From NCBI RefSeq assembly GCF_000020585.3, contig NC_011138.3:3230504-3294503 (forward strand): DNA of 64,000 nt, in the 5' to 3' direction. The stretch is from Alteromonas mediterranea DE. GTDB lineage: Bacteria > Pseudomonadota > Gammaproteobacteria > Enterobacterales > Alteromonadaceae. Both the position numbers and the translations under genes were made by a program. Positions 1 to 64,000 of the stretch are shown piece after piece. The first letter of the stretch is position 1, and every line of letters begins with the position of its first letter. The notes under the pieces were generated by a model. It worked only from the letters and a program-made list of their open reading frames with translations. It did no database searches and was not told the DNA's origin.

Positions 1-311
1 TTCCGTTAGTGTTAGCGCCAGATGGCTGTATGTATCGAAGCCGCGTAATTGAGCAGTTAAAGCAGCAAACCTTTGCATGGAAGATTAGCTATACCAACGC
101 TGATTTAGGCGGGCTGGTAGCGGCTATTCAGCAAGGTCTTGGCGTCACCGCGCTCGCGAAATCAAGCTTGCCTGCCAACTTAGCGGTGTTAAACCACCCG
201 CATTTGCCTAAGCTTGGTAAAGTGAATATTTGCCTGTTTAACCAAGACACCCAGCACCCTGTGATAAGCAAAACCTTGGCGGAATTCTTTAAGGTGCGGT
301 TGAGAGGGTAA
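1..311 (+). CDS. LysR-type transcriptional regulator, C-terminal end (partial)
   Basis: The frame is open from the first bases to the TAA at 309-311, so the gene starts before the window. The roughly 102 visible residues resemble the last part of the effector-binding domain of LysR-type regulators: an internal stretch reading GLVAAIQQGLGVTAL, in which a G-x-G-V/I-T-x-L segment closes the second regulatory subdomain, followed by a helix and a basic tail. The DNA-binding half is not visible, so its target cannot be judged. Confidence 0.7.
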   Translation, partial: PLVLAPDGCMYRSRVIEQLKQQTFAWKISYTNADLGGLVAAIQQGLGVTALAKSSLPANLAVLNHPHLPKLGKVNICLFNQDTQHPVISKTLAEFFKVRLRG

Positions 312-645
312 TTTGTTTACCGCCAGATTCTCCCTTTGTTTTGGCTTTGGATATCCAACAAAATTCAAGCACTCAAGTCGCAATCAAATAATAATCTTTA
401 CGTATATTGTTCTTGGTCAAACACGCACTTATTTCCTGCAAAACCTTTATTCTAAGACCAAAAATTAGTGCTATAACTATGAGCAAATAGCCTATCGTGT
501 TCATTGAAATGCATGCGCGCTTCGCTCAGTCACGCTTTTTCACAAACGCTCTGGAGCTTTGGTAAGCTTCAGTTGAAGCACCACGCATTTTGGGCTTAAG
601 TTCGAGTTCTCGCGCCCGTTTAGAATAGTAAAATCCAGACAATAA
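312..645. other. Intergenic region before the permease gene
   Basis: No gene is seen. A TATAAC hexamer near 471 could be a -10 box, but no convincing -35 accompanies it. The segment 500-560 contains short GC-rich inverted sequences without a T-run. Confidence 0.4.
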
Positions 646-2280
646 ATGAATGCCACAAACTTACTTATCGCAGCTTATGCGCCCTTATTTTTGCTCATTT
701 ACCTGATGGTGAAGCCAAACGGTATGGCGTCAAGTAAAGCCTTGCCCTTAAGCGCCTTAGCTGCTTATTTAATTGTGATTTTTAACGGTCACTCATCTTT
801 AACGCTTATACATGCTAGCGTTGTACAAGGCGTTTTGCTGGCGTTAACGCCGTTATCAATTATAGCCGGCGCCATATTTTTGTTTCTGTGTATGGAAAAA
901 ACGGGCGCACTGGCAACCTTGAAAAATGGCTTAAATACAATCAGTTCGAACAAGGTTGCTCAATTGATGATTGTAGGCTGGGCGTTCGCATTTCTTATTG
1001 AAGGTGCCAGCGGTTTCGGCACGCCTGCTGCGATAGCGGCGCCCATACTTTTTAGTTTAGGTTTTGCGCCTGTAAACGTTGCCCTATTCTGCTTAGTGAC
1101 CAATACCATTCCGGTCATTTTCGGTGCCATGGGTACGCCAGTGTGGTTTGGTATGTCGCTGTTATCACTGCAAGAAGACACTATTATTGATATCGCCACC
1201 CTTGCCGCATTAATCAGCACGCTTGTTGCACCAGCGATTGTGTTTATGGCATTGCGATTAGTTATACCGTCTTGGAAAATCATATTCAGGCATTCGCTTT
1301 TTATCGTTTCTTCGACATGCGCATGCACCCTGCCTTTCTTCGCATTAAGTTTTTACAGTGTTGAATTCCCCTCGCTGTTAGGCGGCGGCATTGGCCTTAT
1401 CATTACTGTTTTGATGGCTAAATCAGGGTTTGGGCTTTCCTCGGCAGCTAATGAGTTTGAAACAAAGGTTGATACACAAAAAAAGACTGCCTCACCCAGT
1501 GGCAGAGAACTTGCCAAGGCATCTTTTCCCTTGTGGGGCACTGTGATAATGCTTTTACTTACTCGACTTCCAGAGCTTGGACTTAGAAGCTTGTTACAAG
1601 ATGGCGCCCCTAATATAACGGCATCACTGGGAATATTAGGCAATTTATCGGTAAGCGCTAGCTTAGTTATATCGATAACAGGTATTTTAGGCACCAGTAT
1701 TCAATGGAAACATAGCGTGCTTTACGTTCCCTCGTTAATACCTTTTATTGTCGTGGCGTTTGCCAGTGTTTATAGTTTTGGCTCTCGGGAATGGGTGTCC
1801 AGAATAACATCTGTGTCGTCCCAAACCGCAGTGCGTATGACAAAACCACTATTTGCGCTATTGGGCGCGCTTGTATTTGTAAATTTAATGATGCTGGGCG
1901 GCGAACAGTCGGCCGTGTCAGTGATTGGCAAACACATGGCATTCCTAGCGGGTAATAATTGGCCCCTTTTCGCACCGCTACTTGGTGCGCTTGGTAGCTT
2001 TTTTTCCGGTTCGGCCACCATTTCGAACCTTACCTTTGCAGGAATTCAGCACGCTATCGCTGAACAATTGTCTTTACCTTTACCGGTCGTGCTCGCCCTT
2101 CAAAGTGTAGGGGCTGCAATGGGAAATATGGTATGTATCAACAACATTGTGGCGGTAACCGCAATTTTAGGGCTTAAAGGTCAAGATGGCGTTATATTAA
2201 AAAAAGCGGCGGGTATTCTGGCGATATACGCCATTTTAGTAGGCAGTTTAGGAGCTTGTTTGATAAGTATTTACCGCTAG
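646..2280 (+). CDS. L-lactate permease (LctP) family transporter
   Basis: A 544-residue, almost wholly hydrophobic protein with about 12-14 membrane segments, the usual size of the LctP/GlcA lactate-glycolate permease family. Family-like signatures are EGASGFGTPAA at about residues 119-129 in the first half and GNMVCINNIVAV near residue 494 in the second. It would import lactate or a related 2-hydroxy acid across the inner membrane. It lies alone, followed by a strong terminator. A LysR-type gene just upstream is a plausible regulator, though that is inference. Substrate cannot be fixed from sequence. Confidence 0.85.
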   Translation: MNATNLLIAAYAPLFLLIYLMVKPNGMASSKALPLSALAAYLIVIFNGHSSLTLIHASVVQGVLLALTPLSIIAGAIFLFLCMEKTGALATLKNGLNTISSNKVAQLMIVGWAFAFLIEGASGFGTPAAIAAPILFSLGFAPVNVALFCLVTNTIPVIFGAMGTPVWFGMSLLSLQEDTIIDIATLAALISTLVAPAIVFMALRLVIPSWKIIFRHSLFIVSSTCACTLPFFALSFYSVEFPSLLGGGIGLIITVLMAKSGFGLSSAANEFETKVDTQKKTASPSGRELAKASFPLWGTVIMLLLTRLPELGLRSLLQDGAPNITASLGILGNLSVSASLVISITGILGTSIQWKHSVLYVPSLIPFIVVAFASVYSFGSREWVSRITSVSSQTAVRMTKPLFALLGALVFVNLMMLGGEQSAVSVIGKHMAFLAGNNWPLFAPLLGALGSFFSGSATISNLTFAGIQHAIAEQLSLPLPVVLALQSVGAAMGNMVCINNIVAVTAILGLKGQDGVILKKAAGILAIYAILVGSLGACLISIYR

Positions 2281-2311
2281 CAGCGAAAATAAAGCACGAG
2301 TGTTACAAAAG

Positions 2312-2345
2312 GGGCAAGACAAGGGTACTGTCTTGCCCTTTACTA
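2312..2345 (+). terminator. Rho-independent terminator of the permease gene
   Basis: Perfect 10-bp stem GGGCAAGACA / TGTCTTGCCC with a 7-nt loop, followed by TTTA. It lies between convergent genes and may also serve the minus-strand DHH gene that ends at 2358. Confidence 0.8.
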
Positions 2346-2357
2346 AATGACTATTCA

Positions 2358-3290
2358 TTACCCATCGTTGGTAATGGTGTCGATAAGCTCGCTAAGCACA
2401 GCTTCTGCTTTACTGGTTTCAACCTGGCACGTGCCGGCGTTCATATGACCGCCACCGCCATACTTCAAGCACAACTCACCTACATTGGTTTTAGAGCTAC
2501 GGTTAGTAATGGATTTACCAATAGCAAATACCACGTTTTGCTTTTTAAGGCCCCACATTTTGTGAATAGAGATATTGCAGTCTGGGTACATGGCATAAAT
2601 AACAAAACGGTTCGTGGCGTAAATGGTCTCTTCTTCGGTTAAATCTAACACCACAAGGTTATTATGTACGGTTGCGCATTTTGCTATTTGCGCCTTCGCC
2701 AATTCGTTATGCTCGTGATATAGGCTCACGCGCTCAGCCACATCTTCCATTTGCAGTATTTCTTCAATACTGTGGTCTTTACAGGCATCAATAAGCTTCA
2801 TCATTAGCTGATAGTTAGAGATTTTGAAATCTCTGAAACGGCCAAGACCCGTGCGGGCATCCATGATGAAGTTCATAAGCACCCAGTCGGTAGGCTCTAG
2901 GATCTCCTCTTCGCTAAACTGCGCAGAGTCGCCTTTATCTACCGCGTCCATCATATCTACCGAGATATTGGGAAATTTCTCGGCCCCACCATAATAGTCA
3001 TAAACCACTCGCGCCGCCGACGGTGCTTCTGGGTCGATAATATGATTCTCGATACCGCTCGCGTTTCTTACCGTTTCGCTAAGGTGATGATCAAAGGCTA
3101 AATGACAGCCAGCTACATAAGGCAGGTTGGTTGTAATGTCATTCTCGGTGATGTCTATTTTGCCGTCCTGCATGTCTTTAGGGTGTACAAACAAAATATC
3201 ATCTATCATGTCTAAGTCTTTTAGTAAGACCGCACATACTAATCCGTCAAAATCACTTCTGGTTACTAATCTAAATTTTCTTTCAGGCAT
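2358..3290 (-). CDS. DHH family phosphoesterase
   Basis: A 310-residue protein with the DHH superfamily hallmarks: RSDFDG at residues 11-16 (motif I Asp), DHH at 67-69 (motif III), and a C-terminal DHHA1 domain with the GGGGH motif at 278-282. The family hydrolyses phosphodiester or phosphoanhydride bonds (oligoribonucleotides, cyclic dinucleotides, polyphosphate) using two metal ions. Length and layout fit the stand-alone NrnA/exopolyphosphatase-like group. It is probably soluble and cytoplasmic. The exact substrate is unknown. No operon partner is visible. Confidence 0.8.
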   Translation of the reverse strand: MPERKFRLVTRSDFDGLVCAVLLKDLDMIDDILFVHPKDMQDGKIDITENDITTNLPYVAGCHLAFDHHLSETVRNASGIENHIIDPEAPSAARVVYDYYGGAEKFPNISVDMMDAVDKGDSAQFSEEEILEPTDWVLMNFIMDARTGLGRFRDFKISNYQLMMKLIDACKDHSIEEILQMEDVAERVSLYHEHNELAKAQIAKCATVHNNLVVLDLTEEETIYATNRFVIYAMYPDCNISIHKMWGLKKQNVVFAIGKSITNRSSKTNVGELCLKYGGGGHMNAGTCQVETSKAEAVLSELIDTITNDG

Positions 3291-3519
3291 GGTTTATCCA
3301 TCATTCACTTAGGTAATAATGTTAAGTGTAACAGCTAATAGAAATTTTGAGAGACAGGTTTATTAATACCAGTCCGCATAGTTAATTACCCACTCAGCGA
3401 GAGTTAAAATATTCGTAATCGCGGCGTGTTACCGTAGGTATAGTGGTTCTACATCGAGGTGGCACAACAAAGAGTACGGACTTTTTAAACATAAAACTTA
3501 TTTTTAGTTTTGTGTATTT

Positions 3520-4827
3520 TTAGGGCAAAACACTTACCTGAACAGGTAGAGATTTTAGCCTACCCAGCGGTTTCGCCAAACTCTCTGGTGGCTCAGTGAA
3601 GTAAGCAGGGCCCGTTTCTGTCATGTACAAACAGTCTTCCAAGCGCACACCAAATTCACCGGGAATATAGATACCTGGCTCGTTAGAGAAGCACATACCT
3701 TTTTTAAGTGGCGTATTTTCACCGCGTACAAAGTTAACGCTTTCATGCCCTTCCATACCGATCCCATGACCCGTTCTGTGGCTTAACCCGGGCAATTCAT
3801 AGTCCTTACTGTACCCTTTGCTGGCATAGTATTGGCGCACTGCATCATCCACTTTGCCCGCGGGCTCACCAATTTTAGCTGCGGCGAATGCCACGTTCTG
3901 ACCTTCTCTTACTGTGTGCCATACATCCTGAACTTTCTGAGACGCTTTGCCAAATACCAAAGTACGGCTTATGTCGCTTTGGTACCCGTGCACACTGCAA
4001 CCGCTATCTAGCAAAATTACAGAACCTTCTTTGATAGTTTGCGCTGCACTCGTGCCATGAGGGTAAGCACTTGCATCGTTAAAGAGCGCCAAACACCAAG
4101 CGCCGCTTCCGCCTAAGCGCTGCTGCGCGGTGTTCATCAAACTTTTGACGTCCTGCTGTGCCATGCCAAGCTTTAAGTTATTAAAAACAAACTCGTAGGC
4201 CCGCAAAGTAACCTCATTGGCCTTATGCATAAGTGCCAATTCGCTAGCAGTTTTGTACATACGACAGCCAAGCGTAACGGGCTCGGCAGGAACGATCTTC
4301 ATATTTGGCAGCGCACGGCTAACTCCTGTTACCACAAAGTAACGCACGCTGTTCTCAAAACCGATATTACCGCTTGTGATACCGCGCGATTTTAAAATAC
4401 TGGCTGCAGCATCAAACGGGCTTTCGTGCTCCTGCCACACTCTTACATCATCGCCTATAGCCAACGACTCGAGCACGCTTGGCTTTTCGAAAAACGGCGT
4501 AATCACTGCCACGTCGCCTTTTTGAGGGATAATTAACGCGGTTAAACGCTCGCTGCGCCACCATTTAATCCCAGAAAAATATTCCATTGCCGCACCCGGC
4601 TCTATTAATATTGCTGCGATATCCTGGGCTTTCATTAGCGACTGCGCTTTTTCAATACGCGCTCTACGCTCTTCCACGGTAATCGGCTTTGCGCTTGCGG
4701 TGATATCCGTTAATACATTGATATCGTTTAGGCCCGCTGTGTTGGTTTTATCTAATGCAGCCATCGACGCCATAGGTGCAAGCGCAATGCTAGCCCCAGC
4801 TAATTTCAAGAAATGTCGCTTATTCAT
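3520..4827 (-). CDS. M24 family metallopeptidase (Xaa-Pro aminopeptidase-like), exported
   Basis: A 435-residue protein with a creatinase-like N-terminal domain and a pita-bread M24 domain. Metal-ligand motifs are visible: LDSG followed by SDISRT for the two Asp, HRTGHGIG for the His, and SNEPGIY and GVRLED for the two Glu. The N-terminus reads NKRHFLKLAGA then a hydrophobic run ending ASMA. This resembles a Tat signal with KR in place of RR, suggesting export of the folded metalloenzyme to the periplasm. It is unrelated in position to the pepP gene further right, so the host has at least two M24 enzymes here. Confidence 0.8.
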   Translation of the reverse strand: MNKRHFLKLAGASIALAPMASMAALDKTNTAGLNDINVLTDITASAKPITVEERRARIEKAQSLMKAQDIAAILIEPGAAMEYFSGIKWWRSERLTALIIPQKGDVAVITPFFEKPSVLESLAIGDDVRVWQEHESPFDAAASILKSRGITSGNIGFENSVRYFVVTGVSRALPNMKIVPAEPVTLGCRMYKTASELALMHKANEVTLRAYEFVFNNLKLGMAQQDVKSLMNTAQQRLGGSGAWCLALFNDASAYPHGTSAAQTIKEGSVILLDSGCSVHGYQSDISRTLVFGKASQKVQDVWHTVREGQNVAFAAAKIGEPAGKVDDAVRQYYASKGYSKDYELPGLSHRTGHGIGMEGHESVNFVRGENTPLKKGMCFSNEPGIYIPGEFGVRLEDCLYMTETGPAYFTEPPESLAKPLGRLKSLPVQVSVLP

Positions 4828-4926
4828 GTCCCTTCCTGTCGTTTTAATTGAGGTTGTCTAACCCCTTTGTTTTATGCGAATAACATTGAATTGCTTATAG
4901 TTTAGCCAGTAAAGCTTGCCTTTACT

Positions 4927-5802
4927 TTACGCCCACATAACGAAAACGGCGGCTAGACCAATGAGAAGCAAGCCAACTATTTCGCGTTTTGTTACTGCAT
5001 TCTTTAGCCAGTAATGCGAAAGCAAAAGGGTTAACAAAACCTCTAACTGACCAAGCGTTTTAACAAGAGCTACATGCTGCAGTGCCATAGCAGTAAACCA
5101 GCAGATTGAGCCTAAACAGCTTACTGTACTTATCGCTAGCACCTGCTTTTTAGCGTTCACTAGTTGCTTAAACACGAAGGGTTTGGTTAATAAAATATAT
5201 CCACTTAAAGCTATCGCCTGAACGCATAACACCCATAATAGAACCCAAGCTGCTGCAAGGGTGTATTGTATATCAAGCATGTGGCTGGCTTCGCGCACTA
5301 GCAATGAGGTTAGAGCAAAGCAAGTACCACAGGCAAGGCCAAGCACCATGGTTTTCGCGCTAATACCATGAATTCGGTTACCACTGCTTAACACAAACAC
5401 TGCTATTCCGCCTATGACTATGCCTACCCAACCAAGCGGCGTTAAGTAACTGCCAAAAAAGAGCATGCCTACCACCCCCGCCACTAAGGCTTCACTTTTT
5501 GCCAAGCCTGCTCCAGTAGCGAAGTTCTTTTGCTTAAACAAAATCACCATTAAAGAAGTGGCCGCTATTTGAAGCAGTGAAGCACACAAGATCACTGTGA
5601 TAAATGGGCCCGTAAATTGCGGCAGCTGGCTGGCACTACTGCTATAGAGCATAAGCAAATAAACAAGGGCTATGGGCGGAGCCAAGATAAAGCGAGATAG
5701 CGTAACACCAGAGGTACTAACTGAACCACTTAGTTTGCTTTGCAGCGCATTACGCACGGTTTGCATGATTACCGCGCCCAATGTAAATAAGATCCAACTC
5801 AT
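4927..5802 (-). CDS. EamA/DMT family permease
   Basis: A 291-residue protein made of about ten short hydrophobic segments in two similar halves, the layout of drug/metabolite transporter (EamA) permeases. No substrate-specific motif is visible. It ends close to the membrane limit of the last helix (VGLLLIGLAAVFVMWA), as is usual. Confidence 0.75.
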   Translation of the reverse strand: MSWILFTLGAVIMQTVRNALQSKLSGSVSTSGVTLSRFILAPPIALVYLLMLYSSSASQLPQFTGPFITVILCASLLQIAATSLMVILFKQKNFATGAGLAKSEALVAGVVGMLFFGSYLTPLGWVGIVIGGIAVFVLSSGNRIHGISAKTMVLGLACGTCFALTSLLVREASHMLDIQYTLAAAWVLLWVLCVQAIALSGYILLTKPFVFKQLVNAKKQVLAISTVSCLGSICWFTAMALQHVALVKTLGQLEVLLTLLLSHYWLKNAVTKREIVGLLLIGLAAVFVMWA

Positions 5803-5968
5803 TAGCGTCGCTTTACCTTTAAAATCAATTTACTACGTGCCGTTCACGCGTTTTTTATTTGGTAGTGGCTTCGCTTCCAGATAACGCCTGTAGACGCTTT
5901 GCTTTGAAGTCACTTTCGCGCTTCCAATAAGGCCATACATCACCTTGAGCATAGTGGGTAAGCACAAA

Positions 5969-6007
5969 ATGGAGTCAAAATGAGGTTCCCTCAGACTTTG
6001 ACCCCAT
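5969..6007. repeat. Inverted repeat downstream of the ubiI-like gene
   Basis: The arms GAGTCAAAATGAGG and CCTCAGACTTTGACCCC pair with a small bulge. On the minus strand the hairpin lies 12-50 bp after the hydroxylase stop codon and is followed by TTTTG, so it can act as the operon terminator. The TGGGGTCAAAGT-type arm also resembles REP-like palindromes of marine gammaproteobacteria. Confidence 0.55.
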
Positions 6008-6018
6008 AATTTTTGGGT

Positions 6019-7191
6019 TTAAAGGCCCATGGCGTGGCTGACGAAGGCGTTTTTAATGGTTGTGAGTTTGTCTGTGGCTGAAAGGCCTATGCCGCGTACT
6101 AATTTCTTCAACGGGTCGTTGCCGTCGAATAAGAATTTGAAGCCATCCATTGCCGCTATCATTTTCGTGGCTTCCGTTTTACGGCTTCGCTCATAGCTGC
6201 GTAAGTGCTTGTACAAACCTATGTCTTTACCGGCAGCGCTTAGGCTACTTAGTGACTCAGCCAGCGCTAGCGCATCTTGCATACCTAGATTTGCCCCCTG
6301 CCCGGCCAGCGGATGAATAGTATGCGCGGCATCGCCCACCAGCACTACCCCATCTTTTGCCCACTGCCTTGCATAGCGCATGGTTAATGGAAACGCAGCG
6401 CGCTCGGTTTTAAGCGAAATAGTGCCTAAAACGCTATTACTCGCGGCGGTCAAAGCATGGCAAAAAGCGTCATCATCCAGTGCCATTAATGAGCTTGCTT
6501 GCTCTGGGGTTTGCGACCAAACAATTGAACAGACGTTTGGTTCTGCCATTGGAAGTAGCGCTAGCGGGCCTGTGGGCGTAAACGCTTGGCGCGCCACATT
6601 GTTGTGTGGTTCATCGGTTTTGACATTAGCTACTATTGCAGTATGCTCATAATCTTTGAAGGTAATTGGCAGGCCAGCCTGCTTTCTTACAAACGAATTA
6701 GCCCCATCAGCGCCTACTAATAATCTGCAGCTTAGCACGTCGTCGTTATCTAGCATCAGCATGGTTTGATTAGGGCCTGCAAGTACTCTATCAATACCGG
6801 CAGTGACTAACTGAACATTCGATTGCGCTTCAACAGCTTGGGCTAGTGCGTTAACTAACGCCTGATTTTCCACAATAACCCCAAGGGTATCGCTACCCAT
6901 CTCATCACACGAAAAATGAATATCACCAAAACTGTCTTTGTCCCACACATGCATTGCGGTGTAGGAATTAGCGCGGTCTTGTTGTAAATGGGGCCACACA
7001 TCGAACTGTTGCAACGCTTTAATATTAGCCTGATTGATTGCGCTAACACGCGCCGTTGGCCTATCTGCAAGCACCTGATAACAGGGCGATTTATCAATAA
7101 TCGCTATATTTAGTTCACTGTCTTTTAGCGCCGCTGCAAGGGTTAGCCCTACAATGCCACCGCCCACTATTGCTATATCAACATGCTGCAT
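6019..7191 (-). CDS. ubiI: UbiH/UbiI/VisC-type FAD-dependent ubiquinone hydroxylase
   Basis: A 390-residue aromatic-ring flavoprotein hydroxylase. Visible elements are an N-terminal Rossmann FAD motif (IVGGGIVGLTLAAAL), the DGANSFVRK segment in the middle and the GDAAHTIHPLAGQG motif that binds the FAD ribityl chain. In Gammaproteobacteria the gene after ubiH in this operon is ubiI (visC), which adds the C5 hydroxyl in ubiquinone synthesis. The symbol rests on that order, since UbiF is close in sequence. The start overlaps the ubiH end by 14 bp, implying coupled translation. Confidence 0.8.
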   Translation of the reverse strand: MQHVDIAIVGGGIVGLTLAAALKDSELNIAIIDKSPCYQVLADRPTARVSAINQANIKALQQFDVWPHLQQDRANSYTAMHVWDKDSFGDIHFSCDEMGSDTLGVIVENQALVNALAQAVEAQSNVQLVTAGIDRVLAGPNQTMLMLDNDDVLSCRLLVGADGANSFVRKQAGLPITFKDYEHTAIVANVKTDEPHNNVARQAFTPTGPLALLPMAEPNVCSIVWSQTPEQASSLMALDDDAFCHALTAASNSVLGTISLKTERAAFPLTMRYARQWAKDGVVLVGDAAHTIHPLAGQGANLGMQDALALAESLSSLSAAGKDIGLYKHLRSYERSRKTEATKMIAAMDGFKFLFDGNDPLKKLVRGIGLSATDKLTTIKNAFVSHAMGL

Positions 7192-8521
7192 GGTTATCTC
7201 TGTCTTTATCGAGTGTTACGCCGTAGCCCGTGGTATGTTTCACAAACGCTTTTTTCGCCTGTGGCATTATGCTTAACGCGAGTAGCGATAAATTTCTGCC
7301 AATTACGGTGGGAAAGTATTGATTCGAATAGGTTCTCACTAGGGTATCGGTAAGGGTGACCGTATTCTCTCTGTCTGTCTTGCGTGCGTTGGCGTAATGT
7401 TGAGTTATACTAAAAGCGCCCGGGTCAAAGTTATCAGCAACGTTTTCCAGCAGTGTCTCATTCGCACAACCTTGTTTTTTAGCAGTTGGTTTTGTGTGCT
7501 CTAGTGCCGCCGAACTCAATACCGATATAAGCGCACTTAAATCACGTAATCCTAAATTAAACCCTTGCCCGGCAATAGGGTGAAGAGCTTGCGCGGCATT
7601 CCCTACTACTACCGCGCGATGGGTAGCAACACTCTGCGCTTTAGTCAGAGCCAAGGGATAGCTCGCCAACTCACTAACTCGTAGCACTTTACCTTGTCGA
7701 AAACCAAAAGCCTGTTGCAGCGCTTGTGTGAATTCATCGGGGGTCAGAGTCATCAACAATTTTGCCGCATCGGTTTCCACTGTCCACACTACTGAAAAAC
7801 CATTCCCACTGGCTTTAACGCCATTAATTTCACTATCGAAGGGAAGAAACGCAAGGGGCCCTGACTCGGTGAAACGCTCATAAGCTTTGTTTTCATGCGG
7901 AAGCTGCGTGTGCACGTTAAACACAATGGCAGTTTGATGGTAATCGCACGACGTTTTAGTCATTCCCACCTGCTCGGCCAGCCCTGAGCGCCCACCATCA
8001 GCAATGACCAATAATTTTGTGCTTAACGTTTCGCCGTTATCAAGTAGCACCTCTACGCTATTACTTTGCTGATTCACGCGGGTTACCTTTGCAGGTGCGA
8101 TATGTTGATAAGCAGAACTTGCATTCGCCGCGAGTCGGGTTAATGCACTTAAACTTACCACCTGTCCGAAAGCGTTGATGTGGTAATCACGGCTATTTAG
8201 GTTCAAAAGGCCGACATGCCCTTTATCACTTACCTCAATATGTTTTATTTCTGGGGGTAACTCACCGTTGTGCTGTTTGGCCAAATCGTCAAGGTTTAGC
8301 CCAATATCAGAGAGCTCGTTCACCGTGCGTCGCGCTAGGGCAATAACGCGGGTATCGGTAAATGGATTAAAGTCATCTGTCGCGGCGTTGTTTTGCTGTG
8401 GGTCAGCCGCATCAATAAGCGTTACAGACAGCCCCACTTTCTCGGCAAGCCCTTTGGCCAGTACGGTACCTACAATACCCCCGCCTATAATTACTACATC
8501 AACCGGTTCTGCTGATTTCAC
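7178..8521 (-). CDS. ubiH: 2-octaprenyl-6-methoxyphenol hydroxylase UbiH
   Basis: A 447-residue paralogue of the next gene with the same three flavin motifs: IIGGGIVGTVLAKGL at the N-terminus, DGGRSGLAEQ in the middle and GNAAQALHPIAGQGFNLG in the second half. It is longer than E. coli UbiH (about 390 residues), with insertions near residues 45-60 (AADPQQNNAATDD) and 340-360. It sits between pepP and ubiI as in the standard gammaproteobacterial operon. Confidence 0.85.
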   Translation of the reverse strand: MKSAEPVDVVIIGGGIVGTVLAKGLAEKVGLSVTLIDAADPQQNNAATDDFNPFTDTRVIALARRTVNELSDIGLNLDDLAKQHNGELPPEIKHIEVSDKGHVGLLNLNSRDYHINAFGQVVSLSALTRLAANASSAYQHIAPAKVTRVNQQSNSVEVLLDNGETLSTKLLVIADGGRSGLAEQVGMTKTSCDYHQTAIVFNVHTQLPHENKAYERFTESGPLAFLPFDSEINGVKASGNGFSVVWTVETDAAKLLMTLTPDEFTQALQQAFGFRQGKVLRVSELASYPLALTKAQSVATHRAVVVGNAAQALHPIAGQGFNLGLRDLSALISVLSSAALEHTKPTAKKQGCANETLLENVADNFDPGAFSITQHYANARKTDRENTVTLTDTLVRTYSNQYFPTVIGRNLSLLALSIMPQAKKAFVKHTTGYGVTLDKDRDNHAAC

Positions 8522-8696
8522 TCTATTTGCCTTCCTGTCGCCCAGTTCTCTTGCTCTTAATTTCGTTTTATGAACGGTTTTCGTAACGCGGCACTATTCT
8601 TTTCCCACCTCAGCGTTTCTATGTACCGTCGTATACACTAAGCTGATTCAATGGGACCTTTATTACTTGCCTGCTGTTATACAAGTTCAAGGGCGC

Positions 8697-10010
8697 TTAG
8701 CTTTTGGCCATAAGCGCTTCAATTTCATCAATCTCTTTAGGCACATCCGACGTTAAAATTTCAACACCGGTCGCGGTGATAACCACGTCGTCTTCTATTC
8801 GCACGCCAATACCTTTGTACTTGTCTGGCGCGTCGCTGTCTTGACTAATATAAACACCTGGCTCGATGGTAATCACCATGCCTGGCTTTAACGGGCGGTC
8901 TTCGCCCTCAACTTTATAATTACCAACGTCGTGAACATCTAACCCCAGGAAATGCCCTAGCCCGTGCATGTAAAAGTGGCGCCAACTCTCGTTCTCTAGA
9001 TTTTCAGCAACACTACCCTCTAATACGGCGAGGTCAACTAAACCTTGAGTAATAATTTCGGCGCTGTGTAACATTGCTTGCGACAAGGTAACGCCCGGCG
9101 CAAGCATATCTAAAACACTCTTTTGCGCTTTAAGTACTAAGCTATAAATTTCCCTTTGCGCATGGGTAAATTTACCATTTGCAGGAAAGGTTCGGGTAAT
9201 ATCGGCAGCGTAACCTTGATATTCAGCACCAGCATCGATCAAGATCAAATCGCCATCATTTATCTGGCCGTTATTTTGGGTGTAGTGCAAAATACACGCG
9301 TTATCACCACTGCCAACAATTGTACTGTAGGCAGGGGAACGTGCACCGGCCATAGCAAATTCGTGGTGAATTTCCGCCTCTAGCTGATACTCAAAACAGC
9401 CAGGAGAAGCGAACTGCATCGCTCTTTTATGCGCCCTTGCACTTATTTCGCCTGCGGCTTTCATCATCGCCACTTCACACGCTGACTTAAACAAACGCAT
9501 TTCGTGCAAGATGGGACATAAATCATAAACAGCGCCAGGGGCAAGCGATTCTTTTGGCGCATCGCGCAAGGTGGTGAGCGCTTCAGTGAATAGTGTATCG
9601 TGCGCTTTGTTGTTGCCTAATGAGAAATATACATTATCTTGCCCTTGAATTGAGGCAAGTAGCGCCTCTTCAAGCTCGTGCAGCTCAAACGCTTCATCGA
9701 GACTAAAACGCGCTAATGCAGCCTCTGCACCAAGGCGCTTACCATGCCAAATTTCTGCGCTTCTGTCTTTCTCTTGAACCACCATGGCACGATAGCTTTC
9801 TCCATAGCGGGGGTGATTTGACAATATTAACCATGCGTTCGGCTCTTCAAACCCGGTTAAGTACCAGAAATCGCTATCTTGTCTGAAAGTGTACTCGGTA
9901 TCGCGACTTCGCGTTACCAACCCAGCAGCTGGCACGATACACACACTATTTGGCTTACACTGCGCCAATAGTCGGTCTTGACGAGCTATAAACTCTTGCG
10001 CACTAATCAT
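8697..10010 (-). CDS. pepP: Xaa-Pro aminopeptidase PepP
   Basis: A 437-residue cytosolic M24B peptidase that removes N-terminal residues preceding proline. It has the AMP_N domain (residues about 5-130) and the catalytic domain with all metal ligands: LIDAGAEYQGYAADITRTF (Asp, Asp), HGLGHFLGLDVHD (His), ITIEPGVY and GVRIEDD (Glu, Glu). Length equals the E. coli enzyme. Its place between ygfB and ubiH is the classical order. Confidence 0.92.
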   Translation of the reverse strand: MISAQEFIARQDRLLAQCKPNSVCIVPAAGLVTRSRDTEYTFRQDSDFWYLTGFEEPNAWLILSNHPRYGESYRAMVVQEKDRSAEIWHGKRLGAEAALARFSLDEAFELHELEEALLASIQGQDNVYFSLGNNKAHDTLFTEALTTLRDAPKESLAPGAVYDLCPILHEMRLFKSACEVAMMKAAGEISARAHKRAMQFASPGCFEYQLEAEIHHEFAMAGARSPAYSTIVGSGDNACILHYTQNNGQINDGDLILIDAGAEYQGYAADITRTFPANGKFTHAQREIYSLVLKAQKSVLDMLAPGVTLSQAMLHSAEIITQGLVDLAVLEGSVAENLENESWRHFYMHGLGHFLGLDVHDVGNYKVEGEDRPLKPGMVITIEPGVYISQDSDAPDKYKGIGVRIEDDVVITATGVEILTSDVPKEIDEIEALMAKS

Positions 10011-10064
10011 AAATGAGAAAACCCTACATAAGTCAGATAAAGCTTATTGTTGCTTAACAATTAA

Positions 10065-10631
10065 TTAGTGTACGGACGGCGTGTCTTGTTGATCATCCAA
10101 AAGTGACTGACCTAGCTCGCTAAAGCACAAAATAGCAGAGATTTTTACGTATTCTTCCACCTCTAATAGCGCTTTTTCAGATTCTTCATCAGCATCCATC
10201 GGTTCTTCCATGCGTGAAATATCTGAAAAATCTTCAAGTGCTTCTTTTACATCATCTGAACATTGCATTAAGTCTTGTTGATGCAAACCAAAACCCAGCA
10301 TAAAGCCTTGTACCCAGTTAATTAGGGCCGCGCCTCGGTCGTTAATTGGGGCCTGATCGTCAGGAAGTAACAAGGTAAGCGCAAACTCAGGTTCTAGCAA
10401 CTGCTGACACGTTTGATTAAAAAGCGTGGTTAAAAGATGCTGCGTTTGGTCACTAAAGCCTTCACCTTGATTAATGGTTTCACTCAAGGCTTCTAACCAC
10501 TTTTGGTCGGTCAGTGACATTCCGCCACAAAGCATGCCGCACAAAATGCCATGAACCTCTGCCGCATCTACTATGATGCTCTGCTGCGACAATTTATTGC
10601 TTACGCTATCGTAATCGAGCTGTTTTTCCAC
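10065..10631 (-). CDS. ygfB: YgfB/UPF0149 family protein
   Basis: A mostly helical, acidic protein of about 188 residues with the family segment AEVHGILCGMLCGG near the N-terminus and a DEESEKALLEVEEYVKISAIL-like C-terminal helix pair. The frame is open further upstream to a TTG at 10667. A GTG at 10631, with AAGAG 8 bp before it and starting VEKQLDYDS, fits the family start better. It lies 54 bp upstream of pepP and begins the operon. In relatives YgfB proteins have been linked to regulation, but its role here is unknown. Confidence 0.85.
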   Translation of the reverse strand: MEKQLDYDSVSNKLSQQSIIVDAAEVHGILCGMLCGGMSLTDQKWLEALSETINQGEGFSDQTQHLLTTLFNQTCQQLLEPEFALTLLLPDDQAPINDRGAALINWVQGFMLGFGLHQQDLMQCSDDVKEALEDFSDISRMEEPMDADEESEKALLEVEEYVKISAILCFSELGQSLLDDQQDTPSVH

Positions 10632-10667
10632 GAATCGTACTCTTGTTTGTAAATGGATTGAGAACAA

Positions 10668-11140
10668 CGCCTCGTTAAGCTAGGCCAACAAGCGTGTCAT
10701 CTCTTGATGGAGTTAATACTAGCAAAATTCAATGTACAAAGCCCACATTTGCCCCAAGCAATATACGAACTTTAACACCGCTCGGCACTTCGTGTTCACA
10801 CTTCGCTCAATTGGGCTTGTAGGTTGCATACTCACTGTCCAATCAGTATGTAATTGGCAAAATTATCTTTACTATGGGTAGTAACACAGCGTGAATTCAT
10901 CTAAGATCATTTGTGTTGGATACGGAATTCCTCTCGCAACAGTCTTGTAAGTATTTAATAGCTGTTTTGTTATTATTGAGCTTATCTTATATGCGTGTAT
11001 AATTGCTGACCAATTGGTCAAGAAAATGTTAATTTTTAACGACTTTTATATTCACCACGCAAAATAGTTATAAAGCGCATTAAGTGATCCCCTTCACTGG
11101 ATCTCGCGTTTGTTATACCCTGTTGCGTTAATACAACAAC
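10668..11140. other. Intergenic region between ygfB and 6S RNA
   Basis: This stretch must hold divergent promoters for the ygfB operon and for 6S RNA. No open frame of ZapA size is present, although zapA usually lies between ygfB and ssrS in enterobacteria. TTGACC-like and TATAAT-like hexamers occur around 10975-11060, but I cannot choose among them. Confidence 0.5.
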
Positions 11141-11324
11141 AATGTTTCCTGGGATGTTTGCTAGTTCATTCATGTCCCTGGCCGATGCTTTAAACCTAGG
11201 AAGTTGAAACAGCTGCTATTGTGCAAGCTCGACGCGTATCGAGAAGCCTACGGCAATTGTGATTCTTCCGCCCTGAACTTTTCGGTTCACGGGCGAAACA
11301 TGGACAGCGGCATTCTGGGAAGCA
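11141..11324 (+). ncRNA. ssrS: 6S RNA
   Basis: About 184 nt, the standard length. The closing stem pairs GTTTCCTGGGATG at the 5' end with CATTCTGGGAAGC at the 3' end. The internal segment TATCGAGAAGCCTACGG and the hairpin CCCTGAACTTTTCGGTTCACGGG are the conserved landmarks of gammaproteobacterial 6S RNA. The molecule mimics an open promoter and sequesters sigma-70 RNA polymerase in stationary phase. Ends are placed from the stem and are good to a few bases. Phage DNA begins shortly after it. Confidence 0.88.
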
Positions 11325-11357
11325 CCACCCTCCTTAAAATCAATACTTTACGCGCTT

Positions 11358-11393
11358 TTTTAAAACGCAATCACGTACAGACACGTTTTAAAA
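11358..11393. repeat. 10-bp perfect inverted repeat at the host-phage boundary
   Basis: TTTTAAAACG and CGTTTTAAAA are separated by 16 bp. It lies 35 bp after the 6S RNA 3' end and runs into the direct repeats. It could be the 6S RNA terminator region, a recombinase core or a protein-binding site. Confidence 0.6.
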
Positions 11394-11446
11394 TTCGCAC
11401 TTTTTTCGCACTCGGGGTTAAAAATTCGCACTTTTTTCGCACTCGG
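11390..11446. repeat. Two direct repeats of 26 bp
   Basis: Identical 26-bp units at 11390-11415 and 11421-11446, period 31 bp, each holding two TTCGCAC heptamers around a T6 run. Similar TTTTTTCGCACTTGG sequences recur in the phage non-coding region near 49484, which suggests the units are phage DNA and that the junction lies to their left. Confidence 0.8.
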
Positions 11447-11473
11447 AAAGTGGTAATTTTCAACCTCTTATCT

Positions 11474-11490
11474 TATAATCAGTGATTATA
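11474..11490. promoter_or_regulatory. Phage palindrome 1: TATAATCAGTGATTATA
   Basis: Member of the dispersed 17-bp palindrome family, 25 bp upstream of the exonuclease start and overlapping its probable -10 region. Confidence 0.7.
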
Positions 11491-11514
11491 CCCGCCCAAA
11501 GTAGGATAATCACA

Positions 11515-12108
11515 TTGACCCAAGTGATCCGCAAAATGAAAGACGTCATGATCGACATTGAAACTGTCGGTACTCAACCTTACTCGGCTATCGTTTCCAT
11601 CGGTGCTGTGTTCTTTGACCCGTTTACCGGCGAAACAGGAAGAACGTTTTATGACGTTATTTCTTTAGACTCGTGTATTAAACACGGGCTGGTAATGGAC
11701 CCATCAACAATCCAGTGGTGGATTAAACAAGACAAAGAAGCCGCGAAAGTCTTTTTCGGTTTCAAACGAAACTTACCTGATGTAATGACATCGTTCACTG
11801 AATTTTTAACTGCCGAAGGCATTACCAAAAAATCAGTCAAGCCATGGGGCAACGGTGCCAGTTTCGATATCACACTTTTAGAGTGCGCATACAAAGTTGT
11901 CGGCCAAGAACACCCGTGGGAATTTTGGAATGTCCGCGACGTTCGAACAGTAGTGGCAATGGGCGAAGGGATCTCCGATGCCAAAAACACTATCCCGCGT
12001 GCAGGTACTTACCACAACGCATTGGATGACTCGGTTCACCAAGTTAAGTATGTGTCAGAAATTATGCGCGTATTGCGCGAAGGCAAAGAGGTAAACCCAG
12101 GCATGTGA
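11515..12108 (+). CDS. DEDDh 3'-5' exonuclease (Rv2179c-like/phage type)
   Basis: A 197-residue nuclease with the DEDDh residues in place: D14 and E16 in MIDIETVG, the second Asp in NGASFDITLLE, and the final His/Asp in YHNALDDSVHQ. It resembles short phage exonucleases of the RNase T/Rv2179c-like fold and would trim DNA or RNA 3' ends. TTG at 11515 is chosen as start because GTAGGA lies 8 bp upstream. The ATG at 11536 has no ribosome-binding site. It stands alone at the left end of the phage, transcribed toward the repressor gene. Confidence 0.8.
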   Translation: MTQVIRKMKDVMIDIETVGTQPYSAIVSIGAVFFDPFTGETGRTFYDVISLDSCIKHGLVMDPSTIQWWIKQDKEAAKVFFGFKRNLPDVMTSFTEFLTAEGITKKSVKPWGNGASFDITLLECAYKVVGQEHPWEFWNVRDVRTVVAMGEGISDAKNTIPRAGTYHNALDDSVHQVKYVSEIMRVLREGKEVNPGM

Positions 12109-12126
12109 CTTGAAGACGTCTGGCAC

Positions 12127-12258
12127 ATGCGTGGTCCTACCGTTACCTATGACGTGTCACCTCCTTACACCGAGGCCGGTAGTCAACTGAATGTGCAAGC
12201 CAGGGTTATGTTTACTCCCCATAGACTCGGTAAGCTCGCCGAGGGCGAAGAGAGCTAA
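12127..12258 (+). CDS. Small ORF after the exonuclease, 43 aa
   Basis: A 43-residue frame starting ATG-CGT-GGT and ending at the TAA at 12256-12258, just before the terminator. It is in the same frame as the exonuclease, and the codons between the exonuclease TGA and this ATG contain no stop. It could therefore be a separate gene, a readthrough extension (TGA followed by C) or a decayed C-terminus. There is no clear ribosome-binding site. Function unknown. Confidence 0.4.
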   Translation: MRGPTVTYDVSPPYTEAGSQLNVQARVMFTPHRLGKLAEGEES

Positions 12259-12278
12259 GTAGTAAAGCCAAAAAGAAG

Positions 12279-12309
12279 AACCCCGCATTTGCGGGGTTTC
12301 TTTTTATTT
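12279..12309. terminator. Bidirectional rho-independent terminator
   Basis: Perfect stem AACCCCGC / GCGGGGTT with loop ATTT and a T-rich tail on the plus strand. On the minus strand the tail is the complement of GAAGAA. It separates the convergent exonuclease and repressor genes. Confidence 0.9.
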
Positions 12310-12951
12310 AAACGGCATGGACTTGTCGTTCATTTTATTTTGTATGGCCATAACATAATGGACGACGCCAGTATCGGTGGGCTCGTTAAATGTTTTACCA
12401 TTCAAAGAGTAAGTCACCACCCACTGGGCTGACAAATATCTTAATAAACCATAGAAGACTTCATTATCCTTGATAACTATAACGTAGTCATGCTCATGGA
12501 CCTTAGAAGCAGGATCGCAAATAATATGCTGGCCTTTCTTCAACCCATCATAATTCTCCACATCCACCTCTATTGCAAAGCAGTCCTTCGGGACGGCAGG
12601 AAAATTTACTGCTAATGACTTCATTGTGCTTTCCATTCCTGATAATGCGTACTTAACTGGTACCCAGGCTTTAGTCAAACCGGATACCACGGTGTTCACA
12701 TCAGTTAGATCGGAATCGATGTCTGAGGGTTTACAACCAACCATGGCGGCAAACTTTCTAATGATATCCGTATTCAGCGCCATTGATTTTTTAGCAGACG
12801 GGTTACGTCCGCTTAGGTAGTAGGAGAACGCTGGCTGAGAAATTCCTAGAATCTTTGCTGCTTTTTGCTGAGTGAGTCCTTTTTCACCTTTTCCTTTTAG
12901 TTCCCAGTAGTAATTCAGTTTCTTACGTATTGCATCGTAATCGCGCTGCAT
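12304..12951 (-). CDS. Phage repressor: HTH plus degenerate LexA/S24-like domain
   Basis: A 215-residue protein. Residues about 27-52 form a helix-turn-helix (LTQQKAAKILGISQPAFSYY). The C-terminal half (about 120-205) has the strand pattern of the S24/LexA fold (CFAIEVDVENYDGLKKGQHI, then YVIVIKDNEVFYGLLR). The position of the catalytic Ser (normally G-D/E-S-M) reads VDVENYDGL, so RecA-stimulated self-cleavage looks lost. It is the best candidate to hold the lysogenic state. Palindromes resembling the phage-wide operator lie just upstream (12979-12995 and 13114-13130). ATG has AGGAG 8 bp before it. Confidence 0.85.
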   Translation of the reverse strand: MQRDYDAIRKKLNYYWELKGKGEKGLTQQKAAKILGISQPAFSYYLSGRNPSAKKSMALNTDIIRKFAAMVGCKPSDIDSDLTDVNTVVSGLTKAWVPVKYALSGMESTMKSLAVNFPAVPKDCFAIEVDVENYDGLKKGQHIICDPASKVHEHDYVIVIKDNEVFYGLLRYLSAQWVVTYSLNGKTFNEPTDTGVVHYVMAIQNKMNDKSMPFK

Positions 12952-12978
12952 TATCCGCTCCTGCGTATAAATTAACCT

Positions 12979-12995
12979 TATAAGTAATACTTATA
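12979..12995. promoter_or_regulatory. Phage palindrome 2 (variant TATAAGTAATACTTATA)
   Basis: Perfect 17-bp palindrome 28 bp upstream of the repressor start, same length and ends as the common palindrome but with GT/AC in place of TC/GA inside. Likely autoregulatory operator. Confidence 0.65.
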
Positions 12996-13113
12996 TAATA
13001 GGTACAACTTAACGGTTTTGCAACATCTTAATGCGTAATAAAACCAAGGTTCTACATCTTTTTTCTGATGTTTTTTTCGTCGTCTCGTTTAGAAATATAT
13101 ACAGGCGTATGAT

Positions 13114-13130
13114 TATAATCAATACCTATA
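13114..13130. promoter_or_regulatory. Phage palindrome 3 (degenerate TATAATCAATACCTATA)
   Basis: Left half is the common half-site and the right half resembles palindrome 2. The left half overlaps a second perfect palindrome, TGATTATAATCA at 13110-13121. It lies between the end of the late genes and the repressor. Confidence 0.5.
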
Positions 13131-13150
13131 TTATACTTTCGTCTATTTGA

Positions 13151-13492
13151 TTATGGATTTTTGAATATACTCATCCAAGCTACGACACCGAGAACCATGT
13201 AAGTTATTACTTTTTCTACGATTTTCAACCCACCATTGGTAAAAGCAACAGGCTTTATCATAGCCGTCTTTACGTTTGTAAGTTCTTTGTTAATAGCTTT
13301 TATCTGATCTTTAGTTTCTTGCTTAAACTCATCATGCCCAGAACTTCGTTCTTCTATGCGTAATGCCAGTTCAGTAAACTTCGCTAGGTTATCGCTCATC
13401 TTAGTGACCGACTCCCGTAATGCACGGTTCTCGGTCCTAGATTCTTCGCGCTGTTCTCTGATAATTTCAAGCAATCGATCGTACTCACTCAT
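13151..13492 (-). CDS. Coiled-coil protein with C-terminal membrane anchor (XhlA-like lysis protein)
   Basis: 113 residues from the ATG at 13492, which overlaps the endolysin stop as ATGA and has GGAG upstream. Residues about 3-75 are charged heptad repeats (REQREESRTENRALRESV), followed by a C-terminal hydrophobic segment VITYMVLGVVAWMSIF. Coiled coil plus tail anchor is the design of XhlA-type haemolysin/holin partners. A spanin would normally have the anchor at the N-terminus. It is the last gene of the lysis cassette. Confidence 0.6.
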   Translation of the reverse strand: MSEYDRLLEIIREQREESRTENRALRESVTKMSDNLAKFTELALRIEERSSGHDEFKQETKDQIKAINKELTNVKTAMIKPVAFTNGGLKIVEKVITYMVLGVVAWMSIFKNP

Positions 13493-13902
13493 TTCTTTGG
13501 GCTCCACGTAGTGATAGCCTTGCAGTTCCTGACGTCGATATGCACCCATGTCGGTGTATCTAATTCCACGAAAGTAATAAACGGGAACTCTTCGGGATGA
13601 GTGAGAATATAATGGCGCACTTCTTCAGGCGTAGCTTTAGAGAATTTACAATCTGCAGCGCGCCCAAACGTATGCTGTGAGAAAGGGCTGTAGTGTTTAC
13701 AGTCCGGTGTTCTTAGCCCAGACTCGGTGAACCCTCCCCCACTATGCCAATTATTAATCGTACAAGGACCGAACTTTTCGCGTAGCTGATCAATAGTTAT
13801 AAGTAAGCGTTCGTCGATAAGTTCCAGCGACCTAGCACCCCGTTTCAAGAATACAGATTTAGGAACTAGTTCCTGCGCTATAAAATACTTTGGCTTATAC
13901 AC
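13489..13902 (-). CDS. M15 family peptidase endolysin
   Basis: A 137-residue protein with the zinc-site motifs of the M15 D-Ala-D-Ala/L-Ala-D-Glu peptidase family: SQHTFGRAAD (His and Asp ligands) and WVHIDV (catalytic Glu replaced by context, His ligand). It would cut peptidoglycan stem peptides at lysis. There is no signal peptide, so release depends on the adjoining holin gene, which it overlaps by 8 bp. Confidence 0.82.
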   Translation of the reverse strand: MYKPKYFIAQELVPKSVFLKRGARSLELIDERLLITIDQLREKFGPCTINNWHSGGGFTESGLRTPDCKHYSPFSQHTFGRAADCKFSKATPEEVRHYILTHPEEFPFITFVELDTPTWVHIDVRNCKAITTWSPKK

Positions 13903-14428
13903 TTGGCTTTCTCCCTAGGTCCTTGATCTTGGAACCGAGAGAACTACCGAAATGAAAATTGATAATATCCTGGCGTTCTTTAAGTAACGAGTTCAGCATG
14001 AACCCTGTTAGGTTGCCGAGTGCAATTAAGATCTCACTATTACCCTGCAAAAAATACATAGCCAAGATATTCAGAGCAAAAAGAATCAACGCTAGAGGCA
14101 GATTATACTTGGTGACATTGTCCGCTATTTTGTCAGCGCCCATTGCGTTTTTGGCGTACATCTCTCGGGCAGACTGTACGTTGGCGAGGTCTATCCGTTC
14201 CTGCACCCACTTGTCTTCTAGCAAAGCCTGCTGGAATTTAAGCTGGTAATCAGAATTAATAGCCATTACATCTTTGGCTTCTATTTCGTTGTCACTGCCT
14301 GTTACTTTTATAGCAGTTTCTACGACCTTAGATGCGACTTTCGCTTCGTCATCTTTACCGAATAGCTTTAAAATGTCTGGCGCGTACTGCGCCAAACCTA
14401 ATGCTACGCTCAACAATGGTGCTGGCAT
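13895..14428 (-). CDS. Holin of the 3TM (GTA-holin-like) family
   Basis: 177 residues: an N-terminal amphipathic region, a central charged helix, then hydrophobic segments LPLALILFALNILAMYFL and ILIALGNLTGFMLNSLL, and a tail with FHFGSSLGSKIKD. The FGSS-x-GS-x-x-K tail is characteristic of the 3TM holin family found in phages and gene transfer agents. It directly precedes the endolysin. Confidence 0.75.
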   Translation of the reverse strand: MPAPLLSVALGLAQYAPDILKLFGKDDEAKVASKVVETAIKVTGSDNEIEAKDVMAINSDYQLKFQQALLEDKWVQERIDLANVQSAREMYAKNAMGADKIADNVTKYNLPLALILFALNILAMYFLQGNSEILIALGNLTGFMLNSLLKERQDIINFHFGSSLGSKIKDLGRKPSV

Positions 14429-14433
14429 AAGTA

Positions 14434-14871
14434 TTACCCCGCTTCTTGGAGTGTCGATATTATCTTAACTTTCTCCAAGAAAACCGGTGGCAGCTTATGG
14501 CCGTCTTCCGTAATTACGACTAATTGGTGCATGCCCTGACCGTTAAAATCAAGGAGCGCATCGTCGATGTGTATTAATATTTTACCATCTTTAAAGGACA
14601 CACCGCTAGTCATGTCTGCTGTTATTTTAACCTCTCCGAGTTGGTCAGCCAGCGAGTAGAAAGCCTCTCTGAACAAGTCAGTGCTCACTGCGGTTCCGTC
14701 TTTGTATTGCACAGTACAGACTAAAAAGTTATCTGAAAAATCAAACAAAGTGACCGGGGTGTATTTTACCTTCACCCCGTCAACTAAGCCCACGATAGGA
14801 GTGTAGTAAGGAAGTTCGTACGAACCGAACTCCCCCGATACATTCCAACTACCTGATACGTTCCACGCCAT
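14434..14871 (-). CDS. Hypothetical protein between fibre and lysis genes
   Basis: 145 residues, mainly predicted beta strands, starting with a WNVSGSWNVSG repeat. No membrane segment and no recognised domain. Its stop is 6 bp from the holin start and its start overlaps the preceding gene by 1 bp. Its position after the tail-fibre genes suggests a virion accessory or fibre chaperone, which is inference. Confidence 0.6.
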   Translation of the reverse strand: MAWNVSGSWNVSGEFGSYELPYYTPIVGLVDGVKVKYTPVTLFDFSDNFLVCTVQYKDGTAVSTDLFREAFYSLADQLGEVKITADMTSGVSFKDGKILIHIDDALLDFNGQGMHQLVVITEDGHKLPPVFLEKVKIISTLQEAG

Positions 14872-17800
14872 TATTGTATTACCCCATAAAACGCGCCCCC
14901 GGTTTGAGGGTAATTACTACCTAACCAAAGACCCACGATCTGGGTTCCAGATTCTAGGTCCGAGGTTTCAAGCGTTAGCACATCATTTGAAAATGTTGCT
15001 GGGCCGCTAAATACTGGCGTTGTTAAATCATTAGGTTCAAACAACACAATATCGTAGGTGCCTGATCCAGAACCTTTAATAGTTACACTCAGAGTCTGGG
15101 TTGTGGGTTCTAGAACCTGGGCTGCAACAGAAATGTCCACGTAAACAGGTGCCGAATCTACGCCGTCATCATCAGTGACAATAAGCTCTAACGTTACTGT
15201 TTGAGCAGTATCAGACACCGGTGAAGTAAAGCTGATGTTTTCAGCGGTAGTGCTTGATAACACTACACCACTGTTAGTAGTTTCACGCCACTTGTAACCT
15301 ACTATTGTACCATCACCATCAGAACTACCAGATGCGCTAACTTGCACTAATACACCAGCCGCTACTGACTGATCGGGGCCAGCGTTTGCTACTGGGGGTT
15401 GGTTTATTTCTTCGCTAACAATAACAGTTTGCGTTGCTGAACCTACGTTACCCGCCGCGTCTGTTGCGGTTGCCGTTACAGTGTATGTGCCAGCGGTGCT
15501 AGTATTAACAGGATTTGAAACAGTCGGTGTTAGTGTTCCATCGTTCGCATCAATAGCTGTGACTTGTGGGGTATATGAGTCACCTACTGTTAGCGTTATG
15601 GTACTGCCACCTACAAACGTGATTTGTGGGGGCGTACTATCCACTTCTTCGGTGATAACAAACTCTACATCATCACTGGTACTACCTTGGGCGTTAGTTG
15701 CTGTTAGACGTAGGTTATGAACACCAGCTTCATCGAACGTTACCGTGGGGTTTAAGATAGTTGTATCCGAAAAGATGGGAGTTTGACCTGTGGTACAAGT
15801 CCAGACCAAACTATCATAATCACTGGCTGTACCATTTAACTGAAACGAATCCCCAACCATACCAGCATCATTTACCCCTGCATTAACGGTTGGTGTTGTT
15901 GCGCCTCTAGCTTCATTTGAATAAGAGTTAACGGTGATTTCTTCAATTTCCATCGAAGTGTTTTCACCGCTAGGAGTGCTAAAGTTCATAGCTAGGGCCA
16001 GTGGTTGTGATATATCTAAGCTTTCTAGTGTAAATTCGTTTATCACACTAACACCACCGAGAATATGAACTACTCTCGTAGCGGGGAAAATTCTAATCCC
16101 GTATACAATCCTTGAAGTGTAATATTCTCTCTGGCTGTCTGCTTGGGTGCGGTCGTAACTGCCAACAGTTTTACGAGTATCATGCTCTTTGCTTGCAACG
16201 CCATCAGACAAAACGTTATAAATAAGACTCCCATTTTCTTTGGTCCAAATGAATCTCGCAGCGTTTGACGGAGATGCGGGGTCGTCAAAAAAACCAATTT
16301 CGCCGTAAATGTCTTGCACATCGGTCTGCGCCTGTCTTTTAAATTTAACTTCTAATACGTCATAATCTAAAAGGTTAAACGTGCCGAAATTTATAACGTT
16401 GGAGTCTCCATTCGCGTTTAACGGGAATTCTAACAATCCATCTTGGTTTGTTGTTGGATTGCTGGTAGCTGTCATTCCAGAAGTGTTATTGCTATTTACA
16501 CGTAATAGCTCAGTTTTATTCGATAGAGGCTGAATTATCGACCAATCGTAATCTATCTCGGCAACGTCTAGCATTGCGATTACGGTGTCGTTGTTTTGCG
16601 CTTTACCACGGTAGAAACCATAAAGTTTCCCTTCGTACTCTACTTCGCTGTAATGCGTTATTTCCCCATCGTCAAAAGATCCATCAGCGCCCAACTCAAC
16701 AAAATTATTTGGCAAAGAAACGATGTTGAAGTTTTCATCAACTAACACCTCTATCGGCTTTAAAGGTATTCCATCGCCTCCCGTAACTACGTCTTTTCTG
16801 ATGTTTACAGATAAACGGTAATACGGCCCATCTTTTCTAAGAGTGGAAATATTGCTAAGCATAATTACCCAATTTACATTCCACCCCGAAGCGGCACCTG
16901 CGTATATTACTTCGGGGTGACGACTTCGGTCGAACATGGTTATTATTTCATAAGCTTCGGGGTCTTCAATGTCGTTAGTGCCGTATATGACCTCTGAAGG
17001 ACCGCGAGAAGGATCGCCTCCACCATGAGTAGCATTAACCAAAAACTCATAGGGTTGCGAAGGAATGGGGTTTTTGATTATATTCGCGTAACCCGTATGC
17101 ATAGTCCCTTGTTCTTTATTAGCATCATAACTAAGTAACGGAGAAACAACACTCGTGAAATCAATACCGTTAAAACCTTTAGCTAATGATGTGCCTTGGT
17201 CTACATTCCCCGCAGAATTAGAATTTAAAATGTTGTGTGTAAATAAATATACCGTTCCGTTACTAGTAATAACCGAGGGCGTTTCACTGGGGGCCGCGCT
17301 TTCTGTAAATATGGGATTTGTTTTCTTAGCTATGTGGTCAAACTCAGAACGATTAGACACATTTTGCCATTCTTCCCACGCGGCAGTTTCTGTAGGCTCC
17401 CCTAATTCAGCGTTATAAACGCGAACATAAATCCCCGTAGTGACGTTCGCGGGTGCGTGGTCAGGTGAGGTATACATAATGAGAGGGTATTTAGTAGAAG
17501 GCCAGTTAGGTATTGTGTCTCCACGGACAACGGTAGGCCAGTATTCTGAGTACAAACCTATGTCAGCCATTGCGCTATGCAGAGGTACAATTTGCCCTAA
17601 TTTTGTTGCGCTCAACCCTTTACCAGTATGAACCAACGATACAGGCTCTTCGGTTTGGTAAGACATCCAGTTAATAGCTATTGTAGAGTCATCGGTTTTG
17701 AAGCCAGTTTTACCTTGCCCACTTAAAAAGCTGTCGTCGGTTTCAGCTGCAAGCTCATCGTTCAAAAAGAAGCGTATTCTTTCATTTGTTACTTTAACTT

Positions 17801-18167
17801 TTAACTTGTTAGCATTTGACTGGTATATAGAGTCTTTATTTACGTCTACTACGGTATTATTCACGCCATTAACTTTTTTGATTAATCGGCATCGCCCGGT
17901 TTCTCCATCGGTAACTACAACAAGCCAGTTGTTGTTTTCATCTACATAACGAACCATGAAACCATATTGCTTATTATTTCCTGACGGCTCTTCGGCGTAC
18001 ATTTCAAAAACGCCGTTTGACACGGAATCGTCAAAAATGAAAAAGTTACTTGAAACCGGAGAAGATACATAAGCTTTCCCCCCGTTGATTACTAGGTTAT
18101 TGCTTACTGCGGTTATACCAGCAACAGAGGTTGTACCGTCTGGGTAATTAAAGCGCTCTAATGCCAT
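14871..18167 (-). CDS. Large tail protein with PKD/Ig-like domains
   Basis: 1,098 residues. The N-terminal 180 residues look like a concanavalin-type beta sandwich. The middle (about 190-700) resembles a glycosidase-type propeller (YEFLVNATHGGGDPSRG region). From about 760 come three Ig-like modules: a PKD-like module (NAGVNDAGMVGDSFQLNG), a DUF5011-like module starting DSTPPQITFVGG, and a second PKD-like module starting PPVANAGPDQSV. An approximately 80-residue C-terminal cap follows. Such a protein would bind or process surface polysaccharide. Confidence 0.65.
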   Translation of the reverse strand: MALERFNYPDGTTSVAGITAVSNNLVINGGKAYVSSPVSSNFFIFDDSVSNGVFEMYAEEPSGNNKQYGFMVRYVDENNNWLVVVTDGETGRCRLIKKVNGVNNTVVDVNKDSIYQSNANKLKVKVTNERIRFFLNDELAAETDDSFLSGQGKTGFKTDDSTIAINWMSYQTEEPVSLVHTGKGLSATKLGQIVPLHSAMADIGLYSEYWPTVVRGDTIPNWPSTKYPLIMYTSPDHAPANVTTGIYVRVYNAELGEPTETAAWEEWQNVSNRSEFDHIAKKTNPIFTESAAPSETPSVITSNGTVYLFTHNILNSNSAGNVDQGTSLAKGFNGIDFTSVVSPLLSYDANKEQGTMHTGYANIIKNPIPSQPYEFLVNATHGGGDPSRGPSEVIYGTNDIEDPEAYEIITMFDRSRHPEVIYAGAASGWNVNWVIMLSNISTLRKDGPYYRLSVNIRKDVVTGGDGIPLKPIEVLVDENFNIVSLPNNFVELGADGSFDDGEITHYSEVEYEGKLYGFYRGKAQNNDTVIAMLDVAEIDYDWSIIQPLSNKTELLRVNSNNTSGMTATSNPTTNQDGLLEFPLNANGDSNVINFGTFNLLDYDVLEVKFKRQAQTDVQDIYGEIGFFDDPASPSNAARFIWTKENGSLIYNVLSDGVASKEHDTRKTVGSYDRTQADSQREYYTSRIVYGIRIFPATRVVHILGGVSVINEFTLESLDISQPLALAMNFSTPSGENTSMEIEEITVNSYSNEARGATTPTVNAGVNDAGMVGDSFQLNGTASDYDSLVWTCTTGQTPIFSDTTILNPTVTFDEAGVHNLRLTATNAQGSTSDDVEFVITEEVDSTPPQITFVGGSTITLTVGDSYTPQVTAIDANDGTLTPTVSNPVNTSTAGTYTVTATATDAAGNVGSATQTVIVSEEINQPPVANAGPDQSVAAGVLVQVSASGSSDGDGTIVGYKWRETTNSGVVLSSTTAENISFTSPVSDTAQTVTLELIVTDDDGVDSAPVYVDISVAAQVLEPTTQTLSVTIKGSGSGTYDIVLFEPNDLTTPVFSGPATFSNDVLTLETSDLESGTQIVGLWLGSNYPQTGGAFYGVIQ

Positions 18168-18178
18168 TTTTATTCTCT

Positions 18179-21070
18179 CTATACTGTAATTGAAATTGTG
18201 TTAGACCACGCGCCTATGAGCGCACCGTTTAGGCAACGGCATCTGATCTGGTATGTGCCTGAAGTAAAAGAAAGTGCACGTTTGAAACAACCAACAACCC
18301 CAGGCAAACCTACGTTAGGAACGGATAAAGGTGACCAACTAGAACCACCATTGTTTGATACCTCAAATTCCATATCTGTCATAGCTGCTCGGCAAAGGTC
18401 TTTCATTGTTGGGTAAGTTTTCAATACGTGAACAAGTTTTGGACGTATTCTTACAGGACTGTAAGTGCTATATGTACCGAACTCTTTAGGCTGATTTTGA
18501 AGCTGGTCTGTACTAACGCAGCGAACACCATCTACCGCACAATTCCATATTTCTATGTATGGGCTAGAGTGACTAGGTGAAAATACTTCACGTACACCTG
18601 ATGTTCTAACGAACTCGGTATTAGCAACCGTAGCTGAACCTTTAGAGTGGGTACGAAGCATCTTACAAGCACCCTCGTAACGCGAGTGATTTACTTCAGA
18701 ACGCTTTTTCAAGTCGGTCACTGCGTCAGAGCTGTTTTTTAAATCACAACCATAAATATTTACGGAGTATTTAAAAGCTTCTTCACCGCTGTAAGCGCCA
18801 TTGACTACGAAGCAATCAGAATTGCCAAATCGACTGTTATAGTTACCAAAATTCGAATCGAGCAATAAATCGACATCACAAAAATGTAGTTGTTGCTCTT
18901 TAACGAAAGGACCATACAAATCGCCAGTCACAGCCGTTTGCCATGTTTCTTGCTCGCCTTCGTAACCACCAATAAAATCCATTTTGTATACTTCAAGCGA
19001 CTCCGCGCCACGAAGGTTAATTCCATTCCTGCGGTTTCTAACTGTTACGTTCTCAGCAAGATAATGGGCTGTTGGGTTGTTGCTTCTATGACCATCACGC
19101 TCGTTCTGTTCAAGGACACCCGACAAGTAAATATCTGCGGTATACAGGTCTTTAAGCCTTGTAACAGGTAGCACATCGAACATTAAATTAACGTCATTGC
19201 CGTTAACCGTGACGCTTAATTCTGGTACTGCTGGCGTTTCGGTTCTTAGCAGTTTACGCACGTAGATATTTTGGACGTTACCCTTGTAGCCGCTGGCTGT
19301 GATTTGAACTTGGGTAGCGTTAGCTGGCGCACGAATAAGCCAAACCTCAGTACCTTCTAAGTTGTGGCTGTATTGGCCTACTGCACTACCGATTTTAGGC
19401 GTGACTGAACCGCTTTCTATGTCTACCAACTTCAAAGAGATTTGATAAACCTCACCTTCTTCAAAGGTGTAGCTAGCGCTCAAAGGGTTACTTGTACTGT
19501 TTGCATAATAGTTACCGCCGCTCTTAGTCCAGCCGCTACCGGTAAAACCCTCTGGCTGAACCACTTTGGCACCTACTTCGGGAGAAGGAAGTATTTTGAA
19601 GCGGTGCATATAGATAAAGTTTTCAGTGCTGTATCTGAAGTAATCGATAGCTTCTTCACCCGGGTCTAGGTGCAACCAATTATCTAAAGGCATGTACCTT
19701 AAAGAACCATCACCTGTAGGCACGATTCTCGCCCCACTAGGCAAATCAATCTGGCTAGAAAAAGCATTCTCAGTACCTTGCACTGATACCGCATTATCCA
19801 TTTGAGGTATGTGCATGTAAGGCAGCGACAGTGTTTTGTTTGCGTATACAGGTAGTACATCATCGGTTACTGTGGCTTTTACACCCCGCCAACTTTCACC
19901 TTCACTTAAAACTACGGTTTCATTATATAAATTACCGTTAACAGTCACGTTGTTTAGTATGAAAGTACAATTACCACGAGCGTATACAAAAGGCAGGGGT
20001 GCTAAGGCTTTATAGTCACCACCGTTTATCGTAATTGTTGAACCTTCATACCCTACAACTACGCCTAAGCCACTGGTTTCATCCAAGTTGCAGCCACAGT
20101 TATTAAGTTCACCGTCTTTTTTAAACTCGTAAGCGAAACCATCACCCTGTATTCTTCGCGTCCATGAAACCATACAATCTCTAGCGGTAGAAGTTTCAGA
20201 AAAATGAATACCCTTACAATCGTAGCTTGACGTTAAACCCTTAACATCAACGGGGCATTCAAACCTAAAGCCTTCGTCACTGAAACCCTGAGTCTCGACA
20301 TACCGAACAACCGCTTTAGAACCTTGCTCCAAATGAACACCGATGAAAGGCGTAGGGTTTTCGGCAAAAAGGTTATTCTCGTTTATAATTTTACCGCCAA
20401 CGATTTCTATTTCAGAGTGACCGGCCCTTACTGCAATACCAATATCGCCTGAGCCGGTAATATCGAAACCCTGCATTGATACATTGCTCGAACCGATTGG
20501 TATGTCTAGCGCTTTTAGTAACGTCTTAATAAACGTTAAACTTCTCAAAACCCAATCAAACATGCGATACCCCCGAGTATCGATTAATCCCGCGTTGCTT
20601 AAAATGGCACCGTGTATTTCAGTGCCTCGATTGTCTTTGGTAAGTGTTAAGAAGTTTTGTGAGTCTTTAAGTTTTACGCTGTAAAAACGATGATAATCAG
20701 CGCTAAGTAAAATAAACTCAGCCGGTGCGTTTATAATCCACGGTGAATGATTATCTAAACTCGTGTCTATTTCGCTTTCACCAACTTGCAAACCAAAGTA
20801 AAACGAGAACCATGCGCCTTCTGTGGCTTCATCAATATCGAAATTCCAAGGCGCGGTTCTAGGGACCCAATCGCGCACTTCAGAAGGGTGAGCTCCTATA
20901 TAAAAATTATCACCGCGTTCTATGCGGTAGTTCGGGTTTTCACCCTCACTGTCGTTATATATGCGGTGGTAAACTTCATTTATATCTTGAACAGGGTTGC
21001 TGTCGGACCACTCTTCACCGTCCGTCCATCCGTCATAGGCAAGTAGGTTTACATCAAACAATCTATCCAT
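18179..21070 (-). CDS. Tail spike with right-handed beta-helix
   Basis: 963 residues. After an N-terminal adaptor part come repeated short strands of the parallel beta-helix type (ISMQGFDITGSGDIGI-style turns, EIVGGKIINENN) in residues about 150-430, a beta-sandwich module near 470-620, and a second beta-helix block (residues about 650-850). This matches polysaccharide-degrading or receptor-binding spikes of podoviruses. The start overlaps the preceding fibre gene by 8 bp. Confidence 0.7.
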   Translation of the reverse strand: MDRLFDVNLLAYDGWTDGEEWSDSNPVQDINEVYHRIYNDSEGENPNYRIERGDNFYIGAHPSEVRDWVPRTAPWNFDIDEATEGAWFSFYFGLQVGESEIDTSLDNHSPWIINAPAEFILLSADYHRFYSVKLKDSQNFLTLTKDNRGTEIHGAILSNAGLIDTRGYRMFDWVLRSLTFIKTLLKALDIPIGSSNVSMQGFDITGSGDIGIAVRAGHSEIEIVGGKIINENNLFAENPTPFIGVHLEQGSKAVVRYVETQGFSDEGFRFECPVDVKGLTSSYDCKGIHFSETSTARDCMVSWTRRIQGDGFAYEFKKDGELNNCGCNLDETSGLGVVVGYEGSTITINGGDYKALAPLPFVYARGNCTFILNNVTVNGNLYNETVVLSEGESWRGVKATVTDDVLPVYANKTLSLPYMHIPQMDNAVSVQGTENAFSSQIDLPSGARIVPTGDGSLRYMPLDNWLHLDPGEEAIDYFRYSTENFIYMHRFKILPSPEVGAKVVQPEGFTGSGWTKSGGNYYANSTSNPLSASYTFEEGEVYQISLKLVDIESGSVTPKIGSAVGQYSHNLEGTEVWLIRAPANATQVQITASGYKGNVQNIYVRKLLRTETPAVPELSVTVNGNDVNLMFDVLPVTRLKDLYTADIYLSGVLEQNERDGHRSNNPTAHYLAENVTVRNRRNGINLRGAESLEVYKMDFIGGYEGEQETWQTAVTGDLYGPFVKEQQLHFCDVDLLLDSNFGNYNSRFGNSDCFVVNGAYSGEEAFKYSVNIYGCDLKNSSDAVTDLKKRSEVNHSRYEGACKMLRTHSKGSATVANTEFVRTSGVREVFSPSHSSPYIEIWNCAVDGVRCVSTDQLQNQPKEFGTYSTYSPVRIRPKLVHVLKTYPTMKDLCRAAMTDMEFEVSNNGGSSWSPLSVPNVGLPGVVGCFKRALSFTSGTYQIRCRCLNGALIGAWSNTISITV

Positions 21071-22646
21071 AATGGGGTATTCTCATTTTGAGCGATTCCA
21101 CAAGAATAGTGGCGCTTATTGGGCTATTAGGATTTGTGCGCTTTAAATAAATGCGCTCATCAGCGATAAACCGAGAAGGACCAGAGAAGTAAATACGGTT
21201 CGGATTTGCGTTAGAAACTGTTACAGCTATAGAGCCTCTTAAATTTGAAACATCTAAGATTATTTCAAACTGAAAATCGTCAAAACCGTCACCAAAAAAC
21301 CTTAATGCGTCTGTGCTACCATCAGCTTCAGTAACAGTAAACACGCGGGGGTTATTTGTATCCTGTGCCCAGCTTGGCCCAATTTCATCTAACGTGTCAG
21401 GGAACATATCTTCGCTGTACCAATAGCCATCAGCCTTTTGGTAGAACGTTCTAAAAGGTGATCGTAATGTACCGAAAGCCACATCGAATTTGGCATTGAG
21501 TGAGCCCACATTGGATTGGTTTACATCAAATTGATGCCAACCGGTGTCTAGTTCGATGTACTCAATAATCCCTTCAAAATACTGGCTATTAAATTCACCT
21601 ATTTTGTATAAAGGGTCTTCTTCGAGGATTGTGGTTTCGTACTCATACCATTGGTGATTCGCTAGCGTTGGGTTATTAGGCAAACCTAAGCCCCCATTAC
21701 CCATCGGATATACGCGCATTTTGATATTGCCGCTGTACGCATTATTGTTATTGAAGCGAAGTATCAAGCCACGATAAAAAATAGGGAAAGCACGACTGGC
21801 AATAGTAGTAGTAATAGTGAACCAGCTATCAGTCAGTGCTACATGAACCTCTCCACGTACATCATCAAACTGGATCATGCGCTTGTTGTTAGGTGATTCG
21901 GTTGGACGTACTTCGGTTTTCGTTAGTGTCGGATAGTCAGTTAGACGCTGGGTTAAACTTTGCTCGCGATTTATACGAGGGCTAATTGCCAGCGATTTCT
22001 TATCCTGTGTCACTGACTCAGGTAATTGCTCATCTGATACCGTACCAGTCACTTCCTGGAACTCAGGCCAGCGTGTTGCAGTTTCCGGTTTATCGGTTAC
22101 TTCTATCCACGTATGCCCGTGCTGAGACGGAGTAAAAGACATGGGTTTGTTAAGAATAGCCGACCAGTAAATATCTCCATACCCACCGCCTATTTCGCCA
22201 TCGGCGATATCCGCAAAAAGATTCTCTAAACCAACAGGGGTGAATATGTTTCTCTGGCCACCGTTACCGTCATCTATTGCATAACGATCTTCAGTGGCAT
22301 TGACCCAGTTATAGAATTCAAATTTTTGTTGTAATAACTGGAATTGGAAATTAACGAAATCAGATGCTAGTCCAGCGTTCGTTTGCCGCGCAAACGACTT
22401 TTCAATGGTATAAGTCGCATCTGATAAATCAGCTTCTTCGAAAGGCTGTTCAGATATAAGCGTGCGGATCAAAAGTGTAGAATCATCTACCACTTCATAA
22501 ATGCGATAGTATTTATTACCGCCGTCAAACGTTATCAGGCTGTTAGCTTGTACTAGCCCGATAGTTTTAAAGTATGTATCAGTACCAGTAACAGTGTTGC
22601 TTCCTTGGCTAACCGAAACCGTACCTGATTGGTACGTTTGACTCAC
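21063..22646 (-). CDS. Tail fibre/appendage adaptor protein
   Basis: 527 residues. The first about 110 residues (GTVSVSQGSNTVTGTDTYF) form a small beta domain common at the N-terminus of phage fibre adaptors. A glycine-rich GEIGGGYGDIYWSAILNKP linker follows, then beta-rich modules. It heads the host-recognition cluster and has its own palindrome 14 bp upstream. Confidence 0.6.
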   Translation of the reverse strand: MSQTYQSGTVSVSQGSNTVTGTDTYFKTIGLVQANSLITFDGGNKYYRIYEVVDDSTLLIRTLISEQPFEEADLSDATYTIEKSFARQTNAGLASDFVNFQFQLLQQKFEFYNWVNATEDRYAIDDGNGGQRNIFTPVGLENLFADIADGEIGGGYGDIYWSAILNKPMSFTPSQHGHTWIEVTDKPETATRWPEFQEVTGTVSDEQLPESVTQDKKSLAISPRINREQSLTQRLTDYPTLTKTEVRPTESPNNKRMIQFDDVRGEVHVALTDSWFTITTTIASRAFPIFYRGLILRFNNNNAYSGNIKMRVYPMGNGGLGLPNNPTLANHQWYEYETTILEEDPLYKIGEFNSQYFEGIIEYIELDTGWHQFDVNQSNVGSLNAKFDVAFGTLRSPFRTFYQKADGYWYSEDMFPDTLDEIGPSWAQDTNNPRVFTVTEADGSTDALRFFGDGFDDFQFEIILDVSNLRGSIAVTVSNANPNRIYFSGPSRFIADERIYLKRTNPNSPISATILVESLKMRIPHYG

Positions 22647-22659
22647 GATTAAACCTAAA

Positions 22660-22676
22660 TATAATTATTGATTATA
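22660..22676. promoter_or_regulatory. Phage palindrome 4: TATAATTATTGATTATA
   Basis: Lies 14 bp upstream of the fibre-adaptor start (minus strand). On that strand it is preceded by TAAAA, a feature shared with palindromes 5, 6 and 8, and has no -35 box. Confidence 0.65.
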
Positions 22677-22707
22677 TTTTACCATCCTGATTTGGTTTGT
22701 GAATCAT

Positions 22708-25104
22708 TTATTGTGTGTAGAGGGCGCTAATGTTTTTCAATGAGTTCCCCTGTTTAGTCACATCAACACATATTGAATTTTGCAATATAGTTGAGTCCCT
22801 ATCAGCGTTCATAATAAGTTTTAGATTTTTTGTGCTGTTACCTTTTGCTATAAAAGCACCAAAAGCAGACCCTACTGTTTCACCTAATTCTATGCTGTTA
22901 ACGCTAAACCGTTGAACCTCTAATTCATCAAGATAAAGCACCATATCTAAATCCATGGGAGTATTTTTATTAGCTACGGCTGTGTTTTGTATTTGTACGT
23001 AGCTTATGTAAACGTACCTATCGAAATATGGCCCTACGTATCCAGGATCTACGTCTACGTCCAGTATTACCGTTGGGGTGTTTGGAGGTACTTCCACTGC
23101 AGGGTCGACATTCAAAATATACCGATCTAATACATCACCTTCGATGTTCTGGGCATAAACTGTACCTTCTACTGTACAAGTATCTTTGATTGTTACGTTA
23201 TCTAACGTACCAGACTCGGCTTGTATTTCACCTTGGAAATATCCGTTTTCAAAATAGGCATCTACCCCAGTTAACACGCCGAACTCGTCAATGAACGTTT
23301 TATTATTAACGTTTAGTGTCACGCCGATTAATTGGCCGCCCTGTATAATAGGCGACGTAATTTGTTTACCCGCAAATAAATCACCAACAATGATACTGTC
23401 TGCGACCAGACTCGTTATAGTTGCGGTGTCTACTAGCAGCGTATCGATCAGTACGTACCCATCTTCGTTAATAATAAACGGGATGACTTCTTCACCATTA
23501 GCGGGGTTGTGTACAGAAAATGTATCTGCTGCTATATGGAACCCCGTTCTTATTTCCCCGTCGTCGTCTGTGCGTGCTACAAACCCTACCCCATATTGTA
23601 GGTCGTTGATCGTGGTCTTGATCCCCCACTGTGCTGTATATTTGTTTTCAGCGTCTAGCGCTGTCGACATTATTTCCGATAATGAGTAAGACACATCACC
23701 GTTGTCTACGGTTAGGGTATCTCCTATTGCTGCCATTAGCTCGCCGTCAATATTTGCCAATACAGCATCGACTGAGTCGATAAACGATCCTATTAATTTC
23801 GGTGTGCCATCTGGGTTTGTTTTTATCGTTCCATCGGGGTTCCGTTCAAAGATCTCAGCGGTTAGATTATCTATACGTGCCGCTGTACTGGCTACCTCAT
23901 CCGCTGTCGCAGCTTCTACGCTACTAGCAAATCCGCCGGTTAAAATCGGATTACCGTCTTCGTCTAAAATAAGCTCGCCATTTTCGTCTTCCTGAAAAAT
24001 ACTGGCGCTTACTGTATTAAGTTTAGTTGCGGTTGCCTCTCGTTCTTCCGCTGTGACCTTTTCGACGGATGTATTAAACCCACCGCTAAGGATAGGGACA
24101 CCATCTTCATCTACTACATAAGAACCATCAGGGTTAACCTGGAAAATAGCAGCGGCTAATTGGTTTCTGCTTTCTGCTTCAGCGCTAAAAGCATCTGCCG
24201 TTACTTTATCCACTGATGTGATAAACGACCCCGCGAATACCTTATCTCCGTCATTGTCTAAAATAACGTTGCCGTTCTCATCTGTGTCATAAATCGACGC
24301 AGTTAGCTGTTCTATTTTTTCTACGCTAGCAAGGTTCTCGGTTTCTACGACTTCTACGAACTCGTCGTATTTAGTACCTAATCTGCTTTCTGTAAGGATC
24401 AGCTGTGTGCCTACCGCTTGCACGGTTTCTTGGAGTCCTAACACTGTACCGAAGTAGTCATTATCGAGGATGTCCATAGCGTCCGTGATATCGTTTTGCC
24501 ATATACTTAAACTAGCTAAAACATCTTCGCGTGCTTGGTCTATTACTGCGTCGTAACTTAATGCCGTCTCTGCGTACAGGCCATTGGTGCTATGATAAGG
24601 GCCTGCTACGCCATTAACGTTTACAAACCGGACCCAGTAATAATGCGCGCTTTGCGGGTCTACGATATCGCTGTATAAAAACCCGTTGTTCGTGCCTATT
24701 AAAACAGCAGAGCCTACATCTATTGTCTGGTTAGGATCATCAGAGTTCTCGGTTATCCGATATACTTCAGCAAAGGCATGACCGTTATAACTCGGTAAAT
24801 CCCATGACAAAAGAACAAAGTCTATCCCCGCGTGGGCGTTAACGTTTGTCGGAGCCGGCGGAGTTTCTACTGGACCGCCACCGGTGCTAGGCGGAGATAA
24901 TGAAATCCCGCCGTTAAGTGAGAGATTTAAACTGGCAATACCGCCGTCGCCTAAATCACGAAAAGTTACAGCGCGATCTATGGCCTTACCGCGACGCCCC
25001 ATTTGAACTTCTAACCCTTCTCTTATGCTTTCTAAGAAAGGTCGCATTTCTCGTGGAACAGTGCCGGGGACCGGAGGGATACCCCCCGTGCGAGTTTTAC
25101 TCAT
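22708..25104 (-). CDS. Tail tip protein with fibronectin III and J-like repeats
   Basis: 798 residues. A fibronectin type III domain occupies about 80-175 (PAPTNVNAHAGIDFVLLSWD). It is followed by four tandem modules of about 47 residues (about 255-440), each with an ENG/PDG-acidic turn, IL-x-GGF and SVE/D-x-x-T. The C-terminal half contains a DUF1983-like segment (AQWGIKTTINDLQYGVGF) as in lambda J central tail tip proteins. It overlaps the gene before it by 4 bp (ATGA). Confidence 0.7.
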   Translation of the reverse strand: MSKTRTGGIPPVPGTVPREMRPFLESIREGLEVQMGRRGKAIDRAVTFRDLGDGGIASLNLSLNGGISLSPPSTGGGPVETPPAPTNVNAHAGIDFVLLSWDLPSYNGHAFAEVYRITENSDDPNQTIDVGSAVLIGTNNGFLYSDIVDPQSAHYYWVRFVNVNGVAGPYHSTNGLYAETALSYDAVIDQAREDVLASLSIWQNDITDAMDILDNDYFGTVLGLQETVQAVGTQLILTESRLGTKYDEFVEVVETENLASVEKIEQLTASIYDTDENGNVILDNDGDKVFAGSFITSVDKVTADAFSAEAESRNQLAAAIFQVNPDGSYVVDEDGVPILSGGFNTSVEKVTAEEREATATKLNTVSASIFQEDENGELILDEDGNPILTGGFASSVEAATADEVASTAARIDNLTAEIFERNPDGTIKTNPDGTPKLIGSFIDSVDAVLANIDGELMAAIGDTLTVDNGDVSYSLSEIMSTALDAENKYTAQWGIKTTINDLQYGVGFVARTDDDGEIRTGFHIAADTFSVHNPANGEEVIPFIINEDGYVLIDTLLVDTATITSLVADSIIVGDLFAGKQITSPIIQGGQLIGVTLNVNNKTFIDEFGVLTGVDAYFENGYFQGEIQAESGTLDNVTIKDTCTVEGTVYAQNIEGDVLDRYILNVDPAVEVPPNTPTVILDVDVDPGYVGPYFDRYVYISYVQIQNTAVANKNTPMDLDMVLYLDELEVQRFSVNSIELGETVGSAFGAFIAKGNSTKNLKLIMNADRDSTILQNSICVDVTKQGNSLKNISALYTQ

Positions 25105-26744
25105 AACTCACTCCAGTCGCTGGCTAGGTAAACCCCTGTTACTTGTCCTGTGCCGTGGATTTTTACTTCCCACTCGTTGGCGAGAAAACCCGATTCCATA
25201 TAAACAGGACGGCTATCATCGACGGTAAAGTCAGTGCTGTTCACGAGCTGATCATCATAATAAGCATATACGGTCACTTGAGCTGGGTAGTATTTCGCTT
25301 TGACTTTAAGTAATGCGAAGTTCAGCGCTTGGTCCATTTGCACGCGCTTGGATACCCACTCATAACTAAGGGTAGTTTCACCTTTGTTGAATTTTGCTAT
25401 CTGCCCGTTTGTTTTATTTAAGTACAGAGTATCGTCATGACGGTGCCCGCAGTCCGCATAAAAATCTAAGTCTATCCACGAAACGCTACCGCCCCTTGGA
25501 TCTAGAATAAAACCCCTATCGCCGCTTTCTGCTTCGCAAAATCCGAAGTATTTCCCCTCGTGGTATATGCCCCATATCGTGCTAGGGTTAAGTTCCCCCC
25601 ATTCATCTTGGGAAAAAATACCCTCGGTTAATACTTTAAGTTCACCGTTGGCGATGCCACATAGACCGTCCGGGCTTGCGTACATGACAATGTTTTCGCC
25701 AGACACGATTGAGCGTCTAGAGACACATGGTTGTTGGTAATTTAATGGCGCCAACGACATCGACGATGGATCAGAGCCATATACTAAATACGGAATATCC
25801 TTGGTTAATACCACGGCGCCGTTATCGGTTATTGCGCAGCCTACTATGTCTTTGATGGGTTTGCGATACGCGATAGGCCAGGCGTAAGGTAAATTAATCT
25901 CGGAGAAACAAATCTCTGTTTTGGTTACCCCGATAAGATACCCGTTCGCTGCTGCACCCATCCAAAACAAAGGACCGTCGGGATATAACGAAGTATCGTC
26001 ATCCGGTGGGCCATCCCATTCTGCAGACGCTATCACCGGACCTAGTTCGTCAGATTCTAGTGAATCAGTGTGAGTGGTTTGTGAGGCGAGTAACTCCGCA
26101 CATAGCTGATAGGACCCAGATTCTGTGCCAGCATTTGATCGGTATATTCTAATTCTTGCGCCGCTTCCCATGTTGCTGTTACCACCAGACGGTATGGTTA
26201 AACTTAGGTCTACCGACTGATCGGGGAAATACACATCAACCGAGTTGCTCGGCAGACTAGGCACAGACTCCCACCCCCATGCGTTGACATAAGTGTACAC
26301 ATACGAAACGGTTTCCGCGTCGAGCGGATCGGCTTCTGCAGGCGTTGCTCCTTGCACTGATATGTTAGGGGCAAGACTTGGAGAGGGTACGCTTAATCTA
26401 TACGAGGTTGATGGGTACGGCTCACCCGCCAGGGCTAAATCGTTTCGCGTTACTCTTGGATAATCCGTATCTGCGATAAATACATACTTGTACGGGTCGT
26501 TCACAATAGGAGATGGAACGAACGACACTACGTCGTTGTCCACGAACCAATACGTGTCTTCATACAAAAATATGGTCTTTTTACCGACAGCGCTTTTTCC
26601 GATTTCTAGCATGCTTCGGTAAGGTTCTAACCGCCCCCTGTCTAGCCGCGTGTTCAACGCTTTCTGGGCATACCCGTCAGCAAGCTGTGACGGGGCTATC
26701 ATGGGGGCTGCGCCACCGAATTGTTCGAACGCTATTACGGACAT
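25101..26744 (-). CDS. Virion protein, probable beta-propeller
   Basis: 547 residues, strand-rich with repeated aromatic-glycine blades and no membrane segment. It contains an Ig-like insert near 130-220 (YVYTYVNAWGWESVPS). I do not recognise a named family. Similar proteins lie between ejection proteins and fibres in podovirus-like genomes, consistent with a tail or needle component. GAGG lies 6 bp before the ATG, directly after palindrome 5. Confidence 0.55.
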   Translation of the reverse strand: MSVIAFEQFGGAAPMIAPSQLADGYAQKALNTRLDRGRLEPYRSMLEIGKSAVGKKTIFLYEDTYWFVDNDVVSFVPSPIVNDPYKYVFIADTDYPRVTRNDLALAGEPYPSTSYRLSVPSPSLAPNISVQGATPAEADPLDAETVSYVYTYVNAWGWESVPSLPSNSVDVYFPDQSVDLSLTIPSGGNSNMGSGARIRIYRSNAGTESGSYQLCAELLASQTTHTDSLESDELGPVIASAEWDGPPDDDTSLYPDGPLFWMGAAANGYLIGVTKTEICFSEINLPYAWPIAYRKPIKDIVGCAITDNGAVVLTKDIPYLVYGSDPSSMSLAPLNYQQPCVSRRSIVSGENIVMYASPDGLCGIANGELKVLTEGIFSQDEWGELNPSTIWGIYHEGKYFGFCEAESGDRGFILDPRGGSVSWIDLDFYADCGHRHDDTLYLNKTNGQIAKFNKGETTLSYEWVSKRVQMDQALNFALLKVKAKYYPAQVTVYAYYDDQLVNSTDFTVDDSRPVYMESGFLANEWEVKIHGTGQVTGVYLASDWSEL

Positions 26745-26754
26745 ATCAACCTCA

Positions 26755-26771
26755 TATAATCATTGATTATA
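26755..26771. promoter_or_regulatory. Phage palindrome 5: TATAATCATTGATTATA
   Basis: Perfect palindrome apart from the central base, 11 bp upstream of the propeller-protein start and abutting its ribosome-binding site. On the minus strand it is preceded by TAAAA. Confidence 0.7.
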
Positions 26772-26773
26772 TT

Positions 26774-29700
26774 TTACTGGAAAAGATCATCGATGTCATA
26801 GCCTAAAAGTTTGCCGCCTGTCTGCGATACATAAGGTATGGCACGTCTTAGTCCAGCGGTGATTTCTAGTCCGTCTCGTCCAAAAAACGAATCGATGTGT
26901 TCTGCTGTCGGCCCCAATAAAGAAGCCAACGGCGAGTCTCCATACTTAGGCGCGTTATACATACCTACTAACAATGACGCAGGTCCTAGACCGCCTGCCC
27001 TATCGAACAACTCAAAGGTATAGGCTGCCGCGCCCATTTTGGCGCTTGGCCCTTCGAAGTTACCGTACTTGATAAACTCTTTTAGCTCTAGACCTATCGC
27101 CGCTAAACCCATTAAAGGCACCCCTGCGAACAACAACGGTGTGAGAGATTTGGGGATACTATCGCCTCTACGTTGACGGGCTTTAATTTCTCGCGCCATG
27201 CCCTTGATAACCGTCGTACCAAAGGCCCAGTAAAAAGATTTTAACTGCCACACGAGCTGATGGAAGAAACCTAGATCACTTCCCCATGTTGGTCGTTGTG
27301 CAGCGTTAGGTCTTAATATTGATTCGTCGGCGAACTGGTTAACTGCCGCCACTATTTTATCGATGCCGGGATCTTTACCGTCAGAAACTTTAGGGCTTCC
27401 TTTTCTTTGCCAGTACTTCACATCGTCTCGTGTTAACCCTAGTTCGTTTAAGAATCTAGCGCCATGTCGTTGGTTATTTGCTGATTCCTCTATAAAGTGA
27501 AACCCAGCTGACATCGCCATTATTCGCGTTGTTTTCGTAAACCACTCTAGACCAATAGCACGGAAAAATCTGTCATTCCATTTCTGTACTGTAGGATCGG
27601 TGAATGTCCCGCCGTATTGCTGGTTAATAATCGACGTTACCGTATCGTGCTGAATAACACCTATTGTTCTTGCGATAAGTTCTAAATCGTCTCTGTTTTT
27701 AAACGCATCGAACAGTACTTTAGACTGTTTAACCATACTGCCGAAACTGTCTACTTTCCCCCGTGCCATAATATTAGCGATATCGGTCACTGAGCTTATA
27801 GTGGCAAAAGCTAAAGTAGTGTAATACTGCATCGCCATCATCCACTGTTGGAGCTTACGCGATTCAGGGCTGATGCTAATACCTAAGCGTCCCATGTAAC
27901 CTTCGATTATATGTCGCGCTTCTTTTTGACGGTCTTCCGGTAGCTTTTCTATGGCCTCGTCTATTCTCCCGTTAGGGTTCCAATATTCCGGCGGCTTAGG
28001 AGGATTGCTTTTTAGATAATCTATCTGGTCTTGCAAAGCCGCTTTGAAACTCAAGTCAGGATGCGTGAGTAGTTGTTCTTCTAACGACGCTATCATTTCG
28101 TTGTGGTTTTGCACTTCTTCGCGGAAGTTCTTCGCTATTTCAGAAACACGTTCTAGCGTTTTTGGGTTTACATACTGCGTTTGTGCTTGGCGTTTAAGAC
28201 GGTTTTCCAAATCTTCGACTGTGTTATACGCACCAGCGCGAGTCTCGTATTCTGCACGCGATGTTGTTTTGTGGATGTATTTAAACAGCCTATGACTTGG
28301 CGTAGCCATGAAACGTTCTAAGGCTGACTCCGGGATATCTTTTAGCATACGCGTTGAAACGTTGTCGTTTCCTGGTGCGCGTAGCCCAGAGTCTTCGAAC
28401 AGTTCTTCTGATATAGCGCCTTCTTCCGCGATTATAGTACGGATGATCTCTTCCATTTTGGCGTTAGATATATCTGGCATCGCGTTTCTAAGTACCGCTT
28501 TGAAACCTTCGATGTCATTGATAATGGCTTCTGGGTCGTAGATCCTAGGCATGTAGTCATCTATCTTACCTAGCTTTCCACCCATTCTTTCGGCAGCATA
28601 CTTCCACATATCATCCATGATTTCTTTGAACTCTGGCGTCTGCTGGTTTATGGCATTGTCGCGTAGCCACTCATCCCATAGGTCTGGGTCTTCTGGCATG
28701 ATGTCCTTAAAACGTGCCTCCCACTGTGCTTGCTTTTGTGCACGGGCGTTAAACCAACCTTTGAGCTGCGGCGTGTTTTCTGACTTTAACCCACCTTTTT
28801 TTAAGAACCCGTTGCTAAGAAGAGTAGCCAGTGACTCGTCTGAATCTGCCACATGGTCTTTGTGTACGCTGTATATCATACCGTTCCAGAACACGTTCTC
28901 ACCAACTGAGTACGATTCACCGAACGTATATTTCCTTTCCGCTGTTCTAAAAAGAGAACTGTCTGTATGGTCAGTAGTTGTTGACCGAGAATAAAAAATA
29001 TTTGCGATGATAGACCCTTCCGCGCCCATCTTGCGTAGGCGCGCATCTGCAGTGCGATATAGCTTATCTGCGTCGCGGCCTATTTTTCTAGCAAATGCAC
29101 TGTTGGTAATCGAGGCTAGTTTGCGCTTTACTGCATTAAATTCTTCGCGCCCGTAGTTTTTAAATTCACCAAAACCTACGCGGTCTTTACCAGAAAACAA
29201 ACCATCGCGTACTGCTTTATCCATAAACTTAGCGAACTGGTGATTAGTCTTGAATCTGTCGGGTAAGATTTCTTTTAATGCATCGAAGATACGTTTAAAT
29301 CCAGCAAAAAAGTGCTCTTTCCAGCTTTTAAGCGCAGGGCGATTTTCACGTTGTTTTTTACCGGAGAACGTATCTTTCGCCCACGCGGCGGTTTGATCTG
29401 CGAACCACTCTTCGAAGTCAGGTTCACCTGATTCTTTAAACTCTTTTTCTAGCCGTGCTTTGTCGGCGTTTGAAACGGTATCCCATTTGGTATTAAACAG
29501 AACATGGCCGAATTCGTGAGCGAGGATAAGTAAACGTTTAGCCTGGGTTTTAGGATTTTTAACTCTACCTGATTTAAGGCCTATAACCGCAAAGTCTCCC
29601 ATAGGTATATAACGGCCGCCAGTCTCGCCTGATTTCAGTGCTTTGTGTAGGTTTTCTATAGGCTTTAACGGCAGTCGTATTTTCCCTGCTTTGATCCCTC

Positions 29701-32700
29701 GTATAACGGCATCGAGGTCGGATTCGTCGAGAACAAGGAGCGGTGTTTCGTTACCAAGTAATTTACGTACTTTTTGTAGAAACGTTTTTTCTTTTGCATC
29801 AATGCCTCTGCTTACTCGTATGCCATCAATATCTTCTAAATTAATTTCCGTATCGATGTCGCGTCTGCCGGTTGGCCCGGCAAACGTATCTTCGAGTTCG
29901 TTATTGGTGTCTTCGTTAAGACGACTTTTCGGCGCATCCGTTGTTTCGTTGTTTTGCACTTCTTTGCGCGTATTAGAAGCCCTTACAAAGTTACCTTGCT
30001 GCTGCTGTTTTTGTGCTTCTTCACGGCGTTGTTCTATGCTTTCTATTTCTCGGTCTAGCTCGCTAATCCGGTTGTCCCAGTAAGTGATTTCCTGGCGTGC
30101 TCGATCTTGGGCTTTTTTATCGCCTTTGCGAGAAGCGTCTGCATATTTAGCTTTGTTTTCTTCTAGTTTATTAACGGCATTAGTTTGCTGTTCTTCGGCT
30201 ACGCGAATTTCTTCGCTAAACGAATCAGGATTAAATGCGCCTTTTCTTCCTTCGTAACCTTTATTGTTTACGAAGCTGTCTTGCTGATTGTATTCGTCGC
30301 GGGTTTGGTTCGTTTTCGCCTCTGACTCTACGCGTCTGATTGTCGCTTTGTGACGATCTACACGCTCTTGTAGCTTGCTTATTTGTGCTTGGATCTCAGG
30401 TGCTTGTTCTGGGTTGCTCGCCAGGCCCTGGGACAATTCCGATATTTCGCTGTTTAACGACTGAATCTTAGTTCGGGCATACTCGATTCTGCCTCGGTCT
30501 TTGTTGCTTAGCCTAACCGGGTCGTCTCCCAGACCGCGTTCTTTTTTAGCAGCTTCTACTAGCTCATTATACGTGTACTTTTTACCGTCAATAGTAGCCA
30601 CGGTATGGGTAGAAGACTCACTTGTTATGTCATCCACGGCGCGTGGGGGCAACCCCATTTCTGTAAGTTGAGCAAGTGCTAAGTTCATTGCGTTGATATA
30701 ACGCTCAAACTCGTTCCGCGTCGATACGCTATCAGCGCGTTCTATATCTAGAAAACCGCCGCTGTGTGTTCCGTCCTTATCTTTTTTACCTAGCAATAAG
30801 CGATGGAAGTTCACATTGCGGGTTTTATTGTCGTTATCAACAAAACTGATTTGTCCGCCTTTTCTGTATGCGCCTGCGCCATAGCGGATAGCAGAGCTCA
30901 CTACGTCGTCGAGATTTTTGCTTTTACCTTTAATTGATATTTTCTGTGTCGAAGGATCTTGGTCTTTGGAAACACTAAATCCGCCAAAGGTTACATCACT
31001 GTTATTGCCGTCGACTTCGTTTTCGTTAACTTCGGCTAGATCAAGTAGGCGGCCAGCAGGGCTTTCGTACCCACCTGACTCTTCACGGATTTGTTCTTTT
31101 TCCTGGTTAACATCTTGGCGTTGACGTTTTACTAAGTCTTTTATTCTCCGACGAAGAACCTGTTTGATTTGGTCCGGTTTAACAAACGCCAATTGCCCGT
31201 TCTCGCCTGCGCGAACGTGTTGCGCAGCAATAATACTATCGAGTGAACCTTTTGAAGCTAGTACAGGTGAGCCGTAGTTTCCGTCTTTATCTATCGGGAT
31301 TACGCCAACTTCTACCTCATCAGGCTTTGCGTTTACTCCGTAGTTTTGTACCGCACCCGTGCCTTCTTCTTTTAACAGTTGCACAACTGCAGGGTCTTTG
31401 AAAAACAAACGGCCACCAATGACTTGTTTGTCATCTGTCATATCAGGAGTGATTTCTACTGACTGAACAGATTTATCCTCAAGTAATAGCTGTGGGGTTT
31501 CTTCGCCGGGGGTTTGAATATAGCCCGGCTGACGGTCTTGCATAAACGCATTAGCAGAAAAAGCAATTTCTTTATTAGACGAAGGCACGGGTAAACCAGC
31601 TTTAGTAAAGCCTTCGATAATTTTATCTGCTTCTTGTTCCTCATCTAGCACCTGTGTTTGGATTTGAGAACGCATCTGTTCGCGGGGTAACGTGTTTTCC
31701 TGTTGCTCGAGCGTTGGTTGCTCTTGATCGAGTGCCTGTGTTTGAACCTGCGAGCGCATCTGGTCGCGCGGTAACGTGTTTTCTTTCGGCGCTAATAACT
31801 CGGCAATAGGCGATACTTCTACCGGCGGTTGCTCTTGGTCGAGTACCTGTGTTTGAACTTGCGAACGCATCTGATCGCGTGGTAGCGTGCCATCTGTTTG
31901 CGTGGTACCAAGAAGTTCTGCTATCGGGTCTGCTTCTGGCTGTGCCACTTCTTGGGTACTTACTTTCGAAGTATATACCGGCGATGACACGCCTAGCTGC
32001 GGCGCAGGTGTATTAACCTCCCCGTCTATGGGCGCGGCTTCTATCCCCGCTGCTTGTTCTTGGTTACCAGCAAACGGTTCACTCGGAATAAATTCTCCGT
32101 CGAGCGGCCCTGGCGCCATCTGGGTATTTTGCTGCACTTCTTCGGTATTAACTTTAGATGTGTAGTTTGGCCCAGTCGGGGATGCTTCGCCCTCGAACGT
32201 TTGCCCTTGCGGTTGTGTAAACGTAGTTTGCGGTCCAGTAGGATCTTCCGCAGGTAGATACTCTCCCATGAGTTCTTCTACTTGGGGCGGTAGCGTAATT
32301 CGTGTTTCATCGTCTTTTTGACTGGCCTGATATAAATCCAGCATAGACGACGTTAGCTGCGTACCGGCACCTGTAGTACCGCCCACGATACCGCCTTGTA
32401 TCATGGAGTTTAAGATCTCATCGAAGTTGTCTTGGGTCAGCACAGATGTATCAGTTAAATCGGCGATCGCCGCTTTGTCTAACGTAGTCTGTGCACCCTC
32501 GGTTATAGATTCTAGGCCCGATTGCTTACCTAGCTGTTCGGCTGCTCTTTTAAATAAGTCTTTGACGTTTGCCGTTTTGCCTACTGAACTGGACAGGTCA
32601 TCGAATAACTTGGCAAGTGGGCCGACTTCTAAAGCCGTTTTTGCTGCACCTACGGTTAGTGCCGCAATAGGATTTTCGATACCTGCTTCGTTAAACTCTA

Positions 32701-33223
32701 ACTGGGTTTCACCAACTGTCTGAGGAATGTTATTAACGACAAGCCCTGCTTTGAAAGCGCCAAGCGCTTGTTTACGAGTGACTTGCCCCATGATGGCTTT
32801 GCCCAGTGCAGCTTTTGCAGCAATGCTACCAAACCCGCCAATAGCGGTAGTAGCGAAATCATAGGTTTGTTCGCCTAACGCCGATGCAGCGTAATCACCG
32901 AAATCCGCAAACGTTTCGATGTCTTTATAAGAAGAAATCCGCGCAGGGTTTAGCGCGGCGTCTTTTAGGTTTTTTTCTATGCCGTCTTTAGCCCACTCTT
33001 CGGCGGCTTCTGCACCTACTAATTGGCTAAGTGCTTGTATAAATCCATACCCTGCGGCTTGGTTGTTATCTGTTCCGCGATACACCCCTTTCATAAATTC
33101 ACTAGGGTTATTTGTTGATGTCGCGGTATTAATAGATTGGCCGACATTCCCTGCCATTAGTTCGTCAACAGGCGAAGTATTAGAAGGTGTTCCGCCTAGT
33201 AGTTCTGCAATTGGGTCTGCCAT
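26774..33223 (-). CDS. Giant internal virion protein with HEFGH metallopeptidase motif
   Basis: 2,149 residues. The N-terminal 560 residues are low-complexity and hold repeated PIAELL boxes and three TLPR-x-QMRSQ boxes. A long charged coiled coil spans about 960-1100. Residues 1236-1240 read HEFGH with a Glu-containing EEWFADQ about 35 residues on, the zinc-protease pattern. The last 400 residues carry hydrophobic segments near YYTTLAFATISSVTDIAN and LLFAGVPLMGLAAIGLEL. Layout and size fit a polyvalent ejection protein delivered with the genome, comparable in place to T7 gp16. Enzyme activity is inference. Confidence 0.65.
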   Translation of the reverse strand: MADPIAELLGGTPSNTSPVDELMAGNVGQSINTATSTNNPSEFMKGVYRGTDNNQAAGYGFIQALSQLVGAEAAEEWAKDGIEKNLKDAALNPARISSYKDIETFADFGDYAASALGEQTYDFATTAIGGFGSIAAKAALGKAIMGQVTRKQALGAFKAGLVVNNIPQTVGETQLEFNEAGIENPIAALTVGAAKTALEVGPLAKLFDDLSSSVGKTANVKDLFKRAAEQLGKQSGLESITEGAQTTLDKAAIADLTDTSVLTQDNFDEILNSMIQGGIVGGTTGAGTQLTSSMLDLYQASQKDDETRITLPPQVEELMGEYLPAEDPTGPQTTFTQPQGQTFEGEASPTGPNYTSKVNTEEVQQNTQMAPGPLDGEFIPSEPFAGNQEQAAGIEAAPIDGEVNTPAPQLGVSSPVYTSKVSTQEVAQPEADPIAELLGTTQTDGTLPRDQMRSQVQTQVLDQEQPPVEVSPIAELLAPKENTLPRDQMRSQVQTQALDQEQPTLEQQENTLPREQMRSQIQTQVLDEEQEADKIIEGFTKAGLPVPSSNKEIAFSANAFMQDRQPGYIQTPGEETPQLLLEDKSVQSVEITPDMTDDKQVIGGRLFFKDPAVVQLLKEEGTGAVQNYGVNAKPDEVEVGVIPIDKDGNYGSPVLASKGSLDSIIAAQHVRAGENGQLAFVKPDQIKQVLRRRIKDLVKRQRQDVNQEKEQIREESGGYESPAGRLLDLAEVNENEVDGNNSDVTFGGFSVSKDQDPSTQKISIKGKSKNLDDVVSSAIRYGAGAYRKGGQISFVDNDNKTRNVNFHRLLLGKKDKDGTHSGGFLDIERADSVSTRNEFERYINAMNLALAQLTEMGLPPRAVDDITSESSTHTVATIDGKKYTYNELVEAAKKERGLGDDPVRLSNKDRGRIEYARTKIQSLNSEISELSQGLASNPEQAPEIQAQISKLQERVDRHKATIRRVESEAKTNQTRDEYNQQDSFVNNKGYEGRKGAFNPDSFSEEIRVAEEQQTNAVNKLEENKAKYADASRKGDKKAQDRARQEITYWDNRISELDREIESIEQRREEAQKQQQQGNFVRASNTRKEVQNNETTDAPKSRLNEDTNNELEDTFAGPTGRRDIDTEINLEDIDGIRVSRGIDAKEKTFLQKVRKLLGNETPLLVLDESDLDAVIRGIKAGKIRLPLKPIENLHKALKSGETGGRYIPMGDFAVIGLKSGRVKNPKTQAKRLLILAHEFGHVLFNTKWDTVSNADKARLEKEFKESGEPDFEEWFADQTAAWAKDTFSGKKQRENRPALKSWKEHFFAGFKRIFDALKEILPDRFKTNHQFAKFMDKAVRDGLFSGKDRVGFGEFKNYGREEFNAVKRKLASITNSAFARKIGRDADKLYRTADARLRKMGAEGSIIANIFYSRSTTTDHTDSSLFRTAERKYTFGESYSVGENVFWNGMIYSVHKDHVADSDESLATLLSNGFLKKGGLKSENTPQLKGWFNARAQKQAQWEARFKDIMPEDPDLWDEWLRDNAINQQTPEFKEIMDDMWKYAAERMGGKLGKIDDYMPRIYDPEAIINDIEGFKAVLRNAMPDISNAKMEEIIRTIIAEEGAISEELFEDSGLRAPGNDNVSTRMLKDIPESALERFMATPSHRLFKYIHKTTSRAEYETRAGAYNTVEDLENRLKRQAQTQYVNPKTLERVSEIAKNFREEVQNHNEMIASLEEQLLTHPDLSFKAALQDQIDYLKSNPPKPPEYWNPNGRIDEAIEKLPEDRQKEARHIIEGYMGRLGISISPESRKLQQWMMAMQYYTTLAFATISSVTDIANIMARGKVDSFGSMVKQSKVLFDAFKNRDDLELIARTIGVIQHDTVTSIINQQYGGTFTDPTVQKWNDRFFRAIGLEWFTKTTRIMAMSAGFHFIEESANNQRHGARFLNELGLTRDDVKYWQRKGSPKVSDGKDPGIDKIVAAVNQFADESILRPNAAQRPTWGSDLGFFHQLVWQLKSFYWAFGTTVIKGMAREIKARQRRGDSIPKSLTPLLFAGVPLMGLAAIGLELKEFIKYGNFEGPSAKMGAAAYTFELFDRAGGLGPASLLVGMYNAPKYGDSPLASLLGPTAEHIDSFFGRDGLEITAGLRRAIPYVSQTGGKLLGYDIDDLFQ

Positions 33224-33228
33224 ACAAC

Positions 33229-35022
33229 CTACTTATTGAAGTTTGTTATCATTGTTTTGAATTCGTCCATGGTGATGCCTGGCGTTTTCTTTGCCTGTTT
33301 TACATAAGTTGCGAAAAGCATCTCTGGCGTTATGTTTGGGCGACCTGCGTTTTGTAACTCGCGCGACAGCACCATGCCTTTTTCTATAAATGCATCCGAA
33401 AGTGATTCGTTGCCTATTGCCCCTGCGGCTGATACCGCAGCACCAAGAACCGTAGGATTTATGTTGTGCACAACGCTTTCCCCTTCGCGGAAAGAAAACC
33501 AGTCTTGGTATTCGTCTGCCGCTTTTTCGCCAATACGACGCCCTGCAATAACTGTATTGATATTGTCAGAGTTAATAATGTCTTTACCCAAAATAGATTG
33601 CGCTTTTTGGAACTCATTTAACACTGACGACTCTGCGATAGCCCTTTCGTTTTCATCCATGTCGTCGTAATCTTCAACGGTTAATCGCGCCAAATGTCCT
33701 GCAACGCGTTCGTTTAAATCTAGCGTTTTAGCAGGGTCTGTTGGTTTCGCTTTCGCTGCACCGGCTGCGACGAGTAAATCTACTTTGGTTTTTTCCGCTT
33801 CTTTAGTGGTAGGGATATCCGCCGAACCAAAACGTGCGAAGTTTTGCCCTTGCTGCATGTCCCAGATTCCGCTAGACAGGTTCGTTACGATAGTGTCGTA
33901 TTTTTCTGTACCTGTTAAACGAGAACCTGATGCTGCTTTACCCACTTTTTGGATGGCTTTATCTTGCATCTCTGGGGTGACTTTACTCGGATCAATAACG
34001 TAGTTCTTAGGTGCTTTAGCTATCGCACTCGGGTCTTGTAATTGCCTGATGTTCTCGGGTTTACCACTTGCGAGTGCTTTGATATTGGCTTTGTTTTGGT
34101 TAATAAGATCACGCTGGGCGTTAGTAACTGGCGATGCTTCCGCGTAGTTGTTAACCGCATCAGGACCTTTTTTAGTAAAGCTGCCCCATTCTGTTGGCAT
34201 GCTTCTTTGCTGTGGTCTTGTAGTAGCTGTAGCTTCGGCACCCGACGTGAGTTCTAAGAACGATTGTCCTTGGTCCGGTGTAACTGATGTGTCAACCGGT
34301 ACTGGCACTTCTTGTGGCGCAGGAGCAAAGCCTCCGCCAGTTTGGGTATACATTTGTGTTAATGCTTCCGGCGTTACACCTAATCGTTGGTTAAGCGTCT
34401 GCAGAGAGTTTTGGTAAAGCGCGTTTACCTGTGAGCCAGAGTATACTCGTTTGTAGGGGTTACCACCTTTAACAGACTGATAAGTTACTTCGTAGCTTCC
34501 GTCATTTAGGCGATTAGCCCCAAGTATCTGATCCTCACCTAATGCGCCGGTAGTATCCGTTCTGCGCAGTAATGACAGCACTTCGCGACCTTGACCTGCA
34601 TCGTATAGTTCATCAACTGATTTTGCACGCACTGACTGGGTATTTGCATCGGGGGTGTAAAACATGCCCACGCCGTTGCGGAGAATTTGGTCGCGTTTTA
34701 GTGCGTCTGCTTCTTGGATTCCTAGGTCATGCAATTCTTGTTTTCTAGAATCTGTGTTACGCATAGTATATGCTTGTGCACTATACATATCACCCATGTT
34801 GGCTTTGAACGTAGCATCGGTATTCGCGGCTTGTTGCTTAATACCTAAATCTACATCGACTTGATCTAGAGCGCGGCCTGCTTCTTTCTGACGTGCGATT
34901 TCTTTAACGCGATTTAGTTGCGCAAGTTCGTTTCGATATTCTTCATCTAGATCTTGTTGACGTCTCGCGCTCTGATAATTTAGCGCGGTAGAAAGTAATT
35001 GTGCTGGATTAAAATCTGTCAT
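33229..35022 (-). CDS. Virion/ejection protein
   Basis: 597 residues, largely helical and Gln/Ala-rich, with no membrane segment. The N-terminus starts MTDFNPAQLLSTALNY and then a coiled coil (RQQDLDEEYRNELAQLNRVK). By position (after a gp14-like protein, before the giant protein) and composition it matches the middle ejection protein of T7-type podoviruses (gp15-like). This is by analogy only. Confidence 0.55.
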   Translation of the reverse strand: MTDFNPAQLLSTALNYQSARRQQDLDEEYRNELAQLNRVKEIARQKEAGRALDQVDVDLGIKQQAANTDATFKANMGDMYSAQAYTMRNTDSRKQELHDLGIQEADALKRDQILRNGVGMFYTPDANTQSVRAKSVDELYDAGQGREVLSLLRRTDTTGALGEDQILGANRLNDGSYEVTYQSVKGGNPYKRVYSGSQVNALYQNSLQTLNQRLGVTPEALTQMYTQTGGGFAPAPQEVPVPVDTSVTPDQGQSFLELTSGAEATATTRPQQRSMPTEWGSFTKKGPDAVNNYAEASPVTNAQRDLINQNKANIKALASGKPENIRQLQDPSAIAKAPKNYVIDPSKVTPEMQDKAIQKVGKAASGSRLTGTEKYDTIVTNLSSGIWDMQQGQNFARFGSADIPTTKEAEKTKVDLLVAAGAAKAKPTDPAKTLDLNERVAGHLARLTVEDYDDMDENERAIAESSVLNEFQKAQSILGKDIINSDNINTVIAGRRIGEKAADEYQDWFSFREGESVVHNINPTVLGAAVSAAGAIGNESLSDAFIEKGMVLSRELQNAGRPNITPEMLFATYVKQAKKTPGITMDEFKTMITNFNK

Positions 35023-35023
35023 T

Positions 35024-35602
35024 TTAAATACCCATTAATAGCATTGCGCCTGCTGTAGTCGCCAAGCCTAAGTTAGTTGAATCCGCCTGGGCCTGTCCGT
35101 TTAGGTATGCTTGCTCTCTTGAGCTCGCCATCCCTGTCCCATCTGCCAGGCCTTGAACTGCCGATTGTTGGTTATTTACCGCGATTGACATTAAGTTAGA
35201 TAGGTTTTCGAAATTCGATGTTTCTTGGTCTACCCTAGCGTTATTGACATTCGCGTCACCCTGTGCAGAAGCATTAACAGCATTTGTTCTTTGCATTAAT
35301 TTTTGCTGCGCTGGAGTTAATGCAGTCACCCCACGACTTAGGTCCAGGTTTTGGTTCTTCGTGGTTTTTGCCAGCAACGATGCGGCGTCTTCTTTAGCGG
35401 TATCGATAAGCTCTGTTGAGTTTATCTCTCCGATCATTTGATCGATAAACGGTGAATAGTTTTTAGAGTAGTTTTGAGACATTTGTCTGTTGGCTTGTGC
35501 CAATGAAGTCTCTGCAGCCGAGTCTGAAAAAACGCTCGACAACGGTGTTGTTAGACTAGACATATATTGTTTTGTATTAACGCTAGGGAGTCGATTCAGC
35601 AT
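35024..35602 (-). CDS. Small virion protein, gp14-like
   Basis: 192 residues, Ala/Gln/Asn-rich and helical, ending in a short hydrophobic stretch (TNLGLATTAGAMLLMGI). The start has TAAGG 10 bp upstream, just after palindrome 6. It may be an ejection protein that inserts in the outer membrane, judged by place and composition. Confidence 0.5.
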   Translation of the reverse strand: MLNRLPSVNTKQYMSSLTTPLSSVFSDSAAETSLAQANRQMSQNYSKNYSPFIDQMIGEINSTELIDTAKEDAASLLAKTTKNQNLDLSRGVTALTPAQQKLMQRTNAVNASAQGDANVNNARVDQETSNFENLSNLMSIAVNNQQSAVQGLADGTGMASSREQAYLNGQAQADSTNLGLATTAGAMLLMGI

Positions 35603-35616
35603 TTTTTCGGCCTTAC

Positions 35617-35633
35617 TATAATCATTGATTATA
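35617..35633. promoter_or_regulatory. Phage palindrome 6: TATAATCATTGATTATA
   Basis: Lies between divergent genes, 15 bp from the minus-strand 35602 start and 67 bp from the plus-strand 35700 start, so it may control both. Minus-strand TAAAA box present. Confidence 0.7.
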
Positions 35634-35647
35634 TTTTAACACGCATA

Positions 35648-35694
35648 TTGACAATGAGCCATTTATCTCTAAGGTAAAGTTTTATCTTAGGGAA
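35648..35694 (+). promoter_or_regulatory. Possible promoter/hairpin for the inserted exported-protein gene
   Basis: A consensus TTGACA at 35648-35653 is followed by a weak -10 (TAAAGT, spacing too long) and an imperfect inverted repeat CTAAGGTAAA / TTTATCTTAG. TAGGGA before the ATG is a fair ribosome-binding site. Confidence 0.4.
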
Positions 35695-35699
35695 CAACG

Positions 35700-36092
35700 A
35701 TGAAACTACTTTATTTATTAGCCTTCATGCCGATGGTTTGCTCCGCTTATGATGGACTGGAGCAAGCCCAGATAATTATATGCGGTGTTATAGCCGAAGA
35801 CCTTAAAAACACTTACACCATGAAAGATTTGGACCCTGATGTGTTTTTCGATGAGTATAATAAGATCCAAGAAGAAACTGGGCTATGGACCGAACAAGGT
35901 AAGGAAAAATCGTACGCCCACGCTTCTTATGTCGCTAATAAGACTAAGACTGAATTTGCGGACCTAAATCCGGTCGGTAAAAGGCGCGACCCTGTATACC
36001 AGCTATTCAATGATATACATGATAGTTCATTCCATGCATGGGGTTTTTATAGCTGCGAGGGTATGTACCGGCGATTAAATGCCGGTGAATGA
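35700..36092 (+). CDS. Inserted plus-strand gene for an exported protein (lysogenic-conversion candidate)
   Basis: 130 residues with a clear signal peptide (MKLLYLLAFMPMVCSA, cleavage after residue 16). The mature part is a soluble acidic protein with two cysteines. It is the only gene on this strand inside the 33-kb late block, with its own upstream signals, the usual arrangement of a moron expressed from the prophage. A periplasmic role such as superinfection exclusion is possible but not shown. Its 3' end overlaps the neighbouring minus-strand gene by 18 bp. Confidence 0.7.
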   Translation: MKLLYLLAFMPMVCSAYDGLEQAQIIICGVIAEDLKNTYTMKDLDPDVFFDEYNKIQEETGLWTEQGKEKSYAHASYVANKTKTEFADLNPVGKRRDPVYQLFNDIHDSSFHAWGFYSCEGMYRRLNAGE

Positions 36093-36716
36093 TCCCAACG
36101 TCGGTGTGGGCATGTTTACTATTTTAGCCCCATTGTTGCCAGCGCCGAAATTACCTAACCATCCACGGCCGGTTGTTTGACCGGTCTTCATGTCGAATTT
36201 ACCGTTAGCAAAAATACCGTCATTATTGGCGTAGTTCATACCGCCTAGCATTGCGAGTGTAGCGACTGAACTAATCATATTAGACTCTTTTTGGGCGTCG
36301 CGTTGCATGTCTTGAAGTATTTCGTTGGTGTTGGTTTGTGCTAGAGCGCTGGTACCACTTTGAGCGGTTGTAGCCATACCTTTACCGACTCGAAGGGCAT
36401 TCAATCGTTTGTTATCTAAATCTTGCTTACCTAACTGACGGGCGTTAGTTGCTCCGCGCATTTCCGCTGTTGCACCGGCGCGGTTTATGCCCAGGTCTGC
36501 TAAAACGTTGCCCGTTTTCATAGAGGCTGTAGCTTGGTTAGCATCGGCGTTGGCGCGGTTAAGAAGTTTTTGTGTGTTGTCTTTTGATACGCGCGCGAGA
36601 TAAGGATCTTGCGCTGCAGCAAGAACTTTGTTGGCTTCATTAATATCCCTGATGCTTTGGGTGTATAAGTCGCGTTCGCCTTGCAATGCAGCCTGTTTTT
36701 TTGGACCTGATGCCAT
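36075..36716 (-). CDS. Virion protein, ejection-type
   Basis: 213 residues, mostly helical, Ala/Asn/Gln-rich, with heptad-like stretches (QKLLNRANADANQATASM) and a weakly hydrophobic segment SSVATLAMLGGMNYA. It lies 1 bp after the acetyltransferase-like gene, and composition and place suggest a small internal virion protein. No family recognised. Confidence 0.5.
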   Translation of the reverse strand: MASGPKKQAALQGERDLYTQSIRDINEANKVLAAAQDPYLARVSKDNTQKLLNRANADANQATASMKTGNVLADLGINRAGATAEMRGATNARQLGKQDLDNKRLNALRVGKGMATTAQSGTSALAQTNTNEILQDMQRDAQKESNMISSVATLAMLGGMNYANNDGIFANGKFDMKTGQTTGRGWLGNFGAGNNGAKIVNMPTPTLGSFTGI

Positions 36717-36717
36717 G

Positions 36718-37137
36718 TTAAACCTCTATCTCGTAAGTGCGTTCTGATTCTTTGAAACCATAACGTTCTGCCCTGCGTTGCCATCCTTTGCGTTTGGTTC
36801 TGAATACTATTTTTTCAGCCCCGGTGTTGCTTGCTATCTCTCGAATATAATCCATTGTTTCGTCTATGGTCTTGTCCGAGAGCGGCTTTGGTGCGTAGGC
36901 TAGCCATACCAAAATACCTTTTGTGTCGTGCTCATCTATGCTCTCGTGTAAAACAAAAAAGCCTACGTATTCGTAGTCTTCTAATATTAAAAGCATGATA
37001 GCTTCGCCTGACTCTATACTTGCTTGTACATAATCAGGGTTAGTGCCTGATTTAGCTTTCGGGCTAAATGCTTGCACCATAGACTTAACGTCTATTTGGT
37101 TTACGTTATCTTTGTTGATGACCTCGAACGTCACCAT
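36718..37137 (-). CDS. GNAT-like acetyltransferase fold protein
   Basis: 139 residues with the strand-helix order of GNAT proteins: FEVINKDN at the start, IMLLILEDYEYVGFFVLH as the central hairpin, ILVWLAYAPKPLSDKTIDE leading to the acetyl-CoA helix, and a C-terminal RRAERYGFKES beta bulge. Such genes often accompany podovirus head-tail modules (T7 gp13 position). The Q/R-x-x-G-x-G/A loop is degenerate, so catalysis is doubtful. It overlaps the next gene by 7 bp. Confidence 0.6.
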   Translation of the reverse strand: MVTFEVINKDNVNQIDVKSMVQAFSPKAKSGTNPDYVQASIESGEAIMLLILEDYEYVGFFVLHESIDEHDTKGILVWLAYAPKPLSDKTIDETMDYIREIASNTGAEKIVFRTKRKGWQRRAERYGFKESERTYEIEV

Positions 37138-37733
37138 CTGAATCTCGCTTGTGTGGTTTTATTTTGTTTGCCGTTGATGCTTTTTTGCGCCTTGAACTTT
37201 TCTGATTCGTACATCGCTAGTGCGGCTTGTGCGATAGAAGGGTTCGACCATGTGCGTTCTGGCATACTGGTAAGGCGAAACACCGCCTGGTTAACAATAG
37301 CATCGACCCACCTATCCATTTGTGTGTCATCTAACTCATTAGCGTCACGGGTAGGTTTTACAGCAACACGCAGTGTTAGCGTACCCGATTGTTGCGGCGT
37401 AGGCGTAAGCGTTAGGGTGTTGTTTTGCTCATAAAACGAATCTGTTCTACCGTTCCCTTTACTCATGGCTTCTAGTGAATTAGGAATTATCGCGTTTAGC
37501 TTTTTACCATTAAGAGAAACGCTGAGCACCTGTGACAAAGTAGTGTCCAGTGGTGTGGGCGCAACATAACGGTTTTTTCCAGCTGTGACTGGAATATCTG
37601 TCGTATGAGTATAAACCGGTACTTCATTGAAAAACGTAATGGCGGCACGACGAAGTTCCCGAACTGCTATCATTTCTGGGCAGTTCGGGGCGTAGTGATT
37701 AACGTCTGGAAGAAGTTCGTCGAAAAATGCCAT
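37131..37733 (-). CDS. Head-tail connector/tail tubular-type protein
   Basis: 200 residues. The N-terminal helices (LRRAAITFFNEV) are followed by a beta sandwich (DIPVTAGKNRYVAP, TLTLTPTPQQSGTLTLRVA) and C-terminal helices. This resembles adaptor/tubular proteins that attach the tail to the portal. It starts 1 bp from the preceding adaptor gene, so the two are translated together. Confidence 0.6.
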   Translation of the reverse strand: MAFFDELLPDVNHYAPNCPEMIAVRELRRAAITFFNEVPVYTHTTDIPVTAGKNRYVAPTPLDTTLSQVLSVSLNGKKLNAIIPNSLEAMSKGNGRTDSFYEQNNTLTLTPTPQQSGTLTLRVAVKPTRDANELDDTQMDRWVDAIVNQAVFRLTSMPERTWSNPSIAQAALAMYESEKFKAQKSINGKQNKTTQARFRW

Positions 37734-38419
37734 TAACGTCTTTTACTTTTTTCTTGGTCCATGTTAGGCGTAGACGACAAATCAATTTCTGATTTTGCAC
37801 CTAGCGATTCACGGAACAACTGGTAGTGATTCACTGCGCGTTGTGCATTACCTGCATAACTTGAATCTTTCGTGTAACAGCGATAAAGCACATAGTCCAC
37901 GATTTGGTTAGCGTAAATATCAGGTACTTTGATGTCTTCCCCAAGTGCTGCTAGAGGAGTCGGTGACGCAGAGTAAAGGATATTCACGTAGCCGGTTACT
38001 GATGGTTGTGGTGGATAAACGAAGTAACGCGTTGGATCGTCTTCATCAAAAATATAATGGAGTACCTCAACGTTAGCGTCGTCTACGTGCCAAGCTGGAT
38101 TTTCAGCATCAAGGATTTCGCGATCTGTGATACGAATAACACGGCCCGGTGCATCAGACCCGTCGTTTTGGGCGCTCTGCATGTTTCGTGTTACGTTAAG
38201 TAGCATTACGCCATCGCTTGGGATGGTTTGTAATGTACCTGTGTTTAACTTAACGTTAGTATTCTTGGCGCCAGCACTAGGCTTTAACAGCACGACTTCA
38301 CGTTGTGCGTCGTTTACCCAGCCTAGCATTTCTGGATCTTTCCAGCGCATACCACCAGGAGTTGTTTCCTGTAAGATCAGGCGAACTTTGCGGATTAGTG
38401 AGTCTGCTGTAATAGCCAT
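37733..38419 (-). CDS. Phage adaptor protein (DUF6682-like)
   Basis: 228 residues. The N-terminus ADSLIRKVRLILQET and RWKDPEMLGWVNDAQREVVLLKP is the helical start typical of DUF6682-type head-tail adaptors. A beta domain and helix YANQIVDYVLYRCYTKDSSYAG follow. It likely binds beneath the portal ring. Confidence 0.65.
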   Translation of the reverse strand: MAITADSLIRKVRLILQETTPGGMRWKDPEMLGWVNDAQREVVLLKPSAGAKNTNVKLNTGTLQTIPSDGVMLLNVTRNMQSAQNDGSDAPGRVIRITDREILDAENPAWHVDDANVEVLHYIFDEDDPTRYFVYPPQPSVTGYVNILYSASPTPLAALGEDIKVPDIYANQIVDYVLYRCYTKDSSYAGNAQRAVNHYQLFRESLGAKSEIDLSSTPNMDQEKSKRR

Positions 38420-38429
38420 TTATTCGCCC

Positions 38430-38633
38430 TTACTTAGTCTTAGCAGCAGTCGAAGTGGTTTTAGAAGCAGGTTTAACTTCGGTTAAACGCGCAGCTAGGC
38501 ATGCGTCGACAAGTGCAGGTTTGACTGCTTTCTCTTCACCAGCTTCAAACACAACTGCATAAGGTGGTGCTGAAACGCGGATTTCGAAATCAGTCGGATT
38601 TTTAAAAGTGGTCAATTCAATTTTTTGAGTCAT
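38430..38633 (-). CDS. Small virion-module protein, 67 aa
   Basis: The start is set at the ATG at 38633 (MTQKIELTTFKN), the one with GAG nearby. An upstream TTG lacks a site. It has a small beta domain followed by a Lys/Thr/Ala-rich tail. It sits between capsid and adaptor genes, the place of head decoration or completion proteins. Unrecognised. Confidence 0.5.
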   Translation of the reverse strand: MTQKIELTTFKNPTDFEIRVSAPPYAVVFEAGEEKAVKPALVDACLAARLTEVKPASKTTSTAAKTK

Positions 38634-38692
38634 GGTAAAAATCTCGTAGTGGTAAGAAAGGAGCATCCTGCCCCGCCCTTACGACCCAACCT

Positions 38693-39808
38693 TTAGATAG
38701 CAGCGTCGATTACTGCTACGCCGAAGTCTTCAACCGAGCTGGTTACAGTAGAGTTAAACTTAGGCTTCAAGAAGCCACACATTTTGCCTACTGAGATACC
38801 TACCTGGTTCTCATAATCGAAGCGATCTTCGTTCCAGTAAGGAGCACCGATGTCCGCGAACGCTAGTGCCTGTGCACCACACATAAGGATGCGCTGTCCG
38901 TCAACATCGCCAGCTGCGCCGAACTTGTTACCCGCACTTGCGCCTTTAGTGTTGAACACGTGACGGTATGAGTGGATCATCGCGCCGTCGATCATGAACG
39001 TTTCACCGCCTGCGAACAGAGAGTTCGAGTCGCCGCGTACACCTGCGTTACGAGCGTTGGCAATAAAGTCAGCATCAAGCTTGAGCTTCGCCATACCCTG
39101 CGGGGTAAGGAAGAAGTGGAATGTCTCGCTACCGCCTTTGCCTTTAACACCACGGATGTAGTTGTCTTTAGCAAATGCCAGTGCTTGAACGACGTGACGG
39201 TAGCCGAATGCATCTGAGCTGGTCAGTGAACTTTCAGTGCCTAGAACGATGTCCGAACCTGACACGCGGAGATGGCGGTTAGCTGTAGGAGCTGCAACGT
39301 CTGACGCGTATTCTAAGTCAGTTAGGTTTTGACCCGCTGATTTAGTTGGACGGTCACCGCCGTTATTCTTTTTATCGTAAGTTACGCCTGATAGCGTCAA
39401 GAACGCTTGCTGGTCATAGCGGTCTGCTAGCCAGTAGCCTAGAACGTCACGTGACGTTTGACGGAAGTTAACGATAGACTTTTGATCAGCCATGCGGCCG
39501 GTAGTACGGTTAGCGTTACGAAGTTGGTCGATCTGGATTACGGTATCGTAAGCTTTGATCTCTTCTTCGTTACCCTCTAGGTCATAATCACCTGTTACAC
39601 CGTCCCCTTCTAGGTCTGGTACAAGGGTTACAACTGCACGGGTACCGCGTTCGTCTTTAGTAAGTTCTGTTACTCGATGAATCATCGAGTCATGTGAAGT
39701 CCCCATGAACTTCGTCATGAATGATTTTTCACGCGCTACTTTCCACACATCACGAGCCCAAACGGTCTTTTGTTCTGTGGTTAGCGCGGCAAAATTGGTC
39801 TTAGCCAT
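38693..39808 (-). CDS. Major capsid protein (N4-gp56 family)
   Basis: 371 residues. The N-terminal FAALTTEQKTVWARDVWKVA, the segment RVTELTKDERGTRAVVTLV, then the E-loop-like region DYDLEGNEEEIKAYDTVIQ and LRNANRTTGRMADQ match the N4-gp56 capsid family of HK97-fold proteins. The gene has GAGG before the ATG and a 130-nt leader carrying a hairpin. Confidence 0.82.
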   Translation of the reverse strand: MAKTNFAALTTEQKTVWARDVWKVAREKSFMTKFMGTSHDSMIHRVTELTKDERGTRAVVTLVPDLEGDGVTGDYDLEGNEEEIKAYDTVIQIDQLRNANRTTGRMADQKSIVNFRQTSRDVLGYWLADRYDQQAFLTLSGVTYDKKNNGGDRPTKSAGQNLTDLEYASDVAAPTANRHLRVSGSDIVLGTESSLTSSDAFGYRHVVQALAFAKDNYIRGVKGKGGSETFHFFLTPQGMAKLKLDADFIANARNAGVRGDSNSLFAGGETFMIDGAMIHSYRHVFNTKGASAGNKFGAAGDVDGQRILMCGAQALAFADIGAPYWNEDRFDYENQVGISVGKMCGFLKPKFNSTVTSSVEDFGVAVIDAAI

Positions 39809-39908
39809 TTTAAGCCTCTAACTGTTAAGAAAAAATTCTGGTTTTGGTCGCGTGACGTGCGAAATACGAATTGTACAGGCGGGTCTTTTGAGTTCTGCCA
39901 GGAGAACT

Positions 39909-39927
39909 AGCCCCGTAACGTGGGGCT
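39909..39927 (-). repeat. Hairpin in the capsid mRNA leader
   Basis: AGCCCC / GGGGCT stem with a 7-nt loop. No T-run follows on the minus strand, so it is more likely a stabilising or processing structure than a terminator. Confidence 0.55.
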
Positions 39928-39946
39928 ATATCGAGTTTATAAATAT

Positions 39947-39975
39947 ATTATAATCAATGATTATAATAGGTGCAA
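39947..39975 (-). promoter_or_regulatory. Capsid promoter with phage palindrome 7
   Basis: The palindrome TATAATCAATGATTATA is at 39949-39965. On the minus strand TTGCAC, a 17-bp spacer and a perfect TATAAT (39952-39947) form a sigma-70-like promoter whose -10 box overlaps the distal half-site. Confidence 0.65.
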
Positions 39976-41001
39976 CTAAAGAATGTCACCACGTAAACGG
40001 CGTAAGTCTTCTTCGCTTAGCTTTTCGAATTCCGCCTCGGGAATTTCTTCAATACTTCTGCGTGTTTTACCGGTTTCTAACTCGCCGGTACTACGCGGCG
40101 GAGTCTTGATAGCTGCCTCTACGTTTTTCTTAATGTCTTTTTGCGGAGGCGGTGGTGCTTCTTGCTTTTGCTGTTCTTGCTTACCAGATATGCCGTGCAA
40201 ACGTAACGTAATATCTGACGCACGCTTTAGGGCCAAGTGACCTGGTTCGCCTTTAGCAATAAACGCGTCACGGATATCCAAGACTTCTTGCAGAATATCA
40301 CTGTTAAAGTTTTCGCTTTCTTTGTTGAGTACGTCGTATTCCGCAACCAAACGATTGGCTTCTTCGTTCAATAACGCCTGTGCTTTTTCCGCGGCTGTCA
40401 TTGTTTGGATGGTTTCCGTACTCGACTTAGTTGCATCTTTGACTGCTTTAGCGTTGGTCTTTTGAATTAGCTCTGCTATCTTGGTCGCGGCGTCTGCGAC
40501 GTTGCCATCAAGGGCGCCGTTTAACGCTTCAGTTAGTTCTGCGTTCAGATCTAACTCTGGCTCTGCTGGTTCTGGGTCGGGTTCTTTTGACTCAGGAGCT
40601 GACATGCGGTCCAACTGCTCTTGCAGAAGACGGAACTTTTCTTCGAAACCAGAAAGTTTTTCCTCCGCCGCTTTGCGTTTCTCCGATTCTTTTTTGAACC
40701 TGTCATAGGGGATCTTATTCCCTACCGGCGCTTCTTCTCGGCTTTCGCTACCATCATCTGGGTCTGGCGCTTGATCTCCCTCGCTGCCGTCATCCTCCGG
40801 TATGTCGGTGTTTTCGGGTTCTCCACTAGTGTCGCTAGCTGGTGTATCTTCTGGCTGTACGTCTTCGATTTCTGGGGTGTCTTCGATGACATCCCCGCGA
40901 TCGATTTCACCGCTGTCATAATTCTCTGTATCAAGTTCATCGACAGTTCCTCCGAAATCGTTTAGTTCACCTACGCTAGGCTGATTGTTCTTTGGGTCCA
41001 T
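39976..41001 (-). CDS. Scaffold-like protein
   Basis: 341 residues. The first 95 are extremely acidic (ENYDSGEIDRGDVIEDTPEI and similar), followed by a long coiled coil (KRKAAEEKLSGFEEKFRLLQ) and helices. Composition, size and position between portal and capsid genes are those of phage scaffolding proteins. It overlaps the portal gene by 26 bp. Confidence 0.7.
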   Translation of the reverse strand: MDPKNNQPSVGELNDFGGTVDELDTENYDSGEIDRGDVIEDTPEIEDVQPEDTPASDTSGEPENTDIPEDDGSEGDQAPDPDDGSESREEAPVGNKIPYDRFKKESEKRKAAEEKLSGFEEKFRLLQEQLDRMSAPESKEPDPEPAEPELDLNAELTEALNGALDGNVADAATKIAELIQKTNAKAVKDATKSSTETIQTMTAAEKAQALLNEEANRLVAEYDVLNKESENFNSDILQEVLDIRDAFIAKGEPGHLALKRASDITLRLHGISGKQEQQKQEAPPPPQKDIKKNVEAAIKTPPRSTGELETGKTRRSIEEIPEAEFEKLSEEDLRRLRGDIL

Positions 41002-43078
41002 TGGCTTTCTCTCTATCTTGGGTAAGTTTAAGGGCAGAGTCCGCTAACCGTGCATTGTTCTGCATTTTGGTTTTTTGTAGCGACGCTTGTTGAGATAGCG
41101 CAGACATTTGTAGCCTTACGTTAAGTTCTTGCTCACGTTGGTCGCGTTGTGCTTTAAGGTCGCGGATTTGCTTCAAGAACTGTCCGCGTTGTAGATCTTG
41201 TGCTTTCGCTGTATTAAGTAGTGTAACTGACTGCAGCTCGCGGATTTCAGCGTCGAGTTTCTCTAGTTCTAGCTGTGCGTTCTGGATAGCCATCTGGTTT
41301 TGCATCTGTGCCAGTTGCTGCTGTTCAGGTGTCATTTCACCTAGGCCAGACATGTCTTTGAGCATACGTGCGATTTCTTGCTTACGTGCAAGATGTGATG
41401 ATTCAACGATAAAGTGGTCTGGGATTTGAACGCCTACCTGGCGTAAAGACAGCGCCTCGGCAAACTGCATTTCATCAAACGAATCTCGTGCCGGTGCGCT
41501 TGCAACTACAACGTCATATTCACCAACTGTTACGTCGTTAACAACGCGGCCGGCTGCCTGCTGGTTAATCACCATCTGTTCGCGAGGCTGTTCCGGTTCC
41601 ATGTAATCAGTAATAAAGAACACGCGTTCTTGGGTGTAGAAGTCCTGGATAAGTTCTAGGATTTTTTCTGCAAGCAGCTTGCGTGAGAATTCTAAATTAC
41701 TAAACGGTACCTGTAGTTGGATCTGACCGCGTGCGGTTTTTTCCTGTAACGCTATGCCAGAAACCTCGGCGTTTTCCGAGCCTAATATGGCGTCGTTCAT
41801 ACCCGAGATTTCTTTGATGTCCATTGCGCCTTTGGTGCTGATTCTGTCTACGCCCGTTGGCACTGGGTTAGGTTTAATTTTTTCAGGGGCACCGATTTGT
41901 GGGTTGTACGTAATTACCGAGCCCGTCTTCGCGCCTTCTTCGGCGAGTTCTTCCGGTGACATATTCGTAAGCGAGCCTTCAGGGACTAACCATCCCGAGT
42001 TCGCCGTAGTATTGATAATATGTAGTTCTTGGCTGCGCGTTTTATTAAGGAACTCTTGCGGCGAAATAATGTTGCGCACCAACCCAATAGGCTTACCGCG
42101 ACGATATATAGGAAAATAAGGTACAACAGTAAATGTACGATACGGTGACCAGTCATCATGCAGTACCACGGAATCAGCAGTTATTGTCCAGCGGACCGAA
42201 CGTTTTTTACGTTTAATGATTTCCAGGCCAAATGTCTGCCTTACGTTTTCAATATGTTCTGGTGTCCACTGTTCGGGGATCTTACGTGTCTCACCGCTTC
42301 TGGGTTCGATGAACTCTTGAATGATACGGGTTTTGTAATATTGACGCTCAACCACCCTGACATTGCGAACAGTAGCACCGTCAGCGATACTATTAGTGTC
42401 TGCCGCTGTTTCTTCGTCAGATCCGAACGTATGCTTAGATAACTCAATAGAGTCGCGGCCATAATGCGCACCCGCTGCGCGATTGATAACCTCAGTACGT
42501 TTATCTTCACCATATTGCTCGCCTATTTGTTGTGGCGACATCCATCGGGTTATAAAAACCTCGGACCATTTTTTAGGGTCATAGGACGTGGCATCTGGGT
42601 CGGGGATAACCGCGATAGGGTTTTCCGTATCGATAGCTATCTCACCTTCGATAACCTCGTCGTGGTTCAGACGTACGTCGTAATAACCCCTATCCATAAT
42701 TAGTCCGTCAGCATAGACCATAGGTTCTATGTGCTTTGCGAAATAATTTTCTTCTAGGATGTGGTCAACTAGTTTAGTCAGCACCGTTGACACTGCTTGT
42801 GATGCTGCGCCGCGTTTGGCTTTAAACTGGATGTCTGCACGACGGTTAGCTTGCTCACCTAACGCCGCGTTGACTGTCGGTAGTATGTTATTAATGGTTA
42901 AAGCAGGTCGTCCTTCGTTTTCTAACGCTTGACGATCCGCTTCATCCCATTGGTCGCCGATATAGAATTTCTCGAACTTTTGGGCTTCATCAACGTATTT
43001 TCTGTGCCCGCGATCACGGGCCCGAACGTATCGGTCCCAGTTCTCTTGTGCAACTTCGAGCTTCTTAATATCGGCCAT
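40976..43078 (-). CDS. Portal protein
   Basis: 700 residues. The N-terminus FEKFYIGDQWDEADRQAL and RPALTINNILPTVNAALGEQ is the typical opening of P22-type portals, followed by a stem/wing region and a long Gln-rich C-terminal coiled coil (MQNQMAIQNAQLELEKLDAE), the barrel of long podovirus portals. It stands between terminase and scaffold as expected. Palindrome 8 lies 14 bp upstream. Confidence 0.85.
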   Translation of the reverse strand: MADIKKLEVAQENWDRYVRARDRGHRKYVDEAQKFEKFYIGDQWDEADRQALENEGRPALTINNILPTVNAALGEQANRRADIQFKAKRGAASQAVSTVLTKLVDHILEENYFAKHIEPMVYADGLIMDRGYYDVRLNHDEVIEGEIAIDTENPIAVIPDPDATSYDPKKWSEVFITRWMSPQQIGEQYGEDKRTEVINRAAGAHYGRDSIELSKHTFGSDEETAADTNSIADGATVRNVRVVERQYYKTRIIQEFIEPRSGETRKIPEQWTPEHIENVRQTFGLEIIKRKKRSVRWTITADSVVLHDDWSPYRTFTVVPYFPIYRRGKPIGLVRNIISPQEFLNKTRSQELHIINTTANSGWLVPEGSLTNMSPEELAEEGAKTGSVITYNPQIGAPEKIKPNPVPTGVDRISTKGAMDIKEISGMNDAILGSENAEVSGIALQEKTARGQIQLQVPFSNLEFSRKLLAEKILELIQDFYTQERVFFITDYMEPEQPREQMVINQQAAGRVVNDVTVGEYDVVVASAPARDSFDEMQFAEALSLRQVGVQIPDHFIVESSHLARKQEIARMLKDMSGLGEMTPEQQQLAQMQNQMAIQNAQLELEKLDAEIRELQSVTLLNTAKAQDLQRGQFLKQIRDLKAQRDQREQELNVRLQMSALSQQASLQKTKMQNNARLADSALKLTQDREKANGPKEQSA

Positions 43079-43091
43079 AATACTTTCTAGT

Positions 43092-43108
43092 TATAATCAA
43101 TGATTATA
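43092..43108. promoter_or_regulatory. Phage palindrome 8: TATAATCAATGATTATA
   Basis: 14 bp before the portal start. Minus strand carries the TAAAA box and a TTGTCA 17 bp before GATTAT. Confidence 0.7.
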
Positions 43109-43110
43109 TT

Positions 43111-43404
43111 TTACTTGACAACTTGATCATCGACAAGCGGAGTTTCAAACAGCTTGTTTCTGTACCACTCGGATTTGTCGATGTCCTGCTGTAGTTTGTC
43201 TTTGTTACCGGCGCGGAGCCTGTATTTGAGTGCGTTACCTTTGCAGTAACCGGCAAACTCTTCAGGAGTTAAGGCCGCGCGAATAACGTCAATGGCCTGC
43301 TGGTCTGGAAACAAATCGTAATGCTTTGGATTATTAACCGGGTCGTGCACGGGTTTAGTATGGTCATTCACCATCTCTTGTAGGAGATCATCATAATGGC
43401 TCAT
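43111..43404 (-). CDS. DUF3310 family protein (phage nucleotide kinase-like)
   Basis: 97 residues from the ATG at 43404, which has GAGG and overlaps the previous stop as ATGA. The core NNPKHY, DLFPDQQAIDVIRAAL, GYCKGNALKYRLRAG and DIDKSEWYRNKL is the DUF3310 signature, found in T7 gp1.7 nucleotide kinase and many small phage proteins. It is odd to find it inside the packaging genes. Confidence 0.75.
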   Translation of the reverse strand: MSHYDDLLQEMVNDHTKPVHDPVNNPKHYDLFPDQQAIDVIRAALTPEEFAGYCKGNALKYRLRAGNKDKLQQDIDKSEWYRNKLFETPLVDDQVVK

Positions 43405-43589
43405 GCTTTTAACCTCACTCGTAGGTTCTGGAGCATGTCGATGCAACGTTCTGGCGTTGCACTAAGCAACTGTTCGAAGTCTGCCTTCTCCATAATAACC
43501 GCGGCGAATGATACGCCAGCGCCAAGTGTTGTAGATGGTTTAATCGAAGTGTTTTCGTACTGCTTATTGTTCGGGTCGAGTAATATCAT
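43401..43589 (-). CDS. Hypothetical protein, 62 aa
   Basis: A 62-residue frame tightly coupled on both sides (ATGA with the terminase stop and with the DUF3310 start). Sequence is MILLDPNNKQYENT, then a short hydrophobic core and an amphipathic helix. No family recognised. The overlap pattern is the main support. Confidence 0.55.
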   Translation of the reverse strand: MILLDPNNKQYENTSIKPSTTLGAGVSFAAVIMEKADFEQLLSATPERCIDMLQNLRVRLKA

Positions 43590-46333
43590 GCGCGCATGTA
43601 GCTCCGTCGTTTGGTTGAGTTAGTAACGTACTTGTTGAGTCTGTCTTTCCATGATTTCTTTTTCTTAGGTTTTGGGTCGTGGGTCACGATGAACTGATCT
43701 AGCATCTGGAACGCCCACGAAAAAGCATCGACCTGGTCGTCGTGTGTCCCAGCTGGGAATCGCAGCATCTCGTTGCGGATCTCGTTTGTAAATTCTGCGT
43801 TCTTAGGAAGTAGCACCATGCCCTGTTGCATACGACCTTGTAATGGACGGGCACGAGCGGATTTATCGCGGCGTCCTGTTTTCAGTTCTTCATAAGCAAA
43901 GAATGTTTTGCGCTCTCGCATACGTTTGCGGAGCATAGGACCTAGGGCCATTTCAATCTGGCCTTTTTCGAACCCAACAACTTGAGGCAAGAACGCTGTG
44001 TACTCGTCGATGATTTTCTCGATGATTTCTAGCGCGTCCCATTTACCGCGTGCAACGTTAAGCAGATACGCTTTGTCATCGCGGTCGATACCGATAGTTA
44101 CACCTACTGTGTAGTCGTTATGTTCTGCGGTACCAATGGCGAAGTCCCACGCTTGATAAACTTTCAGTCGCTCTCGTGGGGGTTCGACCTCGTAATACCT
44201 GAACCAATCTTTTTGAAAGTAGGCGCCCTCGTCCGGTACAGGGTTCTGCTGGTAAAGGGCCGACCAATCTCTGTCGCCAACGGCGCGTTTGATTCGCTCG
44301 AGTGCATCCAGCGGATATCGGTCGGGGTGGAGTGCGTCGCCTTTGAGACGGTATTTCTCGTTGCTCACGGCGATCGCGGGATAACGGACAATCTCCCATT
44401 TGTCACCGCCTTCGTTCTCTTGGTCGATAAGCCAGCCGGCTAGGTCGTCGTCGTGCCAGCGCGTTAAAATAACAAGTACACCGCCGCCTGGAGCAAGACG
44501 CGTATAAAACGTCGAGGTGTACCAGTCTTTGATTTTCTGGCGGTTGGTCGCAGATTCTGCGTCCTCTCGGTTTTTAATCGGGTCGTCTATTATTCCGATG
44601 TGGGCCCCCCTCCCTGTGATTGCGCCACCGACGCCCGCAGCTACGTATCCGCCGTTAGCATCAGTGTTCCATCGTTCCGCGGATTGAGACTTTTTGTCTA
44701 GTCGGGTCTTGAATATGCGCCCGTAATCTGGGTCGGCTAAGATCCCACGTACTTTGCGCGAGAAGTCCATGGCGAGGTCCGAAGCATACGACGACGCGAT
44801 TACTTCGTGCTTGGGCATTCGTCCTAGGTGCCAGGCCGGAAAGGTTTTCGACGCGAGTTCTGAATTATGTGTCGCTACTAGCTTTTTACCGACTAGATAT
44901 AGACCGTCTGGGGAATCAACCTGGATGCAATGCCCTTTTTCACCGTTCGGTAAATATTCTACTTTTTCTATTGATACTCGTCTTTCAGTAGGGAATCTTG
45001 TGATTCTTTTTCGTGATAGAGCTACGGGAATAACCATTGTAGGGTTAAACCCCACAACGAAATATGGCTTAGTTCCTTGTATACAACTCGTAGAGAGTTT
45101 AGGTTGTATTTCTTCTATGTATGGTTTGAACCCTAGCGTCGTACATAGGTCTAAAACACCGTTGGCTAGCGGTTTGTCCGCTGTGGTGAAACGCATTCGG
45201 CTGTTCTTATCCGTGTGTCCGTCGGTATCTATAAGGCCAGCTAATAGTTCTAACCTGTCTTTTAATGACGCCCGTAGGAACACTTCTGGGATGTGTTTAT
45301 TGTTTAGTACGTTTAGTTCTTTTAACTCTTTGAACATTCGGCCTGCGACATTCGGCCTAGGACCGCTGAACCTAGTAGTGTATACACCTGTCTGCTTGTG
45401 TACCGTCCATGATGATACTTCGTACCCACAACGCGTTATTTTGTCTATTACTGGCTGATCTTTCTTGTCATGGGTAATACAACCAGAATTCTTTGTTCCG
45501 TCCCCCAACCATGCGCCTAGCACGTAGGGGTGCATAGGCAGGTCAGCACTGTCGAATTCTAGTGCGTTTGTTTTAGGTACTTGGAACTGGAACCTGTTTC
45601 CTGCTGTTAGGCTTCGAGGCGTACCGCGATTAGTGTTCTCCAGAAACCATTTGGTTTCTACCGTTTTTTCTTGTTTGTCTGCGCGTGAGTATACTGTCCA
45701 CTCATGGTTAGCATGGCATCTGATTTTCTCGCCGTTAGTGAAAGTAACAACGTAGTCATCTACCGCTTCATCAGAAAGCGCTAGTACGTCTACTGGTTTA
45801 CCCGACGGATGAAAAACCTGGTCCCCAGGTACTAGGTCGCCGTGCGTTACCCATCCTCGGTTAGCAGTTAGCACCGGTGTTGAATGGGCAATGTTTTTAC
45901 CGTGACGTGGCGGTAAGAACAACATAAGTCGTGGGGATTTTTTATCGATGACGTCTTGCGAGAATTTTTCGAGTTTCGAACAAATGTCGATGTGCACCCA
46001 GCCCGGCATGTACTCCGGGTTGAATCGCTGGACAAACGGGAGGAGTCTACGTCGCGACAACTCCCGTTCGGCCTGCTCCTTGCGCGCGGCAGCTTTTCTG
46101 TCGAGAAGTTTAGCTTCTTCTATTTTTCGCTGCTCTTCTTCGTATTTTATTTCATCTGCTTGTTGCTTGAGCATCTCGCGCTGGTCGTCAGACATGCGTT
46201 TTTTTGCCCCTGCGAGCTCAACACTTTGCAGATGCGATACCTTACATTCGTGGCATACCGAGCCCACGAACAAGGTTATAGGTAATTCGTTCTGACACTT
46301 AGGGCAGAGTTTCTTCGTTATCGTCATCGTCAT
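43586..46333 (-). CDS. Terminase large subunit interrupted by an intein
   Basis: 915 residues, of which 147-490 are an intein, leaving a mature terminase of 571. A zinc-finger-like N-terminus (CPKC, CHEC) and a coiled coil precede the ATPase. Walker A PPRHGK|SEL is split exactly at the intein site. Walker B is HIGIIDDP and the coupling motif VLVILTRWHDDDLAGWL. The RNase H-fold nuclease shows AWDFAIG and HDDQVDAFSWAF. It packages the genome into the prohead. The start overlaps terS by 35 bp. A second ATG, two codons on, is equally possible. Confidence 0.92.
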   Translation of the reverse strand: MTMTITKKLCPKCQNELPITLFVGSVCHECKVSHLQSVELAGAKKRMSDDQREMLKQQADEIKYEEEQRKIEEAKLLDRKAAARKEQAERELSRRRLLPFVQRFNPEYMPGWVHIDICSKLEKFSQDVIDKKSPRLMLFLPPRHGKNIAHSTPVLTANRGWVTHGDLVPGDQVFHPSGKPVDVLALSDEAVDDYVVTFTNGEKIRCHANHEWTVYSRADKQEKTVETKWFLENTNRGTPRSLTAGNRFQFQVPKTNALEFDSADLPMHPYVLGAWLGDGTKNSGCITHDKKDQPVIDKITRCGYEVSSWTVHKQTGVYTTRFSGPRPNVAGRMFKELKELNVLNNKHIPEVFLRASLKDRLELLAGLIDTDGHTDKNSRMRFTTADKPLANGVLDLCTTLGFKPYIEEIQPKLSTSCIQGTKPYFVVGFNPTMVIPVALSRKRITRFPTERRVSIEKVEYLPNGEKGHCIQVDSPDGLYLVGKKLVATHNSELASKTFPAWHLGRMPKHEVIASSYASDLAMDFSRKVRGILADPDYGRIFKTRLDKKSQSAERWNTDANGGYVAAGVGGAITGRGAHIGIIDDPIKNREDAESATNRQKIKDWYTSTFYTRLAPGGGVLVILTRWHDDDLAGWLIDQENEGGDKWEIVRYPAIAVSNEKYRLKGDALHPDRYPLDALERIKRAVGDRDWSALYQQNPVPDEGAYFQKDWFRYYEVEPPRERLKVYQAWDFAIGTAEHNDYTVGVTIGIDRDDKAYLLNVARGKWDALEIIEKIIDEYTAFLPQVVGFEKGQIEMALGPMLRKRMRERKTFFAYEELKTGRRDKSARARPLQGRMQQGMVLLPKNAEFTNEIRNEMLRFPAGTHDDQVDAFSWAFQMLDQFIVTHDPKPKKKKSWKDRLNKYVTNSTKRRSYMRA
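44864..45895 (-). other. Class 3-like intein with LAGLIDADG homing endonuclease (in terminase)
   Basis: 344 residues (147-490 of the precursor). It begins NIAHSTPVLT, so the usual Cys/Ser at position 1 is Asn. Block B is CHANHEW (Trp 212), block F GHCIQV (Cys 469) and block G LVATHN with Ser as +1 (Thr 488). Trp-Cys-Thr is the hallmark of class 3 inteins, which use the block F Cys as first nucleophile. LGAWLGDG (272-279) and LLAGLIDTDG (363-372) are the two LAGLIDADG motifs, both with the acidic residue, so the endonuclease looks intact. Confidence 0.85.
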
Positions 46334-46784
46334 AAGTAATGGCGTAGCTGGATGGGTCTAAGTCAATATCCATGCCTGCCATTTCTTGGAGCTGACGATC
46401 GTCAAGTTCTCTAAGCTGGTCTGAGCGAGTAATCTCGATTTCTTTCTTTTCGGGGGCTGCAAGTCCGTGGAGTTTTATCAACTCTTGCACGGCCTTGATC
46501 TCTTCCGTGGAGTCCTTGGATTTCCGATGGGACTCTAGGAGCAACATTGTTGCTTGGTCTTTTGTGAATTTTATCCCTTCAGGTGCGGCATATAACCTAG
46601 GATCAAACATCTCGCGCATTTGCATCAAGCGCGTTTGTATATGGTCCTGGTTATAAAGTTCTATGCCCTGTACCGATGTCATGCCGAGTGATTCCGCTGC
46701 AGCTTGTGGTGATACACCGCGCAGTACTAGGCTGATGAATGTACGCTCTTGGGCAGAGATCGCAGGTTCTGGGATCTGGGTCAT
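46299..46784 (-). CDS. Terminase small subunit
   Basis: 161 residues from the ATG at 46784 (MTQIPEPAISAQER). The longer frame upstream runs through the promoter and is rejected. A helix-turn-helix-like segment VLRGVSPQAAAESLGM near the N-terminus would recognise the packaging site, and an acidic C-terminus follows. It immediately precedes the large subunit, as usual. There is no ribosome-binding site: the predicted transcription start falls on the ATG. Confidence 0.75.
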   Translation of the reverse strand: MTQIPEPAISAQERTFISLVLRGVSPQAAAESLGMTSVQGIELYNQDHIQTRLMQMREMFDPRLYAAPEGIKFTKDQATMLLLESHRKSKDSTEEIKAVQELIKLHGLAAPEKKEIEITRSDQLRELDDRQLQEMAGMDIDLDPSSYAITYDDDDNEETLP

Positions 46785-46790
46785 GCAGAA

Positions 46791-46819
46791 ATTATAATCA
46801 AAGGTTATATCCGTGTCTA
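46791..46819 (-). promoter_or_regulatory. Terminase promoter with phage palindrome 9
   Basis: TATAATCAAAGGTTATA at 46793-46809. On the minus strand TAGACA, a 17-bp spacer and a perfect TATAAT (46796-46791) end 6 bp before the terS ATG. Confidence 0.7.
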
Positions 46820-47045
46820 TGGAGAAATTCCACAAAAAAATTTTTAAAAACGCTTTTTCTGTATTCCGTTTTTCGCTTTTTCTTTTCCACACCGTTAATT
46901 CTGAATAAACGCGACTTTTAGAAAATTGCTCTCCAAGCCTGTGTACTGGGGTACTCCACATCAAAGGAAACGGGACTCCCGACCCCGATTCCCGTACCCC
47001 CACCCCCCGTTATTTGACATCGAGAATTGAACCTAGTCGATTGGG

Positions 47046-47083
47046 ACCCCTATCGTGCTAGGACACCCCTATCGTGCTAGGAC
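47046..47083. repeat. Two tandem 19-bp repeats
   Basis: Unit ACCCCTATCGTGCTAGGAC, perfect copies at 47046-47064 and 47065-47083, followed by a partial third copy. Confidence 0.9.
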
Positions 47084-47122
47084 ACCCGCCGCTTGTCCTA
47101 GGACCTAGGACGCGGGTTCTCG

Positions 47123-47161
47123 AGACTCGAAGAGCAGACTCGAAGAGCAGACTCGAAGAGC
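47123..47161. repeat. Three tandem 13-bp repeats
   Basis: Unit AGACTCGAAGAGC, three perfect copies, followed by a decayed fourth. Confidence 0.9.
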
Positions 47162-47247
47162 ACAAAGACTCGACACTCGCGGTGCTCGTGAGGCGTGAGA
47201 CTCGTGAGCTAATTCTGGCTCGTTGAATCCAACTAAGGAGAACAGTC

Positions 47248-47460
47248 ATGTTTGGATTACTACTTATCGCCCTTGCCGCCACAGGTGTTGCCTTTGCTCT
47301 TATGTCATTTGCGCAGCGTGACAAGCCCGTGCCACTGGACAGTGCGCAGACCATGTTCAACGACAACGTACTTGAGGGCGAGTACACCGTGGTGCACGAG
47401 TACCCGAAGCGCCCCAAGGTTCACACTCGTGTGTTATCGGAGGACGAAAGATGCGTGTAA
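47248..47460 (+). CDS. Small membrane protein, first early gene
   Basis: 70 residues with an N-terminal membrane segment (MFGLLLIALAATGVAFALM) and a charged tail containing KRPKVHTRV. AAGGAG is 8 bp before the ATG. The next gene starts within its end (overlap 10 bp). Function unknown. As the first gene of the early strand it could act on the cell envelope. Confidence 0.65.
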   Translation: MFGLLLIALAATGVAFALMSFAQRDKPVPLDSAQTMFNDNVLEGEYTVVHEYPKRPKVHTRVLSEDERCV

Positions 47461-47654
47461 TCAATGACTTACATGATTTACGCGCGCTTCTTGATGCCAA
47501 CGACTTTCAGGTATCGCCGAAGCGTGAGCTTAACCCCGACCTTCAAATCAAGTCCGACATGCTTGATGCGGTGGGCGGATTCGATTCACTCCCCAGCCGC
47601 ACTTACGCAGGTTGGGGCAACCCCGAAGCAGAGTGGGCAGATTCTGGACTCTAG
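47451..47654 (+). CDS. Hypothetical early protein, 67 aa
   Basis: 67 acidic residues (MRVINDLHDLRALLDAND). GGAGGA lies upstream of the ATG, and it overlaps the previous gene by 10 bp. No domain recognised. Confidence 0.6.
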   Translation: MRVINDLHDLRALLDANDFQVSPKRELNPDLQIKSDMLDAVGGFDSLPSRTYAGWGNPEAEWADSGL

Positions 47655-47700
47655 CTTCACATCAACTCTTTTTAAATTAAATTAAATAGGAAATTCTACC

Positions 47701-48444
47701 ATGTTAAATTTTGACCAACTTCAAGAGAACTTCGCCGCTGATGTTAACACTGTATCAGCTAACCTTAACGTACGTGAAGTGAGCACGGCTGATTTGCAAG
47801 CGGCGCTCATCGGCGAAGCATGTGAGTATATGGCGTCATATTCTCCAGCCGAGGACGCGGGTGCTTCGCAGCTTATCGCTAACAAGCTGGCGAACGAAGC
47901 GCAGGACGCGGATGATTTCGGTGAGTTTATCTCAGCGAAAATCATGGGTATCTTTGAGCGCAAGAAAGCTGCCCTTGCTGCTGATAACGCGGACGCCGTT
48001 GCCAGTGCCGAGACCGCCTCGCAAGGTCTGGCTACTTTCATCAAGCGTGTGCAGTCGAGCGTAGGTCGTAGTTCATACTACCGTCAACGCGAGGCGGAGC
48101 GTTTGGAAACCCCAGCGGCTGATGCCAACGGTCGTGAGTACCAAGGCATGCGTCCTGTACCAGTGCGTACAGATTACGACGGTTTCCAGCGCTTGTACTT
48201 CACACCCGACCAAGTCACCGAGGCGGTTGACGAGTTGTTCCCGCAGCTGGAGAAAGCGTACACATTCGCGCTTAGCATGTGTGATTCGTACATCCAGAAA
48301 CGCATGGGTGACTTCCCGTTCTCTTCGGTGAAAGTCGGTAATGAGTACCGTGACTTTATGACCCGTGGTGAGTTGTTCCAGCACCTAGGTTCTGTAACCG
48401 CAGCCCGTCAGGGTAGCGTTGACGAAGCACTTGCGATGGTATAG
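47701..48444 (+). CDS. Hypothetical early protein, 247 aa
   Basis: A 247-residue helical protein with AGGAAA before the ATG. It is rich in Ala, Asp and Glu in the first half (FISAKIMGIFERKKAALAAD), with a more conserved-looking second half (YDGFQRLYFTPDQVTEAVDE). Its GC content and codon use look higher than in the micro-gene region, suggesting strong expression. It is followed by a terminator. I do not recognise a family; a DNA-binding or capsid-decorating role is not excluded. Confidence 0.65.
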   Translation: MLNFDQLQENFAADVNTVSANLNVREVSTADLQAALIGEACEYMASYSPAEDAGASQLIANKLANEAQDADDFGEFISAKIMGIFERKKAALAADNADAVASAETASQGLATFIKRVQSSVGRSSYYRQREAERLETPAADANGREYQGMRPVPVRTDYDGFQRLYFTPDQVTEAVDELFPQLEKAYTFALSMCDSYIQKRMGDFPFSSVKVGNEYRDFMTRGELFQHLGSVTAARQGSVDEALAMV

Positions 48445-48453
48445 CCATCGCCC

Positions 48454-48492
48454 GCCCTGTAATCACTTCGGTGGTTGCAGGGCATTTGTTGT
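48454..48492 (+). terminator. Terminator after the 247-aa gene
   Basis: Stem GCCCTGTAATCAC / GTGGTTGCAGGGC with a TTCG loop and one mismatch, followed by ATTTGTTGTT. Confidence 0.75.
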
Positions 48493-48511
48493 TGTATGAC
48501 GGATCTAGAAC

Positions 48512-48615
48512 ATTCGCCCGGCGCGCTACGCTTGCTGGGCGAATATCCTAGAACCTAGAACGCCGTTCGCGGAGACAAGTCTCCGCGGCACCGCCCGTAG
48601 CTTAGGCAAACGGGC
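48512..48615 (+). other. Three consecutive stable hairpins (possible structured RNA)
   Basis: Hairpin 1 at 48512-48544 (ATTCGCCC / GGGCGAAT), hairpin 2 at 48562-48588 (CGCGGAGAC / GTCTCCGCG) and hairpin 3 at 48593-48615 (GCCCGT / ACGGGC) follow each other with CCTAGAACCTAGAAC between 1 and 2. No open frame. This could be a small RNA, a processing region or protein-binding DNA. Confidence 0.55.
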
Positions 48616-49353
48616 ACTACTCCACCTCTTAAACCTAGTTAAATGAGCACTCAACCAAGGAGCGTGTACCATGTAAATGAGCAACCCTAACCCCAACATG
48701 TGATCGTGACGTATCCCGCATAAGGCTTCGCGCAGGGATGAGTTCGGCTTGGCACACCGTTAACACACTAAGTTTGCCACTCAAACACACCACCAGAACG
48801 CCTGAGAGCGCCTCACAGATCATTTCTACTAGTTAGCTAACCCATCGTACTGGGTTCTAGTTAGATGGCCCTGAGTCGCTTCTCACGCACGATTTGAAAA
48901 GTGGCCAAATACGTGTCCAATTTCGAAAAAAAAGTTGGCCAGAGGCCTCTAAGCCACGTCCTGTAAGGGCTGTAGAGGAGTTATGTTAGTGGTTACTATC
49001 ACCTCTAGGCTGCATTCCTTCGTTTTCACCAATTGGCCATTTTTCGCCCCCTACTATATATGTATTTTAAGGTTTTTACTCTTACTACTTATTCAACAAC
49101 TGAACTATATAAATAATAAGGATAATTGGCCAATATAAAGAATAACTACTAACAATCAGTGACTTAACCTGACCAATTTTCAAAAACAAAATGGACAACC
49201 GTGGTTTTTACCCCCTAAAACGTGGATTTGAAACCCCCAAAAAGGACGATTTTCTCTAATGCATTAATCGTGCCAACACAGTTTCCAGAAAAAACACCCC
49301 AATTTTTTAGGGGTAAAATTAATTTTTACTGTCAAAATTTTTTTGGATTTTGA

Positions 49354-49369
49354 ATGTAAACGTTTACAT
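49354..49369. promoter_or_regulatory. 16-bp palindrome ATGTAAACGTTTACAT
   Basis: Perfect palindrome with a central AAACGTTT core, the form of operators bound by LacI/GalR-family regulators. It lies in non-coding phage DNA 310 bp upstream of the next gene. Confidence 0.5.
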
Positions 49370-49579
49370 CGAGGGTCGAAAATTGCCCAAGTGCCATTTA
49401 GTGAACACCGCGACCACTTATTTTTGCGTGACTGGTCGTACCAATGTCATTCATCGCACTTGGCACGAGTAATGCATAACGCCTTTTTTCGCACTTGGCA
49501 CACTCCATGCATGGCACTTTTTCACCTTTTTAATCGAAAAAGACGAACAAATAACCTTATTTGATTCGATTTTTCCGTC

Positions 49580-49609
49580 TTTACACTCTTTATAATCAGT
49601 GGTTATATC
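49580..49609 (+). promoter_or_regulatory. Early promoter with phage palindrome 10
   Basis: TATAATCAGTGGTTATA at 49591-49607. TTTACA at 49580-49585 and TTATAT at 49603-49608 are 17 bp apart, so the -10 overlaps the second half-site. It drives the operon leading into the micro-gene array. Confidence 0.65.
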
Positions 49610-49643
49610 ATCAAACCGCTGCGACCCAGAACCAAGAACCCAG

Positions 49644-49665
49644 ATTCAAGGACCTAGAACCTATG
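49644..49665 (+). repeat. Translation-leader repeat, copy 1
   Basis: A 22-bp sequence ending CCTATG, identical to copy 2 at 49873-49894. It carries AAGGA 10 bp before the ATG it contains. Looser versions (AAGGACCCAGAACCTATG) occur at 50853-50870. Confidence 0.8.
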
Positions 49666-49872
49666 AGCGACTTAAAAGAATTCAAAATCGTTATCGAAGA
49701 AAGCGACACAGGACGACAACTAGTTTTACCTAACGTGATGGCCAGCGATTACTGCGTTGCAGAGGCGTACGGTAATCATGTCGCAGCATCCCTCCCCGTT
49801 TCTGAAATTGACCGACAGCAAGGTTTCGGCGTTAGCGAAACGTCATGGTCTTGCTGGCCCGAAGAAGTATAA
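49663..49872 (+). CDS. Hypothetical early protein, 69 aa
   Basis: 69 residues from the ATG in the leader repeat (MSDLKEFKIVIEESDTGRQL). Strand-helix-strand pattern and a C-terminal tryptophan cluster (TSWSCWPEEV). The longer frame upstream runs through the promoter and is rejected. Unrecognised. Confidence 0.6.
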   Translation: MSDLKEFKIVIEESDTGRQLVLPNVMASDYCVAEAYGNHVAASLPVSEIDRQQGFGVSETSWSCWPEEV

Positions 49873-49894
49873 ATTCAAGGACCTAGAACCTATG
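49873..49894 (+). repeat. Translation-leader repeat, copy 2
   Basis: Identical to copy 1, including the start codon of the following gene, so the ribosome-binding site and start have been duplicated as one cassette. Confidence 0.8.
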
Positions 49895-50107
49895 GCAAAG
49901 GAACTCATTCTAAAACCCCACACTCGCTTGTTCCGTCAAGACCGCAAGTACTATGAACAGGTACAGTACCGCAACACATTCTGTAAAGATGTAGACGGAC
50001 AGTGGTACTTCTGCTCACGAGACGGAGAACCGCAGGAAGCCGTTAATTTCACTATGATCGAGGATAAGCCTCGGTTTATTAAAGTATTGGAGCCCAGCGA
50101 TGGATAA
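49892..50107 (+). CDS. Hypothetical early protein, 71 aa
   Basis: 71 residues, basic at the N-terminus (MAKELILKPHTRLFRQDRKY), with two Cys (FCKD, YFCSRD). Its stop overlaps the next start. A small beta protein by pattern. Unrecognised. Confidence 0.6.
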   Translation: MAKELILKPHTRLFRQDRKYYEQVQYRNTFCKDVDGQWYFCSRDGEPQEAVNFTMIEDKPRFIKVLEPSDG

Positions 50108-50348
50108 GTATGCCGAAATACAGCAGCGCGTGAGAAAAGTCCGTGGCGTAGTACGAACTTACGAAACAGCAAGTGCTGACAGCCTACTAGACGTCTCTTC
50201 ATCGGTAAAAGACTCGACTATGCCTTACTACCATGAAATAGCGGCAGAAATAGAACGGCACCGCGAAGTAGTACTGGAAATACTACGCAAGCAGCTCAAG
50301 GCAGATCAAGCGCGGCTCAGTATTGTCGAGAAGATTTTAACTGAATAG
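50100..50348 (+). CDS. Hypothetical helical protein, 82 aa
   Basis: 82 residues, two helical halves, the second a coiled coil (HREVVLEILRKQLKADQARL). It overlaps the previous gene by 8 bp. Unrecognised. Confidence 0.55.
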   Translation: MDKYAEIQQRVRKVRGVVRTYETASADSLLDVSSSVKDSTMPYYHEIAAEIERHREVVLEILRKQLKADQARLSIVEKILTE

Positions 50349-50366
50349 CTAAAGGAAATTGAAATT

Positions 50367-50699
50367 ATGGCATTAACAGCATGGGCACAAGAAGCAAAAG
50401 CCAAGAGAGAGGCATGGTATAAAATTGAAAGGCTAGAAGCGCAACTAGCAAAGGCTAATGAGCGTATAGAAGAACTTGAGCATTACAATCTTAGATTAGC
50501 TAACGAGTCACACGCCAAAAGTCTTGAGATCGATAGCGCTAATAAATCAGTCATAGAGACTCACGTTAAAGCTTTACAGTCTTTGTTAAATAAAAAATGT
50601 CCTGTTTCTGGTTACGTCATACGAGACAAAGAAAGCCGTGAAATCATTGTAGAAGAACTAGAACAGCTGCTAAAAGAACAATCGACCGATGTACGATAA
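50367..50699 (+). CDS. Coiled-coil protein, 110 aa
   Basis: 110 residues, with residues about 8-75 a coiled coil (RLEAQLAKANERIEELEHYN), then a small domain with CPVSGYVIRDKESREI. AAGGAAA is upstream of the ATG. Its end overlaps micro-gene 1 by 11 bp. Unrecognised. Confidence 0.65.
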   Translation: MALTAWAQEAKAKREAWYKIERLEAQLAKANERIEELEHYNLRLANESHAKSLEIDSANKSVIETHVKALQSLLNKKCPVSGYVIRDKESREIIVEELEQLLKEQSTDVR

Positions 50700-50871
50700 C
50701 AGGCTACGCATACTTGTGCTCTACAGCTCCATAACTAACGGCAGAAACCACATCTATGTTATGGCGCCAGGCATGTGGAAAAACGGCCCTTTGTATAACC
50801 TCATCACCAACCTTGGTGCTAGAGAGACATGTGACGAAAACTATCCATCGGTAAGGACCCAGAACCTATGA
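50689..50871 (+). CDS. Micro-gene array member 1 (60 aa)
   Basis: First member. Strand RLRILVLYSS, then helix LYNLITNLG and NYPSV, the array pattern. The last codons (RTQNL) are also the leader sequence AAGGACCCAGAACC of member 2, which starts inside the stop as ATGA. Confidence 0.65.
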   Translation: MYDNRLRILVLYSSITNGRNHIYVMAPGMWKNGPLYNLITNLGARETCDENYPSVRTQNL

Positions 50872-51005
50872 TACTAGCCAAATGGGAATCTGAACGCATG
50901 ATCCGATTATACGACCTACGACCCGGTACCCGGGCCCACGAATCACTGCGTAAAGTAGGCCTAAAAGCGACGGGATCGTTCGGCGTGCTAGGGGTTAGAT
51001 ATTAA
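50868..51005 (+). CDS. Micro-gene array member 2 (45 aa)
   Basis: Starts MILAKWESERMIRL, helix HESLRKVGL and tail GVLGVRY. Preceded by AAGGA in the leader cassette. TAATG overlap with member 3. Confidence 0.65.
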   Translation: MILAKWESERMIRLYDLRPGTRAHESLRKVGLKATGSFGVLGVRY

Positions 51006-51145
51006 TGATAAAACTCATACATTTTGACCAGCTATATGTGGTAGCAGCGACCGGTGTATCGGAAATACCACTAGAACCGTTGGTATATAAACTAGGTATG
51101 AAGGACCACACCCTAGGAACTATGCCCAAGGTGAAGTACAGATGA
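51005..51145 (+). CDS. Micro-gene array member 3 (46 aa)
   Basis: A clear array protein: strand MIKLIHFDQLYVVAA, P-L turn, helix LEPLVYKLGM and tail MPKVKYR. ATGA overlap with member 4. Confidence 0.72.
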   Translation: MIKLIHFDQLYVVAATGVSEIPLEPLVYKLGMKDHTLGTMPKVKYR

Positions 51146-51306
51146 TAAAGCTAAACACATGGAAGGCCGCAAAAAAAGTGTACGTATTAGGCGCTTCCAT
51201 CCCCTCAAAAGTTAGGCCACTCTTACTTAAGGTAGGCTTTTGCGCTTCCACCACCAAGCACTGGCCGTCAATAGAATACGGAACTGCGTATGCCAGCGGT
51301 CAATAA
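51142..51306 (+). CDS. Micro-gene array member 4 (54 aa)
   Basis: MIKLNTWKAAKKVYVL strand, IPSKVRPLLLKVGF helix, WPSIEYG tail, then an extra GTAYASGQ where other members stop. The extension runs into the decayed member 5. Confidence 0.72.
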   Translation: MIKLNTWKAAKKVYVLGASIPSKVRPLLLKVGFCASTTKHWPSIEYGTAYASGQ

Positions 51307-51463
51307 AATAACGTTAGTGCATCATTACTCACTCAGTAAATTGCACGGTACCATCTAGATATTAGGTGGTAACCCTAAAAGTCATATTTTAGCTGCTATA
51401 GTACAGAAACTTGGAGCGAAACCGTCAAAGTACAGCCCGCCAAAAATAGAGTACGAACGATGA
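51302..51463 (+). pseudogene. Micro-gene array member 5, decayed
   Basis: One frame encodes a complete array-type protein (KITLVHHYSLSKLHGTI, then ILGGNPKSHILAAIVQKLG and PPKIEYER), but an amber TAG at 51356-51358 interrupts it and no ATG stands at the expected start. The first possible start is the GTG at 51317. The 3' half, including the C-terminal tail, is well preserved, so decay is recent or the product is read through. Confidence 0.65.
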
Positions 51464-51615
51464 TAATAATAAAAATTGGATCTCTAAACAAAGTCCTTGT
51501 TTCCGCTAAGCGCCTTAATGATGACATAAACGCAATCTTAATTAAACTCGGCATGCGCCAAGAGACCCCGTACCGAATACCTACGATCCTCTATTCGGTG
51601 CCTGCGTTTCGATAG
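51460..51615 (+). CDS. Micro-gene array member 6 (51 aa)
   Basis: MIIIKIGSLNKVLVSA strand pair, helix INAILIKLGM, tail RIPTILY plus SVPAFR. Starts as ATGA within the end of member 5. Confidence 0.72.
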   Translation: MIIIKIGSLNKVLVSAKRLNDDINAILIKLGMRQETPYRIPTILYSVPAFR

Positions 51616-51625
51616 CGGATTCATT

Positions 51626-51769
51626 ATGTTTAAGATCAAAATACTCCATTTCAAAGATAAAAAAAACGTGTTTGCATTGGCACAAGGACATGTTCCCTTA
51701 AAACAAATTCTAATAAAAATAGGTATGAATATACCTCATGCTGGCGCATTACCAAAGGTTTACTACTAA
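51626..51769 (+). CDS. Micro-gene array member 7 (47 aa)
   Basis: MFKIKILHFKDKKNVFAL strands, VPLKQILIKIGM helix, LPKVYY tail. One of the few members with a gap (10 bp) before it. Ends TAATG into member 8, in a nucleotide block (ACCAAAGGTTTACTACTAATG-like) that also ends member 8. Confidence 0.72.
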   Translation: MFKIKILHFKDKKNVFALAQGHVPLKQILIKIGMNIPHAGALPKVYY

Positions 51770-51912
51770 TGTATGGCTTTAAATTAAGACATTGGAAACG
51801 TAGCAAAAAGATATCCGTAATGTCTCATCAGGACATAAAGCTAAAAGTTGTGTTACTAAAAATAGGGGTGGATGTGCCCACCCCCTTTTCGCACCCAAAG
51901 GTTTACTACTAA
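51769..51912 (+). CDS. Micro-gene array member 8 (47 aa)
   Basis: MYGFKLRHWKRSKKISVM strands, IKLKVVLLKIGV helix, HPKVYY tail. Same length, tail and 3' junction sequence as member 7, so the two are the most recent duplicates visible. Confidence 0.72.
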   Translation: MYGFKLRHWKRSKKISVMSHQDIKLKVVLLKIGVDVPTPFSHPKVYY

Positions 51913-52073
51913 TGATAAAACTCCAAATCCGTAAATTCACTATTGCCATGGCTTTATATGTAAATGCAGGTAAGTCCCATCCAGCACACCATGTTTTGGT
52001 TAAGTTAGGCGCAGAGTTACCCGACGGACATAAAATACCGAGGGTCTACCACCAAAGGATCTACTACCAATGA
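51912..52073 (+). CDS. Micro-gene array member 9 (53 aa)
   Basis: MIKLQIRKFTIAMAL strands, HPAHHVLVKLGA helix, IPRVYHQ tail, then a second tail-like RIYYQ. The 3' end contains the VYY-coding block twice, a small internal duplication. Confidence 0.72.
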   Translation: MIKLQIRKFTIAMALYVNAGKSHPAHHVLVKLGAELPDGHKIPRVYHQRIYYQ

Positions 52074-52366
52074 ACACGTCCCAGATTCGCCCAGTTATTA
52101 ACAAAAACGGCCTAGGATATAGAACCTATGTTCTAGTACGTGACAGCTTTTTTACCGGCAAAAAATACCGTCTTATAACATGGATACGCAGCAAAGAAAC
52201 CAAGCGTATCGATGTCACTGAATGCGTAAGTTTTAGGCACGCAGACTTCCCTGTGGTCACCGAAAAGTTTGATGACATCACAGTATCGGCCACAATCGAA
52301 GAAGCGGTATCAAACATCCGTAAAGTCTATGGCACTAGCGATGACATAGAAGAGTGGCAGCCCTAA
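52070..52366 (+). CDS. Array-embedded gene 10 (98 aa), not of the common type
   Basis: A larger protein with a beta-rich middle (YVLVRDSFFTGKKYRLITWI) and a C-terminal helix ATIEEAVSNIRKVYG. It lacks the K-L-G helix pattern. ATGA and TAATG overlaps tie it to its neighbours. Unrecognised. Confidence 0.6.
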   Translation: MNTSQIRPVINKNGLGYRTYVLVRDSFFTGKKYRLITWIRSKETKRIDVTECVSFRHADFPVVTEKFDDITVSATIEEAVSNIRKVYGTSDDIEEWQP

Positions 52367-52533
52367 TGGGAAAAATAGAAATAGAAAAAATGCCGCCACA
52401 CATCAGTGTACAAGCGAATCTAGAAGTGGCTGTCAGTGCATCACTAAGTGCTGCGCTAAGAATAATAGAGCAATTAGATAGTAGCGCGAAGTACGAGGAA
52501 TCTTGCGACTGGATATTATTTGAGTATGAGTGA
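52366..52533 (+). CDS. Micro-gene array member 11 (55 aa)
   Basis: Diverged member: MGKIEIEKMPPHISVQAN strands, helix SLSAALRIIEQLDSS, tail WILFEYE. Overlaps member 12 by 8 bp. Confidence 0.6.
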   Translation: MGKIEIEKMPPHISVQANLEVAVSASLSAALRIIEQLDSSAKYEESCDWILFEYE

Positions 52534-52699
52534 CAAACAGCCACTGGAAATCTGGGAAGGACTCAATAACAAAATACTAGTTTCCACAACCCTCGACTTC
52601 GACCCAGTACACAAGATACTAGAAAAACTCGGCCTAGAACCTGAGACCCACAACCGATGGCCAGCGATAGCCCCTTATTTTGATAAGCGGAGAAAATGA
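52526..52699 (+). CDS. Micro-gene array member 12 (57 aa)
   Basis: LEIWEGLNNKILVSTTL strands, DPVHKILEKLGL helix with the P-V turn directly before it, RWPAIAPYF tail. ATGA overlap with member 13. Confidence 0.72.
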   Translation: MSDKQPLEIWEGLNNKILVSTTLDFDPVHKILEKLGLEPETHNRWPAIAPYFDKRRK

Positions 52700-52887
52700 G
52701 ATTATTGATAAGGTATTCCAGAACACACGGCATGGCCACACTAACCACAGGTCCGGTGCACATGATGGCAAATAACCCCGAGCTTTTTAGCCTAGTAGGT
52801 AGACTTGCAGGCGGAATATTCGCCGCGTCTATAGTGCCTTTTGGAGCGGTTATATACATAGAGAAAAAATATGATTGGAATGTATAG
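52696..52887 (+). CDS. Micro-gene array member 13 (63 aa)
   Basis: MRLLIRYSRTHGMATLTT strands, NNPELFSLVGRLAGG helix, then a longer hydrophobic segment IFAASIVPFGAVIYI that could enter a membrane. Overlaps member 14 by 17 bp. Confidence 0.6.
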   Translation: MRLLIRYSRTHGMATLTTGPVHMMANNPELFSLVGRLAGGIFAASIVPFGAVIYIEKKYDWNV

Positions 52888-53020
52888 ACATTGGAATGAG
52901 ATAGAGTTTGTTACCCCTGACGAATACTCCTCCGTCAACAAGCTGCTAACTAGAATCTTTGATCTGAATCCTGAAACTGAGGATTCTTGGCCATCGATCA
53001 AAGTGCAGGAAGGACGATGA
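52871..53020 (+). CDS. Micro-gene array member 14 (49 aa)
   Basis: MIGMYRHWNEIEFVT strands, VNKLLTRIFDLNPE helix, SWPSIKV tail. Confidence 0.68.
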   Translation: MIGMYRHWNEIEFVTPDEYSSVNKLLTRIFDLNPETEDSWPSIKVQEGR

Positions 53021-53160
53021 GAATACAAAACTACCCTGATGCCAAGATTATTTACCTGACTTATGTACCTTTTGCCATAGCTCCTGTGTTCAGAAAAATA
53101 CTCAACAAGACATGGCTATATAGGTTCGACACTGAGAGTGTCTTTTCAGCGAGATACTAA
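53017..53160 (+). CDS. Micro-gene array member 15 (47 aa)
   Basis: MRIQNYPDAKIIYLTYV strands, APVFRKILNK helix, VFSARY tail. ATGA and TAATG junctions. Confidence 0.65.
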   Translation: MRIQNYPDAKIIYLTYVPFAIAPVFRKILNKTWLYRFDTESVFSARY

Positions 53161-53288
53161 TGAAAATAATAGTCTTCGAAAAATTCATAGCCGTAAGCGT
53201 ATTTGGCGCTCCTAGTACCATAAAAAAGCTTTCGAAAGACCTAGTACATTTCAACAACCGGTACATGGCCATAGTGATATGGAAATAA
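53160..53288 (+). CDS. Micro-gene array member 16 (42 aa)
   Basis: The shortest member: MKIIVFEKFIAVSVF strands, APSTIKKLSKDL helix, YMAIVIWK tail. Overlaps member 17 by 10 bp. Confidence 0.65.
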   Translation: MKIIVFEKFIAVSVFGAPSTIKKLSKDLVHFNNRYMAIVIWK

Positions 53289-53428
53289 AGCTCCATAGGG
53301 GACTGTCCTTGTACCTGTATATACCGGACGAGGCAGAGAACAAATCTCTGATATATAGCATTTTTTACAAACTCGGCGCTGAAGACCACGTAGGCGCGGT
53401 GCCGAAAATTACTTTGGATAACCCATGA
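53279..53428 (+). CDS. Micro-gene array member 17 (49 aa)
   Basis: MEIKLHRGLSLYLYI strands, KSLIYSIFYKLGAED helix, VPKITL tail. The segment GAVPKI is close to that of member 7. Confidence 0.72.
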   Translation: MEIKLHRGLSLYLYIPDEAENKSLIYSIFYKLGAEDHVGAVPKITLDNP

Positions 53429-53568
53429 GTAACGGCAAGTTTCGTATTATAAAAGGAATGTCAGCCACTTTCGTTTTTCTAGCGGGCGACTCTCACCAAA
53501 GCCTTGCCGCTATTTTTCATAAACTCGGATCGAATAGCACATACATAGTAGTGATACACCATGACTGA
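53425..53568 (+). CDS. Micro-gene array member 18 (47 aa)
   Basis: GKFRIIKGMSATFVFLA strands, QSLAAIFHKLGSN helix, tail YIVVIHHD. Confidence 0.7.
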   Translation: MSNGKFRIIKGMSATFVFLAGDSHQSLAAIFHKLGSNSTYIVVIHHD

Positions 53569-53743
53569 AACTTTCAAACTAGATATCGTATTGGGCACAA
53601 ACTGGATTCGCATAGGTACAGAAGCCCCTGGAGGCGCTACACACGCGATAGAGTATTTAATTAAATCTCTATCTCCTAGCATAATTGAAGGCCCTCATTT
53701 GAGGGATGCGCTACTAATAAAAAATGTCGATGAAGAAGATTAA
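53561..53743 (+). CDS. Micro-gene array member 19 (60 aa)
   Basis: TFKLDIVLGTNWIRIG strands, THAIEYLIKSLSP helix, HLRDALLI tail, then acidic NVDEED. Overlaps member 20 by 14 bp. Confidence 0.65.
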   Translation: MTETFKLDIVLGTNWIRIGTEAPGGATHAIEYLIKSLSPSIIEGPHLRDALLIKNVDEED

Positions 53744-53897
53744 AATAACTAAAGAAAGATACGGAACTTCAATACAAGCACTCAAAAATGTTTCGGATTT
53801 TTGCCTAGAAACAGAGCTTATTATATACAAGCTGTGTGAGAATTCGTCTTGTAGTAGACCTAACGAAGTCACAATCTTAAGGGTTGACCATGGCTAG
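53730..53897 (+). CDS. Micro-gene array member 20 (55 aa)
   Basis: MKKIKITKERYGTSIQAL strands, LETELIIYKLCEN helix (Cys in place of Gly), VTILRV tail. Members 20-22 share the E-x-L-I-x-x-L-C variant of the helix. Confidence 0.68.
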   Translation: MKKIKITKERYGTSIQALKNVSDFCLETELIIYKLCENSSCSRPNEVTILRVDHG

Positions 53898-54081
53898 CCT
53901 TCAAGTCCAGATTATTAAATTCGAAATAGATGTTAGCATCGTCGCGTGGGACGAAAAAGGAGATATAAACCTCAATGTAGAACGTTTGATACACAAACTA
54001 TGCATTAATTTATCCACCACGACGCCCGATAAAGATAACATGTTGAACATTGTTTATGACTCGCAAAATATCAATTCTTAA
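53890..54081 (+). CDS. Micro-gene array member 21 (63 aa)
   Basis: Start at ATG 53890. LQVQIIKFEIDVSIVAW strands, NVERLIHKLCIN helix, DNMLNIVYD tail. Confidence 0.68.
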   Translation: MASLQVQIIKFEIDVSIVAWDEKGDINLNVERLIHKLCINLSTTTPDKDNMLNIVYDSQNINS

Positions 54082-54247
54082 AAGAGGATCAAGCCGAGTA
54101 ATAATAGAAGCCTCGTACGGAGACGACATCGCTTTAGAAATAGAGCGTCTCATATACTCGCTTTGTAAACGCTCAGCTTTAGGTGAACCGACCGAACTAT
54201 ACCCAGTAAGATTACATGCAAATACTTTATCTTTACCCGAAAACTGA
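54056..54247 (+). CDS. Micro-gene array member 22 (63 aa)
   Basis: KISILKRGSSRVIIEAS strands, LEIERLIYSLCKRS helix, ELYPVRL tail. Overlaps both neighbours by 26 and 32 bp, the deepest nesting in the array. Confidence 0.65.
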   Translation: MTRKISILKRGSSRVIIEASYGDDIALEIERLIYSLCKRSALGEPTELYPVRLHANTLSLPEN

Positions 54248-54374
54248 TGGCGTGGCATTGTTACCAGATACTCGGCTCTGCGACCCAGAACGAAGGGCCT
54301 TGGATACAGTAATCAAAAAAATGTTTAAAAACGCAGTAGTGATAGGAACACTATGGTACATAGTGTCAAAATAG
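54216..54374 (+). CDS. Micro-gene array member 23 (52 aa)
   Basis: MQILYLYPKTDGVALL strands, DPERRALDTVIKKMFK helix, AVVIGTLWYIV tail. The CDPERR codons coincide with a GACCCAGAACG leader-type motif. Confidence 0.55.
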   Translation: MQILYLYPKTDGVALLPDTRLCDPERRALDTVIKKMFKNAVVIGTLWYIVSK

Positions 54375-54520
54375 TGAGAACCCGCCCTACCCGAGTTTCC
54401 AAAACACGGTTGGTACGAGTAGGCATAAGAGAAATATATGACTCTCCTATCAACCGTATAATAGAAAAACTAGGTCCTAAAATAGAAGACAGAGGGAGGC
54501 CACGAATATGGGTAAACTAA
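54353..54520 (+). CDS. Micro-gene array member 24 (55 aa)
   Basis: VHSVKIVRTRPTRVS and RLVRVGI strands, SPINRIIEKLGPK helix with the P-I turn, RPRIWVN tail. Very basic. Confidence 0.68.
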   Translation: MVHSVKIVRTRPTRVSKTRLVRVGIREIYDSPINRIIEKLGPKIEDRGRPRIWVN

Positions 54521-54672
54521 CGTTATACAAGTACGATGACGATTTACTAATCTTTGAACTAGAAGTGGAAAGCGGACAAACAATCCCTGCGGAATGGTTA
54601 ATCCATAAGATCGCCCCGCACACTGTTCTTATACCCACGATCCGCAATTCCCCAAGAGTGATACTAAAATGA
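54508..54672 (+). CDS. Micro-gene array member 25 (54 aa)
   Basis: KLTLYKYDDDLLIFELEV strands, IPAEWLIHKIAPH helix, PRVILK tail. ATGA overlap with member 26. Confidence 0.68.
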   Translation: MGKLTLYKYDDDLLIFELEVESGQTIPAEWLIHKIAPHTVLIPTIRNSPRVILK

Positions 54673-54935
54673 TCAAGCTTTTTAGTTATGAAGGTACTGT
54701 TGAGTTTGCCTCTGACGCAGGCGTAAACACAGACGAAACCCAACCCAACTACGCTTTTTTAATAGCGTTTTCTACTGACGAAGATATCTACGGCAACCAC
54801 ACCACGCGCCTAGATATCGAATACAAACGCACAAATGCTCTTATAACTAAGTTACATGGAAAACAACTTGAATGCGGAGAGTGCAGCACCAACCTCGGTG
54901 AAATCTGTAAAGTTAAGAAACGATCACAATGGTAA
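54669..54935 (+). CDS. Micro-gene array member 26 (88 aa, elongated)
   Basis: Begins like the array (MIKLFSYEGTVEFAS) and has a helix NALITKLHGKQ, with an inserted beta region (NYAFLIAFSTDEDIYG) and a CGEC pair near the end. Possibly a fused or extended member. Confidence 0.6.
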   Translation: MIKLFSYEGTVEFASDAGVNTDETQPNYAFLIAFSTDEDIYGNHTTRLDIEYKRTNALITKLHGKQLECGECSTNLGEICKVKKRSQW

Positions 54936-55081
54936 AAGTGACTAAAAACACGTGCAAGGTCCAAGTTAAAACAACCAAGAACCTAGGACCTATAGCTATG
55001 ATTTTGTACCAAATAGCAGGGAAACGTAATTACCTTGTAGCCAACGGTGTTGTTTTTCACAATCGAAACGGCCGGTACTAA
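54929..55081 (+). CDS. Micro-gene array member 27 (50 aa)
   Basis: KVTKNTCKVQVKTTK strand, GPIAMILYQIAGK helix with the P-I turn, tail VVFHNRNGRY. The KNLGP codons are a CCTAGGACC leader-type motif. A 50-bp gap with palindrome 11 follows. Confidence 0.6.
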   Translation: MVKVTKNTCKVQVKTTKNLGPIAMILYQIAGKRNYLVANGVVFHNRNGRY

Positions 55082-55105
55082 TCGTTTTTTCTCGTTGGAA
55101 CCAAT

Positions 55106-55122
55106 TATAATCAAAGGTTATA
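55106..55122. promoter_or_regulatory. Phage palindrome 11: TATAATCAAAGGTTATA
   Basis: Lies inside the micro-gene array, 9 bp before member 28. TTGGAA 17 bp before TTATAT suggests a second array promoter. It splits the array into two operons. Confidence 0.65.
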
Positions 55123-55131
55123 TTCAAGCCC

Positions 55132-55308
55132 ATGAAACCTAAATTAATAATATTACTTTGTGAACGCCAAGTAGCATTTAAGGTAAGGGAAACCTTATCT
55201 AACATACACCCCGTAGAGTTTCTGGTACATAAATTGACGGGTAAAACAATATACGGCCGCCCTCAATACAATAGACACGGTACGATAGACATAAGCCATG
55301 AACGATAA
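55132..55308 (+). CDS. Micro-gene array member 28 (58 aa)
   Basis: First gene after the internal promoter. PKLIILLCERQVAFKV strands, HPVEFLVHKLTGK helix, GTIDIS tail. Confidence 0.7.
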   Translation: MKPKLIILLCERQVAFKVRETLSNIHPVEFLVHKLTGKTIYGRPQYNRHGTIDISHER

Positions 55309-55474
55309 AAACAAACTTGCTTTGTGTATGTTAAGTGGACGCGCATTACTCTTCAAAATCCGCGATGAATACAGTCCTGTTACAGATGTAGAAAATTTAA
55401 TATATAGATTATGCACTGGACATTTACGCAGCCGACCTACAAAACAAAAACACGGGATGCTGGATATTAAATAA
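55298..55474 (+). CDS. Micro-gene array member 29 (58 aa)
   Basis: KLALCMLSGRALLFKI strands, SPVTDVENLIYRLCTG helix, GMLDIK tail. Close in design to member 28. Confidence 0.7.
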   Translation: MNDKNKLALCMLSGRALLFKIRDEYSPVTDVENLIYRLCTGHLRSRPTKQKHGMLDIK

Positions 55475-55475
55475 C

Positions 55476-55685
55476 ATGTTTAAGTTACATATTAAAAATT
55501 ATACTTGGTACATAACCATTTACACTAATTCAGGACCCGACTCTTTATCAAAAGTCCCTGAATCAGAACTCATCGTTTTTAAAATAGCCCCCAAAGGTAT
55601 GGTGTCAGTACCTACGTCAAAAAAAGTAATGAAAATATTTGACTCAAAAGAAAAATACGACATGTACGCCGAAGCAAGGAAATGA
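55476..55685 (+). CDS. Micro-gene array member 30 (69 aa)
   Basis: MFKLHIKNYTWYITIY strands, ESELIVFKIAPKG helix, then a charged extension KEKYDMYAEARK. Confidence 0.65.
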   Translation: MFKLHIKNYTWYITIYTNSGPDSLSKVPESELIVFKIAPKGMVSVPTSKKVMKIFDSKEKYDMYAEARK

Positions 55686-55840
55686 GAGACAAATTACAAA
55701 TACTGCGTTGGATACAAAGCACGACTTACGTACTTAAACGCCCGTATGGTAGCAAAATGCCAGAAAACCTACGGAAAGTGCTCCTGAAACTGGACCGCAC
55801 GTCACTTCTAAGCTACGACGGAGTAACCTATGCCGAATAA
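55682..55840 (+). CDS. Micro-gene array member 31 (52 aa)
   Basis: KLQILRWIQSTTYVLK strands, PENLRKVLLKLDRT helix, YDGVTYAE tail. Confidence 0.68.
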   Translation: MRDKLQILRWIQSTTYVLKRPYGSKMPENLRKVLLKLDRTSLLSYDGVTYAE

Positions 55841-55997
55841 CATTGAGATAGCCTACTCAAAATACGATTGTGTTTTTTTCGTTTGCCCCGCACCTTACGG
55901 TGCAGTTAATAAAGTCCTTGATAAACTTGTCGCATGCTGCGCCAAGGGTAACGTAGAAAACAACCGCTCGTGGCCAGAAATAGGGCTAATACTATAA
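55830..55997 (+). CDS. Micro-gene array member 32 (55 aa)
   Basis: NIEIAYSKYDCVFFVC strands, APYGAVNKVLDKLVAC helix, SWPEIGLIL tail. Four Cys, unusual for the array. Confidence 0.68.
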   Translation: MPNNIEIAYSKYDCVFFVCPAPYGAVNKVLDKLVACCAKGNVENNRSWPEIGLIL

Positions 55998-56179
55998 TGA
56001 ACAACAGCATAGAGATAATCGCTTTTACACGTAGAGTAATAACTATCAGCGTAAATGAATACTGGCACCCAGTGAATCATGTTATTGGAAGATTACTGGA
56101 AAACACTAAAAAAGGCTCCACTGAAACTGCAACAGCTTGGCCCCAAATAAGAACAGACAAGGACAAATCGCATGTGTAA
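55997..56179 (+). CDS. Micro-gene array member 33 (60 aa)
   Basis: NSIEIIAFTRRVITISV strands, HPVNHVIGRLLENT helix, AWPQIRT tail. Similar to members 12, 14 and 32 in the W-P-x-I tail. Confidence 0.7.
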   Translation: MNNSIEIIAFTRRVITISVNEYWHPVNHVIGRLLENTKKGSTETATAWPQIRTDKDKSHV

Positions 56180-56369
56180 AAAAGAGACAGTGTTCAGAAA
56201 CTACAACACCTGGTGGGCCTATATGCTAATGACCCAGAACCTAGGACAAAGTTTCTCCCGTCACATAATGACGGACCAAGGACCCAGAAAACAGGTCTTT
56301 GCAAAACTTCCTGACGGCGAGGTCGTAGGTCATTGGACCCCCGCAGAATCTATTGGGTACTGTTACTAA
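56172..56369 (+). CDS. Array-embedded gene 34 (65 aa), not of the common type
   Basis: Starts MCKKETVFRNYNTWWAYM and ends VVGHWTPAESIGYCY. It has no K-L-G helix. The codons MTQNLGQ and DQGPRKQ lie on two leader-type motifs (GACCCAGAACCTAGGAC, GGACCAAGGACCCAGAA). Overlaps of 8 and 1 bp with neighbours. Confidence 0.5.
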   Translation: MCKKETVFRNYNTWWAYMLMTQNLGQSFSRHIMTDQGPRKQVFAKLPDGEVVGHWTPAESIGYCY

Positions 56370-56527
56370 TGCAGATAATAATAGATGCCACAGGCGGTAC
56401 AATAGACATAGATGTAATAGACCAATCACTTTCTCTAGTAATCAATAAACTTGTCCCGCTAGGTACTACCCATTTTAAGTGGGACCGATGTTCATATTGT
56501 AACCGCATTCTAAAAAAGGCCGAGTAA
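56369..56527 (+). CDS. Micro-gene array member 35 (52 aa)
   Basis: Start at ATG 56369 in the TAATG overlap. MQIIIDATGGTIDIDVI strands, LSLVINKLVPLG helix, and a CSYC pair near the end. Confidence 0.65.
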   Translation: MQIIIDATGGTIDIDVIDQSLSLVINKLVPLGTTHFKWDRCSYCNRILKKAE

Positions 56528-56528
56528 A

Positions 56529-56696
56529 ATGATTACATTAGAGTTACTCGATAGTCCTCAAAACCCTGTTGACATTAACTTTTTTGAAGCAAGCCAAAAA
56601 GAATGCCACATCGTATCGTCACTTTTATTGAAACTGTCTTCAGAACTTAGAAGAGAGCACCCCAATATATATTATGTGGAGTATTACCAAGAATGA
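56529..56696 (+). CDS. Micro-gene array member 36 (55 aa), NPVDI subgroup
   Basis: Opens the NPVDI subgroup (members 36-43): MITLELLDSPQNPVDINFF, then helix IVSSLLLKLSSEL and tail YYVEYYQE. Gly after K-L is replaced by Ser. Confidence 0.75.
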   Translation: MITLELLDSPQNPVDINFFEASQKECHIVSSLLLKLSSELRREHPNIYYVEYYQE

Positions 56697-56869
56697 TAGA
56701 ACTGTTCAGAGTCGGTAACAGGAACGGGAATAACCCCATAGACATAGCTTACGGGAATTCTGGTACTGGAATACGTAACCAAAAAGTAGCCGCTGTATTC
56801 AAGAAACTGTCTTCTAAATTATCTGTATATACAACCTTTGCGGTCTATCGACATGATAAAAATAATTAA
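56693..56869 (+). CDS. Micro-gene array member 37 (58 aa), NPVDI subgroup
   Basis: MIELFRVGNRNGNNPIDIAY, helix VAAVFKKLSSKLS, tail FAVYRHD. Confidence 0.75.
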   Translation: MIELFRVGNRNGNNPIDIAYGNSGTGIRNQKVAAVFKKLSSKLSVYTTFAVYRHDKNN

Positions 56870-57011
56870 ATTCAACAATACAAAAAACCCAGTGGACATA
56901 AACTTTTATGGTGGCACAGCGGCCGACTCAACTGTTTTAATGGAAATACTAAGACAACTAAGTTATGAGATGTACGTTTCACACGAATTTGCGGAATATT
57001 ACACAGAATGA
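56853..57011 (+). CDS. Micro-gene array member 38 (52 aa), NPVDI subgroup
   Basis: MIKIIKFNNTKNPVDINFY, helix LMEILRQLSYEMY, tail FAEYYTE. ATGA into member 39. Confidence 0.75.
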   Translation: MIKIIKFNNTKNPVDINFYGGTAADSTVLMEILRQLSYEMYVSHEFAEYYTE

Positions 57012-57160
57012 TTGAATTAATCCGACACTTTCATGAATCAAACCCAGTAGATATCAGCCACATGGATGGCGGATACTCAATATCAAATATACTTGCTAAG
57101 TTAACCCCAGGCATGTTTTGCCATAAGCATTACTCTGAGTACTTTTGCCATGAACGATGA
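57008..57160 (+). CDS. Micro-gene array member 39 (50 aa), NPVDI subgroup
   Basis: MIELIRHFHESNPVDISHM, helix ISNILAKLTPGMF, tail SEYFCHER. Confidence 0.75.
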   Translation: MIELIRHFHESNPVDISHMDGGYSISNILAKLTPGMFCHKHYSEYFCHER

Positions 57161-57326
57161 AGTAATTGAAATCGTACGGTATAAAAGCATAACTAAAAAC
57201 CCCGTAGATATATTTTTTGACGGTAAAAGAAACGAAGAGTTATCCGCTATATTCAAAAAGCTGTCTACCGACATGTATGCTTTTACGAACAACTCGATGG
57301 AGTACATAATATGGCCTCTCGAATGA
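57150..57326 (+). CDS. Micro-gene array member 40 (58 aa), NPVDI subgroup
   Basis: VIEIVRYKSITKNPVDIFF, helix LSAIFKKLSTDMYAF, tail MEYIIWPLE. Close to members 37 and 41. Confidence 0.75.
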   Translation: MNDEVIEIVRYKSITKNPVDIFFDGKRNEELSAIFKKLSTDMYAFTNNSMEYIIWPLE

Positions 57327-57478
57327 TCGAAATAATAAAAAACGAAGAGACGATTCGCCACAACCCTGTAGATATTTTTTTCGTTGGAGAGCAACACGAA
57401 AAGTTAAGAACTACCCTCAAAAAACTATCTCAGAATCTAGGTATATTCGGGAGCCACTTAATCGAGTACATAAGATGA
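57323..57478 (+). CDS. Micro-gene array member 41 (51 aa), NPVDI subgroup
   Basis: MIEIIKNEETIRHNPVDIFF, helix LRTTLKKLSQNLGIF, tail LIEYIR. Confidence 0.75.
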   Translation: MIEIIKNEETIRHNPVDIFFVGEQHEKLRTTLKKLSQNLGIFGSHLIEYIR

Positions 57479-57660
57479 TTCGGGTAGTATATTTCCCCGA
57501 GAGAACAAATTCGAATGTGCTAGACATAGATCATTTCGATGAAGCCTCTATCACAGGACCTATAATCCAGAAACTAGGGCCTTCGAACTTAGAAATGTCT
57601 GGTACAGGTAATTATACGGAGTACTGGGATCATGAAAATCCTACTTCTCAGGATGGCTAA
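57475..57660 (+). CDS. Micro-gene array member 42 (61 aa)
   Basis: MIRVVYFPERTNSNVLDIDHF (diverged N-P-V-D-I), helix ITGPIIQKLGPSN, tail YTEYWDHEN. It combines the NPVDI-like start with the K-L-G helix and so links the two subgroups. Confidence 0.72.
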   Translation: MIRVVYFPERTNSNVLDIDHFDEASITGPIIQKLGPSNLEMSGTGNYTEYWDHENPTSQDG

Positions 57661-57781
57661 CCGAAATCCCATAGACATCATTACAGATCCTTCTGTTCAT
57701 GACGTCATAATATCCATAGCTTCAATCAATAAAACAAAATCTATAAGTAACATGAAAACCTATATTGAGTGTTACCTATAA
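57632..57781 (+). CDS. Micro-gene array member 43 (49 aa), last
   Basis: MKILLLRMANRNPIDIIT, a weak helix VIISIASINKTKS that has lost K-L, and tail TYIECYL. Overlaps member 42 by 29 bp. Possibly a degenerate end copy. Confidence 0.6.
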   Translation: MKILLLRMANRNPIDIITDPSVHDVIISIASINKTKSISNMKTYIECYL

Positions 57782-57803
57782 CTAAAAGTTATTTAACAAA
57801 CTT

Positions 57804-57820
57804 TATAATCTCTGATTATA
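57804..57820. promoter_or_regulatory. Phage palindrome 12: TATAATCTCTGATTATA
   Basis: Lies right after the array. TTAACA at 57793 and TTATAT at 57816 are spaced by 17 bp, so it is a promoter for the next operon. Confidence 0.68.
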
Positions 57821-57856
57821 TAAACAACCTTACCCCGTCATTCTAAGGAGACGACA

Positions 57857-58087
57857 ATGTCAGCAATTGAAAAACGCGAAGTAGAAATCACAGAAGAAGA
57901 ACGCAAGTTACTCAACGAACACGGTGCTACGTTAACCGACACCGAAGACGAGTGGCGCGCGCTCACCGCGATGATGCACAACATCACTTTTGAAGATTTG
58001 GGCAACATCATTCTTGCTAACCCAGCCGAAGGCGAACCCCTTGGCATTTTCTTTAAAGAAACAGACAAGGGCCTTACATTGGATTAA
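57857..58087 (+). CDS. Hypothetical acidic protein, 76 aa
   Basis: 76 residues (MSAIEKREVEITEEERKLL), helical and acidic, with AAGGAG 8 bp before the ATG. A small acidic early protein could mimic DNA, but that is speculation. Unrecognised. Confidence 0.65.
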   Translation: MSAIEKREVEITEEERKLLNEHGATLTDTEDEWRALTAMMHNITFEDLGNIILANPAEGEPLGIFFKETDKGLTLD

Positions 58088-58090
58088 TCC

Positions 58091-58324
58091 ATGCCGTTGT
58101 TAAGCAAACTCGTACGGCATCTGTTGTTTACCTTAACTGCAGATGTCGTACGTAACCCCGAAAAGTATTCCTATCACGCTAAGCGCGCTTACAGCTCAGC
58201 AGTATGTAAAGCTCGAAATGCTAAGGAGAAGATCAGAAATGAAATGGAACGAATTAAAAAATCTCGCCAAAAACAAGCTAGACCAAGCGATACTAAAAGT
58301 AGCTCCTTGGGTGATAGCGAGTAG
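58091..58324 (+). CDS. Hypothetical basic protein, 77 aa
   Basis: 77 residues, strongly basic and helical in the second half (KARNAKEKIRNEMERIKKSR). It starts 3 bp after the previous stop, so translation is probably coupled. The last 86 bp overlap the next gene in another frame. Confidence 0.5.
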   Translation: MPLLSKLVRHLLFTLTADVVRNPEKYSYHAKRAYSSAVCKARNAKEKIRNEMERIKKSRQKQARPSDTKSSSLGDSE

Positions 58325-58421
58325 TGGCTTAGCCATAGGGATTTTTTGGCTTGCTCCTGTCTTCGCCATGCTATGCATAGGTTTTGGTATCGGAGTATGG
58401 GTATGCAACAAAAAACCATGA
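58239..58421 (+). CDS. Small membrane protein, 60 aa
   Basis: Start at ATG 58239 with AAGGAGA 9 bp upstream (MKWNELKNLAKNKLDQA). It has one long or two short membrane segments (VAPWVIASSGLAIGIFWL and VFAMLCIGFGIGVWVC). Deep overlap with the basic protein gene. Unrecognised. Confidence 0.6.
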   Translation: MKWNELKNLAKNKLDQAILKVAPWVIASSGLAIGIFWLAPVFAMLCIGFGIGVWVCNKKP

Positions 58422-58597
58422 CATTCCCCAACCACAACGAGTGGCTCGCGGCGGTAGCGTTCTTCGGTCTTTACTATGATAAAGACGAAACCAACGAATA
58501 CCCTACAGACGTTGCTCGTAATCCCCATAACGGGGAATGTTTCGGTGTTTATGACACAGAAACGGACCACAACTATTTGTGGATAGGAGAGCACTAG
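58403..58597 (+). CDS. Hypothetical protein, 64 aa (WLAA pair, first)
   Basis: Start at ATG 58403 with GGAG upstream. The core NEWLAAVAFFGLYYDKD resembles TWLAAAEMFGYKVVK in the next gene, so the two look like diverged duplicates. Beta-rich C-terminal half. Unrecognised. Confidence 0.6.
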   Translation: MQQKTMTFPNHNEWLAAVAFFGLYYDKDETNEYPTDVARNPHNGECFGVYDTETDHNYLWIGEH

Positions 58598-58818
58598 TGC
58601 GCAGCAAACACACCGTGAAATACGATTCGTTAGATACATGGTTAGCTGCAGCAGAGATGTTCGGGTACAAGGTGGTAAAAATGTCTCGCGGTCGCGCTGC
58701 TTATCGTAAAGCAGTAACCAGAAATGGCCATCGTAGAGACGTTATGTGCGGCTCGTACTCAATAACGACTAACCCTTTCACCCAAAAAGTCACTGAAACT
58801 AATTGGCTAGAAGTATAA
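58597..58818 (+). CDS. Hypothetical protein, 73 aa (WLAA pair, second)
   Basis: GTG start at 58597 overlaps the previous TAG by one base, with AGGAG 8 bp before. Basic middle (KMSRGRAAYRKAVTRNGHRR). Related to the previous gene by the WLAA-x-x-x-F-G core. Confidence 0.6.
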   Translation: MRSKHTVKYDSLDTWLAAAEMFGYKVVKMSRGRAAYRKAVTRNGHRRDVMCGSYSITTNPFTQKVTETNWLEV

Positions 58819-58830
58819 TCAGGAGTTATA
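58814..58830. promoter_or_regulatory. Phage palindrome 13: TATAATCAGGAGTTATA
   Basis: Overlaps the end of the previous gene and itself contains AGGAG, the ribosome-binding site of the next gene (ATG at 58832). Operator and translation signal coincide. Confidence 0.6.
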
Positions 58831-58831
58831 T

Positions 58832-59044
58832 ATGCCCCGTGATACTGAAAAAGAAACTCCTTGCGAAACGGAAGAGCAATTCCGTGGCGCTGTGGAAGTT
58901 ATCCATTCTAAACCAGGCAAGGACATACATATCGTCGAAGACGGTGAGTTCTACCTGTTCGCGTTCGATCATGAGAGAAACAAGATCGGATTTTTCAATA
59001 AATCAACTAGTGCAGGATATGTAAAGGATGCCACGAGTAATTGA
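58832..59044 (+). CDS. Hypothetical acidic protein, 70 aa
   Basis: 70 residues: acidic N-terminus (PRDTEKETPCETEEQF), then a small alpha-beta domain (EVIHSKPGKDIHIVEDGEF). Unrecognised. Confidence 0.6.
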   Translation: MPRDTEKETPCETEEQFRGAVEVIHSKPGKDIHIVEDGEFYLFAFDHERNKIGFFNKSTSAGYVKDATSN

Positions 59045-59201
59045 CCTGTATGTAGGTTTCATCGTGCTTATCCCTTTACTTGCCGGGCTCAGTTTATTCA
59101 ACCCGTTGTATTGGCTCTGGGTGCTTGTAGCTTATATGAAGTACCGCAAAGCCGTTAATTTAAACGCTTATTTAATTTCTCAATTAAGGAAACAAAAATG
59201 A
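59028..59201 (+). CDS. Small membrane protein, 57 aa
   Basis: 57 residues (MPRVIDLYVGFIVLIPLLAG) with two membrane segments, the second YWLWVLVAYMKY, and a basic tail. AAAGG lies before the ATG. It overlaps the genes on both sides (17 bp and 4 bp, ATGA into the ATPase). Unrecognised. Confidence 0.6.
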   Translation: MPRVIDLYVGFIVLIPLLAGLSLFNPLYWLWVLVAYMKYRKAVNLNAYLISQLRKQK

Positions 59202-60202
59202 AATCATCTGACATTGTAAACGCTATCGCTTTCCAGTTCACCGCTAACCGCATGCAGACATTCGCTATTGAAGGGCAGCCGGGTGTAGGTAAATCTGCGG
59301 TTGTTTACCAAGCTGCTAAACAACTAGGTGTACCGGTCATCGAATTCCGTCCATGTAACCACGGTATCGAAGACCTTGTTGGCTTACCAGATTTCATCGA
59401 ACGCGATGGTAAGCGATTCTCGACATTTGCCAAACCAGACTGGCTACCACTCGCGGACCGTGACGGCCCAGAAGGTATTTTCTTCATCGATGAGTTCGCA
59501 CAAGCGGCACCAGCGATGCAGAACTCCCTAAGTTCATTGATTCACGCTCCTCGTAAGCTACATGACTACGAAGTACCGAAAGGCTGGATGGTTGTTACTG
59601 CGTTTAACTCGGCCAAACACCGTGCGGCTACGCATAAAATGCCAACACACATCGCTGACCGACTGGCACCTAAAGTTGAAATGGACTTTGATTTAAACGA
59701 CTGGGTGAAATGGGCTGAAGACGCAGGTATAAATACTTCGTTAATTGCTTTCGCTAAATGGCGTGAAAACATCCTGACAAGCTTCGATCCTAAGCTAGAC
59801 ATTAACTGTACACCTCGTTCGCTTGCTATGTGCGACCCGTACGTAGATGCGCCGGCTGAAATCCAACACGAGCTTATTAATGGCACAATCGGTGAAGGCA
59901 ACGGCGCGGAGCTACTTGGCTTTTTGCGTATCTGGAAAAACCTACCAGATATGGCGTATTTGCTTAAACACCCTGACACCACACCGGTGCCTGACAAACC
60001 AGACGTACTGTTTGCATTAACCCAGGCGTTGTCTTATCGCTGCGACATCAACAACGCCGATCACTTAGCGAAGTTCGTAAAACGCATGCCAAGTGAATAC
60101 CAAGTAACGTTCTTTAAAGAAACGTTTAAACGCACGAAAGAAGTGTCTCGCTCACAAGCGTTCCGCGACTTCCTTCAAGCTAACCAAGCACTAATTGTTT
60201 AG
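59198..60202 (+). CDS. MoxR-type AAA+ ATPase
   Basis: 334 residues. Walker A is EGQPGVGKSAVV (residues about 26-37), Walker B IFFIDEFAQA, sensor 1 VVTAFNSAKH, and an arginine-finger region HIADRLAPK. It belongs to the MoxR-like AAA+ group that works with VWA-domain partners as a chaperone/insertase. The partner follows directly. N4-like phages carry the same pair. Its targets are unknown. Confidence 0.85.
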   Translation: MKSSDIVNAIAFQFTANRMQTFAIEGQPGVGKSAVVYQAAKQLGVPVIEFRPCNHGIEDLVGLPDFIERDGKRFSTFAKPDWLPLADRDGPEGIFFIDEFAQAAPAMQNSLSSLIHAPRKLHDYEVPKGWMVVTAFNSAKHRAATHKMPTHIADRLAPKVEMDFDLNDWVKWAEDAGINTSLIAFAKWRENILTSFDPKLDINCTPRSLAMCDPYVDAPAEIQHELINGTIGEGNGAELLGFLRIWKNLPDMAYLLKHPDTTPVPDKPDVLFALTQALSYRCDINNADHLAKFVKRMPSEYQVTFFKETFKRTKEVSRSQAFRDFLQANQALIV

Positions 60203-60221
60203 GTTATACACCGATTAAATA

Positions 60222-60245
60222 TTGGCGTAATTAATCTTACGCCAA
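60222..60245 (+). repeat. Hairpin between the MoxR and VWA genes
   Basis: Perfect 9-bp stem TTGGCGTAA / TTACGCCAA with a 6-nt loop and no T-run. It may set the ratio of the two products by processing or partial termination. Confidence 0.6.
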
Positions 60246-60274
60246 TCGAAACAGAACAAAACTAGGAGACCAAA

Positions 60275-61441
60275 ATGGACGCCCTTACTCGATTAACCCG
60301 TGCAAGAATCAAACTATCTTTGCACATGCCATTTTTTGGTAATTTACTGCTTAACTGCCAGCTACGTGAAGAACCACAAATCCCAACAATGGCGACCGAC
60401 GGCCGTGACATTTTTTACAACGTAGAGTTCGTAGAAAACATGGAAATGAAAGGTCGTGATGATGAATACTTACAAGGTATTCTATGCCATGAAGTCATGC
60501 ACAAAGTGTTCTTACATGTCGATCGTTTAAAAGGGCGTAACAAAGAACGTTTTAATGTTGCGGCTGACTATATAATCAATGATTTTATCAGCAAGGCAGG
60601 CGTGCCGTTGCCTCAAGGTGTACTGTTATCCGACGAGTACGATATGAATTGGAGTGCTGATGCTTGTTATGAAGATCTCGTACAAAAATTCGACCCTGAT
60701 GCGCAGGACAATCCCGATCACTTATTAGAGGGTAACGATTTTAAACCCTCTGACGGTAAGCCTTCTCAAGGGCAAGCAACCAGCCCATCGGAAATGCGCC
60801 AACGCGAATTAGAAATGCAGCAACAGCTTACTGCAGCTCGCGATGCTCAAAAACGTGCAGGCGGTCACTGCCCTGACGTCATCGCCAAACTCGTTGACGA
60901 CCTTATCCAACCGAAAGTCGACTGGCGTGCTAAATTACGCGATTTTGTACAGATGACAGGCAAAAGCGATGTGTCTTGGGCCCGCCCCTCACGTCGTGGG
61001 TTACCGCATGGCATGTACCTACCCATTATGCGCTCGGAAGAGTGCCCCCATTTGTGCATCATTTTTGACACCTCTGGGTCTATTTACTGTAACCAGGAGA
61101 TGGTTACAGCATTTTTATCTGAAGTGAATGGCATTATCGAAGATTGCCCACCAGAAAAAATTACCATAATTCACACGGATACCGCAGTACGCCACGAAGA
61201 AGTACTCGAAAAAGGCGAGATGGTTGATAACAACTTTCACGGAGGCGGGGGCACGGACTTTCAAGCAGTTATGGAACATGTGACACAGCTAGAAGAGGCC
61301 CCAGCCGCTGTGATTTTCTTCACGGATTTATACGTGTCAGATCACGGACAAGATCCAAATTGCCCCGTCCATTGGATGGTGTATGACAATAAAACCCCAG
61401 AACAACCACCGTTTGGCGAGGTAACAGTAATAGAATTATGA
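60275..61441 (+). CDS. VWA-domain protein with metallopeptidase-like N-terminal domain (DUF2201-like)
   Basis: 388 residues. The N-terminal domain carries LCHEVMHKVFLH (zinc-protease HExxH form). A coiled linker (residues about 150-200) and a C-terminal VWA-like domain with MIDAS residues follow: IIFDTSGSIYC (DxSxS), GGGGTDF and FFTDLYVSD. This is the usual partner of MoxR-type ATPases. AGGAG precedes the ATG. TATAATCAATGATTTTA at 60571 inside the gene is a near copy of the operator. Confidence 0.82.
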   Translation: MDALTRLTRARIKLSLHMPFFGNLLLNCQLREEPQIPTMATDGRDIFYNVEFVENMEMKGRDDEYLQGILCHEVMHKVFLHVDRLKGRNKERFNVAADYIINDFISKAGVPLPQGVLLSDEYDMNWSADACYEDLVQKFDPDAQDNPDHLLEGNDFKPSDGKPSQGQATSPSEMRQRELEMQQQLTAARDAQKRAGGHCPDVIAKLVDDLIQPKVDWRAKLRDFVQMTGKSDVSWARPSRRGLPHGMYLPIMRSEECPHLCIIFDTSGSIYCNQEMVTAFLSEVNGIIEDCPPEKITIIHTDTAVRHEEVLEKGEMVDNNFHGGGGTDFQAVMEHVTQLEEAPAAVIFFTDLYVSDHGQDPNCPVHWMVYDNKTPEQPPFGEVTVIEL

Positions 61442-62151
61442 ACATGTTTACACAGCTATCACAGAAATTTGGTAACTGTAAGGATGCGTCCAAGGGTGCC
61501 CGCCTAACTGGCGGGATGCACACCCGCCCCGTGGGTTTCGACATGGGGGTTTATTACAACGGTGAACTTTTATTTGTTGTAGATCAAAACGACACGGTGA
61601 CGTTTAAAGTCACCCTCGATCAAACCAACGAACATAAGTTCAGCCGTATCCGCAGCGCGTTCCGTAACTACGGAACTCTCTGCATGCACCACAACTTGGA
61701 AAAAAGCCAACGCGTTAAGCACTACACGTGCCCATATCGTTATAAAGGTGTACGCATTGCCGATGGGGTTCAAGTAACCCCTAAAGGCGAAGTGCTTGTA
61801 GCGGCCCAGGACCCAGAACGAATAATCAACGAGTCACAGCGTACGGAACTTAATCAGAATATCCGCAAAACAACCGATGATATATGGGCCTATATCCAAC
61901 TGGCGTGGACCCACGATCACGGCCGCTATTGCCCATATATAGAACTAGAAAGTGACGTAAAAAACCTACCTTCTGGGTTTGAGGCCCTAGAACGACTCTT
62001 AGATGGGCACATAAATAATGACGACGTCGTTGCTGTTATGCGCCACTACTACGCTTTTAATGGCAAAGATTGTGTTAAGCAGGCCCTGAATAAATACAAA
62101 CGTGAGTACATGGTCGCTTACGGTATTGAACAATTTAAGGAGATCAAATGA
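61438..62151 (+). CDS. Hypothetical protein, 237 aa
   Basis: 237 residues, ATGA overlap with the VWA gene and the next gene, so part of the same operon. Mixed alpha-beta, with a central FRNYGTLCMHHNLEKSQ and a PYRYKGVRIADGVQVTP segment. No motif recognised. Likely works with the MoxR/VWA pair by context. Confidence 0.6.
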   Translation: MNMFTQLSQKFGNCKDASKGARLTGGMHTRPVGFDMGVYYNGELLFVVDQNDTVTFKVTLDQTNEHKFSRIRSAFRNYGTLCMHHNLEKSQRVKHYTCPYRYKGVRIADGVQVTPKGEVLVAAQDPERIINESQRTELNQNIRKTTDDIWAYIQLAWTHDHGRYCPYIELESDVKNLPSGFEALERLLDGHINNDDVVAVMRHYYAFNGKDCVKQALNKYKREYMVAYGIEQFKEIK

Positions 62152-62846
62152 CCTTATCTAAACAAAACAAAGTTACCATCATGGGACGTGTAGTAAAAGC
62201 ACTGTTCGATCAGGCTTTCAAAGACGCCGAAATTAAACTCAACGACGCCGCAAAAGAAATGCGCGAAGCTTCACAAAAAGCATTCGAAAACATAAAGGCC
62301 TGTGCTCCGAATAGCTTAAAAGACTTTATGTCGGCTAAAAGAGCATACATATGGGATATTAAAGACTGCCCCGGTTCACCCAACACTGTCTATTATGCAG
62401 ACTTTGAAGGGGTATCGGCCTACCATTTTTCGTTGAGCCTTGAAAATAATCTGATGAACGGTTTTTTAGTTAACCCAAACACAAACGAAATACTTTGTGA
62501 CCGTGAATTTCTATCACGCTACAACACCGTGTATGAAGAAGCGAAAAACCTAGCAGCAGACCTGAAACAAACTGCAGAAAAGACAGAGTTGATATTATCA
62601 TCAGTATCTACGCTTAACCAGTTGCTTGAAACCTGGCCTGCAGCTCGGACTTCTGTCCCTCGTGAAATGTTCGCTATAGAAGAAGCCCGTAAAGCGCGAG
62701 AAAAGGAACGCCGCGAGCAGGCAAAGCGCGAGCGCGTATTACGCGAGCAAAAGCGTAAGCTTGAACTCGAAGAAAAACTACAAGATATCTCAGATCTAGA
62801 TACTCGTATCTTTGCGGCGTCGTTAGCGGGTGACTTAGATGGCTAA
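62148..62846 (+). CDS. Hypothetical protein with C-terminal coiled coil, 232 aa
   Basis: 232 residues. N-terminal helices (KALFDQAFKDAEIKLNDAAK), a central alpha-beta part, and a strongly charged coiled coil at about 175-215 (REQAKRERVLREQKRKLELE). AAGGAG precedes the ATG. Unrecognised. Confidence 0.6.
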   Translation: MTLSKQNKVTIMGRVVKALFDQAFKDAEIKLNDAAKEMREASQKAFENIKACAPNSLKDFMSAKRAYIWDIKDCPGSPNTVYYADFEGVSAYHFSLSLENNLMNGFLVNPNTNEILCDREFLSRYNTVYEEAKNLAADLKQTAEKTELILSSVSTLNQLLETWPAARTSVPREMFAIEEARKAREKERREQAKRERVLREQKRKLELEEKLQDISDLDTRIFAASLAGDLDG

Positions 62847-63138
62847 TCTCGCACCTAAGTCCGTCACTATTACCCCTAACGGCAGCTATGTCGAAGTGGA
62901 AATGGACGGACATGACATATCGGAAATGATCGCTGAACTCGAAGATATGGGCTGGTCGGCTGCGGACGCTGCTGACCATTTCGATCACACTGATTTATTA
63001 GACTTCATTGACAGCCAACACATAGCTGACAATTTTGAAACTCATATCTGCGATAAAGACTGGATACTCAACCATGTGATGGATTACCTAGACCAAGACG
63101 ATTTAGCCAACTTATTATTAGGCAACGAGGTAGCATGA
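62839..63138 (+). CDS. Hypothetical acidic protein, 99 aa
   Basis: 99 residues, very acidic (pattern of D/E throughout, DIPLDQDDL-like helices). Overlaps the polymerase start as ATGA. The composition suits a polymerase-associated or DNA-mimic protein, but nothing is recognised. Confidence 0.6.
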   Translation: MANLAPKSVTITPNGSYVEVEMDGHDISEMIAELEDMGWSAADAADHFDHTDLLDFIDSQHIADNFETHICDKDWILNHVMDYLDQDDLANLLLGNEVA

Positions 63139-64000
63139 TCGACGTAACCTTAGACTGGGAGACGTATTTCGACTCCCAGTACAATATAAAAAAACTAGGT
63201 ACTATGGCCTACGTCCGAGATCCTAGGTTCCAGATTCTAGGCGCTTCGATGAAGGTCGAACACGAAGATACCCGCTGGTATACGCCCAATGAAATAGATG
63301 TGCTTGTTGAAGAACTTAAAAGCCTAGAAGCATCCAACGGCGTACGCCTTATAGGCCAAAACACCAAGTTCGACGGACTAATTTTAGCTGAGAAGCACAA
63401 TTTCATCCCCTCTTATTACTGCGACACCATGGCAATGGCCAAAGGACTATGGCCGCACCATAAATCAGACCTGGACTCGTTAACCAAACGACTGTTCCCT
63501 AACGACAAATCTAAGCACAAAGGAACTGAGCTCGAGTCATTTAAAGGTAAAACCTACGAAGACATCGAAGCCGATGGCACAGAACAAATATTGATCCAGT
63601 ACGGTGTGCAAGATTCCGATATTACCTACGAGTCTTTCAAACAGATGGAACAGTGGTATCCCAAACCAGAAATGGACATAATAGATATGACAGTGCGCAT
63701 GTTCTGTGACCCTGTCTTTGTACTTGATACATCTCTTATGGACCGCGTTGCCGTAGAAGCAACCAAAGAGAAAGAATCAGTCATACAAACGGCTATCGAT
63801 TTCGTCAACTCAGATGAAATAAAAGCCAGACGATTGATGATAAATGGGGAACTACAAGCGATATCCCCTAAAACATTCTCTAGTAATAAAGAATTCCCGT
63901 TGTTGCTTGAATCACTTGGTATGGATATACCGATGAAAAAAAGCCCAACAACAGGGAAGCAAACCCCGGCGCTCGGTAAAAACGACGTACCGTATATAAA
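63135..64000 (+). CDS. Family A DNA polymerase, N-terminal part (runs off the window)
   Basis: 288 codons visible. The N-terminal 3'-5' exonuclease shows all three motifs: LDWETY (Exo I), IGQNTKFDGLIL (Exo II) and QDSDITYESF (Exo III), followed by the start of a palm/thumb region. This is the layout of T7/N4-type phage DNA polymerases. The polymerase motifs lie beyond the right edge. It overlaps the previous gene by 4 bp. Confidence 0.82.
   Translation, partial: MIDVTLDWETYFDSQYNIKKLGTMAYVRDPRFQILGASMKVEHEDTRWYTPNEIDVLVEELKSLEASNGVRLIGQNTKFDGLILAEKHNFIPSYYCDTMAMAKGLWPHHKSDLDSLTKRLFPNDKSKHKGTELESFKGKTYEDIEADGTEQILIQYGVQDSDITYESFKQMEQWYPKPEMDIIDMTVRMFCDPVFVLDTSLMDRVAVEATKEKESVIQTAIDFVNSDEIKARRLMINGELQAISPKTFSSNKEFPLLLESLGMDIPMKKSPTTGKQTPALGKNDVPYI

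What the first reader, a model, noticed from the sequence alone, without database searches (positions are those of the whole stretch)
50689..57781. Array of 43 overlapping micro-genes that nearly all share one hidden protein pattern
In 7.1 kb there are 43 consecutive genes of 42-98 codons, same strand, joined almost everywhere by ATGA, TAATG or longer overlaps. Sequences differ almost completely, yet about 41 fit one plan: N-terminal hydrophobic strand(s) (M-I-x-I/L), usually a P-V/I turn, an amphipathic helix h-x-x-I/V-h-x-K-L-G/S/C/T, and a tail P-x-I/V-x-Y or EYY. One ancestral gene seems to have been duplicated dozens of times and diversified strongly while keeping a core fold. I know of no described phage family like this. 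Plausible roles are a library of inhibitors against varied host defences, host-takeover factors, or a heteromeric assembly. The function is inference; the pattern is in the sequence.
Basis: partly seen in the sequence, partly recalled or inferred. Interest (0 to 1): 0.95.

Follow-up and report, generated by a model that had tools for sequence, protein, structure and literature searches.

The report
Phage array of 42 diversified micro-genes
A bacterial virus inserted in its host's chromosome carries 42 tiny, mostly overlapping genes, most of which encode one shared hidden protein pattern; they are likely copies of one ancestral gene that diverged into a set of small proteins predicted to bind different host targets early in infection.

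Summary
At 50689-57781 of a 63,250-bp prophage in the 6S RNA gene lie 42 intact same-strand ORFs of 42-98 codons plus one copy broken by an in-frame TAG; 36 of 41 junctions overlap. Simulations, the other strand and the fetched parts of seven related phages show no such chain. The hidden plan is real but less universal than stated: in a leave-one-out profile test 28 of 42 members beat at least 99% of their own shuffles, 32 beat 95%, 10 fail. Neighbours resemble each other most, which fits local duplication. Ten orthologues are 72-98% identical to one member each, paralogues 22% (median); orthologue changes are rarer at plan positions (9 of 127 against 65 of 407). So members seem kept for separate jobs. 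Family libraries, PDB and fold searches gave nothing useful, and seven paper searches no similar array. Best reading: an early-expressed set of small binders with different targets (anti-defence or host takeover). The function is inference; structure prediction was weak (pLDDT 66).

The parts
50689..50871 (+). m01, first array member, 60 aa
   Evidence: ORF; leave-one-out 3/300 shuffles
50868..51005 (+). m02, 45 aa; fails the profile test
   Evidence: 122/300
51005..51145 (+). m03, 46 aa; block A
   Evidence: 17.0 bits, 0/300
51142..51306 (+). m04, 54 aa; block A
   Evidence: 22.9 bits, 0/300
51290..51463 (+). interrupted member: TAG at 51356-51358; the 3' piece carries the helix and tail of the plan and overlaps m05 by 4 bp
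   Evidence: pieces translated apart
51460..51615 (+). m05, 51 aa; block A
   Evidence: 11.4 bits, 0/300
51626..51769 (+). m06, 47 aa; block A; orthologue P0014 43/47 identical
   Evidence: 29.2 bits, 0/300
51769..51912 (+). m07, 47 aa; block A
   Evidence: 20.8 bits, 0/300
51912..52073 (+). m08, 53 aa; block A
   Evidence: 13.8 bits, 1/300
52070..52366 (+). m09, 98 aa, longest; fails the profile test
   Evidence: 254/300
52366..52533 (+). m10, 55 aa
   Evidence: 9/300
52526..52699 (+). m11, 57 aa
   Evidence: 1/300
52696..52887 (+). m12, 63 aa; fails the profile test
   Evidence: 171/300
52880..53020 (+). m13, 46 aa (or 49 aa from 52871); orthologue P0019 39/46
   Evidence: 0/300
53017..53160 (+). 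m14, 47 aa; fails the profile test (narrowly)
   Evidence: 18/300
53160..53288 (+). m15, 42 aa; fails the profile test
   Evidence: 47/300
53279..53428 (+). m16, 49 aa
   Evidence: 0/300
53425..53568 (+). m17, 47 aa
   Evidence: 0/300
53561..53743 (+). m18, 60 aa
   Evidence: 9/300
53730..53897 (+). m19, 55 aa; KLC type
   Evidence: 0/300
53890..54081 (+). m20, 63 aa; KLC type; orthologue P0018 59/63
   Evidence: 0/300
54056..54247 (+). m21, 63 aa
   Evidence: 0/300
54216..54374 (+). m22, 52 aa; fails the profile test
   Evidence: 94/300
54353..54520 (+). m23, 55 aa
   Evidence: 0/300
54508..54672 (+). m24, 54 aa
   Evidence: 0/300
54669..54935 (+). m25, 88 aa
   Evidence: 13/300
54929..55081 (+). 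m26, 50 aa
   Evidence: 2/300
55106..55122 (.). 17-bp near-palindrome in the only gap longer than 10 bases (55082-55131) that holds no member remnant: possible second promoter/operator of the array
55132..55308 (+). m27, 58 aa
   Evidence: 8/300
55298..55474 (+). m28, 58 aa
   Evidence: 0/300
55476..55685 (+). m29, 69 aa; fails the profile test
   Evidence: 85/300
55682..55840 (+). m30, 52 aa; fails the profile test
   Evidence: 25/300
55830..55997 (+). m31, 55 aa; orthologues P0001 51/55 and P0003 42/55
   Evidence: 0/300
55997..56179 (+). m32, 60 aa
   Evidence: 0/300
56172..56369 (+). m33, 65 aa; fails the profile test; carries two + strand copies of the RACCYAG heptad element
   Evidence: 118/300
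56369..56527 (+). m34, 52 aa
   Evidence: 0/300
56529..56696 (+). m35, 55 aa; NPVDI block; orthologue P0011 49/55
   Evidence: 0/300
56693..56869 (+). m36, 58 aa; NPVDI block
   Evidence: 0/300
56853..57011 (+). m37, 52 aa; NPVDI block
   Evidence: 0/300
57008..57160 (+). m38, 50 aa; NPVDI block; orthologue P0004 39/50
   Evidence: 0/300
57150..57326 (+). m39, 58 aa; NPVDI block
   Evidence: 0/300
57323..57478 (+). m40, 51 aa; NPVDI block; orthologue P0012 43/51
   Evidence: 0/300
57475..57660 (+). m41, 61 aa; orthologues P0010 60/61 and P0013 44/61
   Evidence: 3/300
57653..57781 (+). m42, last member, 42 aa (or 49 aa from 57632); fails the profile test
   Evidence: 42/300
49591..49607 (.). 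17-bp near-palindrome TATAATCnnnGGTTATA before the first gene of the early operon that leads into the array
57804..57820 (.). the same palindrome directly behind the array, before the next gene (57857)

Best explanation
This is a run of 42 intact, mostly overlapping small phage genes plus one interrupted copy, likely grown from one ancestral gene by repeated local duplication, that would be switched on early in infection and whose products are predicted to share a small beta-beta-alpha(-beta) scaffold and each likely bind, and so block or redirect, a different host or defence protein. SHOWN: the gene chain, the overlaps, the shared sequence plan in most members, block-wise similarity along the array, one-to-one orthologues 72-98% identical in other sequences, fewer orthologue changes at plan positions, a wide spread of net charge (-7 to +9), and a broken member. 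INFERRED: early expression (from position behind the first early genes and the phage-specific 17-bp palindromes); coupled translation by stop-start overlap; common fold (sequence plan and a modest model). UNTESTED: that they bind other proteins, what those are, and whether the effect is anti-defence or host takeover.
For: Chain and overlaps. Plan: (among the 37 members of A1, K at the helix position in 27 and L next to it in 27). Duplication. Individual maintenance: ten differing homologues, each with one clear best member. The longest-contig figures group nine of them into sequences of 44,417 bases (m06, m13, m31, m41 types) and 37,820 bases (m20, m35, m38, m40, m41 types); the tenth is on 1,246 bases. 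Plan positions changed 9 of 127, others 65 of 407, Fisher P = 0.012. Different surfaces: net charge -7 to +9. Dispensable members: the interrupted copy. Early position: the array lies between the divergence from the leftward late genes and a MoxR-type ATPase and a VWA protein, each with relatives in hundreds of phage records (485 and 727). The 17-bp palindrome stands before the early operon, in the array's gap and behind it, and 16 of its 19 genomic places with at most 1 mismatch lie in the prophage. The related record G446 has no such chain in the same interval.
Against: No function was measured and no scanned member resembles a known inhibitor; PADLOC lists defence, not anti-defence, proteins. 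Ten of 42 members fail the profile test. Both structure models are weak (mean pLDDT 59.8 and 65.7) and the PDB fold search found nothing with E below 5. Codon usage is a weak coding signal (17 of 42). DNA of the orthologues could not be reached, so selection was judged from protein changes only; the plan columns were picked by me from A1, m31 and m41 count twice, and only 32 of the 74 changes are conservative. The single broken copy may be peculiar to this strain. A near-invariant lysine in the helix could mean one shared activity rather than many different ones.
Confidence: 0.45

Rival explanations
1. The members are subunits of one heteromeric assembly (a shell, filament or carrier), kept apart as 40-odd small proteins instead of one repeat protein.
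For: One plan with strands before and after the helix, similar gene lengths and coupled reading frames would suit balanced supply.
Against: One member is broken; net charge runs from -7 to +9; related phages with a related capsid or portal gene show no such array in what was fetched or searched.
Confidence: 0.12
2. The members are small nucleic-acid-binding regulators or antitoxin-like proteins of one biochemical activity (the conserved helix lysine doing the same job in all), expanded to recognise many sites or toxins.
For: Conserved K-L pair in the helix (27 of 37 each); several basic members.
Against: None of the 37 scanned members matches a DNA-binding or antitoxin model; acidic members exist; the weak PDB hits, one of them VapBC1, have E of 5 or more.
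Confidence: 0.18
3. The array is a passive by-product: runaway tandem duplication of a small gene, now drifting, with most members useless.
For: Extreme divergence, one broken copy, 10 members that fail the profile test.
Against: 42 of 43 frames are open; orthologues 72-98% identical against paralogue median 22%; orthologue changes are rarer at plan positions.
Confidence: 0.08
4. The reading frames are an accident of a DNA or RNA element (for example the RACCYAG heptads) and are not genes.
For: The heptad element lies in several members that fail the plan test (m02, m22, m33); codon-usage signal is weak.
Against: Chains this long never arose in 200 simulations; plan, start-site words and conserved homologous proteins; heptads also occur outside the array.
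Confidence: 0.03

Closest known systems
Host-takeover module of Bacillus phage SPO1 (a cluster of 26 genes, from the start of the abstract of PMC6873191 as shown in the listing; gene sizes and lack of kinship recalled)
   Same: Dense cluster of small early phage genes on one strand, used against host processes
   Different: SPO1 genes are not one sequence family (recalled); here most members share one plan and overlap head to tail; the array DNA matched no record of the phage collection
Anti-CRISPR / anti-restriction gene clusters of phages (recalled)
   Same: Several small, fast-evolving proteins encoded side by side
   Different: Usually a few unrelated genes, not tens of paralogues (recalled); no library model matched
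Multigene families of large eukaryotic viruses (poxvirus host-range families, African swine fever virus MGF; recalled)
   Same: Tandem duplication and divergence of one gene into many host-interaction proteins
   Different: Much larger genes and other kinds of virus (recalled); no sequence relation tested
Kochitakasuvirus KPP25 and related podoviruses (portal 35-40%; portal 49% with IMG/VR record G446)
   Same: Portal and, in G446, MoxR then VWA genes behind the same interval
   Different: No micro-gene chain in the parts fetched: 39,859 of 64,113 bases of KPP25, 50,000 of 55,655 of AP1, all of phiA008, MW202615, G446 and G447, 40,000 of 40,163 of G448

Membership tests
Described protein families (Pfam, PHROGs, NCBIfam, PADLOC, PDB) | Members match a curated profile or solved chain | tested here: not met
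   37 of 42 members scanned: 0 families in PHROGs, NCBIfam and PADLOC at E 0.1; one stray Pfam hit (DUF7454, 1 member, E 0.05); 0 PDB chains at E 1 with the A1 profile. Three of the five left out (m09, m25, m33) were scanned in Pfam without a hit; m02 and m12 were not scanned
Host-takeover module (SPO1 type) | Dense cluster of small same-strand genes | tested here: met
Host-takeover module (SPO1 type) | Transcribed immediately after infection | not testable with these tools
   No expression data; early position is inferred from gene order and shared palindromes
Host-takeover module (SPO1 type) | Products act on host processes | not testable with these tools
   No assay; inferred only
Anti-defence proteins | Inhibits a named defence system | not testable with these tools
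   No assay; no match in the libraries searched
One paralogous family (duplication array) | Members recognised by a profile of the others | tested here: met
   28 of 42 at 3/300 shuffles or better, 32 of 42 at 15/300; 10 not
One paralogous family (duplication array) | Neighbours more alike than distant members | tested here: met
   Mantel r -0.309, 0 of 2000; block maximum 55.0, 0 of 2000; nearest relative is the immediate neighbour for 10 of 42 (2.0 expected, permutation maximum 11) and within 3 places for 20 of 42 (5.9 expected, maximum 16)
One paralogous family (duplication array) | Common three-dimensional fold | tested here: inconclusive
   A1 model of m03: beta 2-6, beta 11-15, helix 24-29, pLDDT 65.7, pTM 0.39; A4 model of m06 poorer, one short helix, pLDDT 59.8
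Heteromeric assembly | All subunits intact and co-conserved | tested here: inconclusive
   One member broken; gene content of the related sequences could be seen only through the proteins found

The most novel reading that the evidence does not exclude
A phage keeps an evolvable armoury in one operon: a single 50-residue scaffold duplicated more than 40 times, each copy re-surfaced to grip a different bacterial protein or defence system, with new specificities made by local duplication and old ones dropped. It would be a prokaryotic-virus counterpart of the multigene host-interaction families of large eukaryotic viruses, built from overlapping genes that are translated in one coupled run.
Probability: 0.4. 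Interest if true: 0.92.

Novelty: categorically new. Interest (0 to 1): 0.82.

Why it matters
If true, it is a natural library of dozens of binders on one tiny scaffold, and a direct way to study how phages invent new anti-host proteins: by duplication in place and not by picking up unrelated genes. It also shows that gene families can hide below the reach of ordinary searches, since median identity is 22% at about 50 residues. The members are ready-made candidates for screens against bacterial defence systems. Even if the function proves different, more than 40 mostly overlapping small genes in 7 kb, most of them one family, is a gene organisation that I could not find described for a phage (searches; open-access PMC papers by term matching only).

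Tried and rejected
Searches that led nowhere: the array DNA against phage records (near and distant) and plasmids (near); member alignments and neighbouring early genes in viral contigs and genome contigs; P0001 in phage records by tblastn. The A1 profile in 59 genomes of the genus and 394 of the order (partly the same genomes) found only the window's own array. In 30 viral records carrying a related capsid gene it found nothing (30 of the 80 loci kept, out of 132 relatives; the tool warns that this run held no positive control and that many records are fragments). The capsid protein in the 59 genus genomes found only the window's own prophage. Rfam found only the 6S RNA in the window, nothing in the array.

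Considered and rejected: non-coding artefact (chains, plan and homologous proteins speak against it); a chance motif (shuffles and non-member frames); recent amplification (median paralogue identity 22%); an array common to all relatives of this phage (no comparable chain in the fetched parts of KPP25, AP1, phiA008 and MW202615, nor in G446-G448).

Results against my reading: 10 of 42 members fail the profile test; codon usage is weak; both models are poor; the four Foldseek hits have E of 5 or more. Rows dropped: alignment A1 leaves out 5 of 42 members (m02, m09, m12, m25, m33), so figures from A1 concern 37. The orthologue comparison uses the 10 of 20 returned proteins that differ from the window's own; the other 10 match window members over the whole aligned length. 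The helix motif and the plan columns were chosen after seeing the alignment.

Full report
WHERE IT IS. The window is part of a 4.48-Mb bacterial chromosome. A 56-bp direct repeat at window 11268-11323 and at 74518-74573 (in the adjoining stretch) marks a 63,250-bp prophage. The left repeat lies in the 6S RNA gene (11143-11325) and an integrase-like gene lies beside the right one (L024:9331-10596). The portal protein is 35-40% identical to those of phiA008, KPP25, MW202615 and AP1, and 49% identical to that of viral record G446. Late genes read leftward from about 47 kb, early and replication genes rightward. The array lies in the rightward arm, behind a few other small genes and ahead of a MoxR-type ATPase and a VWA/metallopeptidase (DUF2201) protein, whose relatives occur in 485 and 727 phage records.

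THE GENES. Forty-two intact ORFs of 42-98 codons fill 6,878 of 7,093 bases. Thirty-six of 41 junctions overlap: 12 by 4 bp, 7 by 1 bp, 6 by 8 bp, 11 by other lengths. The largest gap holds a 43rd member split by an in-frame TAG; its second piece carries the helix and tail of the plan and runs into m05 with the usual 4-bp overlap. The longest strict chain is 22 ORFs, against 4 on the other strand and at most 4 in 200 simulated sequences. With gaps up to 60 bases it is 38, against at most 12 on the other strand of the window or in eight other loci (the adjoining stretch, a sister genome and four related phages). Start sites carry Shine-Dalgarno-like words in 19 of 42 cases against 21% of background positions. 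Codon usage is only a weak signal: the member frame is best of six in 17 of 42.

THE PLAN. In the 37-member alignment A1 (5 of 42 left out) the plan is: strand [IL]-[KE]-[IL]; strand [VI]-x-[IVF]; often P; helix [LVI]-x-x-[ILV]-[ILF]-x-K-L-[GSCA]; then often T and a tail P-x-[IV]-x-Y. K is at its place in 27 of 37, L in 27 of 37. Leave-one-out profiles, built from the other 41 members, recognise 28 of 42 better than at least 297 of 300 shuffles of the same protein, and 32 of 42 better than at least 285; ten fail. The helix motif, written after seeing the alignment, occurs in 26 of 42 members, in 2.6 on average (maximum 9) after shuffling, and in 2 of 50 other frames of the region. In 58 other genomes of the genus and 393 others of the order (partly the same genomes) the A1 profile rings nowhere at E 1e-3 and 1e-4 respectively, while it finds 26 and 17 places in the window's own array. 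Many of those members built the profile, so the own hits are no independent test; the absence elsewhere is a specificity control.

HOW IT GREW. Similarity falls with distance along the array (Mantel r -0.309, 0 of 2000 permutations). The blocks m03-m08 and m35-m40 stand out (mean pair scores 47.7 and 55.0 against 23.6 overall). The nearest relative lies within three places for 20 of 42 members against 5.9 expected (permutation maximum 16); it is the immediate neighbour for 10 of 42 against 2.0 expected (permutation maximum 11). That is what repeated local duplication leaves behind.

IT IS KEPT. Three searches of 5.8 billion proteins (E limits 0.01, 0.1 and 10) returned 20 distinct proteins. 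Ten match window members over the whole aligned length; ten differ, each with one clear best member (m06, m13, m20, m31 twice, m35, m38, m40, m41 twice) at 72-98% identity, while the next-best member gives 29-43%. By their longest-contig figure, four come from a sequence of 44,417 bases and five from one of 37,820 bases (same contig inferred); the tenth lies on 1,246 bases. So the paralogues had diverged before these phages parted, and the members seen are still recognisable one by one. Changes hit 9 of 127 plan positions and 65 of 407 others (P = 0.012); m31 and m41 enter twice, the plan columns were my choice from A1, and 32 of the 74 changes are conservative. The DNA of those sequences was out of reach, so synonymous rates could not be used.

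WHERE IT IS NOT. Record G446 (56 kb) has a related portal (49%) and MoxR and VWA genes in the same order (27% and 30%), and the stretch between terminase end and MoxR shows no chain of this kind (longest 4 strict, 8 loose, in L112). G447, G448 and the fetched parts of KPP25, AP1, phiA008 and MW202615 show none either. Thirty viral records with a related capsid gene gave no profile match; many are fragments and that run held no positive control.

CONTROL. A 17-bp palindrome TATAATCnnnGATTATA recurs in the prophage. Of 19 places in the genome with at most one mismatch to TATAATCNNNGRTTATA, 16 lie in the prophage. By their coordinates most stand just before a gene start; two (27895, 60571) lie inside genes. 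Copies stand before the early operon (49591), in the array's 50-base gap (55106) and just behind the array (57804). I infer that it is the operator or promoter core through which the prophage keeps these genes silent; the likely regulator is the HTH protein at 12304-12951. This was not tested.

WHAT IT DOES. Nothing in Pfam, PHROGs, NCBIfam, PADLOC or the PDB helps. The better of two models (m03 with 37 rows) is beta-beta-alpha at mean pLDDT 65.7 and finds no fold match. The reading I commit to, at 0.45, is a set of small binders with one scaffold and different targets, made early and used against host or defence proteins. It fits the early place, the small size, the spread of charge (-7 to +9), the one-to-one conservation and the tolerance of a broken member. 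A set of nucleic-acid-binding or antitoxin-like proteins (0.18) and a heteromeric assembly (0.12) remain possible.

LITERATURE. Ten searches of the open-access library were made; in the listings of the seven aimed at such arrays or small-gene families I saw no description of one. I judged from listings (titles and starts of abstracts). Of the review on phage small proteins PMC11323111 I saw only the passages for six terms: 'paralog', 'array', 'duplicat', 'tandem' and 'operon' do not occur in its text. PMC6873191 (SPO1) was seen only in the search listing. Subscription papers are mostly not covered.

Noticed in passing
whole prophage, e.g. 49623-49664, 49873-49893, 54973-54993, 56231-56294: A heptad element RACCYAG, often in tandem (GACCYAGAACC): 84 matches with up to 2 mismatches in the window against 18.7 expected. 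It follows transcription: by my count of that list 31 - and 14 + at 13-47 kb, 28 + and 2 - at 47-58.6 kb. Four of five exact ACCYAGAACCYA in the 4.48-Mb genome lie here. Some copies run into start codons (ATG at 49663, 49892, 50868). Function unknown.
   Followed up: partly
11474, 22660, 26755, 27895, 35617, 39949, 43092, 46793, 49591, 55106, 57804, 58814, 60571 and, right of the window, 65099, 69264, 71818: Phage-specific 17-bp palindrome TATAATCnnnGATTATA, mostly just before gene starts on both strands, with 27895 and 60571 inside genes; 7-bp arms with a 3-base centre could also form a hairpin.
   Followed up: partly
43586-46333 (-): The large terminase gene holds an insert with LAGLIDADG matches (residues 348-409) ahead of the matched ATPase domain (493-712), probably an intein.
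   Followed up: no
11143-11325 and 74518-74573: The prophage sits in the 6S RNA gene (ssrS); the 56-bp att core is the 3' part of that gene.
   Followed up: yes
49443-49512: Two imperfect 35-bp repeats in the leader before the early operon.
   Followed up: no
L025 (G017:C65): A sister genome carries another phage-like region with a VWA protein (28% identical) behind a MoxR-like ATPase but no micro-gene chain longer than 5.
   Followed up: partly
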